DNA of 45,337 nucleotides from a virus. Each line of letters starts with the position of its first letter. Within the stretch, counting starts at the first letter, position 1. Where the stretch lies: IMG/VR virus record IMGVR_UViG_3300042368_000839, positions 1 to 45,337 of that record. One strand, written 5' to 3'. Positions 1 to 45,337 of the stretch are shown here, one piece after another. Under the pieces are notes generated by a model that was not told the DNA's origin, ran no database searches, and saw nothing but the letters and a program-made list of their open reading frames with translations. The translations under genes were made by a program, and so were the position numbers.

Positions 1-2
1 TT

Positions 3-1277
3 GGGCTGATCAGCACGCCAACCCTGAAAGGGTTTAGCCGAATCGAGAAGTGGTTTGAGCTGTCGGATCAGCGGCGGTATTTCGTGCCCTGCCCGCACTG
101 TGACCACTACCAGGTGCTGCGGTGGACTCAGATGAAGTGGGAGAAGGATGCCGACGGCAACGGGCTACCGGAAACGGCGGCCTACGAATGCGAGAACTGC
201 CAGCAGCTGATCCCGCACAGCAAGAAGCGATGGATGGTGGAGCGGGGTGAGTGGCGGGCCACAGCGGAAAGCAAGCGTCCTGGGCTGGCGGGATTCCATA
301 TCTGGGCGGCCTACAGCTACAGCCCGAACGCCAGCTGGGCCCAGCTGGTTCAGGAGTTCTTGGAGGTGAAGAGCGACCGCACGCAGCTGCAGACCTTTGT
401 CAACACGCTGCTGGGCGAGACGTTCGAGGATGACTACGCCGCTGCTCTGAGCGCCACAGGGCTGGCTGCACGCCGCGAGGAATACCCACCGGGGCACTGC
501 CCTGCTGGCGTGTTGCTGCTGACTGCTGGCGTGGACGTGCAGGACAACCGTTTAGCGGTGAGCGTGTGGGGCTGGGGCGCCGGTGAAGAGGCGTGGCTGG
601 TGTGGCACCAAGAGATCATGGGCGACCCTACGCAGTCCAAGGTATGGGATCAGCTTGATGCCGTGCTGGACACTGCCTGGCCTGTGGAGGGTGGCGGAGA
701 GCTCAGGCTGGCGCAAGTGGCGATCGACTCAGGCGGCCACGCAACCCATGAGGTGTACCAGTACGCCAGGGAGCGCCGAGATCGATACGTGGTGGCGATC
801 AAGGGCAGCAGCCGCCGCAGTCAGCAGCCCGTCAACAAGGGGACGCCGCAGGATGTGAACTGGAAGGGCAAGACAATTAAGCGCGGCGTGGTGCTGTATC
901 AAGTGGGCACCGACACGGTGAAGACCACGCTGTTTGGCCGGCTGCGGCACAACAAGCCAGGGCCTGGCTATGTGCACTTCGGCCTATCGGGTGATGACGA
1001 ATGGTGCAGCCAAGTGACCAGCGAAAAGCAGCAGCTGCGCTACGTGAAGGGATTCCCGGTGCGCGAATGGGTCAAGAGCCCGAGCGCACGGAATGAGGCG
1101 CTGGATTGCATGGTGTACGCCTATGCGGCGCTGCAGCTGGCGTCGAGGCGCTATGCGAAGGCGAGCATGTGGGAGAAGCTGGCCGCGCAGCTGCAGGCAT
1201 CAAGGGATCTGGCGGCGTCAGTAGCCTTAGACCAGCAGCCCGCGCCGCGCCGGGCCCGATCCTTCAAGGTGATCTAA
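3..1277 (+). CDS. terL: Phage terminase large subunit, GpA-like (5' partial)
   Basis: Motor and nuclease of the packaging machine, which cuts concatemeric phage DNA and pumps it into the prohead. The frame is open to the left edge, and the residues before the first in-frame GTG (position 84), such as STPTLKGFSRIEKWFE, match the GpA family, so the ATPase part lies outside the window. Visible are two Cys pairs of a zinc-binding insert (CPHC near 90-101, CENC near 189-200), the nuclease start with its acidic residue (TAGVDVQDNRL, near 520-550) and the conserved end motif NEALDCMVYAYAA. The stop overlaps the reverse-strand gene at 1274 by four bases. The next structural gene, the neck protein, is displaced 1.8 kb to the right by an accessory insertion. 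Confidence 0.95.
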   Translation, partial: GLISTPTLKGFSRIEKWFELSDQRRYFVPCPHCDHYQVLRWTQMKWEKDADGNGLPETAAYECENCQQLIPHSKKRWMVERGEWRATAESKRPGLAGFHIWAAYSYSPNASWAQLVQEFLEVKSDRTQLQTFVNTLLGETFEDDYAAALSATGLAARREEYPPGHCPAGVLLLTAGVDVQDNRLAVSVWGWGAGEEAWLVWHQEIMGDPTQSKVWDQLDAVLDTAWPVEGGGELRLAQVAIDSGGHATHEVYQYARERRDRYVVAIKGSSRRSQQPVNKGTPQDVNWKGKTIKRGVVLYQVGTDTVKTTLFGRLRHNKPGPGYVHFGLSGDDEWCSQVTSEKQQLRYVKGFPVREWVKSPSARNEALDCMVYAYAALQLASRRYAKASMWEKLAAQLQASRDLAASVALDQQPAPRRARSFKVI

Positions 1278-1441
1278 GGCGCGTCAGCAGGCCTTGCGAG
1301 GTCAGGTATCGCCCGCAGGCCCGCCTCGATGAAGAACGCCCCCATGGCGGAGACGGTGCGACCCTCCGCCTTGGCGCGGGCCCTAAGGGCCTCGACGGTG
1401 GGCACCGGCAGAACGACCTGGACCCTGATTCCTTGCGCCAT
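1274..1441 (-). CDS. Small ribbon-helix-helix-like protein (CopG-type), antisense to the late genes
   Basis: A 55-residue protein starting MAQGIRVQVVLPVPTVEAL. A short beta strand (RVQVVLPVP) is followed by two predicted helices (TVEALRARAKAEG and TVSAMGAFFIEAGL), the layout of ribbon-helix-helix DNA-binding proteins, which usually act as dimeric repressors or antitoxins. A longer reading frame begins at 1522, but its extra 27 residues are Cys/Trp-rich and do not look like protein, so I chose the ATG at 1441. It is the only reverse-strand gene among the rightward late genes in the left 33 kb and ends tail to tail with terminase. A TATACC hexamer at 1453-1458 (reverse strand) could be its -10 box. 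No toxin partner is visible. The fold is inferred from pattern only. Confidence 0.6.
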   Translation of the reverse strand: MAQGIRVQVVLPVPTVEALRARAKAEGRTVSAMGAFFIEAGLRAIPDLARPADAP

Positions 1442-1524
1442 GCTCTGATCGTGGTATAGTTTGATCCAACAGCAGCCTAGCGGCCGCTGACACCTCGCCC
1501 GGTCCAGAACCGGCTTTACCATGC

Positions 1525-2022
1525 TTGAACACTCCTAGCGGCTACTACCTGTCTCGCCAGTGGCGGCAGCGCAGGCAGCAACGCCTTGAGATCGACGGCC
1601 ACCAGTGCCAAGGGTGCGGCATCACTGCTGCGCAGTTGGCTGAGCTGGGCTGGCCTGTGCTTCAGGTTCATCACAAGAACGCTGGCCCACCGAACTACAC
1701 GTACCCGTCATTCGGCAACGAGCAAATGTCAGACCTGCTGACGCTGTGCTCCGAGTGCCATGACGGCATCACCAATTCAGTTCGGCGCCAACGATTCAAG
1801 CTGGACCCCAAAAAGCAAGTCGATCCGGTTCACATTGCCCCGCCTTCACTTTCTGTTCCAACAACTTCACGGAGACAAAATGTCCAGCCTTCCTTCTGTT
1901 CAGATTCGACTGCAAGGCGTGAGCCCACTGTTGTGCCACAACGGTCAGACCGCCGATCCGCGAAATACTTACGCGAAGGCGATGAAAGCAGTCAGCAGCA
2001 AGCGCAAGAAGACCGACGCTGA
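1525..2022 (+). CDS. HNH endonuclease, C-terminus doubtful
   Basis: HNH nuclease of the kind common beside phage terminase genes, where it may assist packaging or act as a homing enzyme. The pattern is clear: C28-x2-C31, the HH pair at 49-50, N65, then C75-x2-C78-H79 (LLTLCSECHD). The start is TTG at 1525; the nearby ATG at 1521 runs into a stop after five codons. From about residue 90 the frame continues into the start of the next gene (ATG 1880), with a tail rich in Arg, Gln and Ser that does not resemble an HNH protein. Either the reading frame was disturbed near 1790 or the overlap is a chance read-through. The domain itself is complete. Confidence 0.75.
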   Translation: MNTPSGYYLSRQWRQRRQQRLEIDGHQCQGCGITAAQLAELGWPVLQVHHKNAGPPNYTYPSFGNEQMSDLLTLCSECHDGITNSVRRQRFKLDPKKQVDPVHIAPPSLSVPTTSRRQNVQPSFCSDSTARREPTVVPQRSDRRSAKYLREGDESSQQQAQEDRR

Positions 2023-2512
2023 TTACGACGAGCTGGCCCGGCTTGAATGGCTTGCTGGCCTATATCGCATCGACGGCGACTTGGTGATCCCTGATTACGT
2101 GATTGAAAGCACGATGATCGGCGGCGCCAAAAAGTCAAAGCGCGGCCCTCAAGCGAAGTGCGGCCTGTTCTTCACTGAGCACGCTTCACTGCAGTTTGAC
2201 GGCAAACCTGAGATCATCACCGATGAAACGCTTTCGGAAATGTTTGCCAGTGGCGACTTCACCCACACGATTGGCGTCAAGGTAGGCATGGCCAAGGTGA
2301 TGCGCACCCGCCCCGTGTTCCGCAACTGGAACATCACTGCCTTGGCTCAGTACGACCCCGACGTGCTCAACATGCGGGACGTTGAAGAGATCGCCATCGA
2401 CGCCGGCAAGCTGGTGGGGATTGGCGATTGGCGGCCTAAGCATGGCCGGTTTGATGCTGAGGTGATACCTGTCGCCGAGCAACTAGATCGACTGCTGGCG
2501 GAGGTGGCCTGA
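1880..2512 (+). CDS. Unrecognised protein with RAMP/Cas7-like pattern, upstream of the repeat RNA array
   Basis: A 210-residue protein of no named family. The frame opens at 1760, but ATG 1880 is preceded by GGAGAC (1871-1876) and begins a well-formed protein, so I start there. Residues 7-20 form a hydrophobic beta strand ending SPLLCHNG. A charged helical stretch (31-58) follows, then GDLVIPDYVIES (66-77) and a basic glycine loop GGAKKSKRG (81-89). RTRPVFRNW lies at 142-150, and a glycine-rich GIGDWRPKHGRF at 180-191 precedes a final strand. A first strand, an 'IP...S...GAK' segment and a late glycine loop before the last strand recall RAMP-superfamily RNA-binding proteins (Cas7, Cas5, Cas6). 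That resemblance is pattern-based inference, not a detected homology. I recall similar unnamed proteins in other phages. Its stop lies about 30 bases before the pentamer array, suggesting cotranscription. Confidence 0.7.
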   Translation: MSSLPSVQIRLQGVSPLLCHNGQTADPRNTYAKAMKAVSSKRKKTDADYDELARLEWLAGLYRIDGDLVIPDYVIESTMIGGAKKSKRGPQAKCGLFFTEHASLQFDGKPEIITDETLSEMFASGDFTHTIGVKVGMAKVMRTRPVFRNWNITALAQYDPDVLNMRDVEEIAIDAGKLVGIGDWRPKHGRFDAEVIPVAEQLDRLLAEVA

Positions 2513-2628
2513 TGCGCTGGCATCCGGTGACGGTGTAAGTCCCAGCAAGGCCTGGCGGGGTTCGGTCAGGCGGAGCCCGGCATGGTCAGGTCAGGCAGGG
2601 CGAGGCATGGCGCGGCAAGGGCTGCGAT

Positions 2629-2675
2629 GGCAGCACGGAGGGCCTACGGGCCTTCCCTGCCGCCTTCATTGGCGG
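2629..2675 (+). other. Array hairpin cassette A
   Basis: GGCAGCA (2629-2635) can pair with TGCCGCC (2658-2664) at six of seven positions, enclosing a conserved CGGAG...TCCC core. The same TGCCGCC can instead pair with GGCGG at 2671-2675 across the loop TTCATT, giving two mutually exclusive stems. Confidence 0.7.
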
Positions 2676-2755
2676 ATGAGGCGCGGCGAGGCCTGGCTAG
2701 GTCAGGCGGGGCGATGTCAAGCTCGGCAGGGCTGGGCATGGTGTGGGCCACAGAC

Positions 2756-2801
2756 GGTGGCACGGAGGCTCCGGCCTCCCTGCCACCCTCACAAGGGGTG
2801 G
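2756..2801 (+). other. Array hairpin cassette B
   Basis: Starts exactly 127 bases after cassette A. GGTGGCA (2756-2762) pairs perfectly with TGCCACC (2781-2787). The inner stem GGAGGC (2764-2769) pairs with GCCTCC (2774-2779) around TCCG. TGCCACC can alternatively pair with GGTGG at 2797-2801. The stem sequence differs from cassette A on both strands, keeping pairing. Confidence 0.75.
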
Positions 2802-2882
2802 GCAAGGCCAGGCGCAGCGGGGTACGTTGTGGCGGGGCGAGCCCATGCGAGGCATGGCCGGGCCTGGCAAGGGCTGCAGACA

Positions 2883-2932
2883 GCAGCACGGAGCTTCTGC
2901 GGAGGCTCCCTGCTGCTCTCTTTTGAGGGCAG
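2883..2932 (+). other. Array hairpin cassette C
   Basis: Starts 127 bases after cassette B. GCAGCA (2883-2888) pairs perfectly with TGCTGC (2911-2916). Inside it, GGAGC pairs with GCTCC. The right strand can instead pair across TTTT with GAGGGCAG (2925-2932), as CTGCTCTC with one G-T pair. The changes relative to A and B are again compensatory. Confidence 0.75.
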
Positions 2933-3008
2933 ACGCGGCACCCTGGGGCGCGGCTGGGCGATGCTAGGCCAGGCATGGCGTGGCAGGGACTGGCGTGGCA
3001 AGGCGAGG

Positions 3009-3023
3009 GCCGCTTCCGGCGGC
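3009..3023 (+). other. Array hairpin D, reduced terminal unit
   Basis: GCCGC (3009-3013) and GCGGC (3019-3023) form a five-pair stem around TTCCG. It sits at the place where a fourth cassette would start (one period after cassette C) but lacks the CGGAG core, and is followed by four more pentamers that merge into the terminator. Confidence 0.6.
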
Positions 3024-3030
3024 AAGGCAA

Positions 3031-3050
3031 GGCGGGGCAACCCGCCTTTT
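3031..3050 (+). terminator. Intrinsic terminator closing the repeat array
   Basis: Perfect six-pair stem GGCGGG (3031-3036) and CCCGCC (3041-3046) with loop GCAA, followed at once by TTTT and a pyrimidine-rich run. Its left arm is itself made of array pentamers (GGCGG, GGCAA). It separates the accessory insertion from the head gene cluster that starts at 3104. It is the only convincing intrinsic terminator I found in the window. Confidence 0.75.
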
Positions 3051-3103
3051 CCTGTTCTCCCTAGTCTTGAGTCAGGATCTAGACAGGCTGCCGACACTGA
3101 TCA

Positions 3104-3667
3104 ATGACCCAGCCGCTGCAGATCTACCAAGGCGATCAGGTCACCTGGCTTGAGCCTGCGCCTGATGACGCTACGGCCGTGGTCGCATGGCTCCGCGCCG
3201 CTGCAGCCGGCGCCGGCGTCGAGGCCCCGGCGACGCTGACGGATGACGGCTGGCGCGTCACGCTGACCACGGCCACCACCGCTGCGATGGCATCGGGCGA
3301 CTGGACTGTGCAGGTGGTGGCCACGGTTGACGGCGTGCCGCACACTCTGCGCCGCGGCAGCCTGACCGTCCGCAAGACTTTGGCCTTCAGCGGAACGTCT
3401 GGCGCGTTCGACGATCGCAGTCAGGCCGAGAAAGATTTGGCTGCTGCCGAGGAAGCCATTCGGGCCTTGGTCGGTGGTGCGGTTGAGTATCAGATCGGCA
3501 GCCTCGGCTCCGGCGGCAGGAAAGTTCGCCGGGTGGACCTGCCCGATCTAATCATGTGGCGCGACCGCCTCAAGGCCGAGGTCGCCCGTGAGAAACGCGC
3601 CGAGATGATCGCGCAAGGCCTCGGCGATCCGCGCCGGCTCTATGTGCGGTTTCAGGGGGTGAGCTGA
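3104..3667 (+). CDS. Head-tail connector / neck protein, gpW position
   Basis: A 187-residue protein lying between terminase and portal, where lambda-like phages carry the small head-completion protein W. The N-terminal two thirds (residues 1-95) is Thr/Ala/Val-rich and beta-like. The C-terminal part is helical and charged (RSQAEKDLAAAEEAIRAL, then DLIMWRDRLKAEVAREKRA), with the central QIGSLGSGGRKVRRVDL segment that resembles short gpW-type connector proteins. The extra N-terminal domain makes it longer than gpW. The stop overlaps the portal ATG by one base (TGATG), so translation is probably coupled. The function rests mainly on position and the C-terminal pattern. Confidence 0.6.
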   Translation: MTQPLQIYQGDQVTWLEPAPDDATAVVAWLRAAAAGAGVEAPATLTDDGWRVTLTTATTAAMASGDWTVQVVATVDGVPHTLRRGSLTVRKTLAFSGTSGAFDDRSQAEKDLAAAEEAIRALVGGAVEYQIGSLGSGGRKVRRVDLPDLIMWRDRLKAEVAREKRAEMIAQGLGDPRRLYVRFQGVS

Positions 3668-5199
3668 TGGGTGTTCGATCCTGGCTGCAGCGGCAGATCC
3701 TGACCACCCGGCACGGCCGGCAGCAGGGCCAGCGGATGTTTGAGGGCGCCCGGCGTAACCGGCTGCTCCACGACTTGGTGGCGCCAACCACCTCCGCCGA
3801 TGCCGAGCTGCGCGTCAGCCTGGCGGTGCTGCGCGACCGCTGCCATCAGCTGGTCAGGGACAACCCCTATGCCCGCCAGGCCAAGCGGACCACGCAGATC
3901 AACGTGGTCGGCCCTCGCGGGATCCAGATGCAGGGGCAGGTGATGCGCCCTAACGGCACGGAAAAGGACGTGCGCCGGAATCGGCTGCTGGAGGAAGCAT
4001 GGCGCCGCTGGTGCCGACCGGATACCTGCGACGTGGCGGGCCGGCTGTCGTTCCACGGCTTTGAGATGATGATCGCAGGCAGCCTGCCGGAGTCGGGCGA
4101 GTGCCTGATCAGGATCGTGCGGCAGCCGATGGGGCAGGGCCGCACCCCGCTGGCGCTGGAGCTGATCGAGGCGCACCAGCTCGATGAGGACAAGAGCGGG
4201 GTATCAGATCGCGCTGGCCACGAATGGCGGCTGGGCGTCGAGATCAACGAATGGGGCCGCCCCACCCGGTACGCCATCCTGACCCGCCACCCTGGTGATG
4301 TGGAGCTCGGCCTGAACCGCCGTGGCGTAGAGCGGAAGCACGTCCTAGTGCCGGCGGCGGACATGATCCATGTGTTCCTGCCGGAGCGGATCGGGCAGAA
4401 CCGGGGCGTGCCGTGGCTGGCGTCGGTGATCACAACTGTCCATGGGCTTTCTGAATACGAAAAGGCTCACCTGGTACGGAAGCGCGTCCAAGCGGCAGCT
4501 CTGGGATGGATCCGCACCCCAGACGGTGAGTTGCAGGGTGATGAGGTCCAGAACGGCCAGCAGCTGTTCAACACTGAGCCCGGCAGCTGGAACATCCTCG
4601 ACCCCGGCCAGGAACCGGTACCGCCGAACTTCGGACCTGACGACGGCCAGTACAGTCATGTAGTAAAGAACCTTACGAGGCGGTTTGCGGCTGGGTTTGG
4701 GTGTAGTTACGCGACCATTAGCAAGGATTTCAGCGACACGAACTACAGCAGCATGCGCACCAGCGTGCTGGAGGATCGCGACCACTGGCGGGTAGTGCAG
4801 AGCGCAATCATTGAGGTGTTCCACCAGCGCGTATTTGAAGAGTGGCTACGCGCTGCAATGCTGGCGGGTGAGTTGCCGTCGCCAGCTTTTAATGACTATT
4901 GGACCAGGCCAGAAAGGTATAACGCTCCACGCTGGCAGGCTAGATCATGGGACTGGGTGGACCCAGTTAAGGATGTTTCCGCCATGGAAAAAGCCAAGGC
5001 GATGCTATTGAAATCTCACAGCGAGCTGATAACTGAATACAGCGGCGAGCAGTTTGAGCAGGTGATGGCGCAAATCGCCATGGAAAACGAGCTGAAAGAA
5101 TCACTGGGCCTGATGCCCACCGTGGAGCAACCGCCTGAGCCCGTGGTGCAACCGCCTGAGCCGGAAGAGGACGACGACGCCCCAGAAGATGTAGAATAG
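3667..5199 (+). CDS. Phage portal protein, lambda GpB family
   Basis: Forms the dodecameric ring at one capsid vertex through which DNA enters and leaves. The 510-residue length fits the lambda-type portal family. Recognisable segments are RDNPYARQAKRTTQINVVGPRGIQ near the N-terminus, ELIEAHQLDED in the middle, HVFLPERIGQNRGVPWLASVI and, in the stem and crown part, YATISKDFSDTNYSSMRTS followed by FHQRVFEEWL. The C-terminus ends in a Pro/Glu/Asp-rich tail (PPEPVVQPPEPEEDDD) typical of a flexible end. The protease, often a separate gene next door, is instead fused to the capsid protein downstream, and an HNH gene separates the two. Confidence 0.95.
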   Translation: MGVRSWLQRQILTTRHGRQQGQRMFEGARRNRLLHDLVAPTTSADAELRVSLAVLRDRCHQLVRDNPYARQAKRTTQINVVGPRGIQMQGQVMRPNGTEKDVRRNRLLEEAWRRWCRPDTCDVAGRLSFHGFEMMIAGSLPESGECLIRIVRQPMGQGRTPLALELIEAHQLDEDKSGVSDRAGHEWRLGVEINEWGRPTRYAILTRHPGDVELGLNRRGVERKHVLVPAADMIHVFLPERIGQNRGVPWLASVITTVHGLSEYEKAHLVRKRVQAAALGWIRTPDGELQGDEVQNGQQLFNTEPGSWNILDPGQEPVPPNFGPDDGQYSHVVKNLTRRFAAGFGCSYATISKDFSDTNYSSMRTSVLEDRDHWRVVQSAIIEVFHQRVFEEWLRAAMLAGELPSPAFNDYWTRPERYNAPRWQARSWDWVDPVKDVSAMEKAKAMLLKSHSELITEYSGEQFEQVMAQIAMENELKESLGLMPTVEQPPEPVVQPPEPEEDDDAPEDVE

Positions 5200-5257
5200 G
5201 TGTGCCCCGGCGCTGTGTCACCAGCCCGAGGCGTGACCAACCTGAAAGGACAGGCCG

Positions 5258-6043
5258 ATGGCATCAGTATCGCAGAGCAGCCGTCAGAAGCGTCGACCGT
5301 GGACAGCGCAAGACCAAGTAACCGCCGAAGTCATGGCGGCGTGTGGCATAAAATGCAAGGCGATTGCTCGGTATATGGGCCGATCAGACGGCACCATTTC
5401 AGCGCACCTAATCCAAGGTGAAACAGAAAAAATCTTTGAGCGCAACAAGCGATACTATTACGACAATTTACATGAAGAGCGCCAACGAAGGCGCCGCTAC
5501 TATCAATCGAACATCAAGATTGAACGCGAACGCGCTCGGCTCCGTTACAGAGCCAATCCTGAAATAGAGCGAGAAAGAACCCGTCGATGGCAAAGAGAAA
5601 ATCCAGAAAAAGCATTTGAGCTTCGGCGCCGCGTGTATCAGAACAATCCTGGAGCTGCTCGGGAAAAGTGCCGTCGGCGTCGCGAATGGAGGAGGTCATC
5701 CCGCCGCGCCGCCCTCCACCCCGTCACCCGCGCTCAAATCGACGCTCGCTTCGCCATCTGGGACAACCGCTGCGCATTCTGTGGAGTGGATGCCAGCCAC
5801 GAACGAAACCACGGCCGCGAACGCCTCACGGTTGAACACGTGTTGGCCCTGACCAAGGGCGGGCTTGACGAGGCGAGCAACATCATTCCCGCCTGCACCG
5901 CTTGCAACTCCAGCAAGCACAACTCACCGGTTGAGGATTGGTACCGGCAGCAACCGTGGTTCACAGAGGCTCGCTGGCGCAAGATCCAGCGCCATTGCCC
6001 CGCCGCCGTGGTGGGCCAACTACCTCTGGCGCTGGCGGCGTAG
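5258..6043 (+). CDS. HNH homing-type endonuclease with N-terminal helix-turn-helix and charged repeats
   Basis: A 261-residue protein with three parts. Residues 14-50 look like a helix-turn-helix (VTAEVMAACGIKCKAIARYMGRSDGTIS). Residues about 58-150 are highly charged repeats with Tyr/Arg spacing (RRRRYYQSN, ERERARLRYRANPEIERERTRRWQRENPE), probably a DNA-binding helical spacer. The C-terminal HNH nuclease carries CAFCG, LTVEHVLALTKGG and ACTACNSSK. The start ATG follows a GAAAGGA ribosome site at 5245-5251. It interrupts the usual portal-to-capsid gene order, as mobile HNH genes do. No intron boundary is visible, so I read it as a free-standing homing endonuclease. Confidence 0.9.
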   Translation: MASVSQSSRQKRRPWTAQDQVTAEVMAACGIKCKAIARYMGRSDGTISAHLIQGETEKIFERNKRYYYDNLHEERQRRRRYYQSNIKIERERARLRYRANPEIERERTRRWQRENPEKAFELRRRVYQNNPGAAREKCRRRREWRRSSRRAALHPVTRAQIDARFAIWDNRCAFCGVDASHERNHGRERLTVEHVLALTKGGLDEASNIIPACTACNSSKHNSPVEDWYRQQPWFTEARWRKIQRHCPAAVVGQLPLALAA

Positions 6044-6078
6044 GCCGTCTTTAACCTGAGACCAGCGACTATCCGGCT

Positions 6079-8067
6079 TTGGATCTCACGAAACTCAAAG
6101 GCCCCCAGCGGCGAGAGCTGCCGATGGGTCTCCAGATTGAAGAGAAAACGGATGAGACCCTCACCTTTTCGTTTTCCAGTGAACAGCCAGTAGATCGCTG
6201 GTTTGGCCGCGAGATCCTAGTGCACGAGGAAGGCACCATGGACCTCTCGCGCCTGAACGACGGCGCACCATGGCTCTGGGGGCATGACCCTAACAAGGTC
6301 CTGGGAGTCGTTGAAAAGGCCTGGCTCGGCGACGATCGCCGGCTCTACAGCACGGTGCGGTGGTCGCCCAACACCACTGAGCGCGGAACTGAGGAGTTCC
6401 GTCGCCGCGTCGATATTGAAGCCGGCATTACGAAAAACGTCTCGTTCGCCTACAGCATTGACGACATCGAAGAGCGCAGCGGCGACTTTTACGTGACTAG
6501 CTGGAAGGCCCTGGAAGTCTCCAGCGTCAGCGTCCCCGCCGATCAGACCGTAGGCCTGGGCCGCGCCATGGATGAGCCGGCGGCTGAGCCTGAGCCTGCT
6601 GCTGAGCCCACCCCGGAGCCCTCCGCACCGGCAGAGCCGACCGTGACGGCTCACGATGAGGCAATCAAGGCAGCCGTTAGTCAGGCCCTCCATAGCCTGA
6701 CAGCACAGACCGCCGAGCGGACTGACACCCCTGTTCAGACTCTCATGACCACTGAAACGATCAACGTGGAGGAGGTGGCGCAATCCGCTCGCATTGCTGA
6801 GCGTGAGCGCGTCGCGTCCATCAAATCAATGTGCGACCAGTTCCAGCTTTCCGAGCTGGCCGAGAAACTCATCAATGACGACGCTTCCATCGACGCCGCC
6901 CGTGCGGTGGTGATGGAACAGATCGGCATGCGCAAGGTTTCCTTTGAGGGCCGCGTGCACGATGCCGGCGGCGCTGAGCTTGGCCTGAGCAAGCGTGAAG
7001 TGAAGCGCTACAGCTTCCTGCGCGTCGCTCAGTATTTGGCCGACCCCAACCCCCGCACTGCTGAAGCCGCCGCGTTCGAGCTGGACGTGGCCCGCGCTGC
7101 CCAGGCGAAGCACAGCCGCAGCGCCAACGGCGTGCTGATCCCCTGGGAAGTGCTGGGCTCCAGCCGCGCTGCTCAGACCCCCGGCCAGGTGGTCGGCACC
7201 TTCGGCGACGGTGGCGCACTGGTCGGCACCGATCGGCTCGATGCACAGTTCATTGATCTGATCCGCAACCGCTCCGCCTTTCTGAACAGCGGTCTGACCA
7301 TGCTCTCCGGCCTGGAGGGCAACGTTGAGATTCCCAAGAAGCTCAGCTCCAGCCAGTATTACTTCGTCGGCGAGAATGCTGAGGTTGCCAACAGCAAGCT
7401 CACCTTCGGCCTGGTGAACATGATCCCCCGGACCATCGGCGTTCGCGTGCCGATCAGCCGCCGGATGATGATCCAGAGCTCCCCCGACGTGGAGAACCTG
7501 GTACGGATCGACATGGCCGAGTCCGTCGCCTTGGGCATGGACTACACCATCGGCTACGGCACCGGCTCCAACGGCCAGCCGCTGGGCATTATCAACACCA
7601 CCGGCATCGGCAGCGTGACCCTGGGCGGCGGCACCGCCAAGGCATTCCCTGTGAGCCTCGGCGGCGACGGCTCCACCACCCACAACTGCGGCGACTGGGG
7701 CGACTACGTGGACCTGGAAACCGAACTGGCGATTGACAACCTCGACGCCGGCTCGATGCGCTACACCGGCAACAGCGTGGTGCGCGGCGCCCTGAAGCAG
7801 ACCCTGAGGGCATCCTCGGCTGGCTCTGACTACATCATGACCGATGCCGGCACTGTGAACGGCTACCAGTTCACCGTGTCCAACCAGATGCAGATCAACG
7901 ATGTTCTGTTCGGCAACTTTGCCGATTGCGTGGTGGGCATGTGGAGCGGCCTGGATGTGGTGGTTGACCCCTACACCCAGAGCGCCAGCGGCCAGGTAAT
8001 CCTGACCGTGCATCAGGACTTCGACGTGGCGGTTCGCCGCCCGCAGTCCTTCGCTCTGGGCACCTGA
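6079..8067 (+). CDS. Prohead protease-major capsid protein fusion (HK97 family)
   Basis: One 662-residue chain that provides both the maturation protease and the shell subunit. Residues 1-165 match HK97-type prohead protease: SFSSEQPVDRWFGRE, the likely catalytic His69 in LWGHD, Ser122 in NVSFAYS and the EVSSVSVPAD signature. A Pro/Ala/Glu linker (166-190) and a charged helical scaffold-like part (190-360) follow. The rest is the HK97-fold capsid protein (GGALVGTDRLDAQFIDLIRN, GVRVPISRRMM, GTGSNGQPLGII). The start is TTG at 6079; ATG at 6124 would remove residues before MGLQIEEK. I prefer TTG because related proteases carry similar N-terminal residues. Presumably the chain cleaves itself to release mature capsid protein. 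Such fusions are known in other phages. Confidence 0.93.
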   Translation: MDLTKLKGPQRRELPMGLQIEEKTDETLTFSFSSEQPVDRWFGREILVHEEGTMDLSRLNDGAPWLWGHDPNKVLGVVEKAWLGDDRRLYSTVRWSPNTTERGTEEFRRRVDIEAGITKNVSFAYSIDDIEERSGDFYVTSWKALEVSSVSVPADQTVGLGRAMDEPAAEPEPAAEPTPEPSAPAEPTVTAHDEAIKAAVSQALHSLTAQTAERTDTPVQTLMTTETINVEEVAQSARIAERERVASIKSMCDQFQLSELAEKLINDDASIDAARAVVMEQIGMRKVSFEGRVHDAGGAELGLSKREVKRYSFLRVAQYLADPNPRTAEAAAFELDVARAAQAKHSRSANGVLIPWEVLGSSRAAQTPGQVVGTFGDGGALVGTDRLDAQFIDLIRNRSAFLNSGLTMLSGLEGNVEIPKKLSSSQYYFVGENAEVANSKLTFGLVNMIPRTIGVRVPISRRMMIQSSPDVENLVRIDMAESVALGMDYTIGYGTGSNGQPLGIINTTGIGSVTLGGGTAKAFPVSLGGDGSTTHNCGDWGDYVDLETELAIDNLDAGSMRYTGNSVVRGALKQTLRASSAGSDYIMTDAGTVNGYQFTVSNQMQINDVLFGNFADCVVGMWSGLDVVVDPYTQSASGQVILTVHQDFDVAVRRPQSFALGT

Positions 8068-8069
8068 TT

Positions 8070-8291
8070 ATGAGGCTGCAGATTCTCTCGAACTGCAGAG
8101 CAGACGGTCGCCACCTCGCTATGGGTGAGGTGGCTGACCTTCCTCAAGGCCCAGCCAACGAGCTGCTGGCGCTGGGCATGGCGTCAATTGCGCCAGAGCC
8201 CGAACTTGAGCCCGCCCCGGCCTGTCCACCCAAGCCGCGGCGCTCTGCAAAGACTTCCACCCCTGACCCCACCCCCACCCCGGAGGATTGA
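8070..8291 (+). CDS. Small hypothetical protein after the capsid gene
   Basis: A 73-residue protein starting two bases after the capsid stop. Its first 40 residues (MRLQILSNCRADGRHLAMGEVADLPQGPANELLALGMA) follow a pattern common in short phage proteins near head genes, a strand, 'G-x4-GEV-DLP' and a helix ending in a Gly turn. The remainder is a Pro-rich tail (PTPTPED) probably unstructured. No enzymatic motif is present. It may be a minor head or assembly factor; the function is unknown. Confidence 0.7.
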   Translation: MRLQILSNCRADGRHLAMGEVADLPQGPANELLALGMASIAPEPELEPAPACPPKPRRSAKTSTPDPTPTPED

Positions 8292-8294
8292 TCC

Positions 8295-8681
8295 ATGGCC
8301 ATTGAACTCAGAAACCTGGAGCAAATCCAGGCCTTTACGATCCTGGCGCCAGCCACCCGCGACGCCGTGGGCAACACTACTGCGGTTGACGTGAGCGCTG
8401 TGGATGGCGATCTGCTGCTGCTGCTGTATGCCGCCGCCAGTGCATCCAGCACCGCGATCAAGGTGAAGGTGCAATCCGGCAATGCCTCTGACGGCAGCGA
8501 TGCTGCAGACGTGGCCGGCGGCGTCTTTACCGATCTGGGCAGCACTGCTGCACTGCAGAAGCTGTCGATCGCCCGCGACCAGGTGGGCAAGTTTGTGCGG
8601 CTGGCCTTCACCGATGAAACCGGCAGCTACTCCGCCACTGTCACCTGCGTAGCAGTCGGCGGCGCCCGTTACGCGGTCTGA
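8295..8681 (+). CDS. Putative head decoration or structural protein
   Basis: A 128-residue protein rich in Ala, Val, Ser and Asp, predicted mostly beta (DLLLLLYAAASASSTAIKVKVQSGN, FVRLAFTDETGSYSATVTCVAVGGARYAV). It lies between the capsid gene and the head-tail joining gene, three bases after the preceding stop. Position and composition suggest a capsid surface or stabilisation protein, but I do not recognise a named family. Confidence 0.65.
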   Translation: MAIELRNLEQIQAFTILAPATRDAVGNTTAVDVSAVDGDLLLLLYAAASASSTAIKVKVQSGNASDGSDAADVAGGVFTDLGSTAALQKLSIARDQVGKFVRLAFTDETGSYSATVTCVAVGGARYAV

Positions 8682-8683
8682 CC

Positions 8684-9043
8684 ATGATCCAGGAAATCCC
8701 CGATGATTTCCTGCTGGCTGACTTCGGCTCCAGCGTCACTGCTGGGGCCGTTGTTGGTTTGGGGTTTATGGACCGCGCTAGCCAGATCATTATGAATGAC
8801 AACGTGGTGACGGTGGACTATGCGCTGACTGCCAGGACTGATCAGTTCGGCGGTTTGCAGTATGGCGACCAGGTGCAGCACGAAGGGCAGACATACAGGC
8901 TGCAGCATGAGCCGCTACGGCTAGCTGATGGCCGGTTCTGCGTGATGGTGCTGGAGCTAGTGCAGGAGGTCGCCACCTGCCTGGTGACGCTGAGCGGCCT
9001 GCGGATCACGACCCTGAATAACAAGCAACTCCGCATTCTGTAG
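8684..9043 (+). CDS. Head-tail joining protein, FII-like
   Basis: A 119-residue beta-rich protein in the position of lambda FII, which caps the portal and binds the tail. The segment VTVDYALTARTDQFGGLQYGD followed by QVQHEGQTYRLQHEPLRLADG resembles the FII/neck pattern of a strand pair and a 'G-x-x-Y-R' turn. The last 25 residues (ATCLVTLSGLRITTLNNKQLRIL) are an unusual extension. It follows the previous gene by two bases and precedes the fibre gene by two. Assignment is by order and pattern. Confidence 0.55.
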   Translation: MIQEIPDDFLLADFGSSVTAGAVVGLGFMDRASQIIMNDNVVTVDYALTARTDQFGGLQYGDQVQHEGQTYRLQHEPLRLADGRFCVMVLELVQEVATCLVTLSGLRITTLNNKQLRIL

Positions 9044-9045
9044 GC

Positions 9046-10461
9046 ATGGCTGAAACCACGATCACAGGCCTGCCGAACGCCACGACCCCGCTCGATGGAA
9101 CCGAGCGGGTGCCGATGGATCAGAACGGCGCCACGGTGGACGCCAGCACCCAGGCGATCGCGAATCTGGCGGCTGGCGCGATCAGCAGTGCTGTGGCTGC
9201 CCACGTAGCAGCTGCAGACCCGCATCCTGGCTACCTGACCGCCGCCGAGGGTGACGCGGCCTATGTGGGGTTGAGCGACGCCCGGCTGAGCGACGCCCGC
9301 GAATGGACCGCTGCCACAATCGAGCAGGCTGAGGCCGAGACCGGCACCGCGACGACCCGACGGGCGTTTACCGCGCAACGGGTGCGGCAGGCCATCGCGG
9401 CATGGTGGACCAGCGCCAGCAGCGTGGCAGGCCGCGCCATGGTGGAGGCCCTTGACGCGGCCGCACAGCGCACGCTGCTGGGCCTGGGCACGGCTGACAG
9501 CCCATCATTCACCGGCCTGACGATCACCGGCACGGCGCCGGTCGTCATCCCCCACATCCACGGCAGCATCGCCGGCAATTTTTACGTTCACGTCAAAAAC
9601 ACCAGCGGCGGCCCGCTAGCAGCGGGCACGGCGGTCTATGCGACCGGCAGCGTGGGCGACACCGATCGGATCACAGTGGCGGCCTGCGACCCGACCGATC
9701 CGCTCAAAATGCCGGCGATCGCCGTGCTGGAGACCACCCTTGCCAACAACGACCCCGGCGATGCCGTGATCTTGGGCGAGCTGAGGCCGTTCAATTCCAA
9801 TAGCTATCAGCTGGGCGATCAGCTCTATGTCGGCGCTGGTGGCGCCATGGTGGCGACGATCCCGGCATCTGGCGAGGTGCAGCAGGTCGGCAGCGTAGTG
9901 AGGGTGAACGTCAACACCGGGACCATCCTGGTGAACACCGGCGCGGCGATGGCCCGGGTGGGATTCACGGGGGCCTATGGCGATCTAAGCGGGCGCCCTG
10001 CCATTCCCTCCCCCGCCGACGCCGCCCCGCAGCCGCTGGCGGCCACTGCAGCCATCGGCAGCAGCGCAGACTACGCCAGGGAGGATCACGCCCACCAGCG
10101 CGATTCCGATGTAATCGTGATTCCTGTTGGCGACGAGACCACCGCGCTCACCACCGGCACCAACCGGGTGAGATTCAGGATGCCGTTTGCTGCCACGCTG
10201 CTGGCGGTGCGGGCCAATGTGAACACAGCGCCGACCGGCAGCACGCTGATCGTGGACGTGAACGAGGCAGGCGCCAGCGTGCTGGGCACGAAACTCAGCA
10301 TCGACGCCAGCGAGTTCAGTAGCACCACAGCAGCTAGCGCCGCGACGATCACCGATTCCAGCCTGGCGGACGACGCCGAGATCAGCATCGATATTGACCA
10401 GATCGGTTCAACGGTGGCCGGTGCGGGCCTGAAGGTCTCGCTGTTCGTGCGGAGGGCATGA
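9046..10461 (+). CDS. Fibre-like structural protein
   Basis: A 471-residue protein of phage-fibre type. Residues 1-60 have the repetitive ITGLPNATTPLDGTERVPM start seen in many fibre proteins, with AAHVAAADPHPGYLTAAEGDA near 51-70, a common fibre shaft motif. A trimer-like shaft follows with GLGTADSPSFTGLTITG, a beta-rich middle, and a C-terminal domain (about 350-471) starting HAHQRDSDVIVIPVGDE and containing TGSTLIVDVNEAGASVL. It sits between head and tail genes rather than at the tail end, so it may be a head or neck fibre. The ATG follows the FII-like stop by two bases. Confidence 0.7.
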   Translation: MAETTITGLPNATTPLDGTERVPMDQNGATVDASTQAIANLAAGAISSAVAAHVAAADPHPGYLTAAEGDAAYVGLSDARLSDAREWTAATIEQAEAETGTATTRRAFTAQRVRQAIAAWWTSASSVAGRAMVEALDAAAQRTLLGLGTADSPSFTGLTITGTAPVVIPHIHGSIAGNFYVHVKNTSGGPLAAGTAVYATGSVGDTDRITVAACDPTDPLKMPAIAVLETTLANNDPGDAVILGELRPFNSNSYQLGDQLYVGAGGAMVATIPASGEVQQVGSVVRVNVNTGTILVNTGAAMARVGFTGAYGDLSGRPAIPSPADAAPQPLAATAAIGSSADYAREDHAHQRDSDVIVIPVGDETTALTTGTNRVRFRMPFAATLLAVRANVNTAPTGSTLIVDVNEAGASVLGTKLSIDASEFSSTTAASAATITDSSLADDAEISIDIDQIGSTVAGAGLKVSLFVRRA

Positions 10462-10991
10462 TGGCCAACCTGGTGATCTGGAACAGCCAGACCAACGAGA
10501 TCCGCGATTACCCACGCGGCGACGATGAGCCGGTCGTGGGGCTGGAGCAGCCGCCGCTTTTCGCGCTGCAGGTGGTGCGGGAGCCTCAGCCTGAGTACGA
10601 CCCTGCCACGCAGCGCCTGTCAGAAACTCGCGCTGTGAACCCTGAGGCGCTGACCTGGATCTGGGGCTGGGACGTTCAGGATCTGCCGCCGCCGCCCCCG
10701 CCGGAGCCGAACTATCGGTCGTTCTATGACGCCCTGCTGGCCAGCCAGGTGTATGGCGCCGTGGTGGCCACGCCGGGGAAAAGTGGCGATCAGGCCGCCG
10801 CGATGACGGTGTTTCTCGGCGCGATCCAGGACTCCCTCAGTGGCCGCGAAAACCGCCCTGCACTGCAGCAGGCAGTCTGGCTGCTGCTGGGCCAGCTCCA
10901 GTTGAGCGCCGAGGGGCTGGCTGAGCTGCTGGCGCTGATGGATGAGCACCGCCTGTCGGGCGTTTACTCGCTGTCGCCGGGGGTGAGCTGA
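10458..10991 (+). CDS. Fibre-associated protein, possible fibre assembly factor
   Basis: A 177-residue protein whose ATG overlaps the fibre stop by four bases. The N-terminal half has the short strands and Pro-rich spacer (PPPPPPEPN) seen in small fibre-assembly or chaperone proteins, with WIWGWDVQDL before the spacer. The C-terminal half is helical (YRSFYDALLASQVYGAVV, ALQQAVWLLLGQLQLSAEGLAELLALMDEH). Its position between two fibre-like genes supports a role in fibre assembly. I do not recognise a defined family. Confidence 0.55.
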   Translation: MMANLVIWNSQTNEIRDYPRGDDEPVVGLEQPPLFALQVVREPQPEYDPATQRLSETRAVNPEALTWIWGWDVQDLPPPPPPEPNYRSFYDALLASQVYGAVVATPGKSGDQAAAMTVFLGAIQDSLSGRENRPALQQAVWLLLGQLQLSAEGLAELLALMDEHRLSGVYSLSPGVS

Positions 10992-11824
10992 TGGCGATTA
11001 TCTGGGTTGGAACGGGGAGGTTTAGCGCCTACATCGGCCCTGTTCAGGATTACATCGACCGGGTGGTGGCTGCTGATGTAGCAGCGGGCAACACGCTGGG
11101 CCTAGAGGTTGGCGTGCGTGACGCCTACGACGTGTTCATCCGCGACTCAATCAACGTCGGCGACCTGGGCACCAGCGGCGGCGTGCTGAGCCAAGCCAAC
11201 AGCATCATCAAGGCCGCGCCGATCATGGCCGGCGCCCGCACGCTGGCCGGTGCGCTGACGCCGTTGGTGGGGACGGCGCCGACACGGTTTGGCACGGCTG
11301 GCGGGTGGAATTACAACCGAAAGACGGGGTTACAGGCGAATGGGACCAATAACTATTTAGATAGCAATAGGAGTAATAGCGCTGACCCACAAAATAGCAA
11401 GCATGTCGCAGTATTCACCTCCGAATCGGAAACACGCAATGCCACTAGAGCTGCGATTGCCTCGCGAAGCCCCAGCGGAGCCGTTGGATCAACGCATATT
11501 CTAACAACCGCCAGCGTAGTGGTTGCGCGCATAAACACCTCAGGCACGTCAAGTACGGCAAACGCTACACCATTTACAGGGCTATTTGGTGGGTCTAGAT
11601 CTAGCGACACTCAATGCACTGTAAGGTTTAGCGGAGCAAGTACAACGATCAACGAAAGCAGCTCCGCCCCGGCAGCGGTTCCTATTGATGTTTTCTCTAG
11701 GAACGGCGGCGATTTCTCCAACGCCCGCCTCGCCTTCTACTCCATCGGCGAATCCCTCAACCTCGCCCTGATGGATGCCCGCGTCACCACGTTGGTGAAT
11801 GCCTTTGCGGCTGCTATCCCATGA
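10991..11824 (+). CDS. LamG-like/fibre adhesin domain protein
   Basis: A 277-residue protein overlapping its neighbour by one base (TGATG). The middle carries GGWNYNRKTGLQANGTNNYLDSNRSNSADPQNSKH, a pattern I associate with concanavalin/LamG-like domains of phage and cyanobacterial surface proteins; the rest is Ser/Thr-rich beta. The DNA for this domain (about 11320-11700) is visibly richer in A+T than the flanks, with codons such as AAT, AGT, ATA and TTT, while the gene ends are GC-rich. That mosaic suggests exchange of the exposed domain. A receptor-binding or accessory adhesin role is inferred. Confidence 0.6.
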   Translation: MAIIWVGTGRFSAYIGPVQDYIDRVVAADVAAGNTLGLEVGVRDAYDVFIRDSINVGDLGTSGGVLSQANSIIKAAPIMAGARTLAGALTPLVGTAPTRFGTAGGWNYNRKTGLQANGTNNYLDSNRSNSADPQNSKHVAVFTSESETRNATRAAIASRSPSGAVGSTHILTTASVVVARINTSGTSSTANATPFTGLFGGSRSSDTQCTVRFSGASTTINESSSAPAAVPIDVFSRNGGDFSNARLAFYSIGESLNLALMDARVTTLVNAFAAAIP

Positions 11825-11830
11825 CCTGTG

Positions 11831-11977
11831 ATGCCCTACCTGATCCGCTTCACCGCGGCCGTTGCACTGGTGGCCGGCCTGCTGGTCTGGCTGCTGAGTG
11901 CCGTGCCCCTGCTGGTGGCGCTGGGCGTCGCGGTCGTCTGCGGCTGGGTGGTGTTCGATCTGGTGCAGCCTTTTTAG
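11831..11977 (+). CDS. Small membrane protein
   Basis: A 48-residue protein (MPYLIRFTAAVALVAGLL...) made almost entirely of two hydrophobic stretches around the turn LLSAVPLL, ending CGWVVFDLVQPF. It starts seven bases after the previous stop and ends ten bases before the tail terminator gene. Codons are strongly GC-ending like the neighbours. The function is unknown; holin-like behaviour is possible but its place among structural genes argues against a lysis role. Confidence 0.5.
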   Translation: MPYLIRFTAAVALVAGLLVWLLSAVPLLVALGVAVVCGWVVFDLVQPF

Positions 11978-11986
11978 CCTGACCTT

Positions 11987-12436
11987 ATGGCCAGCATTCG
12001 CGAACAGATCCTCGAACGGATTCGCACCGTCACCCTTCCTGGCACGGTGCAGGTGGGCCAGCGGATCTACCGCAGCCGTGCGCAGGCCTACTCCAAGTCC
12101 GAGGCGCCAGCGATCACGATCAGCCCTGGTGAAGATAATCCGGTCAACGCACCACGCACCATCGGCGCCAGCCTGGGGCGCCTGGATCAGGCGCTGCCGG
12201 TGCTGGTCGAGATCTACGTGCGCGGCGACGTGCCCGATCAGCTGGCCGACCCTATCGGCGTAGACGTGCACAGCAGGATGATGGCCGACCGCACGATGGG
12301 CGGACTAGCCCATGACGTGCAGCCCGATGGGTTCCGGCCTGAGTATGAGCAGGCTGACGCCTCTGCTGGGTGGATGCAGTACCGGTTCCTGATCAGGTAT
12401 CGCACCCGAGACGACGCGATCGATCAGTTCTCCTGA
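11987..12436 (+). CDS. Tail terminator / minor tail protein U-like
   Basis: A 149-residue protein in the position of lambda U, which ends tail tube growth and connects it to the head. Characteristic segments are IREQILERIRTVTLPGTVQVGQRIYRSR, APAITISPGED, LVEIYVRGDVPDQLADPIGVDVH and RMMADRTMGGLAHDVQPDG, an alternation of strand and helix typical of tail terminators. A TAGCCTGA element lies just before the ATG (11975-11982). The next gene but one is the tube protein. Confidence 0.75.
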   Translation: MASIREQILERIRTVTLPGTVQVGQRIYRSRAQAYSKSEAPAITISPGEDNPVNAPRTIGASLGRLDQALPVLVEIYVRGDVPDQLADPIGVDVHSRMMADRTMGGLAHDVQPDGFRPEYEQADASAGWMQYRFLIRYRTRDDAIDQFS

Positions 12437-12440
12437 GTCC

Positions 12441-12459
12441 GTAGCCTGAGGCTAGGACG
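12441..12459 (+). promoter_or_regulatory. GTAGCCTGAG element with stem-loop, candidate -10 box
   Basis: TAGCCTGA at 12442-12449 lies between the tail terminator stop and the next ATG. TAGCC and GGCTA pair around TGA, and flanking GTCC and GGAC extend the stem. TAGCCT also fits the TANNNT form of a sigma-70 -10 hexamer. The same string recurs before other genes. Confidence 0.4.
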
Positions 12460-12473
12460 CTCAGCCCCCATCC

Positions 12474-12614
12474 ATGGCGGAACAATTCGAGCACCACGGC
12501 GAGTCTGGTGAGTACGTGATGCTCCCCAGCGGCGAGATGGTGTCTGCTGCTGACTACCATCCGCCCAAAACTGAGCCCGCCAAACCCGCCCAACCCAGCA
12601 AGGCCAAGGACTGA
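12474..12614 (+). CDS. Small hypothetical protein before the tail tube gene
   Basis: A 46-residue acidic protein (MAEQFEHHGESGEYVMLPSGEMV...) with a Pro/Lys-rich end (PAQPSKAKD). Its stop overlaps the tail tube ATG (TGATG), so it is probably translated with it. Similar small proteins before tube genes have no known role. Confidence 0.6.
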   Translation: MAEQFEHHGESGEYVMLPSGEMVSAADYHPPKTEPAKPAQPSKAKD

Positions 12615-13798
12615 TGACTGCTCTCCTGATCCGTAATTCGTTCTTGCTGGCCAAGACGGAAACCGCTTACGGCACCCTGGCCAGTTCAATCGGTGCATCC
12701 GATGCGGTGAAGATAACCTCGCTGGAGGTGAACCCGCTGACCGGCACCCGAGTAGAGCGCAACCTGATCAAAGGATTCCTTGGCGCTGACCGTCAGCCGC
12801 TCACCAATGAGCACGTCGCCGTCACGGTGACATTCGAGTGGGGCGGCTCCGGCGTCGCTGCCACCGCACCCCGATTCTCGCCACTGCTGCTGGCGGCCGG
12901 CATGAATCTGGCCGCATCAGCGGAGATCACCGGCACGGCCACTGCAGGCGGCGCCAACACCATCACCCTGGCGGACCTGGGAGGCAGCAACCCTGCGACC
13001 GATGCCTACGTTGGGTTTCCGATCGAGATCACCAGCGGCGCCAATGCCGGCGACAAGGGCGTGATTGCGGCCCACAACGGCACCACCCGAGAGGTGACGG
13101 TGGTGGCGTCCACGGCATCGTTCACCGGCGGCGCGGTGAACTACAAGATCCCCGCGCTGTCGCTCTACCAGCCGATCAGCACTTTCGGCAATGGCAGCAG
13201 CTGCACGCTGGTGGCGGTGAAGGATCAGAACGTGCACCGCATCGAAGGCTTCCGCGGCTCCCCGGCGCTCAACTCACCGCTGAACAGCTACGGCACCTTC
13301 ACGATCACCGGCATCGGCAAGTACGTCACCCCGACCGCCAAGAGCTCTGAGAGCTTCACCTACGGCAACCAGGCCGAGCCGGTGCCCGTCACCCCGCGCC
13401 ACACCAAGGCGCTGCGGTTCCAGGGCTACGGGCCATGCACTGAGAGCTTCACCTTCGACTGGGGCCTCACTACCTCGTTCCGTTCGCTGATCAACTGCGA
13501 GCCTCACGCCCGTATCACCGATCGCCCGAACCCTAATGGAACGCTGACGATTGAAAATCCGCCGGTTGCGACCAAGGATTACTTCTCTGCTGCTGCTGAC
13601 AACAGCGGCGCCAGCGATGGCCCGTTCGTTGTGCAGCAGGGTACGGTAGCAACGGAAAGCTCCATCTTCTTCTGCCCGAAGGCTGCAATCAGCGGCGATC
13701 TGTCGTTTAGCGATTCCGACGGGATCGACATGTTGCAGATCCCGTTTACTGCGCTGCCCAAGACGCAGAACGACGAAACCCGCCTGATCTTCTTCTGA
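12614..13798 (+). CDS. Major tail tube protein
   Basis: A 394-residue protein in the lambda V position, expected to stack in hexameric rings as the tail tube. The N-terminus (LLIRNSFLLAKTETAYGT), the strand VKITSLEVNPLTGTRVERN and HVAVTVTFEWGGSG fit the tube-protein pattern of beta-barrel subunits. A long C-terminal part with several Ser/Thr/Gly-rich strands makes it larger than the lambda protein and may carry an outward-facing domain. It precedes the tail assembly chaperone pair, as expected. Confidence 0.8.
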   Translation: MTALLIRNSFLLAKTETAYGTLASSIGASDAVKITSLEVNPLTGTRVERNLIKGFLGADRQPLTNEHVAVTVTFEWGGSGVAATAPRFSPLLLAAGMNLAASAEITGTATAGGANTITLADLGGSNPATDAYVGFPIEITSGANAGDKGVIAAHNGTTREVTVVASTASFTGGAVNYKIPALSLYQPISTFGNGSSCTLVAVKDQNVHRIEGFRGSPALNSPLNSYGTFTITGIGKYVTPTAKSSESFTYGNQAEPVPVTPRHTKALRFQGYGPCTESFTFDWGLTTSFRSLINCEPHARITDRPNPNGTLTIENPPVATKDYFSAAADNSGASDGPFVVQQGTVATESSIFFCPKAAISGDLSFSDSDGIDMLQIPFTALPKTQNDETRLIFF

Positions 13799-13804
13799 TT
13801 CGCC

Positions 13805-14260
13805 ATGTTCCACCTGTTTCAGCCCGACCACATCGAATGGCCGGTGAGTGTTGACCTGCCGGCCAAAGGTGGAGTCAAGAAGCCCTACAAGTTCACCGCT
13901 CATTTCAGCGTTCTCGATGAGCAGGACGCGCAGGCGCTGCAGGATCAGCACAATCAGATGTTGGTGGCGATGCGTAAGCGCATTGAGGCGCTGCAGGGCT
14001 ACGCCAAGGATGAGGAAGCCTCGCTGAGCGACCCGCTGCCCTGCACCTATCAGGACCTGGCTGATGAGGTGCTCTGCGGCTGGGGTGATGAGGTGGTGGG
14101 CGAGGATGGCGAGCCGATCGAGTTCAGCGACGCCACTAAAGCCCAGCTCTACCGGGTGCAGGGCGCCAGCGCTGCAATCTTCAAGGCCTGGCTTGAAAGC
14201 CTGGGCCAGCCCTCTGAGAAGGCCGCCGCGAAGGCTGGAGGGTTCCGCGCAAAAAACTGA
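13805..14260 (+). CDS. Tail assembly chaperone, G-like
   Basis: A 151-residue acidic protein in the lambda G position, immediately before the tape measure. It holds the tape measure and recruits tube subunits during assembly. The main chain ends RAKN at 14260. The last codons lie on AAAAAAC (14251-14257), a -1 slippery heptamer read as A-AAA-AAC. A second frame continues into the 14341-14604 region to give the longer GT product. Confidence 0.8.
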   Translation: MFHLFQPDHIEWPVSVDLPAKGGVKKPYKFTAHFSVLDEQDAQALQDQHNQMLVAMRKRIEALQGYAKDEEASLSDPLPCTYQDLADEVLCGWGDEVVGEDGEPIEFSDATKAQLYRVQGASAAIFKAWLESLGQPSEKAAAKAGGFRAKN

Positions 14261-14604
14261 TCGACGCGGCGCGGTTCCTCGCCGCTGCCGCGAAGGGCGA
14301 CCCAGCCGACGATGGCAAGGATGCGGCTGATGCTGCAGCCATGTTCGGCCTGGCGGTGCCTGAGGTAGAGCGGCGGCCGGAGACGTTCGGCCTGCTGGCG
14401 GAAAACGTCGAGGCGATCGGGTGGTTTATGAAGCTGCAGACCCAGTGGCGGATGGGGATGAATGGCCCTGTGGGGCTGGACTATCAGGTGTTCTTCCTGT
14501 GGGCCAAGGATGAGGGCGTGAAACGCCAGGACCGGCTGTGGCTGCTGGAGGATCTGCGGTTGGTGGAGCGGGAGTTCCTGGGGGTGATGAGGGCGGATCC
14601 GTAG
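13805..14604 (+). CDS. Tail assembly chaperone GT frameshift product
   Basis: Read by -1 shift at 14251-14257, the chain continues KKLIDAARFLAAAAKGDPADDGKDAADAAAMFGLAVPEVE and ends at 14604. The joined protein has the G domain followed by a T domain with EAIGWFMKLQTQWRMGMNG and EGVKRQDRLWLLEDLRLVE. In lambda-like phages the minor GT form and the major G form are both needed in a fixed ratio. The T part has no credible start of its own, the frame after the shift matches exactly, and the gene order is right, so the shift is well supported. Confidence 0.85.
14251..14257 (+). promoter_or_regulatory. -1 ribosomal frameshift slippery heptamer
   Basis: AAAAAAC in zero-frame phase A-AAA-AAC, directly before the TGA of the G gene. 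It is the canonical class of -1 heptamer and lies where lambda-like phages shift. Confidence 0.85.
14266..14285 (+). other. Stimulatory hairpin for the frameshift
   Basis: GCGGCG (14266-14271) pairs with CGCCGC (14280-14285) around an eight-base loop, eight bases downstream of the slippery heptamer. Spacing and stability suit a ribosome-pausing element. Confidence 0.55.
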
Positions 14605-14635
14605 GCTGATCTCAGGAATGGCGATCGGATAATCA

Positions 14636-17600
14636 ATGGCCCGAATGAGCCTGGATACCGCCATCCGGCTCTCAGCCGAGGTGAAGGGCGGCGGGAATAT
14701 CGACCGGGTGAAGAAGTCGCTGCAGGATCTGGGCAAGAACAGCCAGACCACGGCACGCGAGATCAGCACCTTGCGGGCGGCCACGTTCCAGTTCGCCCGC
14801 GCCAACGACAACACGATCGCCGGGATCCGCAGCAGCATTGGCGCATTCCGTGGCCTGCAGGAGCAGGCCAAGATCGGCAGCAGGGAGTTTCAGCGGTACG
14901 GCGCCGAGATCCAAAAGCTCGAAGGGAAGCTGCGGGGGCTCGACACCACGGCCACCGCAGCTGGTGATTCGATGGGCCGCAGGTTGGCGGCAGGCCTCGC
15001 CAGCAGCCTGGCTACCATCGGCGCTGGCAGGGCCATTGGCGGATCGCTGGGCGCCGTGGTGGCGAGTGAGGAATCAGAGCGGCGGTTGAGGTCGCTGTCG
15101 CAGGGGCTTGACGATTACAGCAGGGTGCAGGCCGCCGCCACTGCTGCTGCGCAAAAGTTCGGCACTGCGCAGACGCAGGCCAATCAAGAGTTCGCGCAGA
15201 TCTACGCCAGGCTGCGGCCAATCGGGCTGACGCTGGAGGAAGTCAGCACCGTCTACAACGGATTCAACACGGCGGCCAAGCTGAGCGGCACCACCTCAAC
15301 TGAGGCAAGCGCGGCGTTCCTGCAGCTGAGCCAGGCGCTGGGCACTGGCGTCCTGCGCGGCGAAGAGCTGAACAGCGTCTTTGAGCAGACCCCGGCAGTG
15401 GTGCAGAGCATCGCTCAGGTGATGGGTGTGCCGATCGGCCAGATCCGCGAGCTGGCGAAGGAAGGCAAAATCACCGGCGACATCGTGTTGACAGCCTTAG
15501 GGCGGATTGAACGCGACGGCGCCCCCAAGCTGGCCGAGGCGATGAAGGGCCCGGCGCAACAGTTCCGCAACCTGCAGATTGCGGGGCAGGAGCTGCAGAT
15601 CGAGATCGGAGAGGCGCTGCTGCCCACGGCGCTGGCGATGGCCAAGGCGGCAACCCAGCTGCTGCAGGAAGTCAACAAGCTCCCCGAGCCGGTGCGCAAT
15701 GTGGGCGTGGCAGCGGCGGCGGCTGGTGTGGCCGTCGTGAGCCTGACCACGGCAATGAACGCCATCGGCGGGATTCGGGCCGCCACTGCAGCCCTGAACG
15801 CCTACACCGCCTCCGCTACTGCCGCCGGCACCGCATCAACCGCCGCGGCCACCAGTGCCGGCCGGCTGCTGACGGTACTGGGCACGCTGGGCAAAATCGG
15901 CCTGATCACGATCGGCGTGAAGTTCGCGATCGAGGGCCTTGACGAGCTGCTCACCGGACTGGTGGGCGTGCAGGATGCAGAGGCCGCGGCCAAGGCGATG
16001 GCCGAGCGTCGGGGCCTGACCTACACGCCGAGCGCTGCGGTGACGCGCAGGAATCAGGCATCAAGCGCCTACGTGTCGCGTTTTGCCGGGGCCCGCGATG
16101 CGGCGTTTGCCCGTGCGCAGCAGATCACAGGCGTGCCGGCCGCTGCAGTGCCGCTGCCGGTTGTGCCGGCTGGTGGAGGGGCGGGTGCTGGGGCCGGGCG
16201 CCAACCCACCGCCGCTGCCGCCCCGAGGTTTGAGATCTCCAGCCGCGGCAAGGCGCTGGTTGCTGCGGCTCAAAAGCTCGGCGTCAGCCCGCTCGACCTG
16301 GCGACGATCATCAGCTTTGAGACCGCCGGCACCTTCAGCCCGTCAATCCGTGGCGGCGCTGGCGGCAACTACCAGGGCCTGATCCAGTTCGGCGCACCTG
16401 AACGGCGGCAGTACGGCGTCACTCCCGGCCAGTCGTTCGAGGAGCAGGTAATGGGGCCCGTCGTGCGGTACTTCCAAGACCGCTTCAAGGGTGTGGGCAT
16501 GAGCACCCAAGGGGCCAGCCTGTTGGATCTCTATACCACCGTACTGGCCGGCAACCCTCGCGCCAATCGCAACGCCCGCGACTCATTCGGCACTAGCGCC
16601 GTGAGCGGAGTGCAACGGATGGGGCCGCATCGCCAGAAAGCGCTGAGCACATTCTTTGGGGGCTCAATGGAAAATATTGGGTTTGGCGCTGTCGAACAGG
16701 CGCAAGCTCAAGTCGCCGGCTACGAGGAAAGCATGGCCGCAATGGAGCAACTCCAAGAACAGCAAGCCGCCGCACAGAAACAGCTCGAACAGTTCAACGA
16801 AGAACGGGCCAAGACCGCCTTGCAGCTTTATAACGAAAGGAGCTTGCTAGGTGCCACAACCGATGAGCAGCGCCGCCGGTTAGAGTTAGAAATTGAGATT
16901 GACAATATCACCCAGCAGCATTTTGAGAAGCTGCAGAACCTGAAGGCGATTGAAGAGGAAATCGCCCGGCTCGGCGGCGTGGCTGAAACCGCCGCCATCC
17001 GCGAAGGACTGGAGCGCGAAAAGGAGCAACAGCTGGCACTGGCTCGGCTCAGGGCAGAACAGGATCTGAACGAGATCCTGATGGAGCGCCGGCGCATGAT
17101 GCAAGACCTCGCCCGCCAAGCATCCGAGCCGACGGTGTTTAACGTGCTGGAGCAGCAGAAGGCGCAGCTCGATGAGATCCTGCAGAAGTACCCGGCGATT
17201 GGCCAAGCGGCTGATGCTGCGGCCACCCTGGCGACCAACGGCATGGCGGAGATGATCGCCGGCACCAAGTCCGCCAAGGAGGTGTTCGCCGACTTCCTGC
17301 AGGGCATCGCCAGCGCGCTGATTGACACGGCAAAGAAGATGATCGCCCAGTACATCGCCATCGGCATCGCCCGGATGTTCGCTGGGATCGGTGGATCTGC
17401 AGTTGGCGGGTTCTCTGGTTCCTCTGTCGGCCCGTTCGGCGCTGGTGGCATCAGCCCCGCCCTCAGCTTCCCCACTACCGGCTTCGCCAACGGCGGCATC
17501 ATGTCCCCATCCGGCCCGCTGCCGCTGAAGGCCTACTCTCGCGGTGGCGTCGCCAGCACCCCCCAGGTGGCCCTATTCGGCGAAGGCTCGATGAATGAGG

Positions 17601-17911
17601 CCTATGTGCCGCTGCCTGATGGCCGCCGGATCCCCGTGGCGCTGCAGGCCCCGGACGGCAACCGTGGCGATCGGATGCGCGAGCTGATGGGTGCATCACC
17701 TGCCGGCAGCAACGCCTCGCCGGTGCTGAGCATGAGCTTCGAGACCACCACGATCAACGGGGTGGAGTACGTCTCCCGTGACCAGCTCGAATCGGCAATG
17801 GCCGAGACCCGCAAGCGTGCCGCCAATGATGGCGCCAAGCGGGGGATGAGCATGACGCTAAACAGACTGCAACAGAGCCCAGCAACCCGTAGCAAGGTGG
17901 GCATCCGCTGA
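14636..17911 (+). CDS. Tape measure protein with internal lytic transglycosylase-like domain
   Basis: A 1091-residue protein that sets tail length and is ejected during infection. The N-terminal third shows TMP signatures ([45 protein letters not shown]). A hydrophobic stretch follows around 370-450. At about 532-680 is an SLT-like murein hydrolase domain: [22 protein letters not shown] with a likely catalytic Glu near residue 561, then [11 protein letters not shown]. Coiled coil runs from about 690 to 850 ([20 protein letters not shown]). The C-terminus ends basic ([24 protein letters not shown]). The hydrolase domain would open the peptidoglycan locally during DNA entry. The ATG follows the GT stop by 31 bases; a TAGGCTGA variant lies at 14602-14609. 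Confidence 0.93.
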
Positions 17912-18327
17912 TGGCCGCGACCTTCCCCGATTTGAAACCGAACGAGCGGCAGATGACGCTCGGCACCTACCCAACAAAGGTGTTCCGCACCATGGCGGGC
18001 ACGACGGTAAAGCGCCGGTACGGAAACAAAAAGTTCGGCTATCAGCTGCGCCTCACCTTTGCTAACCGCCGCGATCGGGACATCCTGCAGGTGGTGCGGC
18101 ACTACGAAAACATCGATGAGGACGATCGCTTTGAGCTGCCGCCTGAGACGTTTGCGGGCGTCACCACCACCGGCCAAAGCAGCAGCCCGCAGCGCCCCGG
18201 CTTGCGTTCAATGCTGCGCTCCCCTGACGGCTGCCTGTGGGAGTATGCCGGCCCGCCGTCGATTCAATGGGCCGGCAATGAGATCAGCAGCATCACCGTG
18301 GAGCTGGTGGCCGAGCTGAACGTATGA
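17911..18327 (+). CDS. Minor tail protein M-like
   Basis: A 138-residue protein right after the tape measure, one base overlap. It fits lambda M in order and in its pattern (RQMTLGTYPTKVFRTMAGT, KFGYQLRLTFANRRDRDILQV, WEYAGPPSIQWAGNEISSITVELVAEL), where alternating strands form a tail-tip adaptor domain. Expected role: distal tail ring that joins the tube to the tip proteins. Confidence 0.75.
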   Translation: MAATFPDLKPNERQMTLGTYPTKVFRTMAGTTVKRRYGNKKFGYQLRLTFANRRDRDILQVVRHYENIDEDDRFELPPETFAGVTTTGQSSSPQRPGLRSMLRSPDGCLWEYAGPPSIQWAGNEISSITVELVAELNV

Positions 18328-18788
18328 GCACGATTCGCATCGCTCAGCTGTTCAATCTGCGCACCAGCAGCGGCACCCGGCACCGCTATCAGAACTATTT
18401 TGTCGCCCAGGAGTACACCTACCTAGGCGCCAAGTATGACTTCGCTCCGTTCCAAGTGAGCGGCGCGATGGCCAGCCTGGGCGGCGACAATGAAACCGTG
18501 CAGGTGCTGTTCCCCAACCTAGAGGTGGTGCTGCGGCTGGTGGAGGAAGGCGACGGCAACCGGCTGAGCGAGTTGACCCTGACCACTCTATGGCTTAACG
18601 CTACCGGCGCAATCGCCAACCAGTACGAGGATTATTATGTGGGCTCAGGTTCCGGGTTCAACGATGACACGGTGGAGCTGCGGTTCAGATCAGCGATGGA
18701 TTCAGTCGGCAGCAACTTCCCGGCCCGCACACTGACCAGCCAGAACGTGGGCATCCTGCCGCTCAATGCGGAGCTCTACCTCAGATGA
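18324..18788 (+). CDS. Minor tail protein L-like
   Basis: A 154-residue beta-rich protein with an ATGA overlap at both ends. Order matches lambda L, which with M and K forms the tail tip. Visible features are YQNYFVAQEYTYLGAKYDFAPFQVSG and LTTLWLNATGAIANQYEDYYVGSG; lambda L carries an iron-sulphur cluster, but no Cys residues exist here, so this protein cannot bind one that way. Confidence 0.65.
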   Translation: MSTIRIAQLFNLRTSSGTRHRYQNYFVAQEYTYLGAKYDFAPFQVSGAMASLGGDNETVQVLFPNLEVVLRLVEEGDGNRLSELTLTTLWLNATGAIANQYEDYYVGSGSGFNDDTVELRFRSAMDSVGSNFPARTLTSQNVGILPLNAELYLR

Positions 18789-19156
18789 ATGATCTGATCG
18801 GCTTGGCGTATCGGTGGGGCTGCCGGCCTGGTGATGGCAGCGGATGCACGGACTGCTTTCAGCTGGTCTGCGCAGTGCGGCGGCAGCTGGGCCTGCCGGA
18901 TCACGCGGCGCAGTTTGAGTGGGTCTACCGGGAGCACACGGCCGAGACGTTCGGGCTGCTTCACCTGCGGCGGCTGCTGGCCTCTCTGGCCGATCCTGTG
19001 GCCGCGGCCCTACCGGGCGACCCGATCTTGCTGGGCGGCGCTGCAGCGGCGCTGGGCGTCGCGGTGGATGGCGGGGTGATGTTCATTGCCCCTGGACAGA
19101 CTGTGGTGATGACGCCGCTGCCGCAAGGCGCCGGCCAGTGCTACCGGCTGCGATGA
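18785..19156 (+). CDS. Tail tip protein K-like, NlpC/P60-type peptidase
   Basis: A 123-residue protein in the lambda K position. The N-terminus (LIGLAYRWGCRPGDGSGCTDCFQLVCAVRRQLGL) is the NlpC/P60 active-site segment, with the likely catalytic Cys in TDCFQLV. The conserved His of the family is not obvious in the remaining sequence, and the N-terminal metalloprotease domain of lambda K is absent. It may cut peptide cross-links of peptidoglycan, or be structural only. Confidence 0.7.
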   Translation: MNDLIGLAYRWGCRPGDGSGCTDCFQLVCAVRRQLGLPDHAAQFEWVYREHTAETFGLLHLRRLLASLADPVAAALPGDPILLGGAAAALGVAVDGGVMFIAPGQTVVMTPLPQGAGQCYRLR

Positions 19157-22100
19157 GACGACTGCTGCCCTATGAGCACCAGCTGATTGAGCAGCTGGGC
19201 GTGAGCCAGGAGGACTACCTGGACTTCATCGCGGCGCAACAGAGGGACTACAGCCGCAGCATTGAGGATCAACAGGCGGAGATCCAAGCGGGCCCCGGCG
19301 CCGTCGCCCTTGCGCTCACGGTGGTGGGCATCCTGTTCCAGGTGGCCAGCGCCCTGCTGCTGCGGCCATCGGTGCCGAGCGCCGGTCGTAGCCCGCGGCA
19401 GACCCGTGAGCAGCGCTTCGCCCCACGGTTCGGGTTCAACAGCTCCCAGGAGCTGGCCCAGTACGGCGAGCCGCTGAATCTGGTCTACACCAACACCGCG
19501 CAGAATCCACGCGGCGGCGTGCGTGTGGCCACGTCGCTGGTGTGGTCCAGCGTCCGCAGCTATGGCAGTTCGCAATTTATGCAGCTGCTGCTGGTGGCCG
19601 GTGCTGCCAGTATCCGCAAGATTGATTGGGACCGGGTGGCGTTCGGCCAGCTGCCGCTGCGGGAGTTCGCCGCATCAAAAACCTGGCTCTATTTCAACCA
19701 GAGCGGCAACGCCAGGTTCAACCAACGGCAGATCGGCGATGACAGCGACCCCTCCCGCGAGGGCGCCGCGCCGGGTGATGACGTGTGCCGGATCATCGAT
19801 GGCGCAACTCGCCGCAGCGGCTACAGCCAGGCATTCAGCCCCAGCAGCTTGACCAGCTGCGGGGTGTTCAATCCGATCCCGATCAACGTCCAGCTACAGG
19901 AGCGCAACAGCAAAGGCGACATCGTGACCGCCAACAACGGCATCACCCTGACCACCAACGGATGGGGCGCTGGCGGCAGTGGTCGCTACACGGTCGGCAC
20001 ACAGATCACGCTGGTATTCGCCAAGACCCAGAACAAAAAAACCAACATCGCCGAAGAGGCCGCCCAGGAGCAGCGCTACCAGCTGGTGAGCAGCCTGGAC
20101 CGTGGCAGCGCCTACCAGCTGGGCACTGCCCGATTCGCCCTGCTCAGCATCACCGACAACACCAACCTTGACGACAACGAGGTGCGGGCCACGTTCCGCT
20201 GCATCGCTGCCGGCCGCACCCCGTCAACGCCCTACGGCGACAGCAAGGCGCCGGAAAACGGCGCAAAGGATGACAGCTTTTACACCAAGGCGCTGGTGAA
20301 GGCCGACAGCGCCGCGTATCAGACGGTGACAGCCTGCGAGATGGTGTCGTTCTCAATGCGGGTCAAGCTGTTCCGCCGCATCCAAGGCAGGCAAAAGAAA
20401 TACGGCGACAGCGAGCCCGAGGGATACAAGGCAAGTGACAACGGCATTAAGTCCCGGCTGGCATTCTTCCGGCTGCTGTATCGGCCGCTCAGCAGGGCCA
20501 CACAGGATCTGCTGCCGCTGATTATCGCCTGCCGCAGGTCCGCTGATCTCGATAATTTCATCAGCCTTGACTTTCGCGCCGGCAGCGGCAACCAGAAGTG
20601 GGAGTTTGAGTTTCAGCCGATCAGCGACCTAGCGGCCGAGCGGGCGCAAAACGGGCAGAAACAAATCGCCCTGATTGAGAACAGCGGCAAAGGCGAAAGC
20701 TTTAGGCACAACGGCAATCGGTTTCGATGGGTGGGCGACCTAAAGGACATCAGCTCAGTGCTGAAGGATCGCGGGCCGGTGCTCACCAATGAGTGGGATC
20801 TGTTCAGCGTCCGCAGCGACACCGACATTCAGTTCAGTTTCGAGGCGGGCCCAGAGTTCCAGATCACGGCCGTTACAGAGCAACAGCTGAGATCAACTGA
20901 GGGCAAGTATGCCCGGATGAGCACCATGGCATTCGGGGTATTTTCCGGCCGCGGCGTGCAGGATCTGCGCAGCATCTCGGCGTTCGTCACCGAGGGTAAG
21001 GATTCCTGGGTGGTGAGTGATGACGGCACCTACAGCAAGAGCGCTGGCAGCACCAGCTGGGCGCCGGACATCTTCGCTGACACGGTGCTGGACAAGGAAA
21101 ACGGCATCGGCCGGTATGCCAAGCCATCCGGCGTGGACTGGCAAAGCCTGGCCTTAAGCAAGCGGTTCTGTCAGTACAGCGGCCTCGGGTGCCAACTGTT
21201 CATGGATCCGCTGATCGCTGAGGTCGGATCCTGGCGGCAGTTCTGGGCCGAGGTGGCGCCCTACTCGCTGCTGGAGTTCGGCAAGATCGGCGGAAAGGAG
21301 ACGCTAGTGCCGGCAGTGCCGGTGAACAGCAGCGGCCGCGCCAATCGCCGGGTGAACATCTCGGCGCTGTTCACCACTGGCAACATCCTGGAGGGCACCT
21401 ACCGCGAAGAGTTCCTTGACTACGGCGCCAGCGTTCAGGATCTGATCGCCACGGTGATCTACCGGGAAACAGAGGAAGATGACGTGTTCCCGCGCAACGC
21501 CAGCGTCGATGTGCGGTTGGTGGATGCCGTTGAGGATGCAGCGATCCGCCAGACGTTCGACCTATCGCAGTTCGTTACCCAGCGCAAGCAGGCAATCCTC
21601 TACGGCAAGCTGCTGTGCAATCAGCGGCGATGGGTGCGGCGAGGCATTGAGTTCCAGACCTTCCCCACCGACACACCGGTAAGCCCTGGCGCCTATATCT
21701 ACGTGGATGTGGGGCTGAACACCTGGGACCGAATGACAGCCGGCGTGGTGACGCCTGGCGGCGTGCTCAATGCCCCGCTGAGCGATCGGATCCGCGACGG
21801 CACCTATGCCGCGCTGGTGTATCGCAGCGGCGGCAACGTCCGCTCCCTGGCCAGCGTGACGGTGGCGGACGGCAAGGCCAACGCCCTGAGCGGCGACGCG
21901 GGCGCCATGTTCGTGCTGGGTGCCGTCGCTGATCGCAGGCGGGTGTTTCGGGTAACAGAGGTGACGATGAGCGAGGAAGGGGAGGTGACAGTTAAGGCGC
22001 TGGAGCACCCCTGCGAGACGGTGGACGGCAACCTGCTGAGCCGGGTGGCTAATTTCAGTGATGAGATTTTCGCAGTGGACGCAATGGGCGATGCTGTGAT

Positions 22101-22872
22101 TGTGGCGCCGCCACTACCGCCGGAGCCGCCTGAGCCGGAAGAGCTGGAAGAGCTGGTGATTTGGTACGACGAAGAAGATGCGCAAGTCTTTCCAGCAGGT
22201 GCCGTAACCCTTGTCAAAAACGTTGCTACAGGCGATTACGGAACAACGACCCATTTAGGCCAGTTAGCGTTTGCAGCGCAAGAAGGTGACGACGAATCTT
22301 CTTATTCGCACGACTGGCAGATTGAGATACCAGACGAAACACTGTCCGGTGATTTCACGATTGAGTTTTGGGCGAGAGCAGCTATCATATCTCCGCCTCT
22401 TGGCAGTGTTGGATCTTCTATTGTCCAAGTCCAAAGCGATAACGGGTTTGGATTAAACATGTCTCACTCGGCGCAATGGGATGATTACGAAAATCCAGGA
22501 ACACCGGAGGAGAATAATCAGATTGATTTTAGGTTGATTCAGGACACCGACTCAGGATTAACCTTAAACAGAGCAGGAGTCTATGAATCTTTTGGCTCTT
22601 CTGTCCAAGGGTGGAAGCACGCTTGCTTCCAGCGTATCAATGGGCAAAATGTTTTCCATTACGACGGAGATCCATTGGTTTTGACTCAAACTGATGGAAC
22701 AATGCCTACGCCAGGACTTATTCCATTAAATGCCGTATTGAGCTTTACGGCATTCAACGCTGAGCCATTCACTAATAGTGCTATCGGACAAATCCGCATC
22801 TCCAACTCCGCCCGCTACGGCACCGGCAGCTTCACCCCGCCGACCGAGGCGTTCTACGTGCCGACACCGTGA
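19153..22872 (+). CDS. Tail tip / host specificity protein J-like with C-terminal LamG-like domain
   Basis: A 1239-residue protein. An open frame extends upstream to 18919, but ATG 19153 overlaps the stop of the K-like gene (ATGA) and begins the usual MRRLLPYEHQLIEQLG, so I start there. A hydrophobic segment at residues 51-70 (VALALTVVGILFQVASALLL) resembles the membrane-active region of lambda I, fused here to the J-like hub (residues about 100-980). After a Pro/Glu hinge (PPLPPEPPEPEELEELV) the last 235 residues form a LamG-like lectin domain (FTIEFWARAAI, GWKHACFQRINGQNVFHYDG, IGQIRISNSARYG). The lectin part is encoded by visibly A+T-rich DNA (22150-22790), unlike the hub, so it was probably acquired separately. 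It is the best candidate for host receptor binding. Confidence 0.85.
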   Translation: MRRLLPYEHQLIEQLGVSQEDYLDFIAAQQRDYSRSIEDQQAEIQAGPGAVALALTVVGILFQVASALLLRPSVPSAGRSPRQTREQRFAPRFGFNSSQELAQYGEPLNLVYTNTAQNPRGGVRVATSLVWSSVRSYGSSQFMQLLLVAGAASIRKIDWDRVAFGQLPLREFAASKTWLYFNQSGNARFNQRQIGDDSDPSREGAAPGDDVCRIIDGATRRSGYSQAFSPSSLTSCGVFNPIPINVQLQERNSKGDIVTANNGITLTTNGWGAGGSGRYTVGTQITLVFAKTQNKKTNIAEEAAQEQRYQLVSSLDRGSAYQLGTARFALLSITDNTNLDDNEVRATFRCIAAGRTPSTPYGDSKAPENGAKDDSFYTKALVKADSAAYQTVTACEMVSFSMRVKLFRRIQGRQKKYGDSEPEGYKASDNGIKSRLAFFRLLYRPLSRATQDLLPLIIACRRSADLDNFISLDFRAGSGNQKWEFEFQPISDLAAERAQNGQKQIALIENSGKGESFRHNGNRFRWVGDLKDISSVLKDRGPVLTNEWDLFSVRSDTDIQFSFEAGPEFQITAVTEQQLRSTEGKYARMSTMAFGVFSGRGVQDLRSISAFVTEGKDSWVVSDDGTYSKSAGSTSWAPDIFADTVLDKENGIGRYAKPSGVDWQSLALSKRFCQYSGLGCQLFMDPLIAEVGSWRQFWAEVAPYSLLEFGKIGGKETLVPAVPVNSSGRANRRVNISALFTTGNILEGTYREEFLDYGASVQDLIATVIYRETEEDDVFPRNASVDVRLVDAVEDAAIRQTFDLSQFVTQRKQAILYGKLLCNQRRWVRRGIEFQTFPTDTPVSPGAYIYVDVGLNTWDRMTAGVVTPGGVLNAPLSDRIRDGTYAALVYRSGGNVRSLASVTVADGKANALSGDAGAMFVLGAVADRRRVFRVTEVTMSEEGEVTVKALEHPCETVDGNLLSRVANFSDEIFAVDAMGDAVIVAPPLPPEPPEPEELEELVIWYDEEDAQVFPAGAVTLVKNVATGDYGTTTHLGQLAFAAQEGDDESSYSHDWQIEIPDETLSGDFTIEFWARAAIISPPLGSVGSSIVQVQSDNGFGLNMSHSAQWDDYENPGTPEENNQIDFRLIQDTDSGLTLNRAGVYESFGSSVQGWKHACFQRINGQNVFHYDGDPLVLTQTDGTMPTPGLIPLNAVLSFTAFNAEPFTNSAIGQIRISNSARYGTGSFTPPTEAFYVPTP

Positions 22873-22946
22873 CCTACCCCAGCTCCCGCACCCCTGGCAA
22901 GTATCCCGCCAGGGCGTTCAGCGGGTCGCTGCTCAGCGTGCGGTGA
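22869..22946 (+). CDS. Possible very short ORF after the J-like gene
   Basis: GTG at 22869 overlaps the J stop and runs 25 residues (MTYPSSRTPGKYPARAFSGSLL...). It spans the hairpin at 22892-22914. Composition is GC-ending like real genes, but nothing else supports translation. Confidence 0.25.
   Translation: MTYPSSRTPGKYPARAFSGSLLSVR
22892..22914 (+). other. Perfect hairpin after the J-like gene, no T run
   Basis: CCCTGGC (22892-22898) pairs with GCCAGGG (22908-22914). Without a T tract it is not a classical terminator but may stabilise mRNA ends or attenuate read-through. Confidence 0.4.
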
Positions 22947-22963
22947 GTAGCCTGAGATGCAGG
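22946..22963 (+). promoter_or_regulatory. TAGCCTGA element before tail gene
   Basis: TAGCCTGA at 22948-22955 sits 21 bases before the ATG at 22977, and a strong ribosome site GGAGG follows at about 22962-22966. It matches the element found before other genes. Confidence 0.35.
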
Positions 22964-22976
22964 AGGGCGCCAGCTG

Positions 22977-23417
22977 ATGGGTTACTACACAGGCCGAACC
23001 GGGGCACTGGTCTTCAACGGCAAACCCGTTGCGAAGGTGCAGAGCTGGTCTGTGGAAACCAGCGTTGATCTGCTGCCCACCGCTGACCTAGGCGCTGATG
23101 CGCGGTCGTTTGTCCCATCGCTAAAGGGCGCAACGGGCAGTGCCACCCTGATGTACTACCGGCTGGAGCCGGGCGAGTCGGCGCAGAAAACGCAGTTCAC
23201 CGCGCTACTGGCCAAAATTCACAAGCGGGGCGCCATCACCGAACAGGATCGAGTGTTCTTGGAGCTGGACGTAGACACCGGCGGCATTGACGACATCAAG
23301 ATGTACGCCTACATCACCAACGCCGTGATCGGCTCGGCGGTGGGTGAGCTGGTGGTGGTGCCGATTCAGTTCACGATGGACGGAGACTTTGACGAGGCCA
23401 TCAACCAGGCCAACTGA
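22977..23417 (+). CDS. Tail-tube-like accessory tail protein
   Basis: A 146-residue protein beginning MGYYTGRTGALVFNGKPVAKVQSWSVET, a tube-protein style start (strand, turn, strand) followed by SLKGATGSATLMYYRLEPGES and TMDGDFDEAINQAN, the end of many tail-tube or tube-like proteins. It lies downstream of the tip protein, not beside the main tube gene, so it could form a specialised ring or an outer tail layer. The start ATG has a GGAGG ribosome site. The stop overlaps the next ATG (TGATGA). Confidence 0.6.
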   Translation: MGYYTGRTGALVFNGKPVAKVQSWSVETSVDLLPTADLGADARSFVPSLKGATGSATLMYYRLEPGESAQKTQFTALLAKIHKRGAITEQDRVFLELDVDTGGIDDIKMYAYITNAVIGSAVGELVVVPIQFTMDGDFDEAINQAN

Positions 23418-24301
23418 TGACGCACTACCTCGGCACAAAGGGCAACGTCAAGCTGAGGCGTGGCACCAAGGCATTCATCGGCCGGGTGTCTGATCAGATC
23501 ATCCCCGACGATGTGAACACGTCGCTAAACCGGTTGTCGTTTGATGGGGCGATCAACAACATCCTGATCGGCGATCGGGTGGACATCAGCACCACGGACG
23601 CCCGTGGGCTGGTGTTCTTCCCGCCGTCCGTGTGGGGCCTGGAGAGCACCGACCCGCCCCAGGAGAGCTTCACGGCTTACGTGCATGTCAACGCCGTGGG
23701 CGGCCTGCGGTTCTTCCCGACCTTCACCGATGCGGTCAACAACGTCCGCGCCAATGAGATTCCGCTGGCGGCATTCACCGGCGACCCGCTGCAGATCAGC
23801 GTGCGCGTGCGTGATGTGCAATTCAACCTATTGGGATCGGTGGAGGGCTACGAGTTCAACACCGACCGGCAGACAATTGACGCCACAAGCCTCAATGATC
23901 GGTTTCGCCAGCAGCTATCCGCCGGCCTGATCAGCGGCGCTGGGCGGATCGAGTGCGAGTTCAACTATCTCACGATCGGGCTTACTGAGCCGTCTCTGCT
24001 GCTGCTGCAGCTGATCCAGCGGGTGGAGATTGGCAGCGAGTTTGATCTAGCCCTGTATCTGACCGACAAGGATATTGATCCCACGGTTGATACGATCTTC
24101 TACAACCTGACCGCCGTAGTGAATCGCTCCGGTGTGCAGGTGCGAGCTGGCGACATCGTGCGCTGCGCCATTGATTTTGTCACCACTGATGAAATCCAGC
24201 TGGTGTATGGCAAGCCGGCTAACTATATCCTGAAGGAGGATGACGACCGCATCGAGCTGGAGCAGTCGCTGGACTACCTGCTGCAGGAAGTGGACGACTG
24301 A
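23417..24301 (+). CDS. Tail protein of unknown role, partner of the tube-like protein
   Basis: A 294-residue beta-rich protein. MTHYLGTKGNVKLRRGTK and later strands (LTEPSLLLLQLIQRVEIGSEFDLALYLTDKD; YNLTAVVNRSGVQVRAGDIVRCAIDFVTTDEI) suggest two tube-like or baseplate-like beta domains. Residues 270-294 end acidic. Translation is coupled to the gene before. I know similar unnamed proteins from cyanophage tails, but not their function. Confidence 0.6.
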   Translation: MTHYLGTKGNVKLRRGTKAFIGRVSDQIIPDDVNTSLNRLSFDGAINNILIGDRVDISTTDARGLVFFPPSVWGLESTDPPQESFTAYVHVNAVGGLRFFPTFTDAVNNVRANEIPLAAFTGDPLQISVRVRDVQFNLLGSVEGYEFNTDRQTIDATSLNDRFRQQLSAGLISGAGRIECEFNYLTIGLTEPSLLLLQLIQRVEIGSEFDLALYLTDKDIDPTVDTIFYNLTAVVNRSGVQVRAGDIVRCAIDFVTTDEIQLVYGKPANYILKEDDDRIELEQSLDYLLQEVDD

Positions 24302-24306
24302 GCCCG

Positions 24307-24330
24307 TCCGTAGCCTGAGCCTGTGGACGG
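24307..24330 (+). promoter_or_regulatory. TAGCCTGA element before fibre gene
   Basis: TAGCCTGA at 24311-24318 flanked by GTCC and GGAC, much like the copy at 12441. It precedes the fibre start at 24349, which has no evident strong ribosome site. Confidence 0.35.
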
Positions 24331-24348
24331 TCGCGGTGAGGCGCACCC

Positions 24349-26796
24349 TTGGCTGATCAGCGGATAACCCAGCTCACGGCCCTGTCAAAGGCGGGTGCGG
24401 CGGCTAATGATGTGGTGCCCATCGCCGACATCTCCGCCAGCGAGACCAAGAAAATCACGCTGAAAGATCTGGTCGCCGCCGGCATCGACCTGGTGGACGC
24501 CGGGGAGATCGACCTGGAAAAGCTGGATCAGACCAGCACCACCAAGCTGGGTGCTGCGGCGATCGGCGATGGCGTGCTCACCGCCGCCAAGATGGCCGCC
24601 GATGCGGTCACAGCCGTTGCGGTCACAGCCCCCAGCACGGGAAACCATCGCGGCCGTGGGTGGCTGCACAGCGGCACCGGCAATCTGCAGGTGTGGGACG
24701 GGGCAGCGTTCCAGCAGGTGGTGATGCCCACCGCCGGCATCGGTGATCTGCAGGTGACCGCCGGCAAATTGGCTGATGGTGCTGTGACCACCGCGAAGGT
24801 GTCGCCGCTCGGTTCGGCCGCCTATGCCGCCGGATCGGTGAATACCGCCGCGCTGGCGGATCTGAACGTGACCAGCGGCAAGCTGGCGGATGGGGCGGTG
24901 CTGGCCGACAAGATCGGCACGGGTGCTGTCATCACGGCCAAGCTGGGCGCCGGTGCGGTGACCTACGACCGCATTCAGAACGTCTCTGCTACCGATCGAC
25001 TGCTGGGCCGCAGCTCTGCCGGTGCGGGGCCGGTTGAGGAAGTGCCGCTGACTGCTGCTGGCCGCGCCCTGATCGCTGGCGTGGATGCTGCAGCGCAGCG
25101 CAGCACACTAGGCCTGGGAACGCTGGCGACAGCATCCGGCACCTGGACGGACGGATCGACGTTCGCAGGCACCAGCTCGGGCACTAACACCGGCGATCAG
25201 ACCATCACCCTCACTGGTGACGTAACCGGCACTGGCACTGGGACGTTCGCCGCAACGATTGCCGATGGGGCAATCACCGAACTGAAGTACGCCGCACTGA
25301 GTATCCCCACCGGCGCGGTGCAGGATGACTCGATCACCGCGGCCAAGCTGGCGGATCAATCCTCTGCGGTGGTGAGCAACGGATCGCCATCAGGCGATGG
25401 GGCATTCATCGGGCAGCAGTGGTTCAACGCTGCCACGGGTGTGGTGTGGACATGGACCGGCAGCGAGTGGCAGGAACACCAAGCACCGACCATCCCTGAA
25501 TCTGGCGTTCCCGACCTGAACGCCAGCAAGATCACGGCTGGCGAGTTCCCGACCGATCGCCTAGCGGATGACGCCGTGACCGGCGTCAAGCTGGCGGATT
25601 ACAGCGTGGGGAAACTGGGCGAGGCAATTCCAGTTGCTGATTACATCAGCCAGCTGTATTTCAACCCATTGGATAAAGCCTTCTTCATGTGGGATGGCAA
25701 CGTCTGGCAGCCGATCGGGATCAGCACCGGCGCGGTCAAGTTTGCCGGCACCTATGACGCCTCCGACAATGAGGTGGCCAGCACCACCGCCGAGGGCGCA
25801 ACGCTGGGCCTAGTGGTCGGCAACGCATTGCCTGCCGCTGCAGTAGCCAACTCGGGCTACTACCTGGTGGTGAGCAAAAGCGGCACCGGCACCAGCCCGG
25901 CGCCTGCTGTTGCGCTGGCGCCCCCGGACCTGCTGCTTTCCACCGGCACGGCATGGGTCGAGGTGGATACATCGACCGGCTATACCACACAGACCGCCAG
26001 CGGTGTGGATTTTGTCCCTACGGGGCAGGTCGCTGCCACCAACGTGCAGCTGGCGATCGAGGAGGTGAGCAACGAGTGCCGTAACGCCAGCAACCTGACC
26101 AGCGGCACCCTGGCGGTCGCCAGGGGCGGCACCAACGTGGCCAGCTACACCAAGGGCGATCTGCTGGCTGCCAGCGCCGCCACGACCCTCACCAAGTTGA
26201 CGGTAGGTACCAACGGTCAGGTGCTGGTAGCGGATAGCAGCACGGCCACGGGCCTGCGGTGGTCCACCAACATCACCGGCAACGCCGCCACCGTCACCAA
26301 TGGCGTCTACACCAGCGGCGCCCAAACCATCGGCGGGGCCAAGACGTTCTCCAACGCACTGGTGAGCGATGGCACCTTCACCGCTAACGGCACGGTGTTC
26401 AGCGCCGGCATCCGCACCAATACCACTACAGGGGTGAGCGCCAACGTATTTCTGAACACCGCCAACGATCAGGTGCAGCGGGTCACGTCATCGCGGAAAT
26501 ACAAGATCGAGATCGAGACGGCACCGCTGGCCGAAAGCCGCCGGATCCTGTCGGCCACTAGGCCGGTGAGCTACCTGCCCAACCCGGAGAACACCAGCGA
26601 CGATCCGACCATCAGGGTGTGGGGCCTGATCGCTGAAGAGGTGGCGGAGTATGCGCCGGAGATGGTGATGTGGGGCCTCGGCGGGCAGGCAGAGGGCGTG
26701 AGCTACGACCGCTTCGGCGTGCACTTGATCAACGTGGCGAACGACCATGAGGCCAGGATCGCCGCGCTGGAATCAGCGCTGCAGTCTCTAGCCTGA
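24349..26796 (+). CDS. Tail fibre with C-terminal S74 intramolecular chaperone
   Basis: An 815-residue trimeric-fibre protein. The start is TTG at 24349. Residues 1-60 (MADQRITQLTALSKAGAAANDVVPIADI) form the usual attachment domain. The middle is a repetitive shaft (KLADGAVTTAKV, KLADGAVLADKI, TSGTLAVARGGTN) with many TG-rich segments. The last 110 residues are a peptidase S74 chaperone (VTSSRKYKIEIET... with the Ser and Lys of the self-cleavage pair, then VWGLIAEEVAEYAPEMV and a heptad end INVANDHEARIAALESAL). This domain helps trimer folding, then cuts itself off. Receptor binding is expected in the part just before it. Confidence 0.88.
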   Translation: MADQRITQLTALSKAGAAANDVVPIADISASETKKITLKDLVAAGIDLVDAGEIDLEKLDQTSTTKLGAAAIGDGVLTAAKMAADAVTAVAVTAPSTGNHRGRGWLHSGTGNLQVWDGAAFQQVVMPTAGIGDLQVTAGKLADGAVTTAKVSPLGSAAYAAGSVNTAALADLNVTSGKLADGAVLADKIGTGAVITAKLGAGAVTYDRIQNVSATDRLLGRSSAGAGPVEEVPLTAAGRALIAGVDAAAQRSTLGLGTLATASGTWTDGSTFAGTSSGTNTGDQTITLTGDVTGTGTGTFAATIADGAITELKYAALSIPTGAVQDDSITAAKLADQSSAVVSNGSPSGDGAFIGQQWFNAATGVVWTWTGSEWQEHQAPTIPESGVPDLNASKITAGEFPTDRLADDAVTGVKLADYSVGKLGEAIPVADYISQLYFNPLDKAFFMWDGNVWQPIGISTGAVKFAGTYDASDNEVASTTAEGATLGLVVGNALPAAAVANSGYYLVVSKSGTGTSPAPAVALAPPDLLLSTGTAWVEVDTSTGYTTQTASGVDFVPTGQVAATNVQLAIEEVSNECRNASNLTSGTLAVARGGTNVASYTKGDLLAASAATTLTKLTVGTNGQVLVADSSTATGLRWSTNITGNAATVTNGVYTSGAQTIGGAKTFSNALVSDGTFTANGTVFSAGIRTNTTTGVSANVFLNTANDQVQRVTSSRKYKIEIETAPLAESRRILSATRPVSYLPNPENTSDDPTIRVWGLIAEEVAEYAPEMVMWGLGGQAEGVSYDRFGVHLINVANDHEARIAALESALQSLA

Positions 26797-26816
26797 TGGA
26801 CAGGACAGGAGCCCCG

Positions 26817-26993
26817 ATGAAAGAGCAGTTGATCCAGCTGATCACCGCCTACGGCGTGGCCCACGCCAGCGGCAACGCGATCCTTAAGCAGCTCGCCGCT
26901 GGGCAGATCGATGCGTTCCTGGCGGCGGTTGAGGTGGTCAAGCCTGAGCCGGCTGCGCCTGAGGTGGTGGCTGCGGAGGTTGAGGGCCAGTGA
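26817..26993 (+). CDS. Small helical protein after the fibre gene
   Basis: A 58-residue protein starting MKEQLIQLITAYGVAHASGN. The frame also has an ATG at 26796, but the AGGA ribosome site at about 26806-26809 fits the ATG at 26817. A helix followed by a Pro/Glu/Val-rich tail (VVKPEPAAPEVVAAEVEGQ). Small proteins of this kind near fibre genes are often fibre-attachment or assembly factors. The function is unknown. Confidence 0.6.
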   Translation: MKEQLIQLITAYGVAHASGNAILKQLAAGQIDAFLAAVEVVKPEPAAPEVVAAEVEGQ

Positions 26994-27622
26994 TCTACCC
27001 CGCCAAGCTGGACATCACGATCCTGCAGAACAGCACATTCAAGGCAGTATTCCGAGCGCTGCAGAAACAGCAGGCCATCACGGCGTTCACTGTCACCAGT
27101 GGCAACCCGATTTTCACTGTGCCCTGCCACGGCCTGATCGCTGGCGACAAGGTGGTGATCGTGCCGCCTGGCGATGCGGAGGCCACACTGCCAGCACCGA
27201 CCACGCCAGAGGCCCCTGACGTGCCCTGCGGGCTGACGCTCAATCAGGTGTATTTTGTTTCCGCCACTGGGCTGACCAGCAGCGCATTCACCGTCTCGGC
27301 CACCAATGGCGGTGCGGCCATCACGGTGGCGAACACCGCGCTCGACCCGATGGCGGTTGCCCAGCCGGTTGACCTGGCCGGCTACACCGCCGACGCGGAC
27401 GTGAAGGGGCTGACGGATGATCTGCAGAAAGCGACCTTCACCTGCGCCCTGGAGACTGCCGCCGATGGCCTGGTGAGCATCACGATGGCACCGGCCACCA
27501 CCGCCGGGCTGGAGGTGGGCCGCTACGGCTGGGACGCCTCGCTGACCAGCAGTGCCGGTGAGCGTTACTACTGGCTGCAGGGTGTGGCCACGGTTGCGAA
27601 GACCTATTCGAGGAATAGCTGA
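26990..27622 (+). CDS. Structural protein, possible baseplate/fibre accessory
   Basis: A 210-residue protein starting GTG at 26990, overlapping its neighbour's stop. IYPAKLDITILQNSTFKAVFRALQ is followed by an insert that includes CHGLIAGDKVVIVPPGDAEA and ATGLTSSAFTVSATNGG, the style of a beta-domain capture motif; a second half carries TADADVKGLTDDLQKATFTCALETA and GRYGWDASLTSSAGERYYWLQG. The pattern of the ends recalls proteins that cap fibres or the baseplate. The family name is not certain. Confidence 0.55.
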   Translation: MIYPAKLDITILQNSTFKAVFRALQKQQAITAFTVTSGNPIFTVPCHGLIAGDKVVIVPPGDAEATLPAPTTPEAPDVPCGLTLNQVYFVSATGLTSSAFTVSATNGGAAITVANTALDPMAVAQPVDLAGYTADADVKGLTDDLQKATFTCALETAADGLVSITMAPATTAGLEVGRYGWDASLTSSAGERYYWLQGVATVAKTYSRNS

Positions 27623-27624
27623 TC

Positions 27625-28626
27625 ATGGCCTGCACCAAAGAGACCTACACCGCTACAGCAACCTGGACTGCATCGCAACTGGCCGATTTGTTCCGCGATG
27701 CGTTCATCGACGCGGGGCTGATGACAGCCTGGTTCGATTCGTTCCTGAGTGGCAGCATCGAGAATCGGATTCTGGAAGTCACCTACGACGGGACCAAGGC
27801 ATACGGCACAACTTACTACTGGTTTATGTTCTCGACCGGTGGAGTGTTTCTCCATGTGGCGACGGGGTGGAATGCTGCGACGGATCAGCCAACTGGCACG
27901 CAGTATCTGGACTTCTTCGCTACCACGACGAACGCAACAAGCAACCACTGGCAGATGTTCGCTGCTGCCACATCAAACACTGTGGAGCTGGTGCGTTACA
28001 CCTCTGGCGTGGATGCGGATCAGAGCTGGTTTGTTATTAAACGCAGCGGCGACGTTAATCGTACGTTTACGATTATCAACGATGCGCTTACGGTGCAGTC
28101 GTGGCTGGATTTGAGCAAGGGGTTTTTCAATGGGTTTGTGCATGTTGCGCCGACTATTGATGGCGCATTTGCGCAAGTCAATTTTCGCCGTGGCCCTTCG
28201 CTTAGGCGAGAAATTGCAGTAGGAACTTTTCTCATTGGCAATACTGATAGCACGCGGTATGCCAGTAATAGCACGGCTAGCCCGGCTTGGTTTTCTTATG
28301 GTGCAGTCGGAAGGTCCAGTGTTCCCTTCAATAACTACTCAACCACCTCTGTTGGAGCTATCCCCCTCCCCACCGCCTCAGCCACCGCCAACCCTGCCTA
28401 CACCGCCGACAGCAACCCCGTATTCCATAGCCTGCCATTCCACCCATACGTTGCCGAGTCGCTACCCTCCGATTTCGGCCTGAGCTTCCATTTCGCCAGC
28501 AATGCGTTTGACCCTGGCGACACCTTAGTGGTCACTGCAGGCACTGAGGAATGGGAAGTGCTGGCTGAAACCCCAGGCACTGCCGGAACCGTTGCCACCC
28601 CCATGTTCCTCGCCCGCATGGTCTGA
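27625..28626 (+). CDS. Unrecognised structural protein with A+T-rich segment
   Basis: A 333-residue protein, mainly beta with many aromatic residues (TTYYWFMFSTGGVFLHVATGW, SNHWQMFAAATSNTVELVRY). The DNA for residues 130-235 (about 28020-28340) is clearly richer in A+T than the flanks, giving codons such as AAT, TTT and ATT. It starts two bases after the previous stop and overlaps the next gene by one. Likely a virion surface protein; function unknown. Confidence 0.55.
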   Translation: MACTKETYTATATWTASQLADLFRDAFIDAGLMTAWFDSFLSGSIENRILEVTYDGTKAYGTTYYWFMFSTGGVFLHVATGWNAATDQPTGTQYLDFFATTTNATSNHWQMFAAATSNTVELVRYTSGVDADQSWFVIKRSGDVNRTFTIINDALTVQSWLDLSKGFFNGFVHVAPTIDGAFAQVNFRRGPSLRREIAVGTFLIGNTDSTRYASNSTASPAWFSYGAVGRSSVPFNNYSTTSVGAIPLPTASATANPAYTADSNPVFHSLPFHPYVAESLPSDFGLSFHFASNAFDPGDTLVVTAGTEEWEVLAETPGTAGTVATPMFLARMV

Positions 28627-29075
28627 TGGCTGTCATCAATCAGAGCCCAGCAGGGCAAACCAGCGTCGCCATCTCGGGCATCAGCTTCGCCAGCTTGGTG
28701 GTCGGCAGCGGCGATCCGTTCCGTGATCCTGCCGTGCGCGTGCAGGATGGTGGTCCCAGTGTGGCCATCGGCTTCGGCGCCGCCAGCGTCTCGCTGGTTG
28801 GTGCCGCCATCGCCCTACTCGACGCCCCCGGCGACAACGCCGTGAGCCTGGCGACGATGGCAGCGGCCAAGATCACCAGCACCCGGAACGATCGACTGGT
28901 GGCAGTGGATGATCCGTCGCCCGGCACGCTGGTGCATGTTGGCCAATCTGCTGCTGAGGTGGCGAAGGTTGCTGGCAGCAATCGGCTGGTGGCAGTGTCC
29001 AATCTCTCCGCCGGCACGCTGGCCGCAGTGCAGCAGGACGGCATGGATGTGGTGGTTGTGGCTGCAAATCCGTAG
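28626..29075 (+). CDS. Hypothetical structural protein with internal short repeat
   Basis: A 149-residue beta-rich protein. The C-terminal half holds a twice-repeated unit NDRLVAVDDPSPGTLVHVGQ and SNRLVAVSNLSAGTLAAVQQ. Likely the last protein of the fibre/accessory structural group before lysis genes. Function unknown. Confidence 0.5.
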   Translation: MAVINQSPAGQTSVAISGISFASLVVGSGDPFRDPAVRVQDGGPSVAIGFGAASVSLVGAAIALLDAPGDNAVSLATMAAAKITSTRNDRLVAVDDPSPGTLVHVGQSAAEVAKVAGSNRLVAVSNLSAGTLAAVQQDGMDVVVVAANP

Positions 29076-29113
29076 CCCCAGCTCTGCAGACTGAGGCAGC
29101 AACCGCAGCATCC

Positions 29114-29305
29114 GTGGGTCCAGAGTTCGTCGTTGCCGCCCTTGGCTTGTGCGGCGCAGGTGTCACAGCCCTCTGGAAGATCGCCAATGGGCTAGGCAGA
29201 TTTGAGGCCCGCACCACCACCATCCTTGGGGGGATTCAGGAAATGCTCAGGGACCACGAAGAGCGGCTTAGGGACGTGGAGCGGAGGGCGGAGGGCGGCC
29301 GATGA
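29114..29305 (+). CDS. Small membrane-anchored coiled-coil protein, lysis candidate
   Basis: A 63-residue protein from GTG 29114. N-terminal membrane segment (EFVVAALGLCGAGVTALWKIA) is followed by a coiled coil (MLRDHEERLRDVERRAE). The arrangement, and its place at the start of the lysis region, fit a spanin-like or holin-accessory protein. The stop overlaps the next ATG. No clear family. Confidence 0.5.
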   Translation: MGPEFVVAALGLCGAGVTALWKIANGLGRFEARTTTILGGIQEMLRDHEERLRDVERRAEGGR

Positions 29306-29589
29306 AACCCGATGTGACCCGCCAAGCCCCCGCATGGCTAGGAGGCGTGACAGCCGGACTGGCGATCGCTGGCGGCGTTGGCTACATCATTGATTGCCGC
29401 GTGTCTGGCAAGGATCTGGACAGCTGCTGGATGACCGGCCACAGCATGATTACCCGCGCCTCTGACCTAGCACTTGGTGGCGCCGTTGGCGGAGTTGTGG
29501 GGTACTGGACCAAAAACCCGGCACTACACCGCAAAGAGAACGGCGCCTCTCACTCCCCGCGCCGCCGCCCTGGCGACCCTGACGCATGA
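29302..29589 (+). CDS. Putative holin, two membrane segments
   Basis: A 95-residue protein with hydrophobic stretches APAWLGGVTAGLAIAGGVGYII and LALGGAVGGVVGYW, separated by a short loop with two Cys (DCRVSGKDLDSCW) and ending in a positively charged tail (HRKENGASHSPRRRPG). Size, topology and charge fit a holin that would release the endolysin encoded 1 kb downstream. It overlaps both neighbours by four bases. Confidence 0.55.
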   Translation: MKPDVTRQAPAWLGGVTAGLAIAGGVGYIIDCRVSGKDLDSCWMTGHSMITRASDLALGGAVGGVVGYWTKNPALHRKENGASHSPRRRPGDPDA

Positions 29590-29738
29590 CTCTCCACCCG
29601 ACCGCTGATCTGCTGCTGGGCCTGCTGGCCTGGCTGGCCACCACCGCCCTGGTGGAGCTGGTGATCAAACCGGCGATGTTCCGGCTGTATCACCGCGCTG
29701 ACAAGGCTACCGGCGACCGCCTGCCCGACCTGAAATGA
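29586..29738 (+). CDS. Small single-pass membrane protein
   Basis: A 50-residue protein (MTLHPTADLLLGLLAWLATT...) with one hydrophobic segment and a basic tail (YHRADKATGDRLPDLK). ATG overlaps the holin stop, and its TGA overlaps the glycoside hydrolase ATG, so it is part of the same lysis operon. May be a holin partner or antiholin. Confidence 0.6.
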   Translation: MTLHPTADLLLGLLAWLATTALVELVIKPAMFRLYHRADKATGDRLPDLK

Positions 29739-30613
29739 TCACTATCAAAGGCGACCGGTTCCTGATCAACGGCAAGGCCCGGCGGCTGGCCGGCAACCAC
29801 ACATGGGACGTGGTGCAGGAGGTCAACGGGAACCGCACGCCGATCGACAAGCTGACCGGGAACTTCACCCGGTTGTGGACGGTGGAGACCAAGGCCTTCG
29901 TCAACAATCGCCCGCCGTTCGTTGGCGCCGACCCTGGCCTGATCCGCGTCAAGGGTGGGCCGTGGCGCAAGGATCTGAGCCTCAACGGCCGGTTCTACCG
30001 ACGCATGGAGCAGGCCGTTGCGCAGGCCGACCGGCGGGACATCGTGACCGGCGTAGTGCTGTTTGAGGGCTCGCTGCCCGATCTGTTCCCCCGTGCTTGG
30101 GAGTTTCACCCGTTCCGCGGCAAGGGGCCAGCGACGCACCACGACGTGCACACGAAGGGGCCCTGGAACCAGTACCAGAAGGCGCACATCAAGCGGATGG
30201 TGCGCACCCTGGAGCCTTACGACAACGTGATCTACGAGGTCGGCAACGAGCTGACCAAGCCTTCCACCGGCTGGTTCCAGGGCTGGGTGGTCAAGCAGGT
30301 GCAGAAGCTCACCGATGCACCCGTGGGCGTCTCCTATGCCCGTGGCGTGCACCCCTCCGGCGGCCAGCAGTGGATGCGCCGCACCGGTGCCGATTGGCTC
30401 GCGCCTGGCGGGACTGCCCCGGTCGCCGGGTTCAAGGGGCCGCAGGTGCTCGACACGGACCACTCCTGGGCGCTCAGGTCGAACGTGCCAGGCCTGCAGA
30501 CTGCAGCTAGGGCCGGCCGCCCCATCTGGCTGATGGACGGGTTCCAGGGCACGATGCTGGCCAATATCGACAGCCTCGCACCTGACCGCGCTTTCATTTC
30601 TTCCCTGCTATGA
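29735..30613 (+). CDS. Glycoside-hydrolase-like protein (TIM-barrel type)
   Basis: A 292-residue protein with FLINGKARRLAGNHTW near the start, a segment I associate with the start of GH-A type TIM barrels, and YDNVIYEVGNELTKPS (residues 162-177), in which Glu172 after Asn is the expected acid/base residue. Later LDTDHSWALRSNVPG and RPIWLMDGFQG fit the final barrel strands. It could break down polysaccharide of the sheath or cell surface to aid release or infection. It lies in the lysis block between small membrane proteins and the endolysin, which suggests release. Substrate unknown. Confidence 0.75.
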   Translation: MITIKGDRFLINGKARRLAGNHTWDVVQEVNGNRTPIDKLTGNFTRLWTVETKAFVNNRPPFVGADPGLIRVKGGPWRKDLSLNGRFYRRMEQAVAQADRRDIVTGVVLFEGSLPDLFPRAWEFHPFRGKGPATHHDVHTKGPWNQYQKAHIKRMVRTLEPYDNVIYEVGNELTKPSTGWFQGWVVKQVQKLTDAPVGVSYARGVHPSGGQQWMRRTGADWLAPGGTAPVAGFKGPQVLDTDHSWALRSNVPGLQTAARAGRPIWLMDGFQGTMLANIDSLAPDRAFISSLL

Positions 30614-31800
30614 CTTACGCCACCGTTCGCGGCGCCGCCGAGCATCTCGCCCGCGCCGGCACCATCACCCCTCACCAGCTGGCTGCCCTGGGCCGACTGG
30701 ATGAACGCCTGAGGGATCACCCGGACATCATGCAGGAGTTCACGGACGGCTGGCGGGCGCAGGGCAGCCCTGCAGCGCCGGCGCCCGTGGCCGTTTGGCT
30801 GGCACCGGCCCGCACGATCGTGCGCGAGTTCGAGGGCTGCCACCTGAAGGCCTACCTGTGCCCGGCCAATGTGTGGACCGTGGGATGGGGCTCGACCACC
30901 ATCGCCGGCAAGGTGGTGAGAGAGGGTCAGAGCATCACCCAGGCGCAGGCCGATGCGCAACTGGACGCCGATCTGCAACGGTTCTATGACGCCCTCGCCC
31001 GGGCGATCCCTGCGGTCGCTGGCTGGCCACCGAACAGGGCCGCCGCGCTGGTGTCGTGGACCTACAACGTGGGAGTGGGGGCGATGCAGGACAGCACCCT
31101 GCGGCGGCGCATCCTGGCGGGCGAGGATCCGGCGCAGGTGGTGGCGGCAGAGCTCCCCAGGTGGAACAAGGCGGACGGCAACCCGCTGCCCGGGCTGACC
31201 CGCAGGCGGGCTGCAGAGGTGGCGCTGTTTGTGGGGCAGCAGCTGCAGCAGCAGACCGGCTACGGCAACCCGCTGCAGGTGCCCTGGTACTCGCAGATGG
31301 ATTCAGCCGACCGCGCCCAAGCCGCCCGGATGTGTTTCAGCTCCAGCAATGCCATGCTGCTGCAGTACCTCAAACCCGGCACCCTCAAGGGCGCCAATGG
31401 CGACGATCAGTATCTCAAGCGAGTCCAGCAGTACGGCGACACGACCGACCCGACCGCGCAGATCCGGGCGCTGTCGAGCTTTGGGATCCGGGCGAAGTTC
31501 ACCAAGGTGGCAGGGTTCGCCGATCTGGAGCAGCAGATCAACCGCGGCGTGCCTGTGCCCTGCGGGTTCCTGCATCGCGGCCCGGTGTCGGCCCCATCCG
31601 GCGGCGGCCACTGGCTGATCGTGGTGGGCTACGACCGGGACGATCTGATCGTTCACGATCCCTTCGGTGAAGCCGATCTAGTAAACGGCACCACCCTGGG
31701 CGGCGTGGCCCGGTTCGCCAGATACAGCCGGCGAAACTTCGGCTCGCGGTGGATGGTGGAAGGCGCGAATACGGGATGGGCAGTCATCGCTGAGCGCTGA
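30610..31800 (+). CDS. Two-domain endolysin: lysozyme plus C39-like peptidase domain
   Basis: A 396-residue lysis enzyme. Residues 65-215 are a GH24 phage lysozyme with the E-8aa-C-5aa-T catalytic set (Glu75, Cys84, Thr90: EFEGCHLKAYLCPANVWTVGWG) and the ALVSWTYNVG segment. Residues 222-390 are a C39-like papain-fold domain: WYSQMD start, MCFSSSNAMLLQYL with Cys241, GGHWLIVVGY with His333, and VHDPFG with Asp349. The first domain cuts glycan strands; the second may cut peptide or bind wall. N-terminal residues 1-60 are a helical domain of unknown role. No signal peptide is evident, so release depends on the holin. Confidence 0.88.
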   Translation: MTYATVRGAAEHLARAGTITPHQLAALGRLDERLRDHPDIMQEFTDGWRAQGSPAAPAPVAVWLAPARTIVREFEGCHLKAYLCPANVWTVGWGSTTIAGKVVREGQSITQAQADAQLDADLQRFYDALARAIPAVAGWPPNRAAALVSWTYNVGVGAMQDSTLRRRILAGEDPAQVVAAELPRWNKADGNPLPGLTRRRAAEVALFVGQQLQQQTGYGNPLQVPWYSQMDSADRAQAARMCFSSSNAMLLQYLKPGTLKGANGDDQYLKRVQQYGDTTDPTAQIRALSSFGIRAKFTKVAGFADLEQQINRGVPVPCGFLHRGPVSAPSGGGHWLIVVGYDRDDLIVHDPFGEADLVNGTTLGGVARFARYSRRNFGSRWMVEGANTGWAVIAER

Positions 31801-32144
31801 TGCCCTTCGATCACCAGATCGACCAGACCGAACTACAGCCCAAGAAAGCCACCAAGGCCCGATTCAGGCGCAGGATCTTCGCCGAGTGGGACCACGCCTG
31901 CGCATACTGCGCCGACCCAGCCGACACGCTCGACCACGTGCTGCCGCGCTCCAGGGGCGGGCTGACGGTGGCTGAGAACCTGGTGCCGGCATGCCGCCGG
32001 TGCAACGGGGCCAAGTCATCCACCGACTGGCGGGAGTGGTTCAGGGCCCAGGCCTGGCACTGCATCGAGCGGGAGGGCAGGATTGATGGATGGCTAGGGG
32101 GTGGTCTGCACACTGAAGGCATAGCCCAGTCTCCCCCGTCGTGA
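31800..32144 (+). CDS. HNH endonuclease (third in the window)
   Basis: A 114-residue protein with the compact HNH pattern: CAYC, LDHVLPRSRGG, ENLVPACRRCNGAK, then DWREWFRAQ. ATG overlaps the endolysin stop by one base. Related in sequence style to the HNH part of the 5258-6043 protein (LTVEHVLALTKGG, ACTACNSSK), so the two may share origin. Probably a mobile endonuclease inserted after the lysis operon. Confidence 0.9.
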   Translation: MPFDHQIDQTELQPKKATKARFRRRIFAEWDHACAYCADPADTLDHVLPRSRGGLTVAENLVPACRRCNGAKSSTDWREWFRAQAWHCIEREGRIDGWLGGGLHTEGIAQSPPS

Positions 32145-32159
32145 TAGCTATCTGAAGCG

Positions 32160-33311
32160 ATGACGACCGAACGCCCTTATCAGTGTCGCCGGTCAAAGGT
32201 TTGCAGGGCTTGGATTCCTGAATCGTCGGTTGAGTGGGTTGAACAGTCAGGCCAGCGGCGGCCTTTATGCAAGCCGGGGTGCTGCCCCAACGGCAAGCGC
32301 AGCGATACAGCCGATGATGTGCTGGCGCTACAGCTGGAAGCGCGCCGGCTGCGGGCAGAGACGCGGGATGCCAAAGCCAGCGCAGAGCGCGCCCTGGCCA
32401 AGCTGGAGGCGGTGCAGGATGCGCTGACGCTGGCGCTTGAGATCAAGGACATTTTTGATCAGGGCGTCATCACCCCGCCAGAGGATCCGCAGAAAGATGA
32501 GGCGGTGCCAATCCTGCTGCTGTCTGATCTGCACTGCGGGCAGATCGTCAAGCCGTCATCCGTCAACGGGCTCAACGAGTTCAACCCCGAGATCTTTGAC
32601 GACCGGCTAGATGCCGTGTTCCGCAATGCGCAGAAGGTGATCAACGGGCAGCGGAGCACAGCAACAATCCGCGAGGCGGTGATCTGGCTGGGCGGCGATC
32701 TGATTGAAGGGGAGCTACACGGCGATGCGGTGCAGAATCAGACGCTGACCACCACGCAGCAGATCGTCAGGTGTGAACGGGCGATCGTGCGGGGGCTGGA
32801 CTACCTGCTGCAGCATTCCGACCTGGAGAGGATCCTGATCCCCTGCAACGTGGGCAACCACGGGCGAAACACCAAGAAGCAGCAGAGCAACGCAACAGAG
32901 AACAGCTACGAGCATCTGGCGTATTGCTCAATGCGCCGGCATTACCGGGATGAGTCGCGGCTGGAGTGGTTCATCGCTGATGCTGACTGCCTCTATCTGG
33001 ATGTGTACGGCAAGCGTTTGCGATTCTTCCATGGCGATTCGGTGAAATACAACGGCGGGGCGGCGGGGCCGCTGTGGAACGTGGACAAACACGCCAAGAA
33101 CCTGGACCAGTCGGTGCCGGCTGATCACACCTTCCACGGCCACTTCCACACGCTGGGGTTTGGGTCCAGGGCAACGAGCAACGGCAGCCTGCCGGGGTGC
33201 GCACCGTACGGGCTACAGAGCGGCTACCGAATCGAGCGGCCACAGCAGGGGATGCGGTTCCTGCACAGCCACAAGGGATTTGCCGGATCGTTCCCGATCT
33301 TCACCGAGTGA
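32160..33311 (+). CDS. Calcineurin-like metallophosphoesterase
   Basis: A 383-residue protein. N-terminal Cys/His-rich segment (C9, C15, C37, C41, C42) is probably a zinc finger. A coiled coil at about 55-95 follows. The metallophosphoesterase domain shows the metal motifs: SDLHCGQ (D123, H125), LGGDLIEGE (D180), VGNHGRN (N233, H234) and FHGHFHT (about 325-330). Such enzymes in phages often act as DNA nucleases or processing phosphatases. Order of domains, with a zinc finger and coiled coil, suggests nucleic acid binding. It stands alone between the HNH and a convergent small gene. Confidence 0.85.
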   Translation: MTTERPYQCRRSKVCRAWIPESSVEWVEQSGQRRPLCKPGCCPNGKRSDTADDVLALQLEARRLRAETRDAKASAERALAKLEAVQDALTLALEIKDIFDQGVITPPEDPQKDEAVPILLLSDLHCGQIVKPSSVNGLNEFNPEIFDDRLDAVFRNAQKVINGQRSTATIREAVIWLGGDLIEGELHGDAVQNQTLTTTQQIVRCERAIVRGLDYLLQHSDLERILIPCNVGNHGRNTKKQQSNATENSYEHLAYCSMRRHYRDESRLEWFIADADCLYLDVYGKRLRFFHGDSVKYNGGAAGPLWNVDKHAKNLDQSVPADHTFHGHFHTLGFGSRATSNGSLPGCAPYGLQSGYRIERPQQGMRFLHSHKGFAGSFPIFTE

Positions 33312-33315
33312 GCGC

Positions 33316-33513
33316 CTAGGGCGTCGGGATCCCGCGGCTGGCGAGCATCATCCTTAGCACCGCGATGGCTCGCTCCCCTGAGTAGCACCTGACCCGCTTG
33401 CCCAGGCCAACCACAACCCAGCAGGCGCCGCCACGGGCGTCACGCTCCACGGTGATGTAGGGCGGGGGCTGCACAGGTGGCTGCACAGACTGAACCAACT
33501 GCTGCGCGGACAT
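33316..33513 (-). CDS. Small hypothetical protein, divergent pair (left)
   Basis: A 65-residue protein (MSAQQLVQSVQPPVQPPPYITVERD...). The longer frame to 33684 opposes a likely gene, so I use the ATG at 33513. Strand-rich ending (ACWVVVGLGKRVRCYSGERAIAVLRMM). It converges with the metallophosphoesterase, four bases apart, and its start shares the CATG at 33511-33514 with the next gene on the other strand. Function unknown. Confidence 0.5.
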   Translation of the reverse strand: MSAQQLVQSVQPPVQPPPYITVERDARGGACWVVVGLGKRVRCYSGERAIAVLRMMLASRGIPTP

Positions 33514-33784
33514 GCTGGGCCTCGATCTCACCCTCAGCCTGTCGAGCTCCTTCGAGATGGAGCGCGACCGCCGCGCCGCCGCGCACATGAGCCGGGACCA
33601 GCTGGCGGAGCGCTGCGATGAGCTGATCCAGGCCTGGTACCAGCAGCAGCACCTGATCGTGGAGCTGCAGCGCAAGGCGGCCAACCTGCAGGTGGAACTT
33701 GCGCTGAAGGGGGCGCCGCCGTTGGGTGAGCCGACGGGTGAGCATCACCGGTGGGCGCGGGAGCTGGGGAGGCGGCTGCCGTGA
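33512..33784 (+). CDS. Small coiled-coil hypothetical protein, divergent pair (right)
   Basis: A 90-residue protein. The ATG at 33512 overlaps the divergent start; a second ATG at 33557 (MERDRRAAAHMSRDQL) is an alternative. A helical, charged core (SRDQLAERCDELIQAWYQQQHLIVELQRKAANLQVEL) indicates a coiled coil, followed by a Pro/Gly tail. No known family. Confidence 0.5.
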   Translation: MLGLDLTLSLSSSFEMERDRRAAAHMSRDQLAERCDELIQAWYQQQHLIVELQRKAANLQVELALKGAPPLGEPTGEHHRWARELGRRLP

Positions 33785-33812
33785 TCAACACCCGCCAAGC
33801 GGGTCACTCATT

Positions 33813-33886
33813 CACCCAGTCCGAGCCAACGGATAGGACGGCTCCGCTGCTGCGGGGCGATGCAGGTTCAATTCCTGCCTGGGTGC
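33813..33886 (+). tRNA. tRNA-like sequence, probably degenerate
   Basis: A 74-base stretch with a perfect acceptor stem (CACCCAG 33813-33819 with CTGGGTG 33879-33885) and a textbook T arm (GCAGG, loop TTCAATT, CCTGC at 33862-33878). A D-arm-like sequence (CAACGGATAGG) is present. The anticodon arm is unusual: the best stem GCTCC/GGGGC encloses eight bases (GCTGCTGC) rather than seven, and the variable region is only three bases. If T33 is the T in CTGCTG the anticodon would read GCT (Ser), but the long variable arm of serine tRNA is absent. Either a decayed tRNA or a non-canonical one. TCACCA follows. Confidence 0.45.
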
Positions 33887-34945
33887 TCACCAACTCCCCC
33901 CAGCAGCAGCGATCCGCAGCCGATCGCCGAGGCAGACCCAGTTCCGAGGAAATCCCCCAACCCTGCGCAGCGCCGGGGACGTGGGCTTCACCCTTTCAAT
34001 CGGCACCAGCACCAGCTGATCAGGCCGCTCGCGGCGCCGCCTGCTCCGATCCTTCGGCTCCACCGTCCCCCGTTCCACCGCCACCAGAACCAGCTGCACC
34101 GACTGCGACGCCAGTGCCGCCTGCAGCCGCTCCAGTCGCACCTCCAAAGCCCGTGTGCTCAGGCCTTCCTGCTGGGCCAGCTCAGGCCGCGGCACCTCCA
34201 CCCCGTCGAGGCCCCAGGCCAGGGACAACAACCTGCGATCCTGCGGCGCCAACCTGGCGATCAGGCCACGCAGCTGCTCCGCCTGGCGCCAGCGTTCGCG
34301 CTGCTCCTCTTCATCCTCTGGCGTGCGGTCGTAGGTGGCGCACAGGCTGCCCAGCTCTAGCCCGTCATCCGTCACCACCTGGTCAAGGCTGGCGACCGAT
34401 CGGCCGTTCTCAACCACCTGCTCCAGCACCTTCACGCTGACGCCCAGCTCTGCGGCGATCTCCGCCTGCGTTGGCGTGCGGTTTAGCTCCAGCTCCAGCC
34501 GGCTGGTGATGGCCTGCAGCTTCGCTAGATGCTGGCAGTGGCTGCCGGGGATGGCGATCGCCCTGCTGTACTGGTCAATGTGCCGGTTCACCCCCTGCCG
34601 GATCCACCACCAGGCATACGTGCTGAATCTGTAGCCCTTAGCGGGATCGAACCGCTCTGCTGCCGTCAGCAAGGCCATGTTCCCGGCCTGGATCAGATCC
34701 TCGCGATCCTGCCCGGCGAACAGGCGGCTGCGGCGGGAGATGTACGCCACCACCAGCCGCAGATTCGCTGAGACGAAGCGATCCCGCGCCCGCATGCCCC
34801 GGCGCCGGATGCCTGGCGGGCACTCGCCGGGATGGGTCTGCCATTGCTGGATGGCCGTGCCGAGTTCGATTTCCTCGGCTGGCGTGAGCAGGGGTATGCG
34901 CCCGATCGAGTCGAGCCACCAGGACTGGTTGGAGCTGGCTGGCAC
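33887..34945 (-). CDS. Sigma-70 family factor, cyanobacterial group 2 type
   Basis: A 352-residue RNA polymerase sigma factor starting GTG at 34945 (MPASSNQSWWLDSIGRIPLL). Region 1.2: IGRIPLLTPAEEIELGTAIQ. Region 2: FVSANLRLVVAYISRRS, GQDREDLIQAGNMALLTAAERFD, YRFSTYAWWWIRQGVNRHI with the -10-binding aromatic residues. Region 3: LELELNRTPTQAEIAAELGVS. Region 4: LLSLAWGLDGVEVPRPELAQQEGLSTRALEVRLERL, more divergent than region 2. A C-terminal tail of about 65 residues (VAVERGTVEPKDRSRRRRERPDQ...) is not found in ordinary sigma factors. It could direct host polymerase to phage promoters, or alter host transcription. It is alone on its strand between two rightward gene groups. Confidence 0.93.
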   Translation of the reverse strand: MPASSNQSWWLDSIGRIPLLTPAEEIELGTAIQQWQTHPGECPPGIRRRGMRARDRFVSANLRLVVAYISRRSRLFAGQDREDLIQAGNMALLTAAERFDPAKGYRFSTYAWWWIRQGVNRHIDQYSRAIAIPGSHCQHLAKLQAITSRLELELNRTPTQAEIAAELGVSVKVLEQVVENGRSVASLDQVVTDDGLELGSLCATYDRTPEDEEEQRERWRQAEQLRGLIARLAPQDRRLLSLAWGLDGVEVPRPELAQQEGLSTRALEVRLERLQAALASQSVQLVLVAVERGTVEPKDRSRRRRERPDQLVLVPIERVKPTSPALRRVGGFPRNWVCLGDRLRIAAAGGSW

Positions 34946-35035
34946 CGGGTCGAGTGTGACGATTTGCCCCCATCATAGGGTGCGAAAGGGGTTCCGATCC
35001 GGTATGGTGTGTGGGCGTTCACCACTCGCTACGCC
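34946..35035. promoter_or_regulatory. Divergent promoter region between sigma factor and right operon
   Basis: On the reverse strand TATGAT lies at 34972-34977, suitably placed as a -10 box for the sigma gene. On the forward strand TATGGT at 35003-35008 could serve the rightward operon. No good -35 hexamer is evident on either side. It is the only intergenic space between two divergent operons here. Confidence 0.45.
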
Positions 35036-35344
35036 ATGCCACAGGAATGGATCACAGACCGTCTGCCGACAGAGGCGGATGGGGATTGTGACGGGGATGT
35101 GCGGATGGTTCCAGCCCCGCACGCGGACCCTGATGATTACCTGCTAGTCCACTGGAGCTACGTGGGCGATGCCGTTCCGTGGCAGCACACCAGCTGCTGG
35201 AAGCCGCCCGCCAACCCCATCCCCACCGAGCCCTTGCTGACGTTTCGTCAGCGCGTCACCGCGCTGGAGCGGCGGGTGGCGGAGCTGGAGGCGTTCAAGA
35301 AGGCGCTAATGCAGCCATCCGTCCGCTACTACCTGGGGAATTGA
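35036..35344 (+). CDS. Hypothetical protein, first gene of the right operon
   Basis: A 102-residue protein from ATG 35036 (MPQEWITDRLPTEADGDCDGDVRM...). An earlier ATG at 35009 would overlap the promoter region. An N-terminal part with DGDVRMVPAPHADPDDYLLVHWSYVG, a type of small phage protein I have seen before, and a C-terminal helical coiled coil (RQRVTALERRVAELEAFKKAL). Function unknown. Confidence 0.6.
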   Translation: MPQEWITDRLPTEADGDCDGDVRMVPAPHADPDDYLLVHWSYVGDAVPWQHTSCWKPPANPIPTEPLLTFRQRVTALERRVAELEAFKKALMQPSVRYYLGN

Positions 35345-35346
35345 CC

Positions 35347-35955
35347 ATGACCACCACCCTCTACGCCCTAACCGGCGACGCTCTCAGGCTCCAAAACCAG
35401 ATCGACGAGGCCGCCGCCGATCTGTTCTCTGATGACCCCGCAGTGGTGGCCGCGGCCACTGCCACGCTGGAAGGCCTGATCTCGGCCGAGGCCGACAACA
35501 AACAGGCCATCCTCTCCAAGGCCGACGCCTGGTGCTGGGTGATTGACTCGCTCAGGGCCCGGCACGCTGCCCGCAAGGCTCGCGCTCAGGCGCTGGCAGA
35601 GCTGGCCGCTGCTGATGAGCAGCAGGCGGATGCGCTGCAGGATCGGTTGGTCCAGGCGCTGCAGAAGGCCATCCCTGATGAGACCTCCTACCAGCTGCCT
35701 GAGCACAAGCTGGCCAGCCGGAAAACCACGGTTGTGGTGGTGGACTGCGAGCCGGAGGACCTGCCGGAGATGTTCCAGCGGATCAAGATCGAGGCCGACA
35801 AGACCGCGATCAAGGACGCAATCAAGACCGCTTTGGTCGCAGCGGTGAAGGCTGCGCCGGATGAAGAGGCCAAGGCCAAGGCCTACGCAGCCGCCGTGGT
35901 GGGGACCGTGCCCGGCTGCTTCCTGATGGAGCGACGGAGCTGGAGTATCAAATGA
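35347..35955 (+). CDS. Siphovirus Gp157-like protein
   Basis: A 202-residue protein. The open frame begins earlier, but ATG 35347 (MTTTLYALTGDALRLQNQIDE) is the family start. The remainder follows the Gp157 pattern: EADNKQAILSKADAWCWVIDSL, helical core, YQLPEHKLASRKTTVVVVDCEPEDLPEMF, KADKTAIKDAIK-like stretch and the GCFLMERRSWSIK end. Gp157 proteins are coiled-coil early proteins of siphophages, often next to recombination genes; their role is not settled. An extra Ala/Lys-rich insert occurs near 160-185. Confidence 0.88.
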   Translation: MTTTLYALTGDALRLQNQIDEAAADLFSDDPAVVAAATATLEGLISAEADNKQAILSKADAWCWVIDSLRARHAARKARAQALAELAAADEQQADALQDRLVQALQKAIPDETSYQLPEHKLASRKTTVVVVDCEPEDLPEMFQRIKIEADKTAIKDAIKTALVAAVKAAPDEEAKAKAYAAAVVGTVPGCFLMERRSWSIK

Positions 35956-36248
35956 GCACCCCCCTGGAATGCCCCGGCGCCCTCTCCGACCTGATCCTTC
36001 AGGCCGCCCGCCAGGCGCTGCCAACTAACCCGCAGCAGCTGATCCGCCTCCCCGACTGCGGCGAGCGCAACCGCCCCCTCATGCCCCTATTGGTGGGGCT
36101 GATCGATGCGGCAAAGGTCACGGCCACCGCCATCAACGACAACGCCTGGGACTCAGGGCAGGCCGTGCCAAAGGATCTGACGGTCGATCTGGTCGCCGAG
36201 CTGGAAGCCATCCGCTTGCATATCCTCGCCGCCAATGATGCTTTCTAA
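35952..36248 (+). CDS. Hypothetical protein
   Basis: A 98-residue mostly helical protein overlapping the previous stop by four bases (ATGA). Segments LSDLILQAARQALPTNPQQL, PLLVGLIDAAKVTATAINDNAW and DLVAELEAIRLHILAAND. No recognised family. Part of the rightward small-gene operon. Confidence 0.6.
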   Translation: MSTPLECPGALSDLILQAARQALPTNPQQLIRLPDCGERNRPLMPLLVGLIDAAKVTATAINDNAWDSGQAVPKDLTVDLVAELEAIRLHILAANDAF

Positions 36249-36251
36249 ACC

Positions 36252-36434
36252 ATGTCCACACTCACCGGAATCACCCACAGAATTACCTACCGGAGACTCA
36301 CTGATGACACGATCCACAAACTTGAATGGACCTGCCCCAAGGGGTGGAGTCGTACTGCCGTTCGAGAGGCCTTCTACGCTCAGTTCCCCGGCGCCGAAAT
36401 CATCGAAATCACGGAGGCCCCATGCTCCATCTGA
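36252..36434 (+). CDS. Small alpha-beta hypothetical protein
   Basis: A 60-residue protein with strand-helix-strand layout: ITHRITYRRL, HKLEWTCPKGWSRTAVREAF and YAQFPGAEIIEI. Codons end mostly in C or G, as in its neighbours, which favours this frame over the overlapping one that starts at 36304. Its end carries GGAGG, the likely ribosome site for the next ATG at 36422. Confidence 0.6.
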   Translation: MSTLTGITHRITYRRLTDDTIHKLEWTCPKGWSRTAVREAFYAQFPGAEIIEITEAPCSI

Positions 36435-36615
36435 TCACCGCCTGGCTGCTCAGCTCCGTCAGGGCCAGGCCCGCCGCGCTCAGGCTGCTGCCCAGGCCGC
36501 TGCCGGTCGCCGAGCCGTGATTGCCGCCGCGCTGGCCCTGTTGGGCATGGTGGCTGGCGCCGTGGTGCTGGTGCAGGAGGTGGGGATTCAGGCTCAGGAG
36601 GTGCGCCGTGGCTGA
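36422..36615 (+). CDS. Small membrane protein, two short frames possibly joined by a frameshift
   Basis: ATG 36422 has a good GGAGG site and reads MLHLITAWLLSSVRARPAAL to a stop at 36520. The next frame restarts at GTG 36517 and reads IAAALALLGMVAGAVVLVQEVGIQ, a membrane segment, to 36615. Reading upstream in that second frame gives a helical Arg/Ala/Gln-rich stretch (RQGQARRAQAAAQAAAGRRAV) that makes a natural positive-inside flank for the membrane segment. So one original protein may have been split by a one-base change, or the two parts are translated by coupling (GTGA overlap). Confidence 0.4.
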
Positions 36616-36946
36616 TCATCCTGTGAAGGTGTCAGAAGATCTAGTGAGCCAGTGGTGGGAAGAAGCCGTTGAGGCCAGGTCTGAATATTGGCCTGCGCAT
36701 GTCGCCGACCGCGCCGCCCAGTGGGGCGCGGATCAGGAACTAGAGGCGTGCTGTGAGTGGGTAGAAGCCAGAGGATATTCCCGCCTTGCTGCTGACGGAC
36801 TCCGCGCCACTCGCCGCCCCAAGCCGCCGACGCTGGCAGAGCAGGGGCTGGAAGCGCTGCGGTCAACACCCTGCACTGAGCAGCGCCACTACGACGCAAT
36901 GTTCGCCGCCCTCACCCGTCTCGCCGAACTGGAGGCCCAGCAATGA
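36608..36946 (+). CDS. Hypothetical phage protein, ELEAQQ ending
   Basis: A 112-residue acidic protein from GTG 36608. The core includes WGADQELEACCEWVEARGYSRLAADGLRATRRPKPPTLAEQGLEAL, a pattern I associate with small cyanophage and other phage proteins of unknown role. It ends LTRLAELEAQQ; this end carries the GGAGG site for the next ATG. Confidence 0.65.
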   Translation: MADHPVKVSEDLVSQWWEEAVEARSEYWPAHVADRAAQWGADQELEACCEWVEARGYSRLAADGLRATRRPKPPTLAEQGLEALRSTPCTEQRHYDAMFAALTRLAELEAQQ

Positions 36947-37485
36947 AACTCAGATTCCCCCCGACCCGTTACCGCGTGGTGCGGGATTCCCACCTCGGCT
37001 ACGAGGCGCAGTTTCGCCCGTGGTGGTCTCCGTTTTGGTGGCAATGTAATGGCGTAAACACTAACATAAGCATTAGGCAAGCGCGTCAAGTTTGTGTTAA
37101 TCATGCAAGCGGCCGTGGTGCTGCAGTTGTCGCCCAATTCTCCACCCGCGAACTGGAGGCCCAGCACAACAGCACCTCTTCTGACTGGGATGGCATAGTG
37201 CGATGCGCTGACGACATTGAGCCTCGATTGAGGTTGCTACTGGGTCGGATGGCGCAGGACCAGCAAGAGGTAAACGACCTTTGCGAACTCAGCAGCCGCA
37301 TCGCCGAAGGCGATCAGGCGGCAGACTCCCATGACTGGGATGGCATAGTGCAATGCGCTGATGACATTGAGTCTCGATTGAGGGTGCTACGGGGTCGGAT
37401 AAAGCAGAACCAGCAAGAGGTAAACGACCTTAGATACCGGTACGAACTCAGCAGCCGCCTCGCCGAACTGGAGGCCCAGCAATGA
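36943..37485 (+). CDS. Hypothetical protein with an internal duplication of about 150 bases
   Basis: A 180-residue protein. N-terminal part LRFPPTRYRVVRDSHLGYEAQFRPWWSPFWWQ is followed by two copies of a helical module: DWDGIVRCADDIEPRLRLLL... and DWDGIVQCADDIESRLRVLR..., each ending in ELSSRIAE or ELSSRLAE. The DNA copies are about 150 bases apart (37183 and 37333) and nearly identical at the start, so the duplication is recent. The start ATG overlaps the previous gene. It also ends ELEAQQ. An A+T-richer patch lies at 37030-37110. Confidence 0.6.
   Translation: MKLRFPPTRYRVVRDSHLGYEAQFRPWWSPFWWQCNGVNTNISIRQARQVCVNHASGRGAAVVAQFSTRELEAQHNSTSSDWDGIVRCADDIEPRLRLLLGRMAQDQQEVNDLCELSSRIAEGDQAADSHDWDGIVQCADDIESRLRVLRGRIKQNQQEVNDLRYRYELSSRLAELEAQQ
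37183..37468 (+). repeat. Tandem duplication, about 150 bp period
   Basis: Two tandem copies inside the preceding gene, beginning at GACTGGGATGGCATAGTG (37183 and 37333). The second copy has about nine extra bases near 37435. Differences are scattered substitutions. Confidence 0.8.
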
Positions 37486-37715
37486 CCTTCCTCCCCGACG
37501 ACGACGCCTGCCAGTCCGCTGGCGAGGGCATCACCCGGACCAGCGAGCCGGGCGCCAAGTTCTGGCCGGTGCAAATCCACTGGCCCGGCTGCCGGCCGAT
37601 GCGCTGCACCATTCGCGCCACCTGCAAACAACAGGCGTACCAGTTCGCCGAACGGCGACACCCTGACGCCAGCTCGATTGAAATCCTGTCTCGGAGATCC
37701 ACACCATGGCTCTAA
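37482..37715 (+). CDS. Hypothetical protein
   Basis: A 77-residue protein with a beta-alpha layout: KFWPVQIHWPGCRPMRCTIRATCKQQAYQFAERRHPDASSIEIL. ATG overlaps the previous stop. The ending 'HPDASSIEIL' resembles 'FPGAEIIEI' of the 36252 gene, suggesting the two are distant relatives. Function unknown. Confidence 0.55.
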   Translation: MTFLPDDDACQSAGEGITRTSEPGAKFWPVQIHWPGCRPMRCTIRATCKQQAYQFAERRHPDASSIEILSRRSTPWL

Positions 37716-37918
37716 CCGCCACCCGTACCGCCAACCCCTGGCGATTCAGCCCAGGGGATCACGTCTACATCGCCGGTCACCCCCAAGAGCCCGCCATCAT
37801 CACCAGCAGGGTCCAGCGTAGCCGCGCCAACTGGCCGCACTACTACCTAGTGGATGCCGATGGTCACGAATGGCTTGTGCCGCAGATTCACTTAAGCATC
37901 TCACCGATTCAGGCATGA
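37706..37918 (+). CDS. Small SH3/KOW-like hypothetical protein
   Basis: A 70-residue protein: RFSPGDHVYIAGHPQEPAIITSRVQ then PHYYLVDADGHEWLVPQIHLS. Short strands and Gly turns resemble an SH3-like barrel, the type found in small phage DNA- or RNA-related proteins. ATG is inside the end of the previous gene. The stop overlaps the dCTP deaminase ATG (ATGA). Confidence 0.55.
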   Translation: MALTATRTANPWRFSPGDHVYIAGHPQEPAIITSRVQRSRANWPHYYLVDADGHEWLVPQIHLSISPIQA

Positions 37919-38427
37919 TTATTTCTGACTGGCAAATCGCCGAGCGCTGCAGGGCCGGCATGGTGGTCGGCCACGACTCCGAGTTGATCAACCCGGCGTC
38001 GCTCGATGTGCGGCTAGGGGATACCCTGCTGATCGAATCGGCGCAGTCGCCAAAGCTGGTGCCGTACCCGCTGCACCGGCACAGCCAGAATGATCCCTAT
38101 GAGTTGCGGCCGGGGCAGTTTGTCCTGGCCCAGACGGTGGAAGTGTTCAACCTGCCGGATGACATCGCCGCGCAATTCATGTTGAAGTCAAGCCGGGCCC
38201 GTGAAGGCTTGGAGCACCTGATGGCGGGATACTGTGACCCCGGCTGGCATGGATCTGTACTCACCCTGGAGCTGCACAACTCCCGCCAGCTGTGGCCCGT
38301 GTGGTTGTGGCCGGGAATGAAGATCGGGCAGATCGTGTTCCATCTGATGGCTGAGCGGCCGATCAACAGCTACGCCGTGACTGGCCGCTACAACGGCGAC
38401 ACCACTGTTCACGCCAGCAAGGGCTGA
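37915..38427 (+). CDS. dcd: dCTP deaminase
   Basis: A 170-residue enzyme converting dCTP to dUTP, feeding thymidine nucleotide synthesis. Family motifs: NPASLDVRLGD (26-36), the SSRAREG active-site strand (92-98), AGYCDPGWHGS (104-113) and the catalytic Glu in LTLELHN (119). The frame begins at 37870, but ATG 37915 gives the standard MIISDWQI start and overlaps the previous stop. No thymidylate synthase is seen in the window. The phage probably adjusts its own deoxynucleotide pool. Confidence 0.92.
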   Translation: MIISDWQIAERCRAGMVVGHDSELINPASLDVRLGDTLLIESAQSPKLVPYPLHRHSQNDPYELRPGQFVLAQTVEVFNLPDDIAAQFMLKSSRAREGLEHLMAGYCDPGWHGSVLTLELHNSRQLWPVWLWPGMKIGQIVFHLMAERPINSYAVTGRYNGDTTVHASKG

Positions 38428-38780
38428 TGCTCCCCTGCCAGTGGTGCAACGGGACCACCCGCGTGGTGGACACTAGGTTGATCTCCCAGGGCCAGCGCCG
38501 CTGGCTGCGGTGCCAAGACTGCGGCCAGCTCACCCGATCAATCGAAACCTATGAAAGCGGCCGCCGGATTCCGGGGCCGCTTCCTGGTGTCAGGCGCCGG
38601 CGGCCGGCCCGCCAAGGGGCCAGCAACGGGCGATCGGTGCTCACCGATGCCGACATTCGCCGGCTCAGGGAGCAGGCCGCGGCAGGGACGCCCAGGGCCG
38701 TGCTGGCTAAGCGGTATGGGGTGACGCCCAACCACATCACTCGAATCGTGCGGCGGCGGGCCTGGCGGCACGTAGCCTGA
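38427..38780 (+). CDS. Zinc-ribbon plus helix-turn-helix protein, NrdR-like N-terminus
   Basis: A 117-residue protein. N-terminal zinc ribbon: C4-x2-C7 and C29-x2-C32, with VVDTRLI between, close to the zinc part of NrdR regulators. The ATP-cone is absent. A basic linker (GVRRRRPARQG) leads to a C-terminal HTH (LTDADIRRLREQAAAGTPRAVLAKRYGVTPNHITRIVRRRAW) of the type in resolvases and sigma region 4. One base overlaps the dcd stop. It could regulate dcd or other genes of the operon. Confidence 0.75.
   Translation: MLPCQWCNGTTRVVDTRLISQGQRRWLRCQDCGQLTRSIETYESGRRIPGPLPGVRRRRPARQGASNGRSVLTDADIRRLREQAAAGTPRAVLAKRYGVTPNHITRIVRRRAWRHVA
38773..38780 (+). promoter_or_regulatory. TAGCCTGA element at gene end
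   Basis: Located at the stop of the preceding gene and three bases before ATG 38784. Fits the same -10-like pattern as other copies. Confidence 0.3.
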
Positions 38781-38783
38781 GCC

Positions 38784-38993
38784 ATGGAGCACCTCTTCAC
38801 TACCGAACTGGTCATCCGCGACGGGATCCCCGTTTGGCTGATCCAGGGGTGGGGAGTCGAGGCTGTCAGTGCCAGCCGTCACGCGGCGCTGCGGTCGTTT
38901 CGCTGGAAATGCCAACGACGCGGACTGCAGCTCCCAGCAGGGAGTGAGCAGCCGCGGCGCGGGCCTTCGGAGTGTGATGAGCCGGGGGTGTGA
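38784..38993 (+). CDS. Small hypothetical protein
   Basis: A 69-residue protein: MEHLFTTELVIRDGIPVWLIQGWGVEAVSASRHAALRSFRWKCQRR, strand-turn-strand-helix, then a Pro/Gly/Gln tail. It is the last rightward gene of the operon before the leftward block. No known family. Confidence 0.5.
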   Translation: MEHLFTTELVIRDGIPVWLIQGWGVEAVSASRHAALRSFRWKCQRRGLQLPAGSEQPRRGPSECDEPGV

Positions 38994-39209
38994 TCAGCGC
39001 CAGTAAGTGACGCCATCATTGCAGCGCCAGCCGATCCTGTCAGGGTTGCCTTTCATCTCCCCAACCTTGACGCAGTCATGGGTAGCAGCAAACTGCACCC
39101 ATTCTCTTTCTTTTAGAACCCCTCCAATTACGGCGAGTGAAAAACCCCCAACTACAAGGATTGCACACAATGAAACGATGCAAAAGTCAGAAAACTCAGA
39201 CTTGGACAT
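38994..39209 (-). CDS. Small membrane protein with C-terminal Cys-containing domain
   Basis: A 71-residue protein with one membrane segment (FCIVSLCAILVVGGFSLAVIGGVL) and a soluble end containing VQFAATHDCVKVGEMKG...GWRCNDGVTYWR. The Cys pair and 'GVTYWR' ending resemble small periplasmic/membrane proteins of phages and enterobacteria. The DNA is richer in A+T than most of the window. It converges with the preceding gene without overlap. Function unknown. Confidence 0.6.
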   Translation of the reverse strand: MSKSEFSDFCIVSLCAILVVGGFSLAVIGGVLKEREWVQFAATHDCVKVGEMKGNPDRIGWRCNDGVTYWR

Positions 39210-39256
39210 AGCGGTTTAGAGCGAGTGGATAGAATGAACAGAACAGCACTAAGATC

Positions 39257-39331
39257 ATGCCCAAAGGCGGCAAGCCCTACGGAACCGGCAAGGGCGGCGG
39301 GAAGAAGAAGCGCGGCGACTGGGAGATCTGA
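39257..39331 (+). CDS. Tiny Gly/Lys-rich peptide
   Basis: A 24-residue reading frame, MPKGGKPYGTGKGGGKKKRG followed by a short end. Too short for prediction of fold; basic and glycine-rich, so may bind nucleic acid. It ends at the stop of the next leftward gene without overlap. Confidence 0.35.
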   Translation: MPKGGKPYGTGKGGGKKKRGDWEI

Positions 39332-39529
39332 TCAGCCCTGCCGCCCACGACGGCGCCGAGCTCTGCGCTTGCGTCCGATGCTGGGATCAGGCGTAACAAC
39401 GAAACAGGTTGCCTCCCATCGGGGTGACGGCGACGAATAGGCATTGCGGATCTGCTGTGCTCCGATGCTGGCCATCAGTCCTGCGAATGGACTGGCAGGC
39501 AGTGGGCACGGGTGCGCTGCGAGATCCAT
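39332..39529 (-). CDS. Small hypothetical protein, basic tail
   Basis: A 65-residue protein from ATG 39529 (MDLAAHPCPLPASPFAGLMASIG...), ending in a basic Arg-rich tail (RKRRARRRRGRQG). ATGA overlap with the upstream gene. Weakly supported by the overlap and by strand continuity. Confidence 0.4.
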   Translation of the reverse strand: MDLAAHPCPLPASPFAGLMASIGAQQIRNAYSSPSPRWEATCFVVTPDPSIGRKRRARRRRGRQG

Positions 39530-39672
39530 CACCACTCCCCCTCCCGCCACACCCTGAGCACTCTGGCGCCAGGACCAGCCAGCTCTAGGGCAGATGCGAT
39601 GGCCTGGGCCTGGCTGACGGCGTAGAGCTCGATGGGGCCGGTGGTTAGCTGGACGTGGTAGAGGCGGGGCAT
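39529..39672 (-). CDS. Small beta-alpha protein
   Basis: A 47-residue protein: RLYHVQLTTGPIELYAVSQAQAIASALELAGPGARVLRVWREGEW. Strand, strand, helix, strand. The ATG is preceded by GGAGGCCCAG, the same end-of-gene string as at 36943 and 37482. Function unknown. Confidence 0.55.
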   Translation of the reverse strand: MPRLYHVQLTTGPIELYAVSQAQAIASALELAGPGARVLRVWREGEW

Positions 39673-39899
39673 TACTGGGCCTCCAGTTCGGTGGCGATGG
39701 CGAGGAGTTCGGAGCGGACCTTGCGGCGGTTTGCTGCCCGATCGGTTCGAGCAGCCGTGTGTGGCACGACCTGATCCGCAGCAGCGCGGAGGGCGGCGGC
39801 GATGCAGACTTCCTGCCAGTTGTCCTCCAGGGGACAAAGCTCGTAGCGATCGTCGAACGCGGCCACGATGGCTTGGGCCGCTGGGGAGAGGTCAGCCAT
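39672..39899 (-). CDS. Hypothetical protein, ELEAQ ending
   Basis: A 75-residue helical protein from ATG 39899: MADLSPAAQAIVAAFDDRYELCPLEDNWQEVCIAAALRAAADQ and ending LAIATELEAQ. Preceded by AGGAGG. Its end repeats the GAACTGGAGGCCCAG string. Similar in style to phage proteins of unknown role with 'NWQEVCIAAALRAAAD'. Confidence 0.65.
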   Translation of the reverse strand: MADLSPAAQAIVAAFDDRYELCPLEDNWQEVCIAAALRAAADQVVPHTAARTDRAANRRKVRSELLAIATELEAQ

Positions 39900-40413
39900 G
39901 GTTGGCCTCCTGCCGCAGCACCTTGGCCGCCTGCGCATACTCGCCGGAGCCGTGGAGGGCGAACCGGTCGAGCCAGGTGGCGACCTCACAGATTGCGTCA
40001 CGCGCTTCTGGGTGCCATTTATCGGGCTCGTCGCCTTCGCTGATCGCATTGGCCACCCTCTCCACCAACCCCCCAGGCTGGGCCTCGGCGCTGGCGGCGC
40101 GGAGTACGGTTATGGCGGGATCGGGAGTCGGATCGGCAGCATCCAACGCAATCAGGCGGTCGAGCTTGTCTTGCACGATGTTCATCTGAATTCGTTCGCC
40201 CGTCTCTAAGACGCGGAACGCTGGGGCGGCCTCTAGGGCTTCGATGCGTTGGTTCTGCTCTGTGCTGCATACAACAAGATCGTTTCGGGCTATGCACAGA
40301 GCCCGGAGGGTGTCGTTGAGTTCGAGCATGCAGGAGTGGGTCGCGCTGCCATCGGCGGCTTCGGATGCGACGAGGGCCCACTGCTCAGGCGTGGCGCGGT
40401 GCTGGTCGGTCAT
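39892..40413 (-). CDS. Hypothetical phage protein
   Basis: A 173-residue protein starting MTDQHRATPEQWALVASEAADGS. Helical core (LNDTLRALCIARNDLVVCSTEQNQRIEALE), a Pro-rich middle and a helical end with VERVANAISEGDEPDKWHPEARDAICEVATWLD. The GGAGA site lies just before the ATG. Similar modular genes occur in this phage group; no assigned function. Confidence 0.7.
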   Translation of the reverse strand: MTDQHRATPEQWALVASEAADGSATHSCMLELNDTLRALCIARNDLVVCSTEQNQRIEALEAAPAFRVLETGERIQMNIVQDKLDRLIALDAADPTPDPAITVLRAASAEAQPGGLVERVANAISEGDEPDKWHPEARDAICEVATWLDRFALHGSGEYAQAAKVLRQEANHG

Positions 40414-40440
40414 GGCGTGTCTCCGTGGTGGGGTGAGCGA

Positions 40441-40623
40441 TCAAGCAGCCAACATCCGCCGAACCGTGGTGCGTGAACACCCCAGTCGATCAGCGATGCG
40501 CTGCTGTGTCCAGCCATCGCGGCGCCAGCGGCGGGCGCGTTGCTGGCGGGATTCCGTCAGCCACAACAGGAACAGCGCGGGCAATAACAGCAGCACCAAG
40601 AAGGTGCAGAAAATCGTGGTCAT
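40441..40623 (-). CDS. Membrane-anchored helix-turn-helix protein
   Basis: A 60-residue protein: membrane segment (IFCTFLVLLLLPALFLLWL), a basic linker (ESRQQRARRWRRDG) and a resolvase-type HTH (WTQQRIADRLGCSRTTVRRMLAA). The start ATG 40623 is chosen because the longer frame would add an unlikely Arg/Trp-rich stretch. A -10-like TATGAT lies at 40664-40669 on the reverse strand. An HTH tethered to the membrane is unusual for a phage of this size. Confidence 0.7.
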   Translation of the reverse strand: MTTIFCTFLVLLLLPALFLLWLTESRQQRARRWRRDGWTQQRIADRLGCSRTTVRRMLAA

Positions 40624-40663
40624 GGCAAGCAATGGCGAGTGGCGGGCCTGTGCCCGTAGCAAA

Positions 40664-40669
40664 ATCATA
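40664..40669 (-). promoter_or_regulatory. -10-like element before the membrane HTH gene
   Basis: TATGAT on the reverse strand, identical to the hexamer in front of the sigma factor gene. Spacing to the ATG at 40623 is about 40 bases. No clear -35 hexamer. Confidence 0.4.
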
Positions 40670-40699
40670 CCGCAGCGGTTCCGGTTCCGCACCCCTCGG

Positions 40700-43072
40700 T
40701 CAGTAGTGAAACCAATCCACCACCGACTCCAGGCGACTGGCCCAGCTGTGCCGGCGGATGATCTCGACAACCTCTTCGGCGCTCATCACGTCCGGCGAAT
40801 TCAGCGCCTTGCGGACGTTCTTCGTAAAGCCGCCCTGACTGCGCGTCACTTTCAGCTGCGGCAGATCCTCCGGCAGGTTGGGGATGTCGGTGCTGATGAT
40901 CGGGATCCCCAGCGTGGCGTACACCCAGCATTTCAGCGGGTTCATCGCCGCCGTGAGATTCGTTTTCAGGTGCGGGATGATCGCCACGTCAAACGTCGCC
41001 AGGTAGGTGCGCAGCTCGTCATAGGGCACTGGGCCCACGTAGCGAATGTTCCGCCGCTGTGGCAGCTGGGTGGCCACGTGCGTGCTGCCGATCAGCAGCA
41101 CTAGGTCGTCAGGGTTTTTGGCTGCTACGTGCTCCACCAATGGCCAGTCCAGTTTCGACTCCAGGTTTCCGGCATAGCCGATGATCCCCCGGAAATTGCC
41201 GGGCGCTACCAACTGCTCCCGCAGGTCAGCCACCTCTGCCGCGTCCGGTGCGCCGGTGAAATCCACGCCATTGGCCACTACCTGCGCCTTCGTGGGGCTG
41301 AGTCTGCCGATGCTCTGCAGCGTGTGCCGGCAGTTGTAAAGGCCCATGTCGGCCAGATCAAGGATGGCGCGGTAGTGCTCCGTGAGCTCTGTTTTCCGCT
41401 CGGCGGATGTGTTGGGCCATGCCCTGTGATCGTCTACCACGTCGCCTATCACGTAGTCCGTGGGCAGGGCTGCGGCGATCCGCTCGGCGTGCCGATAGTA
41501 CGGATAGACCCAGAGCCCCACCTTGGCGCCGGGGAAGCGCGCTAGGGCCTGCTCCACCAGCCCTTGGCAGTACCGCTCGATGAAGTCGCCCTGTTCAGCC
41601 ACGCTGAGCCCTGCAGGCATCACTGGCGTGCGGATGGCAAGCTTGCCTCTGTCCAGCAGCCCGACCCTTTTCCGCTGCGCGTAACGGTGCAACAGCCGGT
41701 GATGCCGGTTCTGGCTTTGCTCCAGCTTGCGCAGGTCCAGCGTGCTAAGCGGTTTCTCCACCAACAGCACCTGGTCCACGTCATTCCGGCTGGCCAGGTA
41801 CTTTGCCACCATGTCCACCCGCCTGCCAAACACCCCAGCGTCGTTCTGTTTCCAGAGCATCAAGATGATCCGCCGACCAGGCTCAGGTAGCCCGATCAAT
41901 GATCTGGCGGCGTAACTGATCGCTCGGCGGCTGGGCTGGGACAGGAGGTGGCGCATGGTGGTAGCTCCAGAGGCATAGGACAGGTGCTGGTGCGCGAGGC
42001 GCTGATTCACCTCCCGATCGGCAGCGCTCAGTGGCTGCAGCTGGCGGATCGCGTCGGGCAGTTCGGCGGGCGACTCCACAAACGAAATCCCCCGAAACCC
42101 CCAGTCCGCCAGCATCTGCAGCGGCGGGGTAGGTGTGGCGATCAGCCTGATGCCGGCCGCCAGCGCGTCGCACGCTTTGGCCGGCAGCTGATACCGGCTG
42201 GCCTCGCGGGACTGATCCTGCAGCAGCACCGCCGCATCAGCTAGCGCGAGGCAGGCGGGCATAGCCGCGAATGCCACGCTGTCGATCATTGCGGCCTGAT
42301 CGCCGGCTGCGCGGGTGATGTCGTTCACAATCCCTTGGTCGGGAATGCGGCCGATGAATGCCGCGCCAGCACCTGGCACCTGGGCCACGGCCTGAGCGAT
42401 GACGTCGAGGCCCTTGTGCCGCTGCGGCGTGCCTAGGAACATCACCAGCGGGGTGCAGCGGCGGCGGATCTCCAGCAGCTCAGTGGGCGGCTCAGCCTGC
42501 GGCGATTGAAACGCATCCAGGTCGCGCAGGTGGGCGATGATCTCCCCGCCGTGCAGTGCCTGCAGCTCGGTGTTGCAGGTGATGATGTGATCAGCGGCCT
42601 TGGTGAGCTGCTGTGCCGCCAGCGTCCAAAACGGCGAGTAGGGGGCCTCGCCAAGCCGTTCGGGGAACTGCTGCTGCAGCGCCAGCGGCGAGAGCGGGGC
42701 ATCGTTCGGATCAATGAACGCCAACTCGTGATCATCGATGTCAACGATCAGCCGGGCGCCGTTGCGCTCAGCGATGGCAATGCCCAGCAGCACTGACGGC
42801 AGCCGGGCTTTGCAGGCGATCACCACGTCTGCATCGGTGGCCGCGGCGACGCGGCGGCAGCGATGAATCAGCGCCGCGACGGTTTTGGGCTCAGGGATCA
42901 CAGTGATCGGCTCACCTCGCAACGGCGCCCACACCTCACGGCCTAGGTGGGAGAACCCGAAGGCGATCAGCTGGACCTCAGAGAATGCCAGCGCGGCGGC
43001 ACGGGCGATCAGATGGGCCCGGCCGATGCAGTTGTGGTGGGCGTCCCACCCAATGACGATGCAGCGAGTCAT
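40700..43072 (-). CDS. Tandem glycosyltransferase, two GT-B (GT4-like) units in one chain
   Basis: A 790-residue protein. The frame opens at 43186, but ATG 43072 gives a clean Rossmann start MTRCIVIGWDAHHNCIGRAH, so I use it. First unit (1-360): LIVDIDDHELAFIDP, HIITCNTELQALHG, MFLGTPQRHKGLDVIAQAVAQV and LADAAVLLQDQ... with the usual donor-binding region. Second unit (about 390-790): IILMLWKQNDAGVFGRRVDMVAKYLASR, DYVIGDVVDDHRAW, VVANGVDF, GYAGNLESKLDWPLVEHVA and FDVAIIPHLK...AMNPLKCWVYATLGIPII. Two successive transferases suggest a disaccharide or two-step modification. Possible targets are host surface polysaccharide, virion proteins or modified DNA bases. The methyltransferase lies in the same leftward block. 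Target is unknown. Confidence 0.85.
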   Translation of the reverse strand: MTRCIVIGWDAHHNCIGRAHLIARAAALAFSEVQLIAFGFSHLGREVWAPLRGEPITVIPEPKTVAALIHRCRRVAAATDADVVIACKARLPSVLLGIAIAERNGARLIVDIDDHELAFIDPNDAPLSPLALQQQFPERLGEAPYSPFWTLAAQQLTKAADHIITCNTELQALHGGEIIAHLRDLDAFQSPQAEPPTELLEIRRRCTPLVMFLGTPQRHKGLDVIAQAVAQVPGAGAAFIGRIPDQGIVNDITRAAGDQAAMIDSVAFAAMPACLALADAAVLLQDQSREASRYQLPAKACDALAAGIRLIATPTPPLQMLADWGFRGISFVESPAELPDAIRQLQPLSAADREVNQRLAHQHLSYASGATTMRHLLSQPSRRAISYAARSLIGLPEPGRRIILMLWKQNDAGVFGRRVDMVAKYLASRNDVDQVLLVEKPLSTLDLRKLEQSQNRHHRLLHRYAQRKRVGLLDRGKLAIRTPVMPAGLSVAEQGDFIERYCQGLVEQALARFPGAKVGLWVYPYYRHAERIAAALPTDYVIGDVVDDHRAWPNTSAERKTELTEHYRAILDLADMGLYNCRHTLQSIGRLSPTKAQVVANGVDFTGAPDAAEVADLREQLVAPGNFRGIIGYAGNLESKLDWPLVEHVAAKNPDDLVLLIGSTHVATQLPQRRNIRYVGPVPYDELRTYLATFDVAIIPHLKTNLTAAMNPLKCWVYATLGIPIISTDIPNLPEDLPQLKVTRSQGGFTKNVRKALNSPDVMSAEEVVEIIRRHSWASRLESVVDWFHY

Positions 43073-43701
43073 GGCGTTGGGGTGGGTAGTGGCAGGGCGT
43101 GGGGGGGGAGCAGCCAGCCGCCGTAGACCATTGCTGGGTTGGCCATCTGCCAGTAGGGCGGGCCGTCTGGTGGGCACCACCAGCATTCGCCATCAAGATC
43201 ACGCCACCCTTTCTCGCGCTCCCAAGGCCGCTCAGCCACGGGCACCGGCTCGGTGGTGGGGCGGGCGAAGTGGGTGAGGATGGCGCCACATAGATCGGCA
43301 ACATCTTCGGCGCAGACATTGCCGATCAGTCGCGCAGTAGGTTCCCAGCCGAAAGCGCACTCTCGAACCGCCGTTGCAATGGATGCGATTCGCTCCGTCA
43401 CCCCCTCCGGCTCGGGTTCGCCAACACCGAAATAGGGGCAGGCTGGATCACCGAATCGACCGCAATCGTCCACGTTTGCCGGGGCGATACCGCACATAGG
43501 ACACTCCCGAACTTGAACGGGCTTTCCGTCGCCAAGGTTCCGCCAATGAAACAGCCCATCCCCCTCCGGCTCGGGCTGGGCCAGGGCGGCGCGGGCGCGG
43601 TTTACAGCGGCCTGAAACCTTAGGCCATCATTGGTGTCGATTACATCGTTTTCAACTGCCCCTAGCAATCGTTGCAGTTCGGCGCGGTAATCAGTGCTCA
43701 T
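43069..43701 (-). CDS. Hypothetical phage protein with Cys-rich middle
   Basis: A 210-residue protein. Helical start (YRAELQRLLGAVEN...), Cys-rich middle (CPMCGIAP, CGRFGDPACPYF), and a conserved-looking end (VPVAERPWEREKGWRDLDGECWWCPPDGPPYWQMANP) that I know from small phage proteins of unknown role. It overlaps the glycosyltransferase start by four bases. Confidence 0.7.
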   Translation of the reverse strand: MSTDYRAELQRLLGAVENDVIDTNDGLRFQAAVNRARAALAQPEPEGDGLFHWRNLGDGKPVQVRECPMCGIAPANVDDCGRFGDPACPYFGVGEPEPEGVTERIASIATAVRECAFGWEPTARLIGNVCAEDVADLCGAILTHFARPTTEPVPVAERPWEREKGWRDLDGECWWCPPDGPPYWQMANPAMVYGGWLLPPHALPLPTPTP

Positions 43702-43976
43702 CGTTCATCTCCAGTGTGTGTGAATCCATCCAGCCAGTCCGCCACTGAACTGGACCCGCCGTGGCGCTCCCTCAGCACCTGCCCCAGCTCACCGGCGACG
43801 CTGCGGGCGACACCAGAGCACATCTCGCACGGCTTAGAGCACCGCGCCGGCATGGGGCAGGCGGCCAGGGATAGCCGGATGGAGGGTGTTGGTGGGCGCC
43901 GGGCCTGATCGCTGGTGACAGGCGCGGTGGCAATGCGGGCCATGGCCTGCTGGGTGGGGGTGGTGTAGGTGATCAT
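43698..43976 (-). CDS. Hypothetical protein
   Basis: A 92-residue protein (MITYTTPTQQAMARIATAPV...), with Cys residues at SLAACPMPARCSKPCEMCSG and an end VADWLDGFTHTGDER. Overlaps both neighbours by four bases. No known family. Confidence 0.55.
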   Translation of the reverse strand: MITYTTPTQQAMARIATAPVTSDQARRPPTPSIRLSLAACPMPARCSKPCEMCSGVARSVAGELGQVLRERHGGSSSVADWLDGFTHTGDER

Positions 43977-44116
43977 CGTGATGGGGTGGGGTTGTGGATC
44001 CGGTCGTTCACGATCCGCCGCAGCAGATCGTTCATCCCCTCGCCAGGCCGGAGCTGGCGGCGGAGCGCCTCGACCTCGGGGAGGGTGAGGCAGATGGTTA
44101 GGCGGCGGGTTTCCAT
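43973..44116 (-). CDS. Short ribbon-helix-helix-like protein
   Basis: A 47-residue protein: METRRLTICLTLPEVEALRRQL then PGEGMNDLLRRIVNDRIHN. Strand-helix-helix layout as in the RHH family. The start ATG 44116 overlaps the methyltransferase stop. May regulate this leftward block. Confidence 0.55.
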   Translation of the reverse strand: METRRLTICLTLPEVEALRRQLRPGEGMNDLLRRIVNDRIHNPTPSR

Positions 44117-45090
44117 TAGGCGGTCTCTAGGTCGAAGAGGGATGACTGATCGCCGGGCTGATCCGGCTCGCCGGCCAGCTCCAGGTTCCGCACTGCCTGC
44201 CGGTAGTAGCTGGGCTTCAGCTCGATGCCGACGCCACGGCGGCCAGCTTGCACCGCCCCGTAGACCTCGCTGCCGACGCCCATGAAGGGGGTCAGCACGG
44301 TCTCGCCGGGGTTGCTCCACATCACCACGGCTCGGTCAATCACGTCCAGCTGAAGCGGGTGCACGTGCTTCTCGTCTTCGCCATCCCTAGCGCTGCGGAA
44401 CTGCAGCACGTTGTCAATCCTGATGTCATCCCAAACGCTGGAGGCGTACTGCCGCCAAATCCATTGGCTGTACTGATTTTTTTTCTGATCTCCCTTCATA
44501 CCTTTGTACCCGTTCAGGTCAGCTGGGACAGTTCGCTCGCCGCTGTAGTGCAGCAGGCCTACTTCGTGAGTCACTGGAACCGGATTCTCGCCCTTGCGGC
44601 GGAACATCAGCAGGTAGTCAGCGTTAGCGATGCTGTTGCGCGTGGAGTCCTCGCACAGTGTCTTGTGATGCAAGCTCTTCATCATGGTGCGATTGCGTAC
44701 CAGCAGCGGCTCCTTCCAGATCACCCGCCGGCCGCCATAAGCAAATCCTCGGGCTTCGTGCTCGCGGATGATCCGGCCAGGCAGATCAAACATGGCATCG
44801 CATCCGGCATTGCTTAGCGGAATGTCCATGCAATGAACCGCTGAGATCCTGCCCGGCATTGTGATCCGGGAGATTTCGTCAATGCAAAATCCGTAATGAG
44901 CGAAAAACTCGTCATAGTTCAGGCAGTTGGACATATCCCGATCGTCGCTGCTGTACTGATACAGCCCGGCAAAGGGCGGAGAGTAGACGGTGAGGTGTAC
45001 CGATTCATCTGGCAGGCCTTGCATTACTTCAATGCAGTCGCCGTTGTAGATGGCGTAGTTGTCTGTGATGAGCTGATCCTTTACAGCCAT
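44116..45090 (-). CDS. DNA methyltransferase, amino-group (N6/N4) class
   Basis: A 324-residue enzyme. Motif IV is SPPF (residues 37-40, YSPPFAGLY) near the N-terminus. The SAM-binding FxGxG (FMGVGSEVYGAVQAGRRGVGIEL) comes at 269-290, so the order is that of beta-type amino methyltransferases. The middle target recognition region includes RNRTMMKSLHHKTLCEDSTRN. No restriction partner is visible, so it is likely a solitary enzyme protecting phage DNA or acting with the helicase next door. The helicase ends inside it by a short overlap (45081-45090). Confidence 0.9.
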   Translation of the reverse strand: MAVKDQLITDNYAIYNGDCIEVMQGLPDESVHLTVYSPPFAGLYQYSSDDRDMSNCLNYDEFFAHYGFCIDEISRITMPGRISAVHCMDIPLSNAGCDAMFDLPGRIIREHEARGFAYGGRRVIWKEPLLVRNRTMMKSLHHKTLCEDSTRNSIANADYLLMFRRKGENPVPVTHEVGLLHYSGERTVPADLNGYKGMKGDQKKNQYSQWIWRQYASSVWDDIRIDNVLQFRSARDGEDEKHVHPLQLDVIDRAVVMWSNPGETVLTPFMGVGSEVYGAVQAGRRGVGIELKPSYYRQAVRNLELAGEPDQPGDQSSLFDLETA

Positions 45091-45337
45091 TGCGGGAGCC
45101 TCGGTGTAGTGGTGTAGAGATTGGTGCGCTTGATCGTGGTGGCGTTGTTCATCTGCGCCACCAGTTCCTCAAACATGGCGGACGCTCGCTCAGCCTTGCC
45201 GCGCATGTTTGCCAGCACTCTGGCCTCGCCCTCGGTGGCGATCACGTCAAGGTGGACCGTGCTCTGCTGGCCAAAGCGCCAGCAGCGGCGAACTGATTGG
45301 TAGTACTGCTCATAGCTGTGACTGGCGAACGTCACCA
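45081..45337 (-). CDS. SNF2-type helicase, C-terminal part only
   Basis: The frame runs off the right edge, so this is the end of a larger gene. Motif VI of SF2/SNF2 helicases is clear: SYEQYYQSVRRCWRFGQQSTVHLDVI (Q-x2-R-R-x2-R-x-G-Q). After it a helical tail and a basic end (TIKRTNLYTTTPRLPQWL). The methyltransferase start lies inside its final codons. Confidence 0.85.
   Translation of the reverse strand, partial: VTFASHSYEQYYQSVRRCWRFGQQSTVHLDVIATEGEARVLANMRGKAERASAMFEELVAQMNNATTIKRTNLYTTTPRLPQWL

Follow-up and report, generated by a model that had tools for sequence, protein, structure and literature searches.

In a cyanophage-like siphovirus represented by a 45,337-nt viral record, the five-base array at 2544–3050 very probably encodes four guide RNAs (vrRNAs) belonging to a VIPR system. 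The window analysed here is that whole record (IMG/VR IMGVR_UViG_3300042368_000839), and L-numbers denote the other viral stretches and loci with which it was compared. This identification is made because the neighboring gene product is homologous to Vipr and has a predicted RAMP fold, arrays and vipr genes are linked across viruses, the tails covary, targets appear when a one-base skip is allowed, those targets keep codon register, and guides turn over between close phages. VIPR (Viral Interference Programmable Repeat) was described in 2026 from Escherichia phage SUSP1, where it is of type II (PMC13142463; bioRxiv 2026.04.26.720920 version 2), and the kind of system is thus already known; what is new is that a cyanophage-like clade has it, with HNH and RHH as partners, together with prey genes predicted among rival phages and the turnover of whole guides.

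Vipr is an early-branching RAMP that binds vrRNAs of about 100 nt, made up of 9–16 GGY/NN repeats and a 3′ tail, and the NN letters of the vrRNA pair with double-stranded DNA, leaving out one base from one NN to the next (PMC13142463). The VIPR complex represses transcription independently of a PAM, and the guides found in nature are directed against satellites, prophages and other VIPRs (PMC13142463). The clades studied in the preprint were SUSP1 and P. fulva (PMC13142463), and it alone came up for VIPR or vrRNA in the literature collection searched.

The window virus is a siphovirus of lambda-like type; its portal has its closest counterparts in the Synechococcus phages S-CBS3, S-CBS1 and S-LBS1 (43–46 per cent), and we infer a cyanobacterial host. 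The gene order is terL (cut by the window start), RHH (opposite strand), HNH, the phrog_4652 gene, the array, head–tail joining, portal, a second HNH and capsid. A sigma-70 factor is present in the window and annotated in all three of those phages, and the window also holds a large protein with glycosyltransferase domains. The features are as follows.

1274–1522, − strand: small RHH_5 (ribbon-helix-helix) gene, candidate accessory, left edge of the cassette (Pfam PF07878, E 3.8e-10)
1525–2022, + strand: HNH endonuclease gene, candidate accessory (vap), TTG start (PHROG HNH families, best E 2.3e-10)
1880–2512, + strand: vipr, 210 aa, phrog_4652, predicted RAMP-fold protein
2544–2618, + strand: vrRNA 1 (vr1) repeat tract, 15 units; no target found
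2619–2664 (3′ end approximate), + strand: vrRNA 1 tail, two hairpins, fold z −3.2 on 2619–2674, covariation
2675–2744, + strand: vrRNA 2 (vr2) repeat tract, 14 units, first unit GATGA weak; apparent target in the rivals' head–tail-joining gene
2745–2787 (3′ end approximate), + strand: vrRNA 2 tail, fold z −4.5 on 2745–2795, covariation
2796–2870, + strand: vrRNA 3 (vr3) repeat tract, 15 units, first unit GGGTG weak; no target found
2871–2915 (3′ end approximate), + strand: vrRNA 3 tail, fold z −3.5 on 2871–2931, covariation
2932–3006, + strand: vrRNA 4 (vr4) repeat tract, 15 units; apparent target in the rivals' head–tail-joining gene
3007–3050, + strand: vrRNA 4 tail of different shape, terminator-like hairpin with TTTT at its end, fold z −2.3 on 3007–3052
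3104–3667, + strand: head–tail-joining gene (phrog_5774, E 2.7e-26), bounding the cassette on the right; vr2 and vr4 match this gene in rivals, and the allele here is the phage's own
33887–34945, − strand: sigma-70 factor
40700–43186, − strand: glycosyltransferase-domain protein

An exact five-base register had been noted in the preliminary description, and it is real: lag-5 identity in 2544–3050 is 0.418, and the dinucleotide shuffles that the description had proposed as a control have a mean of 0.306 (sd 0.019) and a maximum of 0.373 (n = 2000), so that none attains the score of the array. When 100-base windows (step 10) are taken across the whole window, every one of the 23 highest-scoring begins within 2511–2971, and in-register runs occur on the + strand only. 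In the framing used here, the four blocks within 2544–3006 contain 15, 14, 15 and 15 units (each one fewer without a weak first unit), a correction of the 15–16 counted earlier, and the stretches of 51–61 bases between them form hairpins and are not further repeats. GGY begins 45 of the 59 units, 14 deviating, and positions 4 and 5 can each hold any of the four letters, as in vrRNA pentamers; the first reading overlooked these variable bases as carriers of information. The array was not reported by Tandem Repeats Finder because bases 4–5 vary. It is single copy in its own record, no similarity to the DNA of 2400–3400 was found in the phage collection, and none of 4227 Rfam models matched the window at gathering score. 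A CRISPR array, in which long identical repeats would alternate with spacers, was also considered and rejected, since none is reported at 2513–3103 and the unit is five bases with variable NN.

It is hardly credible that the array codes for protein or is a G+C-rich repeat of low complexity under no selection. The G+C content is indeed high and a 166-aa ORF (2607–3107) crosses the array, but the ORF has no Pfam or PHROG family match, for which reason the coding reading was dropped, and the shuffle result, the linkage to vipr and the target matches given below all argue against either form of this explanation. The earlier statement that no gene fits here holds for the array itself and fails for its surroundings, since vipr, the gene that would explain it, lies on the same strand with its end 31 bases before the array.

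The product of that gene is, from its sequence and structural model, a Vipr protein with a predicted CRISPR-RAMP fold. It matches the chain deposited as 'SUSP1 Vipr protein' (PDB 36pp) at E 3.8e-27 with phmmer, and a profile comparison for Vipr homology gave E 4.3e-42. The AlphaFold model, built on an alignment of 70 sequences, has a mean pLDDT of 96.7, and the 50 best Foldseek matches to it are all CRISPR effector complex chains or subunits (best E 7.8e-6; Csm3 5yjd_A, E 1.7e-5). With VIA-align, where the top matches are likewise CRISPR RAMP subunits, the model superposes on chain E of 8do6, the S. epidermidis Cas10–Csm complex, over 161 residues (Z 10.8, rmsd 3.9 Å), and a G-rich motif near the C-terminus has G176, G180, R185, G189 and F191 invariant or nearly so among the 70 sequences. 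No model in Pfam, NCBIfam or PADLOC consistently recognizes these 70 proteins, the matches being to single members only (Csm3, E 0.024, one member). Homologs occur in 130 phage records and are mostly called 'hypothetical' among the 60 matches listed, and a search of bacterial genomes confined to close relatives gave two loci (44–47 per cent). The suggestion in the preliminary description of an RNA-binding protein with a five-base footprint therefore fits well: a RAMP-fold Vipr is encoded next door, and its SUSP1 homolog co-purifies with RNAs of about 100 nt built of GGY/NN pentamers (PMC13142463).

The association of arrays with vipr extends well beyond this record. A scan of viral contigs for (GGCNN)6GGC, along the lines of the search suggested earlier for GGCNN arrays in phage sequences, returned at least 120 stretches, and a profile grown from the window phrog_4652 protein found a Vipr homolog in 82 of the 120 listed, the other 38 having none in the part fetched. 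The homolog lies within about 750 bases of the array, often much closer, and the array is on its strand in 80 of the 82 loci (the two with opposite strands being L120 and L183). A bare GGCNN pattern search thus recovers vipr genes, and arrays should be usable for finding further systems. Among 80 relatives gathered via the head–tail protein, nine carry both array and vipr and 71 carry neither; the nine represent two array versions, five having a head–tail protein identical to that of the window and four resembling L007.

Two existing annotations touch on such tracts. In Escherichia phage wV8 (L202) the annotated direct repeats 'DR_4' (2268–2325 and 3661–3718) flank a Vipr homolog and sit in intergenic stretches with GGY/NN tracts, and these deposited repeats are therefore probably parts of vrRNAs. 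In Mycobacterium phage LittleE (L205) the annotated hypothetical gene 35 (2069–2458, reverse strand) lies over a GGCNN tract at 2176–2375, on the strand opposite to it, and is probably a spurious gene call.

A conserved structured 3′ tail, one of the features of VIPR, is present in the clade of the window. Seven tails were aligned (window 1–3, L094 1–2, L127 1 and L007 A), three of other shape being excluded (window 4, L094 3 and L127 2). Across the seven, the two-hairpin fold has 98.7 per cent paired cells, both partners have changed in five of its pairs, and its covariation score was reached by none of 500 shuffles, in a set that is small, has related members and supplied the sequences from which the structures were drawn. 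One of five covariation measures, 'further pair types', was not above shuffles (350/500). An alternative long hairpin, which uses the same middle strand and excludes the first stem, is also supported by changes on both sides of pairs, and the two mutually exclusive folds might act as a switch or reflect an intermediate in processing. By eye, the window tails show no simple pseudoknot of the kind depicted for the SUSP1 clade.

Elsewhere, tails resembling a tRNA minihelix (acceptor stem, 9–11 base linker, and T-arm with a TTCGANY loop) were seen directly 3′ of GGCNN tracts at these positions.

L085: 3784–3825, minihelix-like tail
L102: 4438–4477 (reverse strand), minihelix-like tail
L187: 1493–1532, 1626–1668 and 1771–1810, minihelix-like tails
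L203 (Gordonia phage MakoManhole): 2984–3024, minihelix-like tail
L205 (LittleE): 2392–2431, 3712–3753 and 3856–3896, minihelix-like tails

Ten such elements are found no more than 60 bases 3′ of a tract, where 0.06 would be expected from the nine found elsewhere in the loci compared; one more, in L084, may be chance. Neither ARAGORN nor Rfam names a tRNA at these tails, and the word tRNA is absent from the main text of the VIPR preprint (PMC13142463). Such tails might direct processing by RNase P or Z.

These observations on strand and tails also bear on the proposal, made in the preliminary description, of a helical DNA feature at half a turn. A DNA-level element such as a packaging or partition site, bound by protein every half turn, would suit the position of the array next to terL and a lag-10 identity (0.437) as strong as that at lag 5. 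It is nonetheless highly improbable: the array follows the coding strand of vipr in nearly all loci, the inter-block hairpins covary as RNA, 71 of the 80 relatives with the same surrounding genes do without the array, and the target matches are specific.

The vrRNAs and vipr form part of a larger cassette. In 13 listed relatives without it the gap between terL and the head–tail gene is at most 20 bases, where the window has an insert of about 1.8 kb (1278–3103). Both the RHH gene and the HNH gene, the latter overlapping the start of vipr by 143 bases, are present in all nine VIPR-bearing relatives as well as in L094 and L127, and neither is found in the 71 relatives without VIPR (tblastn for RHH). 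The HNH residues C-x2-C, HH and C-x2-CH are kept in the window, L007, L094 and L127, and searches found no relative of this HNH in bacterial genomes or, by tblastn, in phage records. L094 and L127 carry HNH, RHH, vipr and guides at the same site, with portals only 45–46 per cent identical to that of the window; the Vipr of L094, a different phage, is 70 per cent identical. The second HNH endonuclease gene of the window (5258–6043, between portal and capsid) has a tblastn match in 33 of the 80 relatives and is thus not tied to the VIPR cassette. A mosaic border is also apparent, in that the window terL (3–1277) is only 42 per cent identical to that of L007 (2925–4202), in contrast to HNH (95 per cent), Vipr (97 per cent) and the head–tail protein (93 per cent).

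Whole guides turn over between close phages. The preliminary description had named frequent one- and two-base indels in related phages as evidence that would count against its reading; in the one sister version compared (L007, L008) the shared vr3 and vr4 persist with a few substitutions, and vr1 and vr2 are together replaced by one other guide.

For the search for targets, guides were read as N1N2-x-N3N4-x, the published one-base skip, with shuffled unit order as the null. The second guide matches 23 of 28 letters at codons 4–17 of the head–tail gene in cassette-less relatives (shuffles at most 21; 0 of 300 reach it), and vr4 matches 24 of 30 letters at codons 124–138 of the same gene (shuffles at most 22; 0 of 300). 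Skips of 0, 2 and 3 give only 18–20 letters, so that two of the four window guides have a one-base-skip DNA target, at skip 1 only. These scores are attained in 20 (vr2) and 22 (vr4) of the 71 cassette-less relatives, which are redundant copies of one lineage. At the L206 site the window vr4 matches 25 of 30 letters and the L007 version 28 of 30, the latter reaching at least 26 in 29 of the 71. Guide 1 of L094 provides a further case: its match is in the terminase gene, with 23 of 26 letters agreeing in S-CBS1 and 22 of 26 in S-CBS3 (0 of 500 shuffles), against a best of 16 in its own genome. The first matched letter falls on codon position 1 at the S-CBS1, L206 and vr2 sites, and therefore the skipped base is the wobble base. 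The window phage's own head–tail allele matches both guides at chance level (vr2 17 of 28 at 3113; vr4 20 of 30 at 3470), and the best scores of target-bearing guides in the phages' own loci are 16–20. It appears from these matches that vr2 and vr4 are aimed at the particle-assembly (head–tail-joining) gene of rival phages.

Neither vr1 nor vr3 had a match above chance in any of the sequences searched, and no window guide had a perfect target there. Exact scans of viral contigs with vr3 (11 units), vr4 (13 units) and vr2 (9 units) each returned 0 stretches; scans with 8 units returned nine stretches for vr1 (best 22 of 30) and 14 for vr3 (best 23 of 30), neither exceeding the 23 attained with 25 shuffles. 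Neither guide was found in 31 whole relative records with up to three mismatches, and all four guides scored at chance level (18–20 letters) against S-CBS3, S-CBS1 and S-LBS1. The best match of vr1, 20 of 30 at the terL/head–tail junction, is weak, being equalled by 30 of 500 shuffles, and is not claimed as a target. No target was found in the sequences searched for L007 guide A, L007 vr3, L094 guide 2 or L127 guide 1, and L094 guide 3, with six units, is too short for target scoring. When runs of fewer than 10 or more than 24 units were excluded, 282 guides of other loci compared with all loci, and 286 compared with their own, gave skip-1 scores not above skips 0 and 2 or shuffles. The null with 282 guides is expected if their prey is absent from the loci compared, yet it gives no support either.

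The system may also be a decaying relic, with guides that once functioned but have drifted and no longer act. The units that depart from GGY, the two guides without target and the poorer fit of the window vr4 than of the L007 version at L206 all lend themselves to this reading, which we consider unlikely in that vipr retains an intact reading frame, 97 per cent identical in L007, vr3 and vr4 stay in register in both array versions, and vr2 and vr4 are still far above shuffles.

HNH homing endonucleases occur beside phage terminase genes, and the location of the targets, in both genes that flank the empty site, suggests RNA-guided homing. The guides would bring Vipr, and by way of Vipr the nuclease of the overlapping HNH gene, to terL and the head–tail gene beside the empty insertion site of cassette-less cousins; repair would copy the cassette in, and it would move together with target-free flanking alleles. 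Three independent targets all fall in these two genes, the two in the head–tail gene being joined by a site in the final tenth of the S-CBS1 terL that L094 guide 1 matches, the HNH gene overlaps vipr and occurs only with it (9/9 as against 0/71), and L094 and L127 share the insertion site despite their divergent portals. If true, this would be a self-spreading cassette, RNA-guided homing with a discontinuous guide. It seems improbable all the same: the search space for vr2 and vr4 was centred on the head–tail gene and is biased in position, leaving the S-CBS1/S-CBS3 hit alone as drawn from whole genomes; no preference for genes near their own locus is seen among the 286 guides from other VIPR loci; HNH activity and the link of HNH to Vipr are putative; and terL/head–tail mosaicism is general among these phages.

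Counting against the VIPR reading as a whole are the targetless vr1 and vr3, the imperfect targets, the 14 of 59 non-GGY units and the redundancy of the target lineages, and likewise the 282-guide test without skip-1 excess, the pseudoknot not seen by eye and the 38 of 120 listed stretches without Vipr. Under the favored reading of an active VIPR, and by analogy with the published SUSP1 work, the array would be transcribed and processed to RNAs of about 100 nt, Vipr subunits would assemble along the pentamers, the NN letters would pair with DNA and the GGY part would stay unpaired, and the complex, once bound, would repress the gene of the rival. The gapped reading of guides has here been checked in phages outside the two clades of the preprint (SUSP1 and P. 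fulva), and three guides have matches above shuffles at a one-base skip only, in register with wobble positions, and in rivals rather than self. The head–tail-joining and terminase genes of cousin phages are candidate prey unmentioned in the main text of the preprint (PMC13142463).

Several known systems invite comparison. Like terminase-adjacent HNH homing endonucleases, the HNH of the window is free-standing, lies next to terL and is absent from close relatives, but it differs in traveling with vipr and guide RNAs. The RAMP backbone of Class 1 CRISPR systems (Cas7/Csm3) resembles Vipr in predicted fold and apparently in a G-rich loop near the C-terminus, whereas sequence identity to Vipr is about 14 per cent and the window has no repeat–spacer array. 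CRISPR backbones disrupt every sixth guide position (PMC13142463), and the guide letters of the window are instead discontinuous with a five-base unit. The closest counterpart is the SUSP1 VIPR, which shares with the window a RAMP protein of about 200 aa with several guides downstream of vipr, GGY/NN pentamers (14–15 in the window, 9–16 as published) followed by a structured 3′ tail, and discontinuous one-base-skip matches at codon wobble positions, with competing phages as prey. The similarity of the window Vipr to the SUSP1 chain (E 3.8e-27) is that of a distant clade, and the shape of the tail differs. HNH and RHH stand upstream of vipr in the window, whereas wV8, Medea1, MakoManhole and LittleE have a gene directly after vipr, and the prey genes found for the clade of the window encode head–tail joining and terminase proteins, where those of SUSP1-type systems are satellite genes and lysogeny regulators.

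Follow-up and report, generated by a model that had tools for sequence, protein, structure and literature searches.

A putative late sigma factor of phage lineage and its candidate -35-less promoters in a probable freshwater cyanosiphovirus

RESULTS AND DISCUSSION

The sigma gene and its surroundings

The stretch of DNA analyzed here (the window) is a 45,337-base IMG/VR virus record whose structural genes, of the siphovirus type, lie on the plus strand, where Pfam recognized terminase gpA, a lambda-type portal, and a tape measure protein. Its hosts are likely freshwater picocyanobacteria. Directly past the lysis region, on the opposite strand, lies a gene of the sigma-70 family (Table 1). That the phage carries a sigma gene, as the initial annotation had proposed, was confirmed by the 352-amino-acid open reading frame and by Pfam regions 1.2, 2, and 3, since Sigma70_r1_2, Sigma70_r2, and Sigma70_r3 all scored over their cut-offs. 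Foldseek matched the predicted fold to sigma chains of RNA polymerase over about 300 columns (E value of 1.7e-15). At the 3' end of the gene we observed a tRNA-like stretch (positions 33813 to 33891, CACCCAG ... CAGGTTCAATTCCTG ... CTGGGTG CTCACCA); no tRNA or Rfam RNA was found on this side of the gene by ARAGORN or Rfam. The minus strand also encodes an 828-amino-acid protein (40700 to 43186), large for a 45-kb phage, in which two stretches belong to glycosyltransferase group 1.

In region 3.0, immediately preceding region 3, the alignment showed IPGSHCQHL instead of LPVHLTEKL, and the -35 recognition helix RExxRQ of region 4.2 was replaced by STRALEVRLERLQ. Sigma70_r4 was not found by the Pfam search, in keeping with the more divergent region 4 noticed from the sequence at the outset. 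The roughly 65 extra residues noticed there also proved real, as a tail of about 70 residues whose reading frame is intact in relatives of 75 to 97% identity. The dN/dS values of this tail were 0.29 to 0.59, AlphaFold pLDDT fell below 50 at residues 284 to 337, and no confident structure was predicted from residue 281 on.

Among named proteins, the nearest (72% identity) was SLBS1_A33, the sigma factor of the Lake Bourget Synechococcus phage S-LBS1, whose gene has the same position and orientation after the lysis genes and whose tail is shorter and ends in LQLVLVEAP. IMG/VR contained at least 51 close relatives, followed by many that are more distant. We compared about 60 related viruses, sorted by their sigma factors into group A (at least 51% identity to the window protein), group B (about 39 to 44%), and group C (more distant sigma factors, mostly with an RExxRQ-like 4.2 helix; 373 kb of records).

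Table 1. Sigma gene, protein regions, and candidate promoter elements of the window, with clamp-like C termini of other phage proteins
Feature	Position	Strand	Remarks
Sigma-70 family gene P0001	33887..34945	-	352 aa, GTG start, uninterrupted ORF
Region 1.2, residues 9-35	34841..34921	-	Pfam PF00140
Region 2, residues 58-127	34565..34774	-	-10 recognition helix YAWWWIRQGVNRH; Pfam PF04542 and alignment
Region 3, residues 140-211	34313..34528	-	Pfam PF04539
Region-4-like helix-turn-helix, residues 232-280	34106..34252	-	Without RExxRQ -35 helix; AlphaFold helices 234-282, alignment
C-terminal tail, residues 281-352	33890..34105	-	Low predicted order, constrained at protein level
First tail peptide QLVLVA, residues 284-289	34079..34096	-	V283, Q284, V286, L287 invariant in 19 aligned proteins
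Second tail peptide QLVLV(P), residues 310-315	34001..34018	-	Q310, L311, L313 invariant in 19 aligned proteins
TATGAT, host-type -10-like element	34972..34977	-	Upstream of sigma gene
TCCATAGCCTGA within major head protein gene	6689..6700	+	Sole full-octamer copy of the window well inside a gene
Candidate late promoter TTTTTAGCCTGA	11971..11982	+	6 nt before tail terminator gene start (11987)
Candidate late promoter TCCGTAGCCTGA	12438..12449	+	
Variant candidate late promoter TCCGTAGGCTGA	14598..14609	+	Precedes tape measure gene
Candidate late promoter TGAGTAGCCTGA	22944..22955	+	23 nt before gene at 22977
Candidate late promoter TCCGTAGCCTGA	24307..24318	+	Precedes tail fibre gene (24349)
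Candidate late promoter TCTCTAGCCTGA	26785..26796	+	Gene boundary, next start 26817
Candidate late promoter CACGTAGCCTGA	38769..38780	+	5 nt before ATG at 38784
Second-class element CAGACTGA	29087..29094	+	About 20 nt before GTG at 29114
Second-class element CAGACTGA	33486..33493	+	Precedes small gene at 33512
Strict clamp-like C termini	G002 33570-34274, G006 33908-34183, G036 31261-31884		Oriented record coordinates
Strict clamp-like C termini	G031 35209-35922, G032 40499-41143		Oriented record coordinates

A strand-biased motif in front of late genes

The initial annotation had pointed to recurrent TAGCCT elements as phage promoters. The hexamer by itself was at chance level in the window (12 seen versus 10.0 ± 3.0 expected), and the recurrence emerged once it was extended to TCCRTAGCCTGA: the octamer TAGCCTGA was found seven times on the late strand and never on the other, with 0.75 expected for both strands summed. 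The same bias was seen in the 35 group A records (85 copies on the late strand versus 5 on the other) and in group B (16 versus 2), while group C held one copy on the late strand and none on the other. An unseeded search for late-strand words in the 35 group A records returned, among the top enriched 8-mers, mostly fragments of TCCATAGCCTGA, with CATAGCCT occurring 64 times on the late strand versus 3 on the other, and the top 7-mer upstream of genes was TAGCCTG (33 seen versus 1.9 expected). After removal of group A sites with similar flanks, 44 distinct octamer sites were left, 36 of them intergenic (12% in 200 letter permutations) and 30 no more than 60 nt from a start codon (5% in the permutations); the records are fragments, and their genes were called by an in-house script that placed 33 of 35 S-LBS1 stop codons correctly. 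The exact octamer was absent from three group A records (G019, G021, and G030), and G035 carried two copies on the wrong strand. A scan of the collection with the 15-mer TGATCCATAGCCTGA gave, among the matches listed, about the number expected by chance according to our own estimate, and was left out of the argument.

Aligned sites showed TCCR preceding and GA following TAGCCT. Upstream of TAGCCT, at distances of 45 down to 5 bases from its first T, no position of the alignment rose above 0.2 bits, and the motif has the features of a conserved -10-like element without a visible -35 element, as far as can be judged from aligned sequences. Variants substituted at A-11 or T-7 were not in excess between genes on the late strand, whereas -9 and -10 tolerated some change; it is A-11 and T-7 that are flipped out of the -10 element by a sigma factor. 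Where a start codon followed within 40 nt, it did so at 5 to 6 nt in 11 cases and at 15 nt or more in the others, never at 0 to 4 or 7 to 14 nt; by our own arithmetic, such empty spacings have a probability of about 3e-8 under a uniform distribution over 0 to 39 nt. This pattern would be expected if transcription began downstream of a -10 element, with some transcripts leaderless, and a motif 5 to 6 nt before ATG predicts leaderless late mRNAs in a cyanophage. Sites of this kind were observed at 11975 and 38773 in the window and in four other records (G020 at 2604, G023 at 2619, G024 at 4077, and G040 at 8912).

A second word, CAGACTGA(G), is also strand biased and precedes late genes in group A, most commonly at 20 to 24 nt; CAGACTGAG, of this second class, was counted 34 times on the late strand versus 2 on the other. 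It may represent a distinct promoter class, because the intermediates CAGCCTGA and TAGACTGA were not enriched in group A.

The motif follows the type of sigma factor

The single octamer of group C was found in 373 kb of records, where other words occur instead. In G042 to G044, AAACTAGG is preceded by GGA, often as GGAAAACTAGG, about 22 to 23 nt before starts, and in the records of another sigma clade (G046, G049, and G051) the upstream word is GGGGAAACCTAG. The cultured phages S-CBS1, S-CBS3, and KBS2A have sigma factors (rpsD4/RpoD-like) at the same genome position, with regions 1.2 to 3 as in the window, but these share only about 33 to 37% identity with the window protein in the aligned part and retain the canonical RExxRQ of region 4.2, and their genomes lack TAGCCTGA, save for one coding copy in KBS2A. 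The gap after terL, which contains TGATCCATAGCCTGA in S-LBS1, a copy of the motif shared with the window, has TGAGGCTATCCTTA in S-CBS1 and TGAAGCTACCCTGA in S-CBS3.

The structural genes do not explain the motif, since S-CBS1 and S-CBS3 are without it although their portal proteins are 69 to 71% identical to that of S-LBS1, whereas TAGCCTGA is still present in records of group A whose structural modules are distant or unrelated (several below 30%). For portal and head together, identity to S-LBS1 was 67 to 71% in S-CBS1 and S-CBS3 and 37 to 43% in the window (portal 43%). Most likely, then, the sigma type of the window reads TCCATAGCCTGA in front of late genes, a reading drawn from comparative sequence. 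Because helix loss and motif share the clade formed by groups A and B, the association amounts to essentially one evolutionary transition plus the contrast provided by swapped modules. Two proposals of the initial annotation gain indirect support here: altered -35 recognition, from the lost 4.2 helix and a motif without a -35 element, and the connection of the sigma factor with recurrent TAGCCT elements, provided that these are lengthened to TCCRTAGCCTGA.

Co-inheritance and recognition look alike at the level of sequence, and TCCRTAGCCTGA could instead be the site of another phage regulator, an activator or antiterminator inherited together with a sigma factor that reads other promoters; the second word CAGACTGA, not interchangeable with the first, likewise precedes late genes. 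We consider this unlikely, given that the motif resembles a -10 element in layout, with A-11 and T-7 unvarying, a discriminator base, and start-compatible spacing, that it is a single oriented box whereas many activator sites are palindromic, and that other sigma clades have single-box words of their own at a similar distance from starts. It is very unlikely that the protein is an accessory sigma factor reprogramming host metabolism rather than a late phage switch: the sigma factors of S-CBS2 and S-CBS3 alter carbon metabolism of Synechococcus elongatus when expressed, according to a review (PMC10452541), but the group A protein is unlike the S-CBS3 type used in that work, and copies of the motif cluster in front of virion genes on the late strand.

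Probable placement in an old phage lineage

A maximum-likelihood tree was built on regions 1.2 to 3, with the chromosomal sigma factors of picocyanobacteria lying outside its sampling. Groups A and B formed one phage-only clade (support of 100/98) that included S-LBS1 and uncultured relatives, group A was on a single branch (100/100), and the cellular factors, whether cyanobacterial or not, were grouped apart from the phage clade (99/99). One scan of a genome collection returned no close relatives in bacterial genomes, only matches of about 25 to 46% to ordinary sigma factors. By clade, motif, and genome position the window protein belongs with the S-LBS1-type cyanosiphoviruses, and it did not group with the cyanobacterial factors sampled in the tree, those of picocyanobacterial chromosomes not being among them.

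The description of the protein as cyanobacterial in type stands in part. Its top cellular family model was the cyanobacterial RpoD/SigA-family TIGR02997 (E value of 2.2e-52, over regions 2 and 3), and the nearest solved structures by sequence were cyanobacterial SigA (1e-34 to 1e-36, the next at about 1e-29). However, its score of 178.2 bits is well below the curated NCBIfam cut-off of 384.5, and it differs from the cyanobacterial group 2 factors of that model in lying outside their clade and in its altered regions 2.4 to 3.0 and 4.2. The initial annotation had suggested capture from a host. A recent event of this kind, with a group 2 factor of the host as source and the tail acquired later, would be favored by the best cellular model and the nearest solved sequences, but we find it scarcely credible in view of the strongly supported phage-only clade, the cellular factors placed together elsewhere, the lack of a close relative in the single collection scan, and the missed subfamily cut-off; placement among phage sigma factors is also the outcome that the initial annotation had named as speaking against its proposal. 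The phage-only clade and the scan argue for an old phage lineage rather than recent capture, within the limits of a tree that leaves picocyanobacterial chromosomal factors outside, and an origin from a cyanobacterial factor may lie far back in time.

A proposed late cascade

The host-type TATGAT upstream of the sigma gene is retained as TATRRT in most group A relatives; a scan for a full sigma-70 consensus promoter near the gene found none. The divergent gap (34946 to 35008), which separates the sigma gene from the next plus-strand gene, is itself strongly conserved in most of group A, with TATRRT facing the sigma gene and a TAnnnT-like box facing the opposite way. As this gap carries TATRRT and not the late motif, we suggest that the host's own sigma factor begins the cascade.

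Taken with the previous sections, we give a probability of roughly three in four to the reading that the window protein is a late sigma factor of phage lineage acting on -35-less late promoters. Host RNA polymerase with its primary sigma factor would transcribe the sigma gene from TATRRT in the divergent gap, and the phage protein would then dock on the host core enzyme via regions 1.2 to 3. From the comparison of sites, the resulting holoenzyme would recognize one box only and no -35 element, the box being the extended -10 sequence TCCR-TAGCCT-GA, in which A-11, T-7, and the discriminator G-6 would be required and the upstream TCCR would replace the usual TG extension. Head, tail, and lysis genes would thereby be switched on, some from leaderless mRNAs whose start codon lies 5 to 6 nt past the -10 element. 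The altered regions 2.4 to 3.0 and 4.2 are consistent with promoters at which contacts to the -10 element and its flanks are needed and those to a -35 element are not.

Single-box promoters have been described before for phage sigma factors, among them T4 gp55 and phiEco32 gp36 (PMC8948821). The T4 system resembles the one proposed here in its single -10-like late promoter with no -35 (PMC7892883 and PMC2988020). It differs in that gp55 is a small region-2 protein for which gp33 substitutes for region 4, whereas the window protein has regions 1.2 to 4. phiEco32 gp36 has another host and another motif, and the window protein, in comparison, retains a helix-turn-helix at the place of region 4.

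The C-terminal tail as a possible clamp tether

The tails of groups A and B are otherwise dissimilar, yet end in Q-L-x-L. Of 10 distinct group B tails, 7 carried the pattern Q[LMP]x[LFM] within their final 16 residues (shuffles average 0.3), as did 8 of 13 distinct tails in group A and 1 of 12 in group C, against 1.5% of other phage proteins; neither shuffled tails nor alternative first letters reproduced the Q-L-x-L ending. The second QLVLV(P) of the window corresponds to the QLxL that in relatives lies at the extreme C terminus. Several tails match the bacterial clamp-binding consensus exactly, with QLSLF (G031 and G032), QLALF (G036), QLTLL (G029 and G041), and QLVLPL (G037 and G038). As defined in PMC11139829, the strict beta-clamp motif is Q-aliphatic-x-[LM]-[FL] or Q-aliphatic-x-[LM]-x-[FL], and clamp-binding motifs sit, among other places, in disordered C-terminal tails (also PMC4549789). 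This strict form is present in the tails of G029 to G032, G036 to G038, and G041 and in 0.4% of other phage proteins, while in the window QLVLVA and QLVLVP are partial matches that fall short of it. Other phage proteins ending in strict clamp-like motifs (SVGQLALL, FQLHLLPTT) were observed in five records (Table 1).

In T4, clamp-binding motifs of gp55 and gp33 reach gp45 via linkers and couple late transcription to replication (PMC2988020 and PMC7892883). A DnaN-type phage clamp gene was found in none of 27 records, so that any clamp partner here would be the DnaN of the host, in place of the T4 clamp gp45. We therefore raise, tentatively and as a somewhat doubtful proposal, that the tail may be a tether to the host beta sliding clamp, with late -10-box promoters being clamp-activated as phage DNA replicates. 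Since the window's own peptides miss the strict form, we do not adopt it as a conclusion. If true, a logic known from T4 would have evolved inside a full-length sigma factor, and replication-coupled late transcription would have arisen outside the T4 family.

Implications for freshwater cyanophages

Sigma genes of cyanosiphoviruses had been annotated before (PMC6157547 and PMC3751600), P-SS2 was reported with two of them (PMC2784084), and, out of 153 cyanophages with sequenced genomes, 65 have an annotated sigma factor (PMC10452541). The covered portion of the S-LBS1 paper (PMC6157547) gives the gene and a generic PePPER promoter prediction and describes no late promoter motif, and in the literature, of which our coverage was incomplete, we found no description of a cognate promoter for a cyanosiphovirus sigma factor or of the QLxL tails. 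What appears to be new, as judged by comparative analysis, are the QLxL tails and a candidate cognate promoter motif that is -35-less, goes together with a remodelled region 4, and changes with the sigma clade. A gene so far annotated but not studied thus becomes a testable gene-control switch, with S-LBS1 as a ready test system, and the sigma clades, with the words that accompany them, form a natural series in which joint change in sigma factor and promoter can be followed. Together, the motif and its candidate reader would allow late transcription units to be mapped in dozens of uncultured freshwater cyanophages.
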